Source of the DNA: Clostridiales bacterium
Lineage (GTDB): Bacteria; Bacillota; Clostridia; Caldicoprobacterales; DTU083
Assembly (NCBI GenBank): GCA_012838915.1
Contig: DUOI01000137.1
Coordinates: forward strand, 1 to 33,676
Direction: 5' to 3'
DNA: 33,676 bases
Positions 1-33,676 of the stretch are shown here, piece by piece. Position 1 is the first letter of the stretch, and every line of letters starts with the position of its first letter. The position numbers were made by a program, and so were the translations under genes. Below the pieces are notes generated by a model, which saw only the letters and a list, made by a program, of their open reading frames with translations, ran no database searches and was not told the origin of the DNA.

Positions 1-261
1 AAGCTGCGGTTTGTTGATTTTATTGTGAAGCCGGCGGCTGCCGTTATCGTTATGGCCTTATCGGTACACTTCTCCTATGGATTTTTGGAGAATCTGGCCG
101 GAGGCAGCAAGGCTACCCTGCTGGCCATAGTAGTGGGTGTAGTCGTCTATGCCCTTGTTCTGCTGGCTGTCGGTGCTTTAAGCCGCCAGGATTTTGAAAT
201 GCTGCCCGGCGGCAGCAAACTGGGAAGAGTGTTATACAGGCTGAAGCTTATACGAGATTAG
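1..261 (+). CDS. spoVB: C-terminal end of SpoVB-like polysaccharide/lipid flippase (partial)
   Basis: The reading frame is open from base 1 and ends with TAG at 259-261, so only about 86 C-terminal residues are present. They contain two hydrophobic segments (around VIVMALSVHF and LLAIVVGVVVYALVLLAVGAL), then a short basic tail (RVLYRLKLIRD). This is how the last transmembrane helices of MATE/MurJ-like SpoVB proteins look. SpoVB acts in the membrane and is needed for spore cortex synthesis. The main support is position: in Bacillus and Clostridia spoVB lies directly upstream of mazG (yabN), and here mazG starts 12 bases later. The internal GTG at 25 is not taken as the start, because the frame clearly continues upstream. 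Another polysaccharide-export family member remains possible. Confidence 0.72.
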   Translation, partial: KLRFVDFIVKPAAAVIVMALSVHFSYGFLENLAGGSKATLLAIVVGVVVYALVLLAVGALSRQDFEMLPGGSKLGRVLYRLKLIRD

Positions 262-273
262 GAAGGAGCAAAT

Positions 274-1725
274 ATGAAATCCAGAATAGCCATTGTGGGG
301 CTGGGAACGGGCAGGAAGGAAGAGTTGACTCTGGGTGCTCTGCAAGCTATGGAGCAGGCTGAACGGGTAGTTTTGCGCACTGGGAAACATGGCATAACCT
401 CCTTCCTGCGGGAGAAGGGAATTTTATTCACTACCCTTGATGATATCTATCAAACCAGTGAAACCTTTGACGAGTTGTATTCTGAAATGGTAAAACGAAT
501 TAAATCTATAGCAGAAGAAGGTGATATGATACTGGGGGTGCCCGGTCATCCCTTGATAGGTGAGCGACTGACCTATGAACTCCTGAAAGAGTTGGCAAAT
601 ACTGATTATGAGATAGAGATTCTTCCGGGTATCAGTCAGGCGGATTCCTTCATTTCTTCAATACACAGGTGCGGCGTGGAAGGCCTTAAAATACTTACAG
701 CCGCTGAGCTGTCCCGGTCTCAGCTGGATCCCGGGCTTCCTGCTGTCATAATCCAGCTGGATAATGAACTGCTGGTTTCCGATATGAAAGTCCGTCTTCT
801 GGATGTTTATCCGCCGGAATTGATGATATTGGCAAGCCATCAACGGGAAGATGGTTCTTCATATATTGAGGAAATCCCACTGCATACCCTGGACCATTCC
901 CGCAAATTCGACCATACCAGCTGTATTTACCTGCCCAAGCTTGGCTTAAGGGAATTGACAGGCTATCGATTCTATCACCTGGTCGAGGTGATGGAAATGC
1001 TGCGTGCACCTGAAGGCTGCCCCTGGGACAGGGAACAGAGTCACGAAACTCTGAAACAATTTTTCATAGAAGAGACCTATGAGGTTCTGGAGGCTATTAA
1101 CCTAAAGGATATGGACAAGCTGGCAGAAGAGCTGGGAGATGTCCTTCTGCAAGTGGTATTCCATGCCCAGATAGCAAAGGAGCATGGGGAGTTCAGTATA
1201 AGTGATGTTATAACCGGCATATGCCGTAAAATGATTGATCGTCACACCCATATTTTTGGCGATGTTAAGGTAAATTCCGCGGAACAGGTAATAAATAATT
1301 GGGAGGCTATAAAGAAAAAGGAGAAGGGATTGAAAAGCCATACCCAGGTGCTGAAGGACATTCCCGCTATCCTTCCGGCACTTATGCGCAGCTATAAAAT
1401 ACAGCAGAAGGCGGCTCTAGTAGGCTTTGATTGGGACAAGCCGGAAGATGCCATGGCAAAGGCAGAGGAGGAATTCCGGGAATTAAGGGAGGCCTATCAA
1501 TCCGGCAGGGAGGATGCCATATGTGAAGAGCTGGGAGATCTTCTTTTTGCCATAGTCAATGTAAGCCGGTTTTTGAAGCAGCAGCCGGAGCTGGCTTTGA
1601 CCGCAGCCACGGAGAAATTTATCAGGCGATTTGCTTATATTGAAGAATACGCGGACAAACCTCTGGAGGAAATGACTCTGGAAGAAATGGAAATGCTGTG
1701 GAATCAGGCAAAATGCACATTCTGA
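274..1725 (+). CDS. mazG: MazG nucleoside triphosphate pyrophosphohydrolase with N-terminal tetrapyrrole methylase domain (YabN type)
   Basis: The protein has 483 residues. Residues 1 to about 215 form a SAM-dependent tetrapyrrole-methylase-like domain (GLGTG near residue 9, VPGHP near 89). Two MazG halves follow. The first has APEGCPWDREQ near 245, EETYE at 266-270 and EELGD at 285-289. The second has EEEF near 400 and EELGDLLF near 430. The acidic EExxE and ExxD sets bind magnesium. MazG enzymes hydrolyse NTPs or dNTPs to the monophosphate and pyrophosphate, which cleans the nucleotide pool. The substrate of the fused methylase half is not known. AGGAAGGAG lies just upstream of the ATG at 274. 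The fusion and the place between spoVB and the hup/rqcP pair are typical of Firmicutes. Confidence 0.93.
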   Translation: MKSRIAIVGLGTGRKEELTLGALQAMEQAERVVLRTGKHGITSFLREKGILFTTLDDIYQTSETFDELYSEMVKRIKSIAEEGDMILGVPGHPLIGERLTYELLKELANTDYEIEILPGISQADSFISSIHRCGVEGLKILTAAELSRSQLDPGLPAVIIQLDNELLVSDMKVRLLDVYPPELMILASHQREDGSSYIEEIPLHTLDHSRKFDHTSCIYLPKLGLRELTGYRFYHLVEVMEMLRAPEGCPWDREQSHETLKQFFIEETYEVLEAINLKDMDKLAEELGDVLLQVVFHAQIAKEHGEFSISDVITGICRKMIDRHTHIFGDVKVNSAEQVINNWEAIKKKEKGLKSHTQVLKDIPAILPALMRSYKIQQKAALVGFDWDKPEDAMAKAEEEFRELREAYQSGREDAICEELGDLLFAIVNVSRFLKQQPELALTAATEKFIRRFAYIEEYADKPLEEMTLEEMEMLWNQAKCTF

Positions 1726-1745
1726 GTTAAAAAACATGGTATAAT
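1717..1745 (+). promoter_or_regulatory. Possible extended -10 promoter for hup
   Basis: TGGTATAAT lies at 1737-1745, an extended -10 element (TGn-TATAAT). Only a poor -35 (GCACAT, 1717-1722) sits 17 bases upstream. It would give hup an AT-rich leader of about 140 nt. The strength of the -10 is seen; the function is inferred. Confidence 0.4.
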
Positions 1746-1894
1746 CAAGAAAAAAATGGAAAACATATAGTTAAAATTACCTGGCTTCCTGGAATTTGCT
1801 AAAAAATCTAAAATTCTATGGAAATAAGCAGGAATTTCAAGAAAAATAGCGAATATGCTATGAAGAATTCATAATTATTAAGGAGGGTTCTATA

Positions 1895-2167
1895 GTGAAC
1901 AAAGCTGAATTGATCTCTGCCGTTGCCGAAAAAAGTGAGCTGACCAAAAAAGATGCTGAAAAGGCGGTAAATGCTCTTGTTTCTGTTATAACCGAAGCCT
2001 TGGCTGCAAATGAAAAGGTACAATTGGTCGGTTTCGGTACTTTTGAAGTTCGGGAAAGAGCAGAAAGAAAAGGCAGAAATCCTCAAACCAAAGAGGAAAT
2101 CACCATTCCTGCTTCAAAAGCCCCAGTCTTCAAGGCGGGCAAGGCTTTGAAGGAGTCTGTACAATAA
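1895..2167 (+). CDS. hup: HU family DNA-binding protein
   Basis: This 90-residue protein is the usual length of bacterial HU. It has the N-terminal MNKAELI helix, the [21 protein letters not shown] segment that makes up the DNA-clamping beta arm (GRNPQT near residues 62-67), and the conserved PAFKAGKAL-like end (here PVFKAGKAL). HU is an abundant homodimeric nucleoid protein that bends DNA. The start is GTG at 1895, preceded by AAGGAGGG at a good distance. A separate promoter upstream and a terminator directly after the gene suggest a monocistronic unit. In many Clostridia hup sits between mazG and the S4-domain gene; B. subtilis lacks it there. Confidence 0.95.
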
Positions 2168-2174
2168 AGTAAAG

Positions 2175-2200
2175 ACCGGGGAAGCCCGGTTTTTCTTTGT
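2175..2200 (+). terminator. Rho-independent terminator after hup
   Basis: ACCGGG (2175-2180), loop GAAG, CCCGGT (2185-2190), then a run of T broken by one C. It separates hup from rqcP. Confidence 0.85.
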
Positions 2201-2255
2201 TTTGGTCATAATGCCGTTTAATCAGCAGCGATAAGACATGGGGGATGAATTGGAT

Positions 2256-2495
2256 TTGCGCCTGGACAAATTTCTAAAGGTATCCAGAATAATAAAGCGG
2301 CGAACCGTTGCCAATGAAATCTGCACCCTGGGCAGGGTGCAGGTTAACGGCAGGGTTGCCAAACCCGGCAGCGATGTAAAAATCGGTGACATTATCAGTA
2401 TCCAATTTGGCGACAATGTACGTCAATTTGAAGTGACGGCAATAAGTGAACATGTGTCAAAAGGCGATGCACAGCAGATGTACCGTGAAATTTAA
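2256..2495 (+). CDS. rqcP: S4-domain RNA-binding protein RqcP (YabO)
   Basis: The protein is a single S4 RNA-binding domain (RLDKFLKVSRIIKRRTVAN, GRVQVNGRVAKPGSDVKIGD). In Firmicutes RqcP binds the stalled 50S subunit with RqcH and drives alanine tailing in ribosome quality control. The frame can start at ATG 2238, but nothing like a ribosome binding site precedes it. The family start is normally MRLDKFLK. Here TTG at 2256 gives exactly that start, with GGGGG at 2240-2244 eleven bases upstream, so TTG 2256 (79 aa) is preferred; ATG 2238 (85 aa) and TTG 2250 are alternatives. The mazG/rqcP/yabP neighbourhood is the classic one. Confidence 0.88.
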   Translation: MRLDKFLKVSRIIKRRTVANEICTLGRVQVNGRVAKPGSDVKIGDIISIQFGDNVRQFEVTAISEHVSKGDAQQMYREI

Positions 2496-2530
2496 GAATT
2501 CCGGTATTGCTTCCCGCCGTTGGGCAGATA

Positions 2531-2582
2531 CTATCCTTATACTAACAAAATCCTGTAAGTAACAGGATTAGGATAAGGATAG
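2531..2582 (+). repeat. Nested inverted repeat upstream of the SpoIID-like gene
   Basis: Two perfect arm pairs are nested. The outer pair is CTATCCTTAT (2531-2540) with ATAAGGATAG (2573-2582). The inner pair is AATCCTGT (2549-2556) with ACAGGATT (2562-2569) around a 5-nt loop. The outer right arm touches the AAGGAGG ribosome binding site of the next gene. No T-run follows, so it is not a typical terminator. It could be a regulatory RNA hairpin, an operator or a cruciform. Confidence 0.7.
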
Positions 2583-2602
2583 AAGGAGGCATTTGATCGG
2601 AT

Positions 2603-3676
2603 ATGTTTGCAAAACAAGGCAGGAGGACAAAAACTGTACTTGCCATATTGGTTTTTCTGATTTTCATATCAGGCTGTGCTGCGCAGCCCGGACCCCAGGA
2701 AAGAGAATTCGAAGGTGATATCCGGCAACAAAGTGATCAACAACTCCGACCGGACAGGGAACAGGATAAAAAGCAAGCCGATGAACAGGGCGGACGGATT
2801 AAAAAACCCGATATTCCCAAAGCAATAGCTGCCGGTAAAGATAAGGAACCCAGCCTGAAGGTCTATATCGTACAGGACAAACAGGTTCGGGATATGCCCT
2901 TTGAGGAATATGTAGCCGGTGTGGTGGCAGGGGAAATCAAGAATGACTGGCCTATGGAAGCCATAAAAGCACAGGCTATTATTGCCCGTACCTTTGTGCT
3001 TCAGTTTATAAGTGAAAAAGGGCAGTCCAAATATGAGAATGCCCATGTATCCACCGATATTGAAGAAGCGCAGGCCTGGAATGCCGGGGCGGTTAACGAT
3101 AGTATCCGGAAGGCAGTGGAAGAGACCCGGGGACAGGTCATCGTGTATCAGGGTGAGTTTGCCCGCACCTGGTTTCATTCCAATGCCGGCGGGAAGACTG
3201 CCACCCCCAAGGAAGGCTTGAACTATAAGGATGAACCGCCGCCTTATATTCAAGTGGTGGAATCTCCCGATACCAACGAAGCCGTGGAAGCCGATGCAAA
3301 AAGCTGGTCTGCATCCTTTTCCAAGGATAAGGTGATAGCTGCCATGAAGGATGCCGGCAAGTCTGTTCAGGACTTCAGCAGCATTTCCATAGGTGAAAAA
3401 GGCCCGTCCGGAAGGGCTGTTACCATACAGGTGGGCGATACCGAGGTTTCAGCGGCTGAGCTCAGACTGGCACTGGGCACCACCGAGATGCGCTCTACAT
3501 TAATTGACAAGATTGCCCTGGAGGGCGACAATGTGATCATATCCGGACGCGGGTATGGCCACGGCGTAGGAATGTCCCAATGGGGAGCCTTTAATATGGC
3601 CAACAATAAAAAGACAGCAGAGGATATTATCAACCACTATTTTAAAGATGTAGACATCGTCAAAATGTGGAATTGA
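2603..3676 (+). CDS. SpoIID/LytB-domain lipoprotein (lytic-transglycosylase-like)
   Basis: The protein has 357 residues. The N-terminus has basic residues, a hydrophobic stretch and a lipobox, ISGC, with Cys25, so it is probably a lipoprotein on the outer face of the membrane. A charged Gln/Asp-rich linker (about 30-80) leads to a SpoIID/LytB domain. EEYVAGVVAGEI (101-112) matches the site holding the catalytic Glu of SpoIID, probably Glu111. AIIARTF and the C-terminal GRGYGHGVGMSQWGA are family hallmarks. SpoIID cleaves glycan strands lacking stem peptides during engulfment. This is a paralogue-type member rather than certainly SpoIID, since SpoIID itself has a membrane anchor and lies elsewhere in Bacillus. 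AAGGAGG at 2583-2588 sits about 14 bases before the ATG, and an in-frame TGA just upstream excludes an earlier start. Confidence 0.88.
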   Translation: MFAKQGRRTKTVLAILVFLIFISGCAAQPGPQEREFEGDIRQQSDQQLRPDREQDKKQADEQGGRIKKPDIPKAIAAGKDKEPSLKVYIVQDKQVRDMPFEEYVAGVVAGEIKNDWPMEAIKAQAIIARTFVLQFISEKGQSKYENAHVSTDIEEAQAWNAGAVNDSIRKAVEETRGQVIVYQGEFARTWFHSNAGGKTATPKEGLNYKDEPPPYIQVVESPDTNEAVEADAKSWSASFSKDKVIAAMKDAGKSVQDFSSISIGEKGPSGRAVTIQVGDTEVSAAELRLALGTTEMRSTLIDKIALEGDNVIISGRGYGHGVGMSQWGAFNMANNKKTAEDIINHYFKDVDIVKMWN

Positions 3677-3693
3677 AATAACTTAGCGAAGCC

Positions 3694-3737
3694 AAGCATC
3701 TTATATCGGCAGAATTCTGCCATATAAGGTGCTTTTC
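3694..3737 (+). terminator. Terminator after the SpoIID-like gene
   Basis: A long hairpin: AGCATCTTATAT (3695-3706) pairs with ATATAAGGTGCT (3722-3733) with one G-U pair. The centre GGCAGAATTCTGCC extends the stem, and TTTTC follows. It isolates yabP from the upstream gene. Confidence 0.88.
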
Positions 3738-3748
3738 TCATTCCGGCG

Positions 3749-3777
3749 GCATATCAGGGTGGTGACAGGCATATTAT
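3749..3777 (+). promoter_or_regulatory. Candidate sigma-E promoter for yabP-yabQ
   Basis: GCATATC (3749-3755) fits the sigma-E -35 pattern KMATATW in six of seven bases. After 14 bases, CATATTAT (3770-3777) fits six of eight bases of the -10 pattern CATACAHT. It lies between a terminator and yabP, a gene known to be made under sigma-E in B. subtilis. The match is suggestive, not proof. Confidence 0.45.
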
Positions 3778-3815
3778 CAAATATGGAATCTTTGTCAATT
3801 GAAGGAGGCGGGGAC

Positions 3816-4118
3816 ATGGTACGTGAACTGGATGATAAGAAGCTTGTCAGGGGCAGAAGCCACAGCATACTGATGGAGAATCGGGAGAGAGTAACCATTA
3901 CCGGAGTACAGGATGTAGACAGTTTTGATGAAGCTTCCGTTCTTTTGGTGACCGATTTGGGATACATTGTCTTACATGGAATTGATCTGCATATAAACAA
4001 ACTGAACCTGGAGGACGGCCAATTAATTGTTGAGGGAGAAATCATCGGCATCGAGTACAGTGATCATGATGGAATAGGCGGCAAAAGCGGCGGATTCTTC
4101 AAAAGACTGTTCAAATAA
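3816..4118 (+). CDS. yabP: Sporulation protein YabP
   Basis: This 100-residue protein has the same length as B. subtilis YabP and shares its pattern: an N-terminal HSILMENRERVTITGVQDVDSFDE block, a central beta-rich LGYIVLHGIDLHINKLNLEDGQLIVEG, and a C-terminal GGFFKRLFK. YabP is made in the mother cell under sigma-E and is linked to spore coat or cortex formation; its biochemistry is not known. The frame is open from 3729, but that start falls inside the upstream terminator stem. ATG at 3816 has GAAGGAGG just before it and is the real start. It is followed 15 bases later by yabQ. Confidence 0.93.
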   Translation: MVRELDDKKLVRGRSHSILMENRERVTITGVQDVDSFDEASVLLVTDLGYIVLHGIDLHINKLNLEDGQLIVEGEIIGIEYSDHDGIGGKSGGFFKRLFK

Positions 4119-4133
4119 GGGGGCGCCTGCCAA

Positions 4134-4643
4134 ATGCTATCCACATCCGATCAGGCCTATGTGTTTTTATCCACGGTATATGCCGGATTTATCATAGGCT
4201 TTTTTTATGACTGCTGCAGGATTATTCGAAAAATGATCCGTGCAGGAGTTTTTGTTACCGGAATACTGGATTTTTTGTTTTGGTCCGTCATAGGTGCGCT
4301 TTCCTTTCTAATCATATTCTATGTAAATGACGGTGATGTCAGATTCTTTACCATTGCCGGATTTATGATTGGCTGGGTTTTATATTTATTGGCGCTGAGC
4401 CGCTATATCATGATGGCCCTGAATTGGATCTACCAGGCACTGGCTAAGGTAATTCATTGGCTGGTGAGTATTGCGCTTTGGCCATTTCGCATGCTTTGGA
4501 AAGCAGCAGCCCTTCCTGCGGCCGGCTTAAAAAAAGCCTGTGGCAAGCTCAGGATGGGAATAAGAATAAAAATCCGGTCATTGTGCAAAAAACAGCCAAA
4601 AAACAAGATGCATAAAAGGAATTCCGGTTTCAATGTCGAATAG
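4134..4643 (+). CDS. yabQ: Spore cortex biosynthesis membrane protein YabQ
   Basis: The protein has 169 residues with an N-terminal QAYVFLSTVYAGFIIGFFYDCCRIIRK segment typical of YabQ, then about three to four further hydrophobic segments (FLFWSVIGALSFLIIFYV, IAGFMIGWVLYLLALSRYI, VSIALWPFRMLW) and a basic tail. YabQ is a mother-cell membrane protein needed for cortex formation in B. subtilis. It forms an operon with yabP (15-base gap). The start ATG 4134 is preceded by AAGGGGG. After the stop, AAAAGAC (4646-4652) and GTCTTTT (4666-4672) could form a weak terminator before divIC. Confidence 0.92.
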   Translation: MLSTSDQAYVFLSTVYAGFIIGFFYDCCRIIRKMIRAGVFVTGILDFLFWSVIGALSFLIIFYVNDGDVRFFTIAGFMIGWVLYLLALSRYIMMALNWIYQALAKVIHWLVSIALWPFRMLWKAAALPAAGLKKACGKLRMGIRIKIRSLCKKQPKNKMHKRNSGFNVE

Positions 4644-4710
4644 ATAAAAGACAAAAGGATGTAAGGTCTTTTCCCGGGAGAAAGCATTACAAAGGAAAGT
4701 AGGGTATACT

Positions 4711-4998
4711 ATGGCAAGAAGAGGATATATGCTGAAGCTGCGTACAAAGCTGTTTTTAACCATGCTCTTTTTATCTTATTTCCTTTTTTTGTTCTTCCAG
4801 CAGTCCTTTGAAATGCAGGCCCAACATGATACCATGGCACAGCTTCAACAGGAAATTTCCCAGGTACAATATGAAAATGAGGTTCTGAGCCGCCGGATTG
4901 AGCACACCAAATCCAAGGAGTATATAGAGCAGATGGCACGGGACAAGCTGGGCTGGGTCAAGGAAGGCGAAACTATATTCATTGAAAAAAATGATTGA
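4711..4998 (+). CDS. divIC: Septum formation initiator DivIC/FtsB family protein
   Basis: The 95-residue protein has a basic N-terminus, one transmembrane segment (LFLTMLFLSYFLFLFFQQSF, about 13-32), and a Gln/Glu-rich coiled coil (QLQQEISQVQYENEVLSRRI). It ends with the family signature YIEQMARDKLGWVKEGETIF. DivIC binds FtsL and DivIB in the division complex. The order yabQ-divIC-yabR matches B. subtilis. The ATG at 4711 has AAAGGA about 14 bases upstream, a rather weak site. Confidence 0.93.
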   Translation: MARRGYMLKLRTKLFLTMLFLSYFLFLFFQQSFEMQAQHDTMAQLQQEISQVQYENEVLSRRIEHTKSKEYIEQMARDKLGWVKEGETIFIEKND

Positions 4999-5016
4999 GG
5001 AGGATGCAGATTTTTT

Positions 5017-5433
5017 ATGTCGGTCGAGGTTGGACAAATTCTAGAAGGCACTGTGTCGGGCATTACAAACTTCGGTGCCTTTGTAGAACTCGGTGAAGGG
5101 AAAACCGGTATGGTACACATATCAGAAATTGCCGATGCCTATGTAAAGGATATTAACGCTTACCTGAAGATCAACGATAAGGTTAAGGTTAAGGTGTTGT
5201 CCATTGATGAAAAGGGTAAGATCAGTCTTTCGGTTCGTCAGGCTGCAGTGGTAAAGAAATCTACCAGGCCTGCTGATGTAGACTGGAGTAAGGAATTCCA
5301 GGACTCAAAAGGCGGCTCCTTCGAAGAAGTTCTTTCCAAGTTTATGAAGGACAGTGAAGAGCGGCTGCTGGACATTAAGCGCAACCGGGAGTCCAAAAGA
5401 GGTGGCGGCAGATACTCTCGGGGAAGAGGGTAA
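5017..5433 (+). CDS. yabR: S1-domain RNA-binding protein (YabR-like)
   Basis: The 138-residue protein has one S1 domain at about residues 1-72 (VGQILEGTVSGITNFGAFVELGEGKTGMVHISEIA, VKVKVLSIDEKGKISLSVRQA). A charged region and a Gly/Arg-rich tail (KRGGGRYSRGRG) resembling RGG RNA-binding tails follow. The exact role of YabR is unknown; an RNA-binding or ribosome-associated role is inferred from the fold. GAGGAGG lies upstream of the ATG and the spacing to divIC is 18 bases. The place before tRNA genes and spoIIE is the same as in B. subtilis. Confidence 0.9.
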   Translation: MSVEVGQILEGTVSGITNFGAFVELGEGKTGMVHISEIADAYVKDINAYLKINDKVKVKVLSIDEKGKISLSVRQAAVVKKSTRPADVDWSKEFQDSKGGSFEEVLSKFMKDSEERLLDIKRNRESKRGGGRYSRGRG

Positions 5434-5463
5434 CGGCCGACATTCACCAACCTGGTCCAAAAT

Positions 5464-5480
5464 ACCATAAATATTATGGT
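5464..5480 (+). repeat. Short perfect inverted repeat before the tRNA promoter
   Basis: ACCATAA (5464-5470), three bases, TTATGGT (5474-5480). It ends on the first base of the -35 box of the tRNA promoter. It could be a protein site; no T-run follows. Confidence 0.5.
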
Positions 5481-5508
5481 TGACTTCTTATACAGTTTAT
5501 TATACAAT
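5480..5508 (+). promoter_or_regulatory. Sigma-A promoter of the tRNA cluster
   Basis: TTGACT (5480-5485), 17 bases, TACAAT (5503-5508). Transcription would start near 5515, about 36 bases before the first tRNA. A leader hairpin CTGCGG/CCGCAG (5520-5525 with 5534-5539) lies in between. Confidence 0.75.
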
Positions 5509-5550
5509 ATATCTTGTCGCTGCGGATAGGTAACCGCAGGCCAATGATAT

Positions 5551-5627
<77 letters not shown>

Positions 5628-5630
5628 TAT

Positions 5631-5707
5631 GGCGGCGTAGCTCAGTTGGCTAGAGCATTCGGTTCATACCCGAAGAGTCAGCGGTTCAAATCCGTTCGCC
5701 GCTACCA
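5631..5707 (+). tRNA. Elongator tRNA-Met (CAT)
   Basis: The 77-nt tRNA has acceptor GGCGGCG pairing with CGCCGCT-side bases, anticodon CAT at 5665-5667 inside the TTCATAC loop, and an encoded CCA. Its GGCGG.GTAGCTCAG start and CGGTTCATACCCG arm match Bacillus elongator tRNA-Met rather than the lysidine-modified tRNA-Ile, which also reads CAT in DNA. It starts three bases after the initiator tRNA. Confidence 0.93.
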
Positions 5708-5712
5708 CAAAC

Positions 5713-5806
5713 AGAAGGTCAGGGGTCAGAAGTCGGAGGTCAGAGTAAAGGAAGGCTGCGAAGTTTATACTTGAATCCGACTTCAGATTTCCGACATCCG
5801 ACATCC
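5713..5806. repeat. Inverted arrays of a degenerate heptamer between tRNA genes
   Basis: The left arm (5713-5745) is a run of about four heptamers of the form RGTCRGA. The right arm (5775-5806) holds about four of the complementary form TCYGACW. TCAGAAGTCGGA (5726-5737) pairs with TCCGACTTCAGA (5776-5787) in 11 of 12 positions. About 29 bases separate the arms. It is non-coding and looks like a small hairpin-forming repetitive element inserted between tRNA-Met and tRNA-Val. Confidence 0.7.
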
Positions 5807-5812
5807 ATATGC

Positions 5813-5888
5813 GGGAGCATAGCTCAGCTGGGAGAGCACCTGCCTTACAAGCAGGGGGTCATTGGTTCGAGCCCAATTGTTCCCACCA
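5813..5888 (+). tRNA. tRNA-Val (TAC)
   Basis: The 76-nt tRNA has acceptor GGGAGCA/TGTTCCC with one G-U pair, D arm AGCTCAGCTGGGAGAGC, anticodon TAC at 5846-5848 in the loop CTTACAA, T arm GGTTCGAGCC and an encoded CCA (5886-5888). Confidence 0.97.
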
Positions 5889-5892
5889 GCCT

Positions 5893-5922
5893 AAACCGAA
5901 TTCCTGGGAATTCGGTTTTTGC
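5893..5922 (+). terminator. Terminator of the tRNA cluster
   Basis: AAACCGAATTC (5893-5903), a 4-nt loop, GAATTCGGTTT (5908-5918), with a run of T. It ends the tRNA operon five bases after tRNA-Val. Confidence 0.9.
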
Positions 5923-6013
5923 ATTTTTGGCAGAGGGATTCAAAAACCGTATCACAATCTTTATTGAATTTCTACAGGATTTGTATTCCACCTGAAACAA
6001 AAGCCGGAACGGC

Positions 6014-6022
6014 TTTGTCAGA
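6014..6022 (+). promoter_or_regulatory. Candidate Spo0A box (distal)
   Basis: TTTGTCAGA fits the 0A-box pattern TTTGTCRAA in eight of nine bases. It overlaps the end of a small hairpin (AAAGCCG/CGGCTTT, 6000-6016) and lies about 110 bases before the predicted spoIIE transcript start. Confidence 0.35.
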
Positions 6023-6052
6023 TTCCTTGTTTCTTTCAGTATTGCATGGGTT

Positions 6053-6061
6053 TTTGTCGTA
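6053..6061 (+). promoter_or_regulatory. Candidate Spo0A box (middle)
   Basis: TTTGTCGTA fits TTTGTCRAA in eight of nine bases and contains the TGTCG core. It lies about 74 bases before the predicted start of transcription. Confidence 0.5.
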
Positions 6062-6086
6062 AAGTTTTTCAACCACCCCTTCCTAT

Positions 6087-6095
6087 ATTGACAAA
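6087..6095 (-). promoter_or_regulatory. Candidate Spo0A box overlapping the spoIIE -35
   Basis: On the reverse strand this reads TTTGTCAAT, eight of nine bases of TTTGTCRAA. It covers the -35 hexamer TTGACA, the placement expected for Spo0A-activated promoters with over-long spacing. A good -35 followed by AA makes such a match by itself, so alone it is weak. Confidence 0.4.
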
Positions 6096-6120
6096 TAATT
6101 TATACAAGCCTTGCTATAAT
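6088..6120 (+). promoter_or_regulatory. spoIIE promoter with 21-bp spacer
   Basis: TTGACA (6088-6093) and TATAAT (6115-6120) are both perfect sigma-A hexamers but stand 21 bases apart instead of 17. TGC before the -10 makes it an extended -10. The B. subtilis spoIIE promoter is known for the same feature, near-consensus boxes with 21-bp spacing, activated by phosphorylated Spo0A. The rest of 5923-6240 holds the 0A-like boxes, one short hairpin and a leader of about 130 nt. Confidence 0.75.
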
Positions 6121-6261
6121 AGCATCACTCTCTTTTTGGATATTCATATTTGCTTCATCTGCAATATGAGGAGTTGCTGCAAAAGGATGAAGGAGCCTCA
6201 GCCCGGATTCAATGGATGAGTTTTTGCAGTAATATCTTAATTGAGTTGGGTGGTGTTAATA

Positions 6262-8658
6262 TTGCTTCATAAGGATGCCATGCTGCCGCTTAATGGATGG
6301 CTGAATCGGAGTAAAACCAAAAGAAAGGCATCTCATTTCCCTACTGGCTTTTTTATCCGTGAGGTATTAACGGTATTGGCTTGTTTTATGATTGGACGAG
6401 CTGTGTTGTTCAATCAGATTGCTCCATTTGGCATGGCCTTATATGCCATTCTTCTGTCTAAACGGAAAGGGGGGCTCAGTGCTTTTCTGGCTGTTTCAGC
6501 CGGGCTGCTCAGTTTTCATTTCGGGCTGCAGGCTGTTCGATCAATTATAGCCATGCTGCTATTTTGTATCGTTTGGGCCTGTATAGGCAAAAAAGCCGGC
6601 AGGTGGTCTGTTTTTCGAACTGCAATTACCGTGATGCTCTGTTTACTGTCAGTATATATGGTATTCTCTCTTATGAACGGGTTTTTGTTGTATGAAGTGT
6701 TAATAGGTTTGTTTGAAAGCATCGTTGGTTTTGTGATGGTTTATATCTTTTACCGCACTGCTGATGTACTTTGGGATTCAAAGCGAAGGAAAGTACTTTC
6801 CGGCGAAGAGATGATTTGTCTCAGCATTTTTCTCTCCCTTTTGATTATCGGATTTTGGGATATAGCCGTGTTTAATTTTTCCTTGCAGAATATTTTAGCT
6901 GTATTTCTGATTTTATTGTTTGCATATATGGGCGGAGCAGGGACCGGGGCAGCCATCGGCATTACAACAGGGTTCATGTTGTCCCTGTCTTCCACACCGG
7001 ATCCTGTTTTAATGGGAAACCTGGCAATTTGTGGCTTGCTGGCAGGCACTTTCAAAGAATTGGGCCGCCCGGGTTCAAGCATTGCTTTCTTTTTAACCAA
7101 TGTTCTTATGACTTATTATATTAATCGTTCCACTTACATTATTTTGCCCTTTGGAGAGATTGCAGGAGCTGTTTTTCTGCTTATGATACTGCCCCGGAAA
7201 ACCATCCAATTCCTGAAACGGTTTTTGAGTTCCGGTTTAATGCGTGCAGACGATCAAGAGGCTTATGGTAAGCGGGTGCAGGAACTGACAGTGGGCAGGC
7301 TTAATGAGTTCGCCCGGGTGTTTCGTCATTTGTCAAAGGTTTTTGGGAGAATTTCAGAACGCAGCACCTCCGACGGACAGGAGGAATTGTCAAAACTGAT
7401 TGATAAGGTGGTCTGCCATACCTGTAAAGGCTGTCCCCTGTACCGCAGCTGCTGGGAGCGCGGTTTTTTCCGCAGCTACAACAATATGTTTGAATTGATG
7501 TCTGTTTGTGAAGAAAAAGGGTATATTGAAGAAAAGGATGTTTCACAGGGTATGAAAAGGTTCTGCCTGCAGATAAATAATCTGGTGGAAAATATAAATG
7601 TGCTTTATCATACTTATTGCACCAATCTGAAATGGCAGCAAAAGCTGGGGGACTGCAGGCAGCTAGTGGCAGAGCAGCTGGAGGGGGTCAGCCATGTGGT
7701 TACAGAGCTTGCTGCAGAGCTGGACATGGATGTACGGTTCAGGTCCGGGATGGAGGATGCCATCCGGTTGGAACTGGATAAGAACGGAATTTCTGTTACA
7801 GAAGTATTGGTATTGGAAAAGCCCGGCGGTAAGACGGAAGTTAATATTCATAAGCCGGCTTGCGGCGGAAACCGGGAATGCCTGAAAAAGGTTGAAGCAA
7901 TAGTCAGCCAGGTGCTGGGAAAAGCCATGAGCCGCCGGCACAGGGATTGTACCCGGGCAGGCAAATCGGATTGCACCCTGCATTTATCTGAGACCCGTAA
8001 ATATGAGATAATTACAGGTGTAGCAAGACAACCCCGGCATGACAGCAGCACCTGCGGTGACAGTTACTCCTTTACCTCTGTCAAGGACGGCAAGTACATG
8101 CTGGCCTTAAGCGACGGGATGGGATCCGGCGCCCGTGCAGCTGAAGAAAGCAGTGCTGTTATTTCCCTTATGGAGAATTTCATGGAAGCCGGTTTTAATC
8201 AAAATATTACCATTAAGACTATTAATTCTATCCTCATGCTCCGTTCCAGGGAGGAGATGTTTGCTACGGCAGACCTTTGTGTTATGGACCTGGTAGAGGG
8301 GCAGGCACAGTTTATCAAAATAGGAGGAGTGCCCAGTTATATCCGCAGGAAAGGCCGGGTAGAGATCATTCGGCAGCCTGCTCTTCCTATAGGTATCCTG
8401 GAGGAGGTCCAGTTGGAGAGTATTTCATCACCTATCCAGGATGAGGACATGATTGTAATGGTGACCGACGGTATTTTAGATGCATTTACCGCGGTGGGGG
8501 ACGGGGAGCAGGCATTGGCAGACTTTATTGCTACCCTGGATACTGTCAATCCACAGGAGCTGTCTGATTCCATTATGCAGGAAGCATTGTTTCATTCGGA
8601 TGAGGAGGCAAAGGATGACATGACAGTGATGACCGGCCGGGTATGGAGTCCTTACTGA
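6262..8658 (+). CDS. spoIIE: Stage II sporulation protein E, membrane PP2C phosphatase
   Basis: The N-terminal part (to about residue 330) is very hydrophobic with around ten membrane segments. A central regulatory region carries a Cys cluster (CHTCKGCPLYRSCW). The C-terminal 200 residues are a PP2C phosphatase domain with DGMGSG (near 617), VMVTDGILDAF and a terminal DDMTVMTGRVW; these Asp residues bind metal. SpoIIE localises to the polar septum and dephosphorylates SpoIIAA, which activates sigma-F in the forespore. The frame is open from TTG 6241, which has no ribosome binding site. TTG 6262, eight bases after GGGTGGTG, or ATG 6280, after AAGG, are better starts; 6262 is chosen with low certainty. 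The place after tRNA genes and before tilS matches Bacillus. Confidence 0.95.
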   Translation: MLHKDAMLPLNGWLNRSKTKRKASHFPTGFFIREVLTVLACFMIGRAVLFNQIAPFGMALYAILLSKRKGGLSAFLAVSAGLLSFHFGLQAVRSIIAMLLFCIVWACIGKKAGRWSVFRTAITVMLCLLSVYMVFSLMNGFLLYEVLIGLFESIVGFVMVYIFYRTADVLWDSKRRKVLSGEEMICLSIFLSLLIIGFWDIAVFNFSLQNILAVFLILLFAYMGGAGTGAAIGITTGFMLSLSSTPDPVLMGNLAICGLLAGTFKELGRPGSSIAFFLTNVLMTYYINRSTYIILPFGEIAGAVFLLMILPRKTIQFLKRFLSSGLMRADDQEAYGKRVQELTVGRLNEFARVFRHLSKVFGRISERSTSDGQEELSKLIDKVVCHTCKGCPLYRSCWERGFFRSYNNMFELMSVCEEKGYIEEKDVSQGMKRFCLQINNLVENINVLYHTYCTNLKWQQKLGDCRQLVAEQLEGVSHVVTELAAELDMDVRFRSGMEDAIRLELDKNGISVTEVLVLEKPGGKTEVNIHKPACGGNRECLKKVEAIVSQVLGKAMSRRHRDCTRAGKSDCTLHLSETRKYEIITGVARQPRHDSSTCGDSYSFTSVKDGKYMLALSDGMGSGARAAEESSAVISLMENFMEAGFNQNITIKTINSILMLRSREEMFATADLCVMDLVEGQAQFIKIGGVPSYIRRKGRVEIIRQPALPIGILEEVQLESISSPIQDEDMIVMVTDGILDAFTAVGDGEQALADFIATLDTVNPQELSDSIMQEALFHSDEEAKDDMTVMTGRVWSPY

Positions 8659-8731
8659 TCTCTTTCCCCTTCCTTATTCATTGGCAATCTGACTTTATGC
8701 AGTTAAAATTCACGACTGATATTACAAGGTG

Positions 8732-8770
8732 GCCTGTATCATGTAGAATTGATACAGGCTTTCCTATTTT
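8732..8770 (+). terminator. Terminator after spoIIE
   Basis: GCCTGTATCA (8732-8741) and TGATACAGGC (8750-8759) form a perfect 10-bp stem, followed by TTTCCTATTTT. Confidence 0.88.
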
Positions 8771-8779
8771 CATAATTCC

Positions 8780-8808
8780 TTGAAATGTAATGGAAAAAAG
8801 GCTACAAT
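8780..8808 (+). promoter_or_regulatory. Sigma-A promoter for tilS-hpt
   Basis: TTGAAA (8780-8785), 17 bases, TACAAT (8803-8808). The transcript would start near 8815, giving tilS a leader of about 55 nt. Confidence 0.72.
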
Positions 8809-8870
8809 AATACTATTCTTTCCTTTTGCAAGATATAAGGTTGACTGCACAGGAAACCGGGTGAGTGCAA

Positions 8871-10286
8871 ATGTTAAAAAAGGTAAGGCATTTTATAGAG
8901 CATTATAACATGGTTGAACCGGGGGATAAGGTGGTTCTGGGCTTTTCCGGCGGGGCGGATTCCGTTGCACTGCTCCACATTTTGAAGGAACTGCAGCAAA
9001 CTCTCCAATTTCAGTTGTATGCAGCTCATATCAACCACGGACTGCGGGGACAGGCTGCCCGGGAGGATGCAGAATTCGCGGAGGATTTGTGCAAAAAATG
9101 TGGTATTCCCTTCTTTCTTAAAGAAGTGGATGTTCGTTCCCTGGCCAAAGAATTGAACCAAACTGAAGAGGAAGCAGGCAGAGTTGTTCGCTACGGCTTT
9201 TTTTTCGAAGTAATGGATAAAATTAAAGGTAACAGAATCGCCACTGCCCATCATAAGAACGATCAGGCGGAAACTATTTTGCACAATATCATCAGGGGAA
9301 CAGGAATGCAGGGTCTTACAGGTATAAAACCCATCAGGGACGGAGTTATCATACGTCCGTTATTGGATGTTTCCCGCCGGGAAATTGAGGATTACCTGCA
9401 ACAAAAACAGCTGCCCTATCGGGTGGATGCCAGTAATGCAAATTCTGCCTATACCCGGAATAGGATTCGAAATCAACTGCTGCCCGTTCTGATGCAAGGC
9501 TACAATCCGGATATCGTAGACAGCCTTTCCAGGATGGGAGATATTTTACGGGAAGAGGATGATTTTCTGGCCTTATATTGCAGCAGTCTGTTTAAGGAAA
9601 TAGCTTCATCCGCCCGGGAGCAGATTAGGTTGGACTTACAAAGGTTCAGGAATTATCATCCGGCACTTCAAAGGAGGCTGGTGCGCCTGGCTGTTGAAGA
9701 AGTCAGGGGCGATCTGGACGGTGTCAGCCATAGTCACGTGGAGGCGGTGATTCGGCTGGCAGCATGCTCCCCGACGGGTTCACGGACTATATTGCCTGCA
9801 GGCAGTTTAAATAAAAGGAAAGTTATTGTAGAGCTTGGTTATGATTCCCTGTTTTTTTACGGGAGAAGCAGGGAAACACCGGTTGCTGCCTTTGAAAAGG
9901 CCCTCCCTGTCCCGGGAAAGGTGATTCTGGAGGAACTGAATCTAAGTGTAACTTCTGTGTTATGGGATAAATCAAAAGGTTTTTCTTTCTCCTCCCGGTG
10001 TATATATATAGACAAGGACAAGTTGAAGGGCAGCCTGTCATTACGGCAGCGCAGGGACGGCGATCGTTTCAGGCCCCTGGGAATGGAAGGCAGCAAAAAG
10101 CTGAAAGACTATTTTATAGATAAGAAAATCCCCCGGGAGAAGCGATCCCGTATACCCCTGCTGGTAGATAAAGAAAATATTATTTGGGTAGTAGGTTATC
10201 AGTTGAATCACGATTACCGAATCACCGACTCAACCAAAAATATTATTAAGATTAGCGTACAAGAACACAAAAACGATGGAGGTTGA
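8871..10286 (+). CDS. tilS: tRNA(Ile)-lysidine synthase
   Basis: The 471-residue protein has the PP-loop ATP-binding motif SGGADS at 26-31, the HINHGLRG and ATAHHKNDQAET motifs of TilS, and the C-terminal TilS domain (RRDGDRFRPLGMEGSKKLKDYFIDKKIPR). It converts C34 of tRNA-Ile(CAU) to lysidine so that it reads AUA and is charged with Ile; the gene is normally essential. ATG 8871 follows GGGTGAG at six bases and is preferred over GTG 8865. It ends four bases before hpt, whose ribosome binding site (GGAGG) lies inside the end of tilS, so the two are co-transcribed. Confidence 0.95.
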   Translation: MLKKVRHFIEHYNMVEPGDKVVLGFSGGADSVALLHILKELQQTLQFQLYAAHINHGLRGQAAREDAEFAEDLCKKCGIPFFLKEVDVRSLAKELNQTEEEAGRVVRYGFFFEVMDKIKGNRIATAHHKNDQAETILHNIIRGTGMQGLTGIKPIRDGVIIRPLLDVSRREIEDYLQQKQLPYRVDASNANSAYTRNRIRNQLLPVLMQGYNPDIVDSLSRMGDILREEDDFLALYCSSLFKEIASSAREQIRLDLQRFRNYHPALQRRLVRLAVEEVRGDLDGVSHSHVEAVIRLAACSPTGSRTILPAGSLNKRKVIVELGYDSLFFYGRSRETPVAAFEKALPVPGKVILEELNLSVTSVLWDKSKGFSFSSRCIYIDKDKLKGSLSLRQRRDGDRFRPLGMEGSKKLKDYFIDKKIPREKRSRIPLLVDKENIIWVVGYQLNHDYRITDSTKNIIKISVQEHKNDGG

Positions 10287-10289
10287 AGC

Positions 10290-10829
10290 ATGTTAGATAA
10301 AGTAGAAAAAATACTGATTGATGAAGAAAAGCTGAGAAATCGGATTCGGGAGATGGGAAGGCAGATTACAGAGGATTATCGTGGTAAGGATTTGATTGTT
10401 ATTTGTATCCTGAAAGGAGCCATCCTGTTCACATCCGATCTGGTGAAGGAAATTAAACTGCCGCTGTCCATTGATTTTATGGCGGTTTCCAGTTACGGCA
10501 CCTCCACTAAATCTTCCGGTGTGGTCCGTATTCTGAAGGACCTGGATGAGGAAATTGAAGGCAGGCATGTTCTCATTGTAGAGGACATCGTCGATAGCGG
10601 GTTAACCTTAAATTACTTGACGGAAAACCTGCTGTCCAGAAAACCTGCATCGCTGAAAATATGCTGTTGTCTTGATAAACCTGAAAGAAGGATGGCTCCG
10701 GTTAAGGTCAACTATGTCGGTTTCAATATTCCGGATGAATTTGTGATTGGCTATGGATTGGATTACGCGGAAAAATACAGAAACCTTCCCTTTATCGGTG
10801 TATTATCCAAGGATGCCTATCAGGAGTAG
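10290..10829 (+). CDS. hpt: Hypoxanthine phosphoribosyltransferase
   Basis: The 179-residue protein has the phosphoribosyltransferase signature VLIVEDIVDSGLTL (PRPP-binding loop) near residues 94-107, ILKGAILFTSDL near the N-terminus, and DEFVIGYGLDYAEKYRNLPFIGVL at the C-terminus, which is typical of HprT/Hpt. It salvages hypoxanthine and guanine to IMP and GMP with PRPP in the cytoplasm. It lies directly after tilS and before ftsH, as in most Firmicutes. GATGGAGG precedes the ATG. Confidence 0.96.
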   Translation: MLDKVEKILIDEEKLRNRIREMGRQITEDYRGKDLIVICILKGAILFTSDLVKEIKLPLSIDFMAVSSYGTSTKSSGVVRILKDLDEEIEGRHVLIVEDIVDSGLTLNYLTENLLSRKPASLKICCCLDKPERRMAPVKVNYVGFNIPDEFVIGYGLDYAEKYRNLPFIGVLSKDAYQE

Positions 10830-10874
10830 ATAACATCTTCCAGCATGCCAGGCCGATTTTTTCCGTGTCTTCAA

Positions 10875-10903
10875 TTGCTTTTACAGGGCAGGTGTGATAA
10901 AAT
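10875..10903 (+). promoter_or_regulatory. Sigma-A promoter for ftsH
   Basis: TTGCTT (10875-10880), 17 bases, TAAAAT (10898-10903) with TGA before it as an extended -10. It lies in the 112-base gap between hpt and ftsH. Confidence 0.55.
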
Positions 10904-10941
10904 AAAAAAATGTGATATAAATCAATAAAGGAGGGCTGGGA

Positions 10942-12804
10942 TTGAGGAGATTTTTAAGAGGCCCGGGCTTTTATTTAATTCTTTTAATCGTGATCATTCT
11001 CGTTGTAGCCATGTCCGATATCGGAGGCGTGGATGAACGATTGCCATATCCTAAACTTTTACAGGAAATTCGTGAGGGTAACATTACCCATTTAATGAGC
11101 ACCGATCGGGTGATTGTCGGTCTGAGAAAGGGTTCTTCCATTCCGGTGGAAAGCTTTCCCCAAAAATATGATTTTGAATCCTATGCACCCCATAGCACCA
11201 TATTTGAAAGAGATGTAAGAATCATTGAGGCGGAACGTCTGGGAGTGAACCCGGAGGATATTACTTCGGACCAATTCCGTTTTGAGTGGGACCCGCAGCC
11301 AATACCCGAAACACCATGGTGGGTAAGTATGCTTCCTTTTGTGTTTATGGTTATTGTATTTGCAATATTCTGGTTTATCTTCATGCAGCAAGCCCAGGGC
11401 GGCGGCAACAAGGTTATGTCCTTCGGGAAGAGCCGGGCCCGGCTCCATCAGGATGACAAAAACCGGGTTACCTTTGACAATGTGGCAGGTGCTGAGGAAG
11501 AAAAGGACGAGCTGAAGGAAATCGTAGAGTTTCTGAAAAACCCCAGAAAGTTTATCGATTTGGGTGCCAGGATACCCAAGGGAGTGCTGCTGGTAGGCCC
11601 GCCGGGAACAGGTAAGACCTTGCTGGCCAAGGCTGTAGCCGGAGAAGCCGATGTACCCTTTTTCAGCATCAGCGGCTCTGATTTTGTAGAAATGTTTGTA
11701 GGCGTAGGCGCTTCCCGGGTCCGTGATTTGTTCGATCAGGCCAAGAAGAGCTCCCCATGCATCGTTTTTATAGACGAGATCGACGCAGTAGGCCGTCACA
11801 GAGGTGCAGGCCTGGGCGGAGGCCATGACGAAAGGGAGCAGACTCTTAATCAACTGCTGGTTGAAATGGATGGTTTCGCAGTCAATGAAGGTATTATTAT
11901 TTTGGCAGCTACCAACAGGCCTGATATTCTGGATCCCGCATTGCTCAGACCGGGCAGATTTGACCGGCGGGTGGTAGTAGGGGTTCCCGATGTGAAAGGC
12001 CGTGAGGAGATCATCAAGGTTCACTCAAGGGGTAAGCCACTAAGCAAGGATGTTGATTTGAAGGTACTGGCAAAACGCACACCGGGTTTTACCGGCGCGG
12101 ATATTGAAAATATGATGAATGAGGCAGCTATTCTGGCGGCCCGAAGGGATATCAAGGAAATCAGCATGGCGGAAATAGAAGAAGCCATTACGCGGGTCCT
12201 GGCAGGTCCGGAGAAAAAAAGCCGGATTATTACCGACAAGGACAAGAGGCTGGTTGCCTACCATGAGGCCGGGCACGCCGTGGTAGCAAAAATGCTGCCC
12301 AATGCAGATCCAGTCCACCAGGTATCCATTATACCCAGGGGACAGGCCGGCGGTTATACCCTAACATTGCCTAAAGAGGACAAAAACTATATTTCCCGCA
12401 GCGAATTGGAAGATGAAATTACAATGCTGCTGGGCGGCCGGGTAGCGGAACATCTGGTGCTGCAGGACATCAGTACAGGCGCATCCAATGATTTGCAAAG
12501 AGCCAGCCAGATAGCCCGAAAGATGGTTACCGAATACGGCATGAGTGATGATTTGGGTCCCATCACCTACAGAAGTCAGGAAGAGATTTTCCTCGGCAGG
12601 GATTACAGCCAGACACGCAGCTACAGCGAAGAAGTTGCTTCTCTCATAGATGCTGAAATAAAGAGAATTGTACAGGACGCATATAACAAAGCGGAGACAT
12701 TGCTGAAGGAGAACATGAATCGTCTGCACAAGGTAGCAGAAGCTCTGCTGGAGAAGGAAAAGCTGGAGTCCGACGAATTCGAAGCTATATTTGCAGCTAA
12801 TTAA
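10942..12804 (+). CDS. ftsH: ATP-dependent zinc metalloprotease FtsH
   Basis: The 620-residue protein starts at TTG 10942, with AAGGAGGG eight bases upstream. It has two membrane helices ([15 protein letters not shown] near 11 and [21 protein letters not shown] near 128) around an extracytoplasmic domain. The AAA module has Walker A GPPGTGKT (about 219), Walker B IVFIDEID and second-region-of-homology [21 protein letters not shown]. The zinc site is HEAGH at 441-445, with a third ligand in SNDLQRA. It degrades misfolded membrane and regulatory proteins as a hexamer. Length and motifs are complete. In Bacillus ftsH also follows hprT; here recX, not coaX, comes next. Confidence 0.97.
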
Positions 12805-12811
12805 TAAATTT

Positions 12812-12845
12812 AAGGATGGTACTTTTAAGTGCCGTCCTTTCTTTA
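12812..12845 (+). terminator. Terminator after ftsH
   Basis: AAGGATGGTACTT (12812-12824) pairs with AAGTGCCGTCCTT (12827-12839) using two G-U pairs, followed by TTCTTT. Confidence 0.8.
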
Positions 12846-12885
12846 TCCGACAGTTAAGCAACCGGACAAAGAAAGGGATGATCTG

Positions 12886-13551
12886 ATGAGTATCATTCTG
12901 GCTATTGAGCCTCAGCCCCGAAAGAAGGATCAATACATCCTGACATTGGATGACGGCAGATGCTTTTCGGTAAATAAAGAAATCATCGTGAAATACCGCC
13001 TGCAATCCGGAACGGAGATAAATGAGGAGCAGCTGCGCAGCCGGATATGGGAAGCGAATGTAAAGACAGCCAGCGATTTGGCACTCAATTACCTGACATA
13101 TCGCAGCCGTACCAAGAAACAATTATATGATTATTTAAAAAGAAAGGGCTTTGAAGAGTCGGAGTTAGAAGAAGTAATCCGGAGAATGGAGGAATATCGA
13201 TTCCTGGATGACGGGGAATTTGCCCGGCGCTGGGTGCAGAGTAAGAAAACAGGCAAGCCTACCGGGCGGAGAAAAATTGCCTATGAGCTGAAAAGCAAGG
13301 GAATTGCACAGGATGTACTGGAATCGGCTCTGGATACTCTGACGGTGGAGGAAGAGCAGCAGCAAGCCTGTAAACTGGCAGAAAAGGCCGCATTAAAATA
13401 CAGGCATCTGCCATACCGGCAACGAATGGCTAAAATCAGTCAGGCATTGCTGCGAAGGGGCTTTGATTGGGAAATCATCAGCTGTGCGCTGAGATATATA
13501 TCGGATGAAGAAAATGAAGCAGAGTCACCCGACTTATGGCTTGATTCATAA
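12886..13551 (+). CDS. recX: RecX family regulator
   Basis: The 221-residue protein has the three-helix repeats of RecX: SDLALNYLTYRSRTKKQLYDYLKRKGF, RFLDDGEFARRWVQSK, and RGFDWEIISCALRYI at the C-terminus. RecX binds RecA filaments and modulates strand exchange. The frame is open from GTG 12829, but that lies in the ftsH terminator. ATG 12886 follows AAAGGG and gives an N-terminus like other RecX proteins. recX is not usually found between ftsH and ctsR in Bacillus, so its place here is lineage-specific. Confidence 0.9.
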   Translation: MSIILAIEPQPRKKDQYILTLDDGRCFSVNKEIIVKYRLQSGTEINEEQLRSRIWEANVKTASDLALNYLTYRSRTKKQLYDYLKRKGFEESELEEVIRRMEEYRFLDDGEFARRWVQSKKTGKPTGRRKIAYELKSKGIAQDVLESALDTLTVEEEQQQACKLAEKAALKYRHLPYRQRMAKISQALLRRGFDWEIISCALRYISDEENEAESPDLWLDS

Positions 13552-13563
13552 CAGGATTTGGAG

Positions 13564-13591
13564 AAAAAAGGCATTATTAATGCCTTTTTTT
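13564..13591 (+). terminator. Terminator after recX
   Basis: AAAAAAGGCATTA and TAATGCCTTTTTT form a perfect stem ending in a run of seven T. With A-runs on the left arm it could work in both directions. Confidence 0.92.
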
Positions 13592-13603
13592 GTGAGAAAC
13601 TAT

Positions 13604-13631
13604 TTGCAAATTACTGATTTTAGGTTATAAT
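13604..13631 (+). promoter_or_regulatory. Sigma-A promoter of the ctsR operon
   Basis: TTGCAA (13604-13609), 16 bases, TATAAT (13626-13631). It is followed at once by a CtsR box. Confidence 0.78.
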
Positions 13632-13639
13632 TATATTAA

Positions 13640-13656
13640 GGTCAAAGAAGGTCAAA
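13640..13656 (+). promoter_or_regulatory. CtsR operator
   Basis: GGTCAAAGAAGGTCAAA is a full match to the CtsR heptad repeat (RGTCAAA, NAN, RGTCAAA). It covers the predicted transcription start, so bound CtsR would block the ctsR-mcsA-mcsB-clpC operon until heat or protein stress. Confidence 0.92.
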
Positions 13657-13676
13657 AATGAACAGGGTGTGATAAC

Positions 13677-14150
13677 TTGGCAAGGTTAAGCGATGTCATT
13701 GAAGAATTTATCAAAACTCTTCTCCGGGAAAGCGAGGGTCAATTGGAGCTCCAGCGTAATGAGCTGGCTGATTATTTTGAGTGCGCACCGTCCCAGATTA
13801 ATTATGTCCTGGCAACCAGATTTTCTCTTGATCAGGGATACTATATAGAGAGCAGACGAGGCGGCGGCGGATATATCAGAATCCTTCGCCTGGATGTAGA
13901 CAGAAACGATTACATGCATTACCTGCTGTCAGAGGGGATTGGGAATAGAATATCCGAGAATAATGCACTGCAGATTATTAAGAGAATGATGGATCAGGAG
14001 TATATTACACAAGAAACTGCTTATCTGATGAAGTCCGCTGTCACAGACAAGGCCATCGGCATACCTTCAAGCCTGAGAGACAATATCAGGGCAAGCATTT
14101 TAAGGTCCATGATCACAGCGGTGATGGCATGGGACAGCAGGAAAACGTGA
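13677..14150 (+). CDS. ctsR: Transcriptional repressor CtsR
   Basis: The 157-residue protein is close to B. subtilis CtsR: SDVIEEFIK at the N-terminus, RNELADYFECAPSQINYVLATRF (helix-turn-helix), then the winged RRGGGGYIRI, whose Arg/Gly loop is the tip recognised by McsB and the temperature sensor. CtsR represses clp and mcs genes. The start is TTG 13677, which gives a family-like N-terminus (MARLSDVIEE), with AGGGTG upstream. It is the first gene of the operon and sits behind its own operator, so it controls itself. Confidence 0.96.
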   Translation: MARLSDVIEEFIKTLLRESEGQLELQRNELADYFECAPSQINYVLATRFSLDQGYYIESRRGGGGYIRILRLDVDRNDYMHYLLSEGIGNRISENNALQIIKRMMDQEYITQETAYLMKSAVTDKAIGIPSSLRDNIRASILRSMITAVMAWDSRKT

Positions 14151-14195
14151 TAAAAGCGCGGATTACGGGTATCTATTACTGGGAGGTATAAAACA

Positions 14196-14726
14196 ATGAT
14201 TTGCCAGGAATGTAAGCAAAGGCAGGCAACCGTACATTTTACGAAAATTATCAATAACCACAAGACCGAATTACATCTATGTGAAGAATGTGCCCAGCAG
14301 CGGGAAAACTTTATACAGATACCGTCCTTTTCCATCAACGACTTGCTTGCAGGTTTCATGGATCTGGGGCATGCCCAGCCGGCATTTGAGAAACCCGCTT
14401 CCACAAAATGCGCCGGATGCGGTATGGATTATTACCAATTCAAAAAGATCGGGCGTTTGGGCTGTCAGGAATGCTATAAATATTTTGGGAGCGAGCTGCA
14501 GCCGGTACTTCGCCGTATTCAGGGCAGCACCCAGCATACCGGGAAGGTGCCTGAACGAGCCGGCTCCGGCCTGCTTAAAAAGAAACAGATTGCCCAATGG
14601 AAGGCAGAGTTGAAAAGGGCAGTGGAGATGGAGGCCTTTGAGAGAGCAGCGGAGTTAAGGGACAAAATCAAGGCTTTGGAACAGCTTGAGAATCAGAGGA
14701 GGGGGAAGAAAAATGAGCTGGATTAA
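14196..14726 (+). CDS. mcsA: McsA, activator of the McsB arginine kinase
   Basis: The 176-residue protein has four CXXC pairs (CQEC at 3-6, CEEC, CAGC, CQEC) forming zinc-binding modules, and a C-terminal UVR motif (WKAELKRAVEMEAFERAAELRDKIKALE). McsA binds McsB and CtsR and activates protein arginine phosphorylation. GGGAGG stands before ATG 14196. Its last 14 bases overlap mcsB, which points to translational coupling. Confidence 0.95.
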   Translation: MICQECKQRQATVHFTKIINNHKTELHLCEECAQQRENFIQIPSFSINDLLAGFMDLGHAQPAFEKPASTKCAGCGMDYYQFKKIGRLGCQECYKYFGSELQPVLRRIQGSTQHTGKVPERAGSGLLKKKQIAQWKAELKRAVEMEAFERAAELRDKIKALEQLENQRRGKKNELD

Positions 14727-15762
14727 CGAAACCGGCCCCGGCCGGGACGTGGTACTGGCCAGCAGAATTCGTATAGCAAGGAATATTGCAGACATTCCCT
14801 TTCCTTCCGCCATGCAGGCACATCATGCTGCCGAGGTTGCCGAAAATGTAAGGAAAAGTTTAAACCATATAAGGGCGGAAACCGGATCTTCCTTTGCGTT
14901 TATGTACATTCGCGATGTACCTGTCGTAGAAAGGCAGATTCTGGTGGAGAAGCATCTGGCCAGCCAGGATCTGATGCAGAATCATGAAGTTTCCGCTCTC
15001 CTGCTGGATTCGGAAGAAAAAATTGTGGTCATGATAAATGAAGAAGATCATATCCGTGCGCAATGTATACTTCCGGGCTTTCAACTGAATCAGGCATGGG
15101 AGAAGCTGAATCATGTGGATAATATAATAGAAAAGAATATAGAGTATGCATTTCACGAGCAGCTTGGTTATTTAACCTGCTGCCCCACCAATGTGGGCAC
15201 CGGAATGCGCTCTTCCGTGATGATGCATTTACCTGCTTTAACCGCCAACAAGCAGATGAATGCCATTTTGCAGACAATATCCAAGGTAGGCCTTACTGCC
15301 CGGGGAATTTACGGAGAGGGCAGCGAAGCCCTTGGAAGCATTTATCAGATATCCAACCAAATCACCCTGGGGCCGTCGGAGGAGGAATTAATCAACAACC
15401 TAACCATCATCTGCCGGCAAATAGTTGAAAAGGAGCGGATTGCAAGAAAGGCATTGCATAAAACCAGCGGTATGCAGTTTGAAGATGCGCTGTGGAGAGC
15501 TTATGGCATATTGCAGAATGCCCGGGTATTGGAATTGAAGGAGTTTATGGCATTCATATCACAAATGCGCCTGGGTGTCGGCATGGGGCTGATTCCGGAT
15601 TTCAGCCTGGAGGATGTGGACACCCTGATGACAGCAGGCCAGCCTGCAGGAATCATGAAGAAAGTCGGCCGGGCACTGGATGACAGTGAAATCGACATTG
15701 CCAGGGCCGATATAATAAGAGATGCTTTGGATGAGATACTAAAATCAAAGAATAACCTTTAG
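14713..15762 (+). CDS. mcsB: Protein arginine kinase McsB
   Basis: The 349-residue phosphagen-kinase-like protein has [12 protein letters not shown] (phosphate-binding Arg residues) near residue 16, NEEDHIRAQ near 118 with the probable catalytic Glu, and [18 protein letters not shown] near 160 for nucleotide binding. McsB phosphorylates arginines on CtsR and on misfolded proteins, marking the latter for ClpC-ClpP. ATG 14713 follows GAGGAGGGGG and gives the family start MSW; the upstream in-frame start at 14686 lies inside mcsA. Four genes run ctsR-mcsA-mcsB-clpC without internal terminators. Confidence 0.96.
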
Positions 15763-15772
15763 GAGGATGGAT

Positions 15773-18202
15773 ATGGCATTTTTTGGCAGATTTACCGAAC
15801 GTGCACAAAAAGCGTTGATATATGCCCAGGAAGAAGCAAGAAACCTGGGTCACAATTATGTGGGCACCGAGCATTTGCTCCTGGGCCTTTTACGGGAAGG
15901 GGAAGGAGCTGCAGCCCAGGTATTGAAGAGTTTGGGAATGGACAGCAATAAAACACGGGAACAGGTAGAGAACCTGGTAGGCAAGGGCAGCTTCAATTTT
16001 ACCGAAGGTTTTGGATACACTCCCCGTACCAAAAGGGTTATGGAGCTCAGCTTTTATGAGGCAAGAAACCTGGGTCACAATTATGTGGGCACCGAGCACC
16101 TGCTCCTGTCGCTGATACGGGAGGGCGAGGGAGTAGCTGCCCGAATCCTGAAGGACTCCGGTGTAGACCTTCAACAGGTGAGGGAACAGATTATAAAGAT
16201 GCTTAAAGAAGAAGGGGTGGAAACCCACCAAAACGGCAGCAGGAAAAAGACCGATACCCCCACCCTGGATCAATATGGCAGGGATTTGACTTATATGGCT
16301 ATGGAGGGGAAACTGGACCCGGTTATCGGCAGGGAAAAGGAAATTGAACGCATCATTCAAATTCTGAGCCGGCGAACCAAAAACAACCCCGTGCTTATAG
16401 GAGAAGCCGGCGTGGGGAAAACCGCCGTTGCAGAAGGCTTGGCCCAGAAAATACAGAACGGCAATATACCGGAGATCTTAAAAAATAAGAGAATCGTTAC
16501 CCTTGATCTGGCCGGTATGGTAGCAGGTGCCAAATACAGGGGAGAGTTTGAGGAACGGCTGAAAAGCATAATGCAGGAGATACGTAAGGCCGAAAATATC
16601 ATTCTGTTTATCGATGAAATGCATACAATAATCGGAGCGGGGGCGGCGGAAGGCGCCATTGATGCCTCCAATATCCTGAAGCCAGCATTGGCACGTGGAG
16701 AAATCCAGGCCATCGGAGCCACCACCCTTGACGAGTACAGAAAGCATGTGGAAAAGGATCCTGCATTGGAGCGCAGATTTCAGCCGGTTATGGTAGGAGA
16801 ACCCACAAAAGAAGAAACACTACAGATTCTTTTTGGACTGCGGGATAAATATGAAGCCCACCACAAGGTACGTATCAGTGATGAAGCCATTAATGCAGCG
16901 GTTGAATTGTCCGACCGTTATATCACTGACAGGTATCTGCCGGACAAGGCTATTGACCTGATCGATGAAGCTGCCTCAAGGGTTCGTCTGCAATCCATTA
17001 CAGCACCTCCCGATTTAAAGGAATTGGAGGATAAGTTGGAGGATTTGATGAAGGAAAAGGAAGAGGCGGTGATGAATCAGAATTACGAGAAAGCCGCCAA
17101 GATCCGTGATGAGGAGCAAAGGATCAAGGAAGAGCTGGAGGAAAGAAAATCCAATTGGAGCAGGCATTCAACCGCCAATTCCGAAACCGTCGGAGAAGAG
17201 GAAATCGCACATATTGTTGCCAGCTGGACCGGTATACCGGTTAAGAAGCTTACCGAAGGAGAGGCGGAGCGGCTTTTGAATATGGAACAGATTCTTCACA
17301 ACCGGATTATCGGTCAGAACGAGGCAGTTAAGGCGGTTTCCAGGGCAATTCGCCGTGCTTATGCAGGCCTGAAGGATCCCAAAAGACCAATCGGCTCCTT
17401 TATCTTCCTTGGTCCCACCGGTGTGGGCAAAACTGAGTTGTGCAGGGCCTTGGCAGAAGCGCTTTTCGGTGACGAGGAGGCCATGATTCGGATTGATATG
17501 TCCGAATATATGGAACGACATACCGTTTCCAGGCTGGTTGGTTCTCCTCCGGGGTATGTGGGCTATGAAGAAGGCGGACAATTGACGGAAAAGGTCAGAA
17601 GGAAGCCCTACTCCGTTGTGTTACTGGATGAAATTGAAAAGGCTCACCCGGATGTATTCAATATACTGCTGCAGATTCTGGAGGATGGACGGTTGACGGA
17701 TTCCAAGGGAAGAACCGTTGACTTCCGAAATACCGTTGTTGTTATGACCTCCAATGTGGGTGCCCACACCATAAGAAAACAGAAGACTCTTGGGTTTACT
17801 TCATCTGATGATATGGCAGCCAGTGAATATGAAAAAATGAAAGACAATATAATGGAGGAATTAAAAAAGACCTTCCGCCCGGAATTCTTAAACAGGATTG
17901 ATGAAACTATAGTATTCCATGCCCTGGACGATGAGGATTTAAGGCAAATAGTACGTCTCATGCTGGACAGTGTGGCAAAACGGTTGGCTAAACAAAATAT
18001 TTACCTGGAGGTATCAGAATCTGCCCAGGAATATATGACCAGGGAAGGCTTTGATGTAACATATGGTGCCAGGCCTTTGCGCCGGGTTATTCAGCGCATG
18101 ATTGAAGACAATCTGTCCGAAGAGATCCTGGCCGGACGGATAAAAATCGGCGACAGGGTAAAGGTGGATTACAGGGACAATAAGCTGATATTTGAAAACT
18201 AG
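15773..18202 (+). CDS. clpC: ATP-dependent Clp protease ATPase subunit ClpC
   Basis: The 809-residue protein has two N-terminal Clp_N repeats (about 1-75 and 76-145), Walker A1 GEAGVGKT (about 211) in the first AAA domain, a middle coiled-coil/UVR region ([22 protein letters not shown], near 430) that binds McsB/MecA-type adaptors, and Walker A2 GPTGVGKT (about 547) in the second AAA domain. It unfolds proteins, including those bearing phosphoarginine, for ClpP. AGGAGG at 15761-15766 fits ATG 15773 ([12 protein letters not shown]) better than ATG 15767. Two Clp_N copies carry an identical 38-bp DNA stretch, listed separately. Confidence 0.97.
15836..16098 (+). repeat. 38-bp direct repeat inside clpC
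   Basis: Bases 15836-15873 and 16061-16098 are identical over 38 bp and lie 225 bp (75 codons) apart. Both encode [13 protein letters not shown] at the same place in the two Clp_N repeats. Identity extends to synonymous codon positions. Confidence 0.85.
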
Positions 18203-18226
18203 CTTTGCCGAACAAAGGAGAATGAG

Positions 18227-19612
18227 ATGGCAAAAAAGAAAAATACTGCCTGGGTATGCCAATCCTGTGGAGCCAGGGCATATAAGTGGACGGGTTATTG
18301 TACCGGCTGCGGTGAATGGAACACCATTGTGGAGGAGGTAATCCCCAGTGCAGGGCCGGCCAGGGGAATCGGAACCGCAGGAGGCTTTTCTGCAAAGCCC
18401 ACAGCGGTTGGGAAAGTCAGCTTTACTGAGACACCCAGGTTTTCCAGCGGTTCCATTGAGCTGGACAGGGTGCTGGGAGGAGGAATCGTACCCGGATCCT
18501 TTTCTCTGGTAGGGGGAGACCCGGGTATAGGAAAAAGCACCTTGCTGACTCAGTTGGCCGGCAGGGTAGCGGAGAGCAGGGGCCCGGTGCTTTATGTCAG
18601 CGCCGAGGAAAGCCCTCAGCAGGTCAGAATACGGGCAGAACGCCTGAAAGCTATGGCAGAAGGTTTTCTGGTGGTTTCCGAAGCAGACATGCAGTGCATC
18701 GAGGAATATAACAGGGATATTAAGCCGGAAGTATTGATTATCGACTCCATACAAACGGTTTACAAACCGGATATTCCCTCCGCCCCCGGCAGTGTGGTGC
18801 AGGTTCGGGAATGCGCTGCTCAACTTTTAAGAGTGGCAAAAAATACCGGTACTGCTGTATTTATAACAGGCCATGTTACCAAGGACGGAGCTATTGCAGG
18901 TCCCCGGGTACTGGAGCACATGGTGGATACAGTATTGTATTTTGAGGGCGAAAGGCATACCCAGTATCGAATTCTGCAAGCCGTTAAAAACCGGTTTGGG
19001 GCTTTGGAAATCGGCGTGTATGAAATGGATGACGGGGGCTTACATGATATTCCCAATGCTTCTGAATTGTTTCTGGCAGAAAGGCCGGTGGGAGCCAGCG
19101 GAAGTGTAGTTGTGCCCACCATGGAGGGTACACGGCCTGTTTTGCTGGAGGTACAGGCCCTGGTGGGCTCCACCGCTTATCAAAATGCCCGTCGGACTGC
19201 CAATGGCATAGACGTAAACCGTCTTCAGCTTCTGATTGCCGTCCTGGAAAAGAGAGTGGGATTACCCATGGGAGGCAGTGATGCCTTCGTTAAAGCGACA
19301 GGCGGCGTAAAAATAGATGAGCCGGCTGTAGATCTGGGGTTAGCCATAGCCCTTGCTTCCAGCTACTGCGACTGCCCGGTAGACCCCTATACCGTTGTTA
19401 TAGGGGAGGTAGGTTTGGCGGGGGAAGTGCGGGGCGTATCGCAAATCGAGCATCGCATAAAGGAATCTCAGAAAATGGGATTTCGCAAGGCCATTGTCCC
19501 GGCTAATTCCGGCCGGATAAAGACAGAGCAAGGCTTTGAGTTGGTTGGCGTTCGCACTCTCGTAGAAGCATTGCAGGCTGTCGGTATAGGAAGATACAAA
19601 AAACAGCGCTGA
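18227..19612 (+). CDS. radA: DNA repair protein RadA
   Basis: The 461-residue protein has an N-terminal zinc finger (CQSC near 10, CTGC near 25), a RecA-like core with Walker A GGDPGIGKST (about 96), the RadA-specific KNRFG motif (about 256), and a C-terminal Lon-protease-like domain (from about 320, with VGLAGEVRGVSQIEHRI). RadA helps branch migration in recombination repair. AAAGGAG precedes ATG 18227, 24 bases after clpC, so it may read through from the ctsR operon. In B. subtilis disA follows; here it does not. Confidence 0.96.
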   Translation: MAKKKNTAWVCQSCGARAYKWTGYCTGCGEWNTIVEEVIPSAGPARGIGTAGGFSAKPTAVGKVSFTETPRFSSGSIELDRVLGGGIVPGSFSLVGGDPGIGKSTLLTQLAGRVAESRGPVLYVSAEESPQQVRIRAERLKAMAEGFLVVSEADMQCIEEYNRDIKPEVLIIDSIQTVYKPDIPSAPGSVVQVRECAAQLLRVAKNTGTAVFITGHVTKDGAIAGPRVLEHMVDTVLYFEGERHTQYRILQAVKNRFGALEIGVYEMDDGGLHDIPNASELFLAERPVGASGSVVVPTMEGTRPVLLEVQALVGSTAYQNARRTANGIDVNRLQLLIAVLEKRVGLPMGGSDAFVKATGGVKIDEPAVDLGLAIALASSYCDCPVDPYTVVIGEVGLAGEVRGVSQIEHRIKESQKMGFRKAIVPANSGRIKTEQGFELVGVRTLVEALQAVGIGRYKKQR

Positions 19613-19631
19613 AGCATGTCAACGCTGTTTT
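19599..19631. terminator. Bidirectional terminator between radA and the reverse-strand gene
   Basis: AAACAGCG (19601-19608) pairs with CGCTGTTT (19623-19630). On the forward strand TTTT follows; on the reverse strand a run of six T follows, so it is stronger for the reverse gene. The left arm overlaps the last codons of radA. Confidence 0.72.
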
Positions 19632-19657
19632 ATATGAATTGTACCAGGTTTTCATGT

Positions 19658-20053
19658 TTAACGGAGCTGATATTTTCCCAGGGTGGACATTTTCTTTTCT
19701 TCCTGGAGGATGATATCATACAGGCTGAGATTCAGGGTGTTGGCCAAACTAGCCAGGTAGAACAATTGATTGCCCATTTCATCTTCAATGATGGATCTGC
19801 AATGGGTGCACAGACTGCCGGAAACATGGGAATCCATATATTCCGCCAGGTTTTCCAAAGATACATCTTCCGGGATTACCTGCTTTTTGGCATGGATTTC
19901 GATACAGCCGCAGCTGGTTACAGCCTTGACTACCGACCGGTTGACCTTGGAGGCAGCGTCCTGATATTTGGTTATAATATCCAAAATGCTGCGGTTTCGA
20001 ATCAACTGCTCCTGTACCTTGTCTTGATAGCTTTGAAATATCATATCCTTCAT
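19658..20053 (-). CDS. Uncharacterised Cys-containing protein with a MazG-like C-terminal helix
   Basis: This is the only reverse-strand gene in the window. The 131-residue protein (from ATG 20053; GTG 20065 would add four residues) is mostly helical. It has SCGC (Cys48, Cys50) and LCTHC (Cys82, Cys85), which could bind a metal together. EDEMGNQLFYLASLANTLNLSLYDI (90-114) resembles the ELGDxLfYLaaLAN helix of MazG-type pyrophosphatases, with Asn95 where the metal-binding Asp is usual. I believe similar short proteins occur next to carD or radA in other Clostridia, sometimes labelled DUF1573, but am not sure of that label. It has its own strong promoter, divergent from carD, and a terminator. 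Function unknown. Confidence 0.72.
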   Translation of the reverse strand: MKDMIFQSYQDKVQEQLIRNRSILDIITKYQDAASKVNRSVVKAVTSCGCIEIHAKKQVIPEDVSLENLAEYMDSHVSGSLCTHCRSIIEDEMGNQLFYLASLANTLNLSLYDIILQEEKKMSTLGKYQLR

Positions 20054-20091
20054 ATAACAATGCACACCCCTATAACCTGTTGATTAATTTT

Positions 20092-20120
20092 ATTATGATG
20101 GAATTTATTTCGTTTGTCAA
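20092..20120 (-). promoter_or_regulatory. Sigma-A promoter of the reverse-strand gene
   Basis: On the reverse strand: TTGACA (20120-20115), 17 bases, CATAAT (20097-20092). It points toward the gene starting at 20053, with about 30 nt of leader. Confidence 0.75.
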
Positions 20121-20204
20121 GGAAGGGCTGGATGTATTTGTTGAAAGCGTCTGAATTTTGGGATAAGGGCAGGGGAATATTTTTTAAAATCTTCAGATTT
20201 ACCA

Positions 20205-20234
20205 TTGACAATCATGTTTGTATTGTGTTAAAAT
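20205..20234 (+). promoter_or_regulatory. Upstream promoter of carD (P1)
   Basis: TTGACA (20205-20210), 18 bases, TAAAAT (20229-20234). Confidence 0.5.
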
Positions 20235-20242
20235 ATCGGTTT

Positions 20243-20271
20243 TTGACTTAAATGCGTTTTCGTGGTATAAT
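20243..20271 (+). promoter_or_regulatory. Main sigma-A promoter of carD (P2)
   Basis: TTGACT (20243-20248), 17 bases, TATAAT (20266-20271). The transcript would start near 20278, which rules out a carD start at 20252 and supports the one at 20300/20303. Confidence 0.8.
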
Positions 20272-20302
20272 AGGAATGATTCGATTGAAAGGAGGCATCA
20301 TG

Positions 20303-20809
20303 ATGTTCGAGATAGGTGACAAGGTGGTCTATCCAATGCACGGTGCCGGTATCATAGAAGGGATTGAGACAAAAGAGATTTTAGGTAAAAAACAACAGTA
20401 TTATATTCTCAATTTTCCTATGGGTGGAATGAAAGTAATGATTCCAACCAAAAATGTAGATGAAATTGGTGTCAGAGAAATCATTCCTAGCACCGATATC
20501 AGCAAAGTGGTTCAGGTTTTAAGTAATCCCGGGGGCTACCTACCCGATAATTGGAATAAAAGGTACCGAGCCAACCTGGATAAAATAAAAACTGGCGATA
20601 TCTTCGAGGTGGCAGATGTTGTACGGGATCTTATGATCCGCGATAGAGAAAAGGGCTTATCCTCAGCAGAGAAGAAGATGCTGAACAATGCAAGGCAGAT
20701 TCTAATCAGTGAAATGTGTATGTCCACTTCATATGATGAAGAAGAAATAGCTACCATGATAGACAAAATCACCTTGAGGGAAAAAGCAAAGGAAACAGCG
20801 TCAGAATGA
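20303..20809 (+). CDS. carD: CarD/CdnL family transcriptional regulator
   Basis: The 168-residue protein has an N-terminal RNA-polymerase-interacting Tudor-like domain (MFEIGDKVVYPMHGAGIIEGIE, IPTKNVDEIGVREI) and a helical DNA-binding C-terminal part (DIFEVADVVRDLMIRDREKGLSSAEKKMLNNARQILISEM). CarD proteins bind the beta subunit and stabilise open promoter complexes, often at rRNA and stress genes. AAAGGAGG at 20288-20295 is seven bases before ATG 20303; ATG 20300 is an alternative. Two tandem promoters precede it. It stands in the place where disA is found in B. subtilis. Confidence 0.93.
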   Translation: MFEIGDKVVYPMHGAGIIEGIETKEILGKKQQYYILNFPMGGMKVMIPTKNVDEIGVREIIPSTDISKVVQVLSNPGGYLPDNWNKRYRANLDKIKTGDIFEVADVVRDLMIRDREKGLSSAEKKMLNNARQILISEMCMSTSYDEEEIATMIDKITLREKAKETASE

Positions 20810-20820
20810 CGCTGTTTTAT
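20793..20820 (+). terminator. Terminator overlapping the end of carD
   Basis: AAACAGCGTCA (20793-20803), loop GAA, TGACGCTGTTT (20807-20817), then TATTT. The TGA stop codon of carD is part of the right arm. Confidence 0.85.
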
Positions 20821-20851
20821 TTCCAATCCCTATTTATTCATTATAAATTTC

Positions 20852-20860
20852 TGGTATAAT
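20852..20860 (+). promoter_or_regulatory. Extended -10 promoter for yacL
   Basis: TGGTATAAT at 20852-20860, with no good -35 box at the right distance. It is about 30 bases before the yacL start. Confidence 0.5.
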
Positions 20861-20889
20861 GATAATAATAGTGAACAGGAGGTGATGTG

Positions 20890-21987
20890 ATGCGGAGAGT
20901 ATTGCGTTTTCTGCTTACTCTGGCAGGTATTGCCCTGGGAATCGGTATTGCCCTTGCTATTCAGCAGGTGCTGGACCATTTTAATATAATATTGCTCCCT
21001 ATATATCAGGAAATCATACTTACTATCATTTGCGGAATTGCCTTTGGAATTATACTGTTTCTGTTATCACCCAGTATTATAAAATATTTTCTTGCTTTTT
21101 TGAATTGGGCTGAAAACAAATTGAGTGAGGTACCCATGCCGGATATCGTGTCCGGTTCCGTGGGATTGATTGTCGGTCTGGTAATTGCATTTTTGATATC
21201 CGAACCTATCAGCCGGATGAAATTGCCCTGGGTATCAATTGTTTTAACTATTGCTATATACTTTATGTTTGCTTATCTTGGTATTAGAATTGCCGTCAAA
21301 AGGCGGGGAGAGCTGGGCCATTTTCTTTCCTTCAGACGGAGCAGGGAAAGAGGCAACAAGGAACAGGAACGGGAATCGGCTGCTAAAATCTTGGACACCA
21401 GCGTTATCATTGACGGACGCATTTTTGACATTTGCAAAACCGGTTTTATAGAAGGGCCTTTGATTATACCTTCATTTGTGTTGAACGAACTTCGGCACAT
21501 AGCCGATTCATCAGATGCATTAAAACGCAATAGAGGCCGAAGGGGTTTGGATGTGTTGAATCAAATTCAAAAAGAATTAGATATAGAAGTAAGAATCCAT
21601 GATGAAGATTTCAGCGACATTGACGAGGTAGATGTCAAGCTTTTGAAGCTGGGCCAGCAATTTCAGGCCAAGGTCATAACAAATGATTACAACCTCAATA
21701 AAGTGGCTGAATTTCAAGGGGTTGAGGTATTAAACATCAACGAACTGGCCAACGCTGTAAAGCCGGTGGTTTTACCCGGCGAGGAGATGATAGTTCAGGT
21801 CATCAAGGACGGCAAGGAAACGGGTCAGGGTATAGCCTACCTGGATGACGGCACCATGATCGTAGTGGACGGCGGCAAAAAATATGTAGGTGAGACCATT
21901 GATGTTATGGTAACCAGTGTACTGCAAACTGCAGCAGGTCGTATGATCTTTGCCAAGCCAAAATCCGTTGATAAGGTAGTTTCGTGA
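20890..21987 (+). CDS. yacL: PIN and TRAM domain membrane protein (YacL family)
   Basis: The 365-residue protein has four membrane helices in the first 135 residues. A PIN nuclease-like domain follows (ILDTSVIIDGRIFDI near 167, with Asp residues for metal; VKVITNDYNLNKVAEFQG-like VITNDYNLNKVA near 264), then a C-terminal TRAM RNA-binding domain (EMIVQVIKDGKETGQGIAYLDDGTMIVVDGG). A membrane-bound RNase is likely; the substrate is unknown. AGGAGGTGAT, a perfect match to the 16S rRNA 3' end, lies before ATG 20890, so this is preferred over GTG 20887. The order yacL-ispD-ispF matches B. subtilis. Confidence 0.94.
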   Translation: MRRVLRFLLTLAGIALGIGIALAIQQVLDHFNIILLPIYQEIILTIICGIAFGIILFLLSPSIIKYFLAFLNWAENKLSEVPMPDIVSGSVGLIVGLVIAFLISEPISRMKLPWVSIVLTIAIYFMFAYLGIRIAVKRRGELGHFLSFRRSRERGNKEQERESAAKILDTSVIIDGRIFDICKTGFIEGPLIIPSFVLNELRHIADSSDALKRNRGRRGLDVLNQIQKELDIEVRIHDEDFSDIDEVDVKLLKLGQQFQAKVITNDYNLNKVAEFQGVEVLNINELANAVKPVVLPGEEMIVQVIKDGKETGQGIAYLDDGTMIVVDGGKKYVGETIDVMVTSVLQTAAGRMIFAKPKSVDKVVS

Positions 21988-22048
21988 CGGCTTTGCCGTA
22001 AAAAATTTATTCGTTGATTCAAAAAGGTTGGGTCAAAACCCGGCCTTT
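21987..22048 (+). other. Two hairpins between yacL and ispD
   Basis: ACGGC/GCCGT (21987-21999) and AAAGGTTGGGT/ACCCGGCCTTT (22023-22033 with 22038-22048, two G-U pairs). Neither has a T-run on the forward strand, so termination is doubtful; the second ends shortly before the ispD ribosome binding site. Confidence 0.45.
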
Positions 22049-22065
22049 CGTTATCGGGGGGAAGT

Positions 22066-22761
22066 ATGAAACAACCGGTTATTGCAGTAATATTGGCTGC
22101 TGGCAAGGGCTCGAGAATGGGTGGTGAGATTCCCAAACAATATATGGACTTGGCAGGCCGCCCTGTGCTGGCTCATACCCTGGCAGCATTTGATCATGCC
22201 CCTTCTATAGATGCCCTGGTGATTGCTGCCGCTGATGCAGCATATGTCAGGGAGCGGATTCTGATCCCTTATCCGGTAAACAAGCCCGTTAGCTTTGTAC
22301 AAGGAGGCAGAGAAAGACAGGATTCGGTGTGGAATGCCATTCGTTCCTTAAAAAATTGTGAAATTGTTGTGATTCATGATGGGGTACGGCCTTTGATAAC
22401 AGTAGAGGTGATTGAACAATCAATTGCCGCTGCCCGCCTTTACGGAGCATGCGCGGTTGGTATGCCGTGTAAAGACACCGTCAAGGAGGCAGATGAAAAG
22501 GCCTTTTCCCTTCGCACGCCCGACAGAAGCAGAATGTGGACAATACAAACTCCACAGGCCTTTCAACTGGGTTTATTGAAGACAGCCCATGAAAAAGCTG
22601 TTAAAGACGGATATCTTGGAACGGATGACAGCTCCCTGGTGGAAAGGCTTGGTCACCCTGCCAAACTGATTGAGGGCGGATATGACAATATCAAAATCAC
22701 CACACAGGAAGACTTGGAATTGGCAGCCATTTATCTCAGGCACAGGGGGGGAATCATATGA
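22066..22761 (+). CDS. ispD: 2-C-methyl-D-erythritol 4-phosphate cytidylyltransferase
   Basis: The 231-residue protein has the nucleotidyltransferase start VIAVILAAGKGSRMGGEIPKQY, where Gly/Ser/Arg bind CTP, then GGRERQDSVWNAI and VVIHDGVRPL (metal Asp), and a C-terminal GGYDNIKITTQEDLELA. It makes CDP-methylerythritol in the MEP route to isoprenoids. GGGGGG precedes ATG 22066. It overlaps ispF by four bases (ATGA), so the two are translated together. Confidence 0.96.
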   Translation: MKQPVIAVILAAGKGSRMGGEIPKQYMDLAGRPVLAHTLAAFDHAPSIDALVIAAADAAYVRERILIPYPVNKPVSFVQGGRERQDSVWNAIRSLKNCEIVVIHDGVRPLITVEVIEQSIAAARLYGACAVGMPCKDTVKEADEKAFSLRTPDRSRMWTIQTPQAFQLGLLKTAHEKAVKDGYLGTDDSSLVERLGHPAKLIEGGYDNIKITTQEDLELAAIYLRHRGGII

Positions 22762-23234
22762 GGGTCGGAATCGGATATGATGTACATCAGCTGACGGAAG
22801 GACGTCCGCTGGTGATTGGCGGGGTGGAAATCCCGTGGTGCAAGGGGCTGGCCGGTCACTCTGACGCAGATGTTCTGATTCATGCCATAATAGATGCCCT
22901 GTTAGGCGCTGCCGGCCTGGGGGATATAGGCAGGCACTTTCCTGATAATGACGATGCATTTCATGATATATCCAGCCTTGTTCTTCTGCAGCAGGTCGGG
23001 GATATGCTCAATAGGGAAAGCTTCCGGATTGTCAATATCGATGCGGTCATTATGGCTCAGAATCCCAGGATGCTTCCCTACATACCTGAAATGATAAATC
23101 ATATTTCCGCTGTGTTATGCATAGATAAATTGTGTATTAATATAAAGGCGACTACAACGGAAAAATTGGGTTTTGTGGGCAGGGAAGAGGGAATTGCAGC
23201 TCAGGCTGTTACATTAATAGAAAACATACCATAA
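22758..23234 (+). CDS. ispF: 2-C-methyl-D-erythritol 2,4-cyclodiphosphate synthase
   Basis: The 158-residue protein has MRVGIGYDVHQL (Asp8 and His10 bind zinc), GHSDADVLIHAIIDALLGAAGLGDIGRHFPD (His42 region), and ATTTEKLGFVGREEGIAAQAV at the C-terminus. It forms the cyclodiphosphate two steps after IspD in the MEP route, as a trimer. In B. subtilis gltX follows; here a DUF1002 gene follows instead. Confidence 0.97.
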   Translation: MRVGIGYDVHQLTEGRPLVIGGVEIPWCKGLAGHSDADVLIHAIIDALLGAAGLGDIGRHFPDNDDAFHDISSLVLLQQVGDMLNRESFRIVNIDAVIMAQNPRMLPYIPEMINHISAVLCIDKLCINIKATTTEKLGFVGREEGIAAQAVTLIENIP

Positions 23235-23272
23235 GCGGGGTTTAATACAAGTAAATACAGGGAGGGCGAAAA

Positions 23273-24157
23273 GTGAATAATAAACTGAAAAAAACATTGG
23301 TTGTCCTTTTGCTGGCTGTTTTTTGCATAGCCGGTTTTTCGACTTTTGCCCGGGCTGAGGAAGATAATATAGTAGTCAGCCTTGGCGCCAATCTCAGCGA
23401 TCAGCAAAGAAAAGAGATACTGGCTTTGTTTGGCGTGGAGGAAGGTGAAGTAAAGATACTGGAAGTAACCAATCAGGAGGAGCGCAACTACCTGGAAGGG
23501 CTGGTATCTGATGAGAAAATTGGTAAGAGGGCTATTTCCTCCGCCTATGTGGAAATATTGGAGGAAGGGGAAGGCATCTCGGTAGAAACCCGTAATATTA
23601 ATTGGGTTACCAAGGAAATGTATGCCAATGCATTGGTAACTGCCGGCGTTGAAAATGCCAGGGTAATAGCAGCGGCTCCTTTTGCAGTATCCGGTACCGC
23701 AGCATTGACCGGCATCATGAAAGCCTTTGAGGAAGCTACGGGAGAAGAATTGACAGAGGAAGCCAAGCAGGCAGCCAATGAAGAAATGGTTACTACCGGG
23801 GAACTGGGAGAGGATATCGGCCAGGATGAGGCTGCATCCCTGGTTCAGAAAATCAAGGAGAGGATTATCAGTGAAAAGATTACCGACCCGGAGCAGATTC
23901 GAAAAATTATAATTGAAATTGCAGCTGATCTGAACATTAACATTACACAGGAGCATATTGATAGGCTGGCTGATTTAATGGAGCGCATCAGCAAGCTGGA
24001 TCTGAGCGTGGATAAGGTGTCACAGCAACTGGAGAATATCAACAAGGGACTGGAAAAGGTGAAGGAAACCATAGATAAGAACAAGGGATTCTTTCAACAG
24101 GTGCTGGACGCCATAAAACGATTTTTCGCGTGGTTGGCGGATGTACTCAGAGGCTGA
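23273..24157 (+). CDS. DUF1002 domain exported protein (YpuA-like)
   Basis: The 294-residue protein starts at GTG 23273 with GGGAGGG just before it. It has a signal peptide (KKTLVVLLLAVFCIAGFSTFARA, cut probably after ARA near residue 28), then the DUF1002 pattern: VVSLGANLSDQQRKEILALFGV, EERNYLEGLVSDEKIGKRAISSAYVEIL, and NALVTAGVENARVIAAAPFAVSGTAALTG. The last third is helical with a coiled coil (LERISKLDLSVDKVSQQLENINKGLEKVKETIDKNK) and a C-terminal hydrophobic/amphipathic patch (FFQQVLDAIKRFFAWLADVL). It should act outside the membrane; the family has no known biochemical role. No clear terminator follows. Confidence 0.88.
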   Translation: MNNKLKKTLVVLLLAVFCIAGFSTFARAEEDNIVVSLGANLSDQQRKEILALFGVEEGEVKILEVTNQEERNYLEGLVSDEKIGKRAISSAYVEILEEGEGISVETRNINWVTKEMYANALVTAGVENARVIAAAPFAVSGTAALTGIMKAFEEATGEELTEEAKQAANEEMVTTGELGEDIGQDEAASLVQKIKERIISEKITDPEQIRKIIIEIAADLNINITQEHIDRLADLMERISKLDLSVDKVSQQLENINKGLEKVKETIDKNKGFFQQVLDAIKRFFAWLADVLRG

Positions 24158-24186
24158 AAACAGGTTTTATGTGAGCCGATTTTCCG

Positions 24187-24215
24187 TTGACACTGATTAT
24201 TTGATATATTATAAT
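24187..24215 (+). promoter_or_regulatory. Sigma-A promoter of the cysE-cysS T-box transcript
   Basis: TTGACA (24187-24192), 17 bases, TATAAT (24210-24215): both boxes are perfect. It lies about 35 bases before the T-box stem I. Confidence 0.88.
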
Positions 24216-24249
24216 GACTCTTAAATACAATTACATGTAAAAATGCAAT

Positions 24250-24474
24250 GAACGGGAAGAGTAGGCATGGGTCCGCAGCAGAGAGGGGTATCCATTGGCT
24301 GGGAGGTACACCGGTTTGAGAACCATGCCAAAGTGCGCCCGGGAGCATCCTGTCCGAATACAGTAGGGCAGGACGGTTTGTACCGTTATCACCATAAGCC
24401 GGGCATGTATCATGTCAAGCAGAGTGGAACCGCGGAACCTCCGTCTCTGATACCGTTCAGAGCGGAGGTTTTTT
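24250..24474 (+). ncRNA. Cysteine T-box riboswitch upstream of cysE-cysS
   Basis: Stem I shows the conserved parts in order: AAGAGTA (24257-24263), CAGAGAG (24279-24285), and GGCTGGGAG (24297-24305) for the distal loop. GGCATGG (24264-24270) pairs with CCATGCC (24323-24329), and CGGG (24253-24256) with CCCG (24338-24341). Between these lies the specifier loop with TGC at 24334-24336, a Cys codon. The T-box AGAGTGGAACCGCGG is at 24421-24435. Its TGGA (24425-24428) has an A facing the discriminator base, fitting U73 of tRNA-Cys. The terminator hairpin is AACCTCCG (24436-24443) with CGGAGGTT (24463-24470) plus TTTT. Uncharged tRNA-Cys should allow transcription of cysE-cysS. Confidence 0.94.
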
Positions 24475-24517
24475 AGGTTAAACTTGAATATGTAATATCC
24501 GCATCAGGGGGATTATT

Positions 24518-25183
24518 ATGTTCAAATATATAAAAGAGGATATCAAAGCGGTATTGGAACGAGATCCGGCTGCCCGCAATGCATTGGAGGTTATATTATG
24601 CTATCCGGGATTCCATGCTCTGGTTCTTCATCGGATAGCCCATTGGCTGCATCGACACCGCCTGAAGCTGGTAGCCCGTATTTTGTCAAACTGCAATCGA
24701 TTCCTGACCGGTATTGAAATTCATCCGGCAGTTCAAATTGGCAGGGGTTTGTTTATTGATCATGGTATGGGTGTGGTTATCGGTGAAACCACGGTCATTG
24801 GAGACAATGTTACCATTTACCAGGGTGCAACCCTGGGCGGTACCGGAAAGGAAACCGGTAAACGGCATCCGACAATCGGAAACAATGTGGTAATAAGCAC
24901 CGGGGCCAAGGTTTTAGGTCCCTTCCGGGTGGGAGACAACTCCAAAATCGGAGCGGGGGCTGTAGTGCTTAACGAGGTGCCGCCCAACTCCACTGTTGTA
25001 GGTATACCGGGGCGGGTAGTTAAAAAAGGCAATAAAAAGGTGCCCAGTGTACAGATTGACCTGGACCAGGTATCGCTTCCGGATCCTGTGAATCAAGCCC
25101 TACGCAGGCTGACCTTTCGCCTGTTGGAATTGGAGCAGAAGGTAGACGAAATGGAGGAAAAATTGAAAAATGAAGCTTTATAA
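24518..25183 (+). CDS. cysE: Serine O-acetyltransferase
   Basis: The 221-residue protein has a helical N-terminus ([37 protein letters not shown]), then a left-handed beta-helix of hexapeptide repeats ([46 protein letters not shown]). The catalytic His is in DHGMG and in the GKRHPTIG loop. It acetylates serine in the first step of cysteine synthesis. GGGGG lies before ATG 24518. The last 14 bases overlap cysS, so both are controlled by the T-box. Confidence 0.97.
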
Positions 25184-26564
25184 TACGCTGACTAAAACCA
25201 AGGAAGAATTTGTGCCCCTGCATCCCGGGGAGGTTCGTATGTATTCCTGCGGACCGACGGTTTACAATTACTTTCATATTGGCAATGCCAGGCCATTTAT
25301 TATTTTTGATGTATTCCGCAGATATATGGAGTACAAGGGATACAAGGTAACTTTTGTACAGAATTTTACCGATATTGACGACAAGATGATCCAGCGGGCA
25401 AAAGAGGAAGGAGTATCGGTAAAAGAGCTGGCAGAAAAGTACATTGCCGAGTATTATACAGATGCGGATGCACTGGGAATCCGGCGGGCAGATGTTCATC
25501 CCAGGGCTACGGAACACATAGAGGACATTATCCATTTCATTCAGCAGCTGATTGACAAAGGTCTGGCTTATCAGGCCGGCAATGATGTATATTATGATAC
25601 CGGAGCTTTTGAGGAATATGGTAAATTGTCAGGTCAGAACCTGGAGGATCTCGAATTAGGCGCTCGGATTGATATCAGTGATATTAAAAAGAATCCCATG
25701 GACTTTGCCCTTTGGAAGGGTCAAAAAACCGGCGAGCCTGCCTGGGACAGTCCCTGGGGGCCGGGTAGGCCGGGATGGCATATTGAATGCTCCGTAATGG
25801 CTACAAAATACCTTGGGGAAACCATAGATATCCATTCAGGCGGGCAGGACCTGATATTCCCCCATCATGAGAATGAAATTGCCCAAAGCGAAGGAGTATC
25901 CGGCAAACCCTTTGCCCGGTACTGGCTGCATAATGGGTATATCAATGTCGATAATCGAAAAATGTCCAAGTCGCTGGGCAACTTTTTCACAGTGAGGGAA
26001 ATTGCACAGGAGTTTGATCTGGAGGTAGTCCGGCTGTTCATGCTGTCTTCCCACTATCGCAATCCCATAAACTTCAGCAGAGAATTGCTGGAGCAGGAAC
26101 AAAGCGCTTTGGAACGTCTATATAATGCAAAAAACAACCTGGAATACCTGTTGGAGGATGCACCGGAACGGCCGGTTGATGATGCGGAAAAACAATTACT
26201 GGATCAGCTTCCCGAATTCGTTGCAGGATTTGAGCGGGCAATGGAGGACGATATTAACACAGCGGATGCCATTGGAGTAATATTTGATCTGGTCAGAGAA
26301 ATCAACACCCATATCACCGGAGGGCAATCTGCAGAAGCCATAAGGGCTGCCCTGGATACCCTGAAGAGTTTGACAGGAATTTTGGGGCTGCTAACCAAAA
26401 AAAGAGGCAAGTTGGATTCAGAAATCGAGGAACTCATTGAAAAACGTGAGCAGGCCAGAAAAGATAGGAACTGGACATTGGCCGACAGTATCCGGGATGA
26501 GCTTAAAAAACAGGGTATTGTACTGGAAGATACTCCCCAGGGAGTGAGATGGAAGCGGATTTGA
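25170..26564 (+). CDS. cysS: Cysteinyl-tRNA synthetase
   Basis: The 464-residue class I synthetase has [17 protein letters not shown] (HIGH variant; Cys binds zinc), [10 protein letters not shown] and [10 protein letters not shown] (zinc Cys/His), and KMSKSLGN (KMSKS loop, near 267). It has the DALR-type C-terminal domain. It charges tRNA-Cys in the cytoplasm. Start ATG 25170 has GGAGG about 12 bases upstream inside cysE. The mrnC gene that often follows cysS in Bacillus is absent; a terminator and the sugar locus follow. Confidence 0.97.
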
Positions 26565-26587
26565 TTATCTGTTCCATATAAGAAGAG

Positions 26588-26632
26588 AAGCTGAGCAACG
26601 CGTATGACGGCCGGTTGTTCAGCTTTTTTTTG
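26588..26632 (+). terminator. Strong terminator after cysS
   Basis: AAGCTGAGCAAC (26588-26599) pairs with GTTGTTCAGCTT (26614-26625, one G-U), then a run of T. It marks the border between the conserved backbone and the sugar locus. Confidence 0.92.
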
Positions 26633-26678
26633 TACAAATTGATATATTTACATTTATTGAAATATTTAACATAGATTA

Positions 26679-26707
26679 TTGACATTATATTTAAAACTAA
26701 TTACAAT
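26679..26707 (+). promoter_or_regulatory. Sigma-A promoter of the sugar locus
   Basis: TTGACA (26679-26684), 17 bases, TACAAT (26702-26707). A tandem repeat stands directly downstream. Confidence 0.8.
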
Positions 26708-26717
26708 ATAAATAACA

Positions 26718-26737
26718 ACAAACGATAACAAACGATA
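26718..26737 (+). promoter_or_regulatory. Probable operator: tandem 10-bp repeat
   Basis: ACAAACGATA occurs twice in a row (26718-26727 and 26728-26737), one helix turn apart, just after the predicted start of transcription near 26714. A related single copy, AAACGATAG, lies at 28314-28322 before the next gene. Direct repeats are typical of DeoR-family sites, and a DeoR gene lies in the locus. Binding is inferred. Confidence 0.55.
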
Positions 26738-26753
26738 GCAAAGGGGGGATGAT

Positions 26754-28295
26754 ATGAGTTCATATGTTATATCCATTGATATTGGTACACAAGGAACTAA
26801 GGCGGCATTATTCAATAGCAAAATGCAGCTTATAGCTGATGCTTTCGAGGAATCAAAACTGATTTCAACCAAGCCGGGGACAATTTGGCAGGAACCTGAT
26901 GACTTATATATATCATGTGTTAATACCGTTAAAGATCTGCTGGAGAAATCAAATGCAGCTGCAAAGGATATAGAGGCTATTGGAATAGACGGACAAATGG
27001 CAGGTATAATGGGTGTAGATTCAAAAGGGGAGGCTTCTACGTATTATGATTCATGGCTGGATACTCGATGCAGCAAATATGTTAAGCATATGTATGACAG
27101 GGCCGGAAAGCGGATTACGGAGCTGTGCGGCGGCCCGGTTACTTATGTACATGGGCCTAAAATTCTTTGGTGGAAACATGAGCATCCTGACATCTACAAA
27201 AGGACTGCAAAATTTATCCCGCCCAATGCATATGTTGTTGGCAAAATGACAGGCCTTTCCGGTTATGAAGCATATTTTGATTATACACATCTTCACTTTT
27301 CATGTTTAGCCGATAATTCAAATAAATCCTGGTCAGATGAACTTCTTGAAATCTTCGATATAGATAAGCAAAAGATGGCACGCATAGTATCTCCATTTGA
27401 TGTGATAGGGAAGGTAACTAAGGATTTTGCCGGGTTGTCAGGTTTAATGGAAGGCATACCGGTGGTAGCAGGATGCGGAGATACTGCAGCAAGTACATTT
27501 GGTTCCGGTATGTTTCAACGAGAACAAGTATTGGATTGTGCAGGAACTGCTTCCGTATTATGCAGCGTTGTTGATAAATATGTTCCTGATACAAAAAATG
27601 AAACTTTGACCATGATGCGCAGTCCGGTGGATGGCTTGTTTCTGCCTCTTGCATATATTAACGGCGGCGGAATGTGTCTGCGTTGGTTTAGGGACACATT
27701 AACCGGAGACCCGACAGCGGGTTATGATGAGCTGCAGGAAGAGGCAGAAGCTGTAGAATCGGGGAGCGAAGGCTTAATTTTTATACCGCATTTCTCCGGG
27801 AGAGTATTGCCCAGCAATCCGAACCTGAAAGGAACATATTTAGGGCTGGATTTCAAGCATACTCGCGGGCACATGTATCGTGCCGTAATGGAATCCATTG
27901 CATATGAGTATAAATACTACTTATCCATATTGCGTAAATTATATCCACACTATAATTTTAACCAAATGCTGATTATGGGCGGCGGTGCAAAATCTGAACT
28001 TTTCAACCAAATCAAGGCAGATGTTCTTGGCATCCCGGTTACTGCACTTGAATTAGGAGAAACAGCATTGCTTGGAAGTGCTGTAATCGCAGCATTTGGT
28101 ATTGGTATGTTACCAGATTACAAAAAACCAATTCTACAAGTAATGAAAAAAGGTGCAGAATATACCCCTGATATTAATAGACACAGAATTTATACAATGT
28201 ATTCTGAAGCGTATTTGAATGCAATTGAGGAAATTACTCCATACTACAATAACTTTCATACAATAGCAGATAATTTCAGCAACACTGCACAATAA
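26754..28295 (+). CDS. FGGY-family carbohydrate kinase (xylulokinase-like)
   Basis: The 513-residue protein has the FGGY start VISIDIGTQGTKAALF (phosphate-binding), IEAIGIDGQMAG (sugar-side loop), VVAGCGDTAAS (about 238, with the probable catalytic Asp), YINGGGMCLRWFRD, and the second nucleotide motif MLIMGGGAKSELFNQIKADVLGIPV near 415. Such kinases phosphorylate ketoses or polyols such as xylulose, ribulose, fuculose or rhamnulose with ATP. The sequence does not fix which one. GGGGGG lies before ATG 26754. It is the first gene after the promoter and operator, followed by two dehydrogenases and an isomerase. AT-richer codons than in the backbone. Confidence 0.9.
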   Translation: MSSYVISIDIGTQGTKAALFNSKMQLIADAFEESKLISTKPGTIWQEPDDLYISCVNTVKDLLEKSNAAAKDIEAIGIDGQMAGIMGVDSKGEASTYYDSWLDTRCSKYVKHMYDRAGKRITELCGGPVTYVHGPKILWWKHEHPDIYKRTAKFIPPNAYVVGKMTGLSGYEAYFDYTHLHFSCLADNSNKSWSDELLEIFDIDKQKMARIVSPFDVIGKVTKDFAGLSGLMEGIPVVAGCGDTAASTFGSGMFQREQVLDCAGTASVLCSVVDKYVPDTKNETLTMMRSPVDGLFLPLAYINGGGMCLRWFRDTLTGDPTAGYDELQEEAEAVESGSEGLIFIPHFSGRVLPSNPNLKGTYLGLDFKHTRGHMYRAVMESIAYEYKYYLSILRKLYPHYNFNQMLIMGGGAKSELFNQIKADVLGIPVTALELGETALLGSAVIAAFGIGMLPDYKKPILQVMKKGAEYTPDINRHRIYTMYSEAYLNAIEEITPYYNNFHTIADNFSNTAQ

Positions 28296-28341
28296 AGATT
28301 CTCAATTGATATAAAACGATAGATAGGGAGAAAAGTTCAAT

Positions 28342-29361
28342 ATGATCAAAAGTAAAGTAGGTATATGTCTTATAGGCTGCGGACGGGCAGGCATGATTCA
28401 TGGGCGCAACTTTATGAATAAGGTAGCAGGTGCTCAAATAACAGCGGTAGTGGATGCAGTGGAAGAAGCAGCAAAGGCTGCCGCAGACGAGCTTAGCGTA
28501 GATGCATGGTATACAGATTATAAGCAAATTCTGGACAATGATGCAATTGATGCAGTAATAATAGCCTGTCCGACCAATCTGCACAGAGATATTGTTGTTG
28601 ACTGTGCCAATGCAAAAAAACATATATTTTGTGAAAAACCAATGGCGATGAATACCCGGGAATGTGATGAAATGATTGCATCTTGCGGGAAAAATAATGT
28701 AAAGCTGCAAATAGGTTTTATGCGCCGACATGACACCGGTTTCAAAGAAGCGAAAAGGCTGCTGGACAGCGGAGCAATAGGTGATCTTGTCCAAATTCAT
28801 TCATGCACGCGGGGTCCAAGTAAGCCTCGCCCATGGATGTATGATTTACGCAAATCCAACGGAATATTGGCAGAATTGAACAGTCATGACCTTGATTCGA
28901 TTCGCTGGTTTGCCGGCAGCGAGGTAAAGGAGCTATATGCCGTAGGCGGCAATTTCAGAAACCCTGAGGCAGCTGCTGAATATCCCGATTACTATGACAG
29001 TGTTCTGATGAACGGTGTATTTGAAAACGGTGTTCAGTTTTCAATTGACGGTGCAGCCTATGTACAATATGGATACGACTCGAAAATGGAGATCATAGGA
29101 ACAAAAGGCGTTATACAGGTTGGTCGTTCTGAAGCCAATTCGGTGAGATGTACAACCCCGGAGAGGGGTACTTCCATTCAATTTATAAACAGCTGGATGT
29201 CACTGTTTGCTGATGCCTACCTGGCAGAGGATATTTCTTTTATACAAGCGATATTAAGCGATGTTGAGCCTGCTGTTACAGGTAAAGACGGCAGAGCAGC
29301 AGTCAGGCTGGTGGAAATGGGCAATTTATCCATTAAAACAAAAAATGTTATCAGGCTGTAG
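28342..29361 (+). CDS. Gfo/Idh/MocA family NAD(P)-dependent dehydrogenase
   Basis: The 339-residue protein has a Rossmann start VGICLIGCGRAGMIH, then VIIACPTNLHRDIV, the family EKPMA motif with the catalytic-type Lys (EKP at 98-100), and an ELNSHDLDSIRWFAG block where Asp and His are the usual active-site residues. It resembles inositol 2-dehydrogenase-like enzymes and probably oxidises a hydroxyl of a cyclic sugar or polyol, or reduces the ketone. The substrate is not clear. AGGGAG stands upstream of ATG 28342; the 46-base gap to the kinase suggests one transcript. Confidence 0.9.
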   Translation: MIKSKVGICLIGCGRAGMIHGRNFMNKVAGAQITAVVDAVEEAAKAAADELSVDAWYTDYKQILDNDAIDAVIIACPTNLHRDIVVDCANAKKHIFCEKPMAMNTRECDEMIASCGKNNVKLQIGFMRRHDTGFKEAKRLLDSGAIGDLVQIHSCTRGPSKPRPWMYDLRKSNGILAELNSHDLDSIRWFAGSEVKELYAVGGNFRNPEAAAEYPDYYDSVLMNGVFENGVQFSIDGAAYVQYGYDSKMEIIGTKGVIQVGRSEANSVRCTTPERGTSIQFINSWMSLFADAYLAEDISFIQAILSDVEPAVTGKDGRAAVRLVEMGNLSIKTKNVIRL

Positions 29362-29382
29362 GAGGGGCAGTGGGTTGATACT

Positions 29383-30420
29383 ATGTTAAGTTTAAAACTA
29401 TTTGGCGCAAATGATATCAGATTAATAGAAACAGCGATTCCTAAAATTAATGATGATGAATTATTGCTTAAGACTGATGTTGCAGCAATTTGCGGAACAG
29501 ATATCAGGATGTGGAAGAATGGATACAAAGGTGTGGATAATAACAACCCTTTAACATTAGGCCATGAGTTTTCCGGCACCATTGTTGAAGTTGGGAAAAA
29601 CGTTTCCTTCTATAAAGAAGGCATGCAGGTAGCAGTGCAGCCAAATATTGGATGTGGTATTTGTGACCGATGTGTAGCCGGGAATTTTCACCTTTGCGAC
29701 GATTACCGTGCTTTTGGCATTAATATTGATGGTGCCTTTGCAGAATACATAAGAATTCCGGCAGAGGCTGTTCAGCGTGGTAATCTGGCGGTGCTGCCAA
29801 AAGGAGTTAGCCCTGAGGAGGCGGCGCTGACAGAACCGGTTTCTTGCGCGTATAACGGTTTTAGCAAGTGCTTTGTAAAGCCTGGTGAATATGCGTTAGT
29901 AGTAGGCGCCGGGCCAATTGGATACAGTCATGCTATGCTGCTTCATATGGCAGGTGCTTCAGTGCTTATGAATGACTTATCTCGCGAGCGGCTGGAATTA
30001 TGCAAAAAGTTCATGCCGTTTATTGAAACCTATCATGGCAATGACTTGGAAGGTTTCGTAAAGGAATGGACTAATGGTAAGGGGCTTGATATAGCCATAA
30101 CTGCCTGCCCGGTACCGGAGGTCCAGGCAGCAATGCTGCCTTTAATGGATTATGGCGGAAGGGTGAATTTTTTTGGCGGTATTCCCGCAAGCCTGCAGCC
30201 GGTAGCATTGGACACGAACATAGTACATTACAGGGAATTGTATCTTACAGGTTCTACCCGCTCAAGTATTGCACATTCCCGAAAGATTCTTGAGTTTGTA
30301 TCTCAAGGGCTGATAGATATAAAAAGTATGGTTACAGATCGTTATGAAATCAATGATATTATTACTGCATTTGAAAATGCCGGTCAGGCAAAGGGGATTA
30401 AGCATGTAATTACTTTTTAA
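29383..30420 (+). CDS. Zinc-dependent alcohol/polyol dehydrogenase (MDR family)
   Basis: The 345-residue protein has catalytic zinc ligands Cys37 (AICGTD) and His61-Glu62 (GHEFSGTIVEVG), structural zinc ligands Cys91, Cys94, Cys97 and Cys105 (GCGICDRC, LC), and a Rossmann fold with VVGAGPIGYSHAMLL. The pattern fits sorbitol, threonine or galactitol-phosphate dehydrogenase relatives. It would oxidise a secondary alcohol with NAD(P). AGGAGGGG is 15 or more bases before ATG 29383, and earlier in-frame starts are blocked by a stop. It lies 21 bases after the Gfo/Idh gene, so it belongs to the same unit. Confidence 0.9.
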   Translation: MLSLKLFGANDIRLIETAIPKINDDELLLKTDVAAICGTDIRMWKNGYKGVDNNNPLTLGHEFSGTIVEVGKNVSFYKEGMQVAVQPNIGCGICDRCVAGNFHLCDDYRAFGINIDGAFAEYIRIPAEAVQRGNLAVLPKGVSPEEAALTEPVSCAYNGFSKCFVKPGEYALVVGAGPIGYSHAMLLHMAGASVLMNDLSRERLELCKKFMPFIETYHGNDLEGFVKEWTNGKGLDIAITACPVPEVQAAMLPLMDYGGRVNFFGGIPASLQPVALDTNIVHYRELYLTGSTRSSIAHSRKILEFVSQGLIDIKSMVTDRYEINDIITAFENAGQAKGIKHVITF

Positions 30421-30424
30421 GTTT

Positions 30425-30452
30425 GTTCGCCGGCTTAAGATCGTTCACCGGC
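30425..30452 (+). repeat. Short direct repeat in the gap before the isomerase gene
   Basis: GTTCGCCGGC (30425-30434) and GTTCACCGGC (30443-30452) match in nine of ten bases, 18 bp apart. It is unlike the AT-rich surroundings. Role unknown. Confidence 0.45.
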
Positions 30453-30502
30453 ATGTAATCAGGCTTGAGTATTAACTAATTAAGGAAATGGAGGTTAGCT
30501 AT

Positions 30503-31834
30503 ATGAAAGCCCGTTTAGTTCCATTATATTTTACTGAAGCTAATAAGCGTGAAAGGCAGGAATTTGAAGAGCAGATAGTCCGCTTACGTCAATTATATGG
30601 AGATGTAGCGGAAATTCTGCCTGAAGTCAATGTGGGAGAATCACTTCCTGCTGATGCCGATGCAATCCTGTTCCCTCAGCTGATTTATGCAGCATTTCGT
30701 CATGATGATGAATTGACCGGCTATGGCCTGCCTATGATTGTACTTACTTCACGCTTTGGCACTGTTGAAATGTGGGACTGGGAGATAGTTACATATTTAC
30801 GCGATCTGGGCTGTACCGTGTTTTCCCCGTATAGCATTGACATTGCCAGGGTAGTCTTACGCGGAATTGCAGTCAAAAGCAGCCTGAGCTCAGGTGCAAG
30901 ATTCCTGGTATTTCAGGATTCTCCCGGCGAAGGTATGCAGGCAAATATATTCAAGCGTTTTTATTGGTGGGAGAAGGAAAGTACCAGAATGATGGAAGAG
31001 GTGTTTGGCTGCAAACTGATTTATTATAGCTGGAAGAAGGTTGGCGATGATGCAAAACTGATTTCAGATGAAGAGGCGAAAAAAGTAAGTGCTGACTGGG
31101 ATATTAAAAGCGAGGGGGTAAGTGAAAAGGCTTTTTTACGTGCTGTGAAGGTTTATATTGCCGTTAAGAAAGTCATCAATGAAATAGGTGAGGTTGCCGG
31201 AGTTGGAGCCAATTGCCTGAATGAGTCCTTTAATTGTGATACCACACCATGCCTTGCCTGGAATATGCTGTTCGAGCGGGATAATATAATTTTTGCCTGT
31301 GAAGGGGATACTTTGACCTTATTGTCCACATATATTATATACCGGTCAATAGAAAAACCTATTATGATGACCAACCTGTACCCTTTCCTGGTGGGTATGG
31401 CAGCACTTGCTCATGAACGCATTGATAAATTCCCTGAAATTGAAGATCCGGATAATCATGCTCTGGGGGTACATTGCGGGTACTTTGGGCTTGCGCCGAG
31501 ATCATTCTGCAGTGAGTGGACACTTCGGCCAAAGGTTCTGGAAATAGTTAATGATGATGCAATTATGGTGGATTGTCGTTTTCCCATAGGAAAGGTTACA
31601 TTAGCAAAAATTTATCCCGGATTTAAGAAGCTGAGTGTTATTGAAGCTGAGATCGTGGATTATGTTCAATACCCCGGCTCTGACTGCAGAAACGGAGCAT
31701 TGATTCGATATAAGGATGGGCATAAGGTAATGGATGCACTTTGTTCTCACCATTCGCTGATTATTTCAGGAGATGTCAGGCCGCAATTAGCACAGATGGC
31801 AAAGGTGTTTGGGTTTAATATTATTGAATTATAG
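30503..31834 (+). CDS. L-fucose/L-arabinose isomerase-like protein
   Basis: The 443-residue protein begins KARLVPLYFTEANKRERQEFEEQI and continues with ADADAILFPQLIYAAFR, PMIVLTSRFGTVEMWDWEI, GANCLNESFNCDTTPCLAWNMLFERDNIIFACEGD, and DALCSHHSLIISGD near the end. The Glu in ACEGD and a His in SHHS fit the metal-site pattern of the FucI/AraA fold (Glu, Asp, His). It probably interconverts an aldose and a ketose, giving the FGGY kinase its substrate. GGAGG (30490-30494) is eight bases before ATG 30503, which is preferred over ATG 30488. The exact sugar cannot be read from the sequence. No N-terminal truncation is evident. Confidence 0.75.
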   Translation: MKARLVPLYFTEANKRERQEFEEQIVRLRQLYGDVAEILPEVNVGESLPADADAILFPQLIYAAFRHDDELTGYGLPMIVLTSRFGTVEMWDWEIVTYLRDLGCTVFSPYSIDIARVVLRGIAVKSSLSSGARFLVFQDSPGEGMQANIFKRFYWWEKESTRMMEEVFGCKLIYYSWKKVGDDAKLISDEEAKKVSADWDIKSEGVSEKAFLRAVKVYIAVKKVINEIGEVAGVGANCLNESFNCDTTPCLAWNMLFERDNIIFACEGDTLTLLSTYIIYRSIEKPIMMTNLYPFLVGMAALAHERIDKFPEIEDPDNHALGVHCGYFGLAPRSFCSEWTLRPKVLEIVNDDAIMVDCRFPIGKVTLAKIYPGFKKLSVIEAEIVDYVQYPGSDCRNGALIRYKDGHKVMDALCSHHSLIISGDVRPQLAQMAKVFGFNIIEL

Positions 31835-31851
31835 ATTGTGCATCTATAATT
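31827..31851. repeat. Perfect inverted repeat at the end of the isomerase gene
   Basis: AATTATAGAT (31827-31836), 5-nt loop TGTGC, ATCTATAATT (31842-31851). It contains the TAG stop. Without a T-run it may be a weak terminator or a protein site. TTATAGA-like words recur at 31856, 31870 and 31891. Confidence 0.65.
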
Positions 31852-31899
31852 ATATTTATAGACAGTGTATTATAGATTATTGTTTATTATTTATAGCTA

Positions 31900-31928
31900 T
31901 TGAAAAAGATTAAACAGTAGTATATAAT
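31900..31928 (+). promoter_or_regulatory. Sigma-A promoter of the DeoR-family gene
   Basis: TTGAAA (31900-31905), 17 bases, TATAAT (31923-31928). Confidence 0.75.
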
Positions 31929-32016
31929 AATAAACGCCATAATGCGAAAACAATGCAACAATAATCAGAAGCAAAATTATATGAAGCAAAGCAGTGACAG
32001 GGAAAGGTTAAAGTAT

Positions 32017-32811
32017 ATGGATAAACAAAATAAAAGCCCGTTATTTGCAGAAGAAAGAAAACAAAAGATACTCGATCTTCTAAAAGAAAAATCAAAGCTT
32101 ATGGTGCCTGACCTATGTATTGAATTTGGTGTGTCGCCTGCCACTATCAGAAATGATCTCAGAGAGCTTGAAAATGCCGGGTTGCTCAAAAGGACCCATG
32201 GAGGAGCAATAAATGTTTCCAAGACAAGTTTTGAGTTGAATTCCTATCAAAAACAGGTAACTAATCTGGAAGAAAAAAAAGCAATAGCAAAACTGGCAAT
32301 AGATTTGATAGAAGACGGTGATACAATTGCTCTTGATACAGGCACCACAACGCTGGAATTAGCAAAAATTCTATCAGAAAAGAAGAACATTACCGTAGTT
32401 CTTAACGATATTGAAATTGCCTGCTACCTGGAAAATGAACCGGATATAGATGTCATCCTTATCGGCGGAAGCTTACGAAAAGGCTTTCATTGTACTGTTG
32501 GTCCGATTGCTGTTAAATCTTTACATGGATTATATGTGGACAAAGCATTTATGGCCACAAATGGAATCAGTGTAAGAAGTGGAATTACTACTCCAAATGT
32601 TGCTCAGGCCGAGGTAAAAACAGCGATGATAAATATGGCGTCAGAAATCATGGTTTTATGCGATAGCAGTAAAATAGGAAACAATAGCTTTGTTCAGGTT
32701 TATCCTATTTCCGGTATAGATCGCATTATTACGGATGACGGCATCGATAAACATGATGTGGATGAATTTATGGCAGCAGGGGTTTTTGTTGATATTGCAA
32801 GAGTAAGATAA
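32017..32811 (+). CDS. DeoR-family transcriptional regulator of sugar metabolism
   Basis: The 264-residue protein has an N-terminal winged helix-turn-helix (FAEERKQKILDLLKEKSKLMVPDLCIEFGVSPATIRNDLRELENAGLLKRTHGGA, about 10-65) and a DeoRC sugar-phosphate sensor domain (IEDGDTIALDTGTTTLELAK, VILIGGSLRKGFHCTVGP, DKAFMATNGIS). Such proteins usually repress nearby sugar genes and are released by a phosphorylated intermediate. The frame is open from ATG 31942, but ATG 32017 follows AGGGAAAGG at nine bases and gives the family N-terminus. It has its own promoter and probably controls the kinase operon through the ACAAACGATA repeats. Confidence 0.93.
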   Translation: MDKQNKSPLFAEERKQKILDLLKEKSKLMVPDLCIEFGVSPATIRNDLRELENAGLLKRTHGGAINVSKTSFELNSYQKQVTNLEEKKAIAKLAIDLIEDGDTIALDTGTTTLELAKILSEKKNITVVLNDIEIACYLENEPDIDVILIGGSLRKGFHCTVGPIAVKSLHGLYVDKAFMATNGISVRSGITTPNVAQAEVKTAMINMASEIMVLCDSSKIGNNSFVQVYPISGIDRIITDDGIDKHDVDEFMAAGVFVDIARVR

Positions 32812-32839
32812 AGAAAAATACATCCTAATTAATTCAAAT

Positions 32840-33304
32840 CTAGGGGTAATATGCGTAATAGTTCATAAAACTCCTTATGGGCGGAAGCTCCAGTGGATGG
32901 GTTCCAATATTAAAACCGCTTGGTATACCGGGATTGATAATGAGAAAGTTACTTTTATAACCTATACCATTAGCGGTTTGCTGGCGTCCATTGCGGGGTT
33001 AATTATCATGTCAAGGACTAATTCCGCCAAGGCAGACTACGGTCTGACCTATGTCTTTCAGGCTTTGCTCACTTGTGTATTAGCGGGGGTAAGCCCCCTT
33101 GGAGGGAGGGGGAAGGTATATAATGTGTTACTTTCGCTGATAGCACTGCAAATTCTCAGCACCGGTTTTAATATGCTGCGTATAAGTCCGTTGATTCGAG
33201 ACTCGATCTTTGGATTCTTGCTGGTAATCTCCATTCTGCTGGATTATATCGTGGAAAAGAGAAGGATTGATAAGCTGAATAAAGCTGCAATTAAGATGGT
33301 GTAG
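32840..33304 (+). pseudogene. C-terminal remnant of an ABC sugar transporter permease (RbsC type)
   Basis: From about 32840 an open frame encodes LGVICVIVHKTPYGRKLQWMGSN, then KTAWYTGIDNEKVTFITYTISGLLASIAGLIIMSRTNSAKADYG and VLAGVSPLGGRGKVYNVL. This is the last half of BPD_transp_2/RbsC-type permeases (GR.., N..AA..sGI, GG.s..GG.G). A full family member has about 320 residues; only about 155 remain. No start codon with a ribosome binding site stands at the front: ATG 32897 is inside the homology, and the frame runs without a break from just after the DeoR stop. The N-terminal helices, the ATPase and the binding protein are missing nearby. It is therefore probably a deletion remnant and non-functional. 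Confidence 0.78.
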
Positions 33305-33418
33305 TGTTGATCCGGCCATATGAAATAAAAAAAGTTAAAGATGCAGAGACCGGCTTTATTACGTAGCTTCAAAAAGCAATTGTTTGTACTGAAAAAACAT
33401 AGATAAGGAGAAGAAAAA

Positions 33419-33676
33419 ATGGCAGAACGTAAAGAGATTGGCATAGGCATGTTGGGATATGGATGGATGGGCAAAACCCATGTAAATGCATTCAAAACTA
33501 TAAGCTATATGCATTGGGATGTATCAAATTATCTGCCCAAATTGGAAATGGTTGGGGGCAGGACCGAAGAAACAGGCGCTAAAGCTGCAGAACGCCTGGG
33601 ATTTGTAAGATCATGTTCCGGTTGGGATCAAATAATAAACGATCCTGGGATAACGGTTTTTGATAATGTGACCCCG
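33419..33676 (+). CDS. Gfo/Idh/MocA family dehydrogenase (N-terminal part, runs off the window)
   Basis: ATG 33419 follows AAGGAG at eight bases. The 86 visible codons have no stop and reach the window end. They give a Rossmann start IGIGMLGYGWMGKTHVNAF, then LEMVGGRTEETGAKAAERLGF and WDQIINDPGITVFDNVTP, typical of the NAD(P)-binding half of Gfo/Idh/MocA enzymes. It differs clearly from the enzyme at 28342. The 114 bases before it, after the permease remnant, show no convincing promoter or terminator. The substrate is unknown. Confidence 0.88.
   Translation, partial: MAERKEIGIGMLGYGWMGKTHVNAFKTISYMHWDVSNYLPKLEMVGGRTEETGAKAAERLGFVRSCSGWDQIINDPGITVFDNVTP

Follow-up and report, generated by a model that had tools for sequence, protein, structure and literature searches.

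The closest described counterparts of the gene piece analysed here are the sugar permeases RbsC, AraH, MglC and GguB, whose C-terminal profile part (PF02653) it matches. In the window (the whole 33,676-nucleotide stretch, contig DUOI01000137.1 of the Clostridiales bacterium assembly GCA_012838915.1), this RbsC-type fragment occupies positions 32849-33304 of the forward strand, directly behind a gene for a DeoR-family regulator. It scored 67.2 bits against PF02653, far beyond chance at a cut-off of 26.8, and covered only profile positions 148-268 of 269 (queried from 32858). Against the NCBIfam models of RbsC, AraH, MglC and GguB it remained far under cut-off (best 83.7 vs 450 bits), a shortfall to be expected of a fragment that belongs to a different subfamily. 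Gene relics at the edges of rearrangements are common, and the present observation is real and rightly described and looks like an ordinary relic of this sort; a literature search on this arrangement, covering titles and the openings of abstracts, found nothing. Our best explanation, which we consider very probable, is that the permease tail is a gene fragment that no longer functions and marks the breakpoint of a rearrangement.

The extent of the truncation was defined by a full-length orthologue (346 residues, PF02653 profile positions 2-268): homology began at its residue 185, corresponding to window position 32837, while the tblastn alignment started at 32849. Thus the “last half” of the permease named in the preliminary description is about 43-45% of it, i.e., the last ~150 of ~346 residues, so that the membrane domain, ~330-350 residues when whole, is incomplete. 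The fragment begins 25-37 bases past the deoR stop (TAA, 32809-32811), which bears out the earlier estimate of about 30 bases, and in a frame different from that of deoR. Frame 2 runs uninterrupted from 32813 for 163 codons, ~150 of them permease codons, and closes with the stop at 33302-33304. No start signal is present, as had been proposed: the sole in-frame ATG, GTG or TTG of the fragment is the ATG at 32897; of the four closest full-length relatives, three (L105-L107) have an internal methionine at the aligned position and one (L108) has a histidine. The fragment is therefore shorter than its relatives and without their start region, as a truncated pseudogene is; accumulated stops or loss of conserved residues, the marks of a decaying one, were not found. 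Such an intact frame with conserved residues would point to a young break, or to use.

Full-length relatives were collected by one pattern-based scan of 84,980 species genomes with six exact peptide patterns, a procedure that misses relatives and may omit records very near the window's own genome. Among 93 pattern-matching stretches, 37 relatives were recovered, and all 37 had at least 192 further open codons upstream of the match. The four closest ones, two Synergistaceae metagenome-assembled genomes (MAGs; L105, JAISXR010000097.1, and L106, JAISDQ010000133.1), a Clostridiales MAG (L107) and a Eubacteriales MAG (L108), were 69-77% identical to the fragment at the amino-acid level over the last ~143-149 residues, with the match starting at fragment residue 13-15. 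In each of the four, Pfam identified an ATPase with two PF00005 domains, together with a first PF02653 permease, ahead of the full-length second permease, whereas the window keeps only the tail of the latter. Thus the fragment is the 3' end of the second permease gene of an ATPase-permease 1-permease 2 unit. Moreover, L105 and L106, unlike L107 and L108, have a Gfo/Idh gene behind permease 2, as does the window; a binding protein (PF13407) precedes the ATPase in L108 and, in L105, comes after the gfo gene. In 391 genomes of the class, the window's own among them, the fragment's best match apart from itself was 47% identical.

The fragment has kept 27 of the 27 positions that are invariant in 15 aligned relatives and 73 of the 75 invariant in the nearest four; leaving out one relative at a time and counting likewise gave 27/27 for L105, 27/27 for L106, 27/29 for L107 and 27/30 for L108. 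Its branch is short (0.12, vs 0.31 for L107 and 0.44 for L108), with low support for its placement in the tree (0.26), and dS between fragment and relatives is saturated. The complete set of invariant residues together with the short branch makes the break look young. From these alignments, either the break is of recent date or selection has preserved the fragment; a recent break is the simpler reading. The lack of any stop in 163 codons and of any sign of decay makes some retained use possible, which counts against a relic. It would be most improbable, however, that a short permease is made and useful, e.g., as the partner of another transporter. The open frame, the 27 retained invariant residues and the absence of faster evolution would fit such a protein, as would two other short frames among distant relatives: a 170-codon C-terminal half of an RbsC-type permease, open and mid-contig (G034:C21; L030, 1438-1947), and a frame of 135 residues (G003:C179). 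These two match the fragment at only 31%, though, and were taken as independent relics (probably so for the 170-codon half). In addition, none of the 37 scanned relatives is short, which speaks against a short permease conserved as such; the only start codon is the methionine that is internal in relatives; and the ATPase of L105 has no orthologue in the window's assembly (best match 45%). On sequence grounds, the fragment's product is unlikely to form a transporter.

The window's own genome (2.18 Mb in 149 contigs, 96.9% complete, 4% estimated contamination) was searched with three L105 proteins for the missing parts of the unit. No orthologue of the front half of permease 2, of permease 1 or of the ATPase was found elsewhere in the assembly: the best matches besides the fragment were 36% for permease 2, 37% for permease 1 and 45% for the ATPase. 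All three are on contig C113, which therefore bears a complete, though distant, unit arranged in the same way (ATPase, permease 1 and permease 2 at about 311-3815; L068), an intact counterpart 36-45% identical to L105. PF02653 was matched above the cut-off at 30 other places in the genome, which is thus rich in this class of importer. One candidate for the missing half, C145:3325-3489, was rejected: it scored 24.2 bits, below the cut-off, and was gone when the orthologue served as query. The reported absence of an ATPase or binding-protein gene beside the fragment was confirmed as far as the contig end, with no RbsA-type ATPase or binding protein encoded up to that point. Since the contig ends 372 bases past the fragment (33676), partners to the right can be judged only beyond the window, on contig C74; no RbsA-type ATPase or binding protein was present among the eight scanned proteins of its first 8.4 kb. 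Of the earlier reading, the truncated relic of a sugar-type ABC transporter thus stands, its missing parts having no orthologue in the assembly, whereas a role of that transporter as importer for the adjacent catabolic genes is not supported (see below).

Downstream of the fragment, the window ends within gfo2 (33419-33676, forward strand), which encodes the N-terminal 86 codons of a Gfo/Idh/MocA dehydrogenase and continues at base 3 of C74. C74 opens with the same 14 bases that close the window's contig (C103), and the Gfo/Idh frame runs on across them: the L105 Gfo protein matches the window end with residues 2-85 (40% identity) and C74:3-893 with residues 82-379 (63%), so that the joined gene has 380 codons vs 379 in L105. 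By our own arithmetic, about 0.0002 exact 14-base overlaps are expected by chance over ~44,000 pairs of contig ends. From this overlap, the frame and synteny, C103 and C74 are very likely neighbours. Further along C74 lie four genes (C74:1159-5888; L162) that we interpret as an ABC-2 type exporter set, with matches to ABC_tran, ABC2_membrane (in a permease, below the cut-off), ABC_transp_aux and DUF4340. These are followed by genes for proteins of 359 and 297 residues (both without a Pfam match) and by hsp20. The four exporter genes sit between gfo2 and the hsp20-linked gene, in a block that is absent from this place in a same-genus genome (G001).

Comparison with G001, whose assembly is 89% complete, revealed where the two loci part. 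G001 is colinear with window positions 21202-32806 in six pieces (73-79% DNA identity), through cysE, cysS, the catabolic genes for FGGY kinase, IolG-like dehydrogenase, alcohol dehydrogenase (ADH) and a 448-residue protein, and deoR. The complete deoR gene (31942-32811, forward strand; PF00455 and PF08220) is 80% identical to that of G001 in amino acids; translation may instead begin at the in-frame ATG at 32017, as the first matches to relatives (L070, L102 and L103) align from residue 26. At the deoR stop G001 departs and passes directly to the counterpart of the gene at C74:5923 and then to hsp20, with no permease or transporter between; its next genes correspond to C74:5923-8391 in the window's genome. 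Consequently ~6.8 kb of the latter (32812-33676 plus C74 to about 5967) is absent at the G001 locus, where neither the permease tail nor gfo2 had a significant match; in the G001 genome as a whole, the fragment's best match was 35%.

The joint itself (32812-32848) has no clear homology to the permease or to the G001 sequence behind deoR. As the alignments start at 32837 or 32849, the break lies within these bases. Within 32700-33000, no repeat of at least 10 bases was found, and no inverted repeat was found at the joint, which would make end-joining or a short-homology event likelier than recombination between repeats. No second copy of the joint was found in the window's own genome, with no exact match longer than 15 bases among those listed. 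An assembly artefact, either a chimera at the joint or a collapsed stretch from which the transporter was dropped, is unlikely. The assembly is fragmented (149 contigs) and carries estimated contamination, and the contig ends shortly after the fragment, all of which would suit such a fault. But the sequence continues past gfo2 into the genes found behind deoR in G001, where a chimera would hardly return; the same neighbours flank the block in both species, which makes an accidental foreign join at the deoR end unlikely. Furthermore, no other part of the assembly holds the dropped genes, and the joint has neither a repeat nor a longer exact match to the rest of the assembly among the matches listed.

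A block comprising the 3' end of permease 2, the Gfo/Idh gene and then, in the assembly, the four exporter genes lies between deoR and the counterpart of the sister species' next gene. The left edge of the block falls inside the permease-2 gene, leaving only its last ~150 codons, without start codon or ribosome-binding site. We infer a gain of the block in this lineage, with the break arising on insertion or by trimming shortly afterwards, and no translation of the fragment. Gain is consistent with the 36% identity of the fragment's best-scoring match among the 12 other family genomes; the choice between gain and loss rests on absence in a few genomes. On the other hand, the GC content at third codon positions bears no foreign mark when the block (fragment 0.48, gfo2 0.37-0.38, exporter genes 0.44-0.47) is set against its flanks (deoR 0.32, catabolic genes 0.35-0.40, cysS 0.49).

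A variant that differs in the order of events has an appreciable chance, short of even: an entire ATPase-permease 1-permease 2-gfo2 unit once stood behind deoR and was cut by internal deletion to the last 150 codons of permease 2 plus gfo2, while G001 lost the block or never had it. The order permease 2-gfo2 is that of L105 and L106, the other parts of the unit are missing from the assembly, and the fragment's open frame and unaccelerated evolution are as after a recent deletion. However, this course requires a gain (or ancestry) and a deletion, one event beyond insertion with a broken edge, and no transporter stood directly behind deoR in six related loci. Insertion with a broken edge, which needs fewer events than deletion of a whole unit, is tentatively preferred.

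The preliminary description had taken the fragment for the lost importer of the adjacent catabolic genes. The latter run on the forward strand from 26754 to 31834: the FGGY kinase (26754-28295), the IolG-like dehydrogenase (28342-29361), the Zn alcohol dehydrogenase (29383-30420) and the 448-residue protein without a Pfam family (30488-31834). It is very unlikely that the fragment is a remnant of this operon's own importer. The two are adjoining, and related operons do bear an importer gene. G182, for instance, has the same catabolic genes at 76-84% identity (deoR 46%), and behind them a TIM-barrel gene and then an importer set of binding protein, ATPase and one permease, while in G098 and G171 a permease precedes the kinase. 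Those permeases are also RbsC-type and stand beside the same FGGY, deoR, iolG, ADH and 448-residue genes as in the window, yet they share 57-89% identity with one another and only 26-30% with the fragment, which therefore does not derive from that importer and is not orthologous to it; as candidate parents they were excluded. Moreover, the fragment's parent unit has two permeases, and the G182 unit has one. The comparison originally proposed, with relatives in which deoR is followed by a full transporter, yielded no such case among the six related loci read (L070, L102, L103, L150, L151 and L153), where iolG, a TIM-barrel gene or an unrelated reading frame came after deoR; in G001 no transporter lies behind deoR. 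Among 26 loci compared in the window's own genome, which cover part of it, no close match to the G182 importer was found (permease best 37%).

Nor are the catabolic genes decaying, as had been suggested. Their dN/dS values against G001 (NG86) were 0.065 for the FGGY gene, 0.049 for iolG, 0.069 for ADH and 0.028 for the 448-residue gene, with 0.087 for deoR and 0.045 each for the reference genes cysE and cysS. These values are rough, with dS at 1.4-2.9 and no YN00 value for the FGGY gene, the 448-residue gene or deoR. Within that precision, the catabolic genes (0.03-0.07 relative to the sister species) are under strong purifying selection. Taken alone, the relic carries little weight; it does correct an inference, in that a broken transporter gene next to catabolic genes is not necessarily what remains of their importer.

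In terms of transcription, a promoter scan of 31780-33676 found six sites vs 7.3 expected from shuffled sequences, the best one (11 of 12 positions; forward strand, 31900-31928) lying before deoR. No terminator-like site was found in the same interval, a weak test with 1.0 expected by shuffles. A AAGGAGAAG stretch precedes the ATG of gfo2, giving this sugar-dehydrogenase-like gene a ribosome-binding site of its own, and this, together with the lack of a terminator-like site, suggests that gfo2 may be read from the deoR side. We therefore consider, tentatively and as a rather doubtful proposition, that the rearrangement may have put gfo2 under the deoR/catabolic transcription unit, a fresh operon fusion of which the permease relic would be the scar. 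The locus could thus be of use as a young breakpoint for study and gfo2 as a candidate gene newly attached to a regulated operon.

The 448-residue protein had no Pfam or NCBIfam family at E 0.001 and no match among PDB sequences at E 1. It is conserved at 40-86% identity in G001, G182, G098, G171, G110 and G377; G001 (86%) is the only other carrier among 30 genomes of the order. In G001, G182, G098 and G171 its gene occurs with or near FGGY, IolG, ADH and DeoR genes, and the protein may be an enzyme, so far without a name, in a pathway for polyols or sugars.
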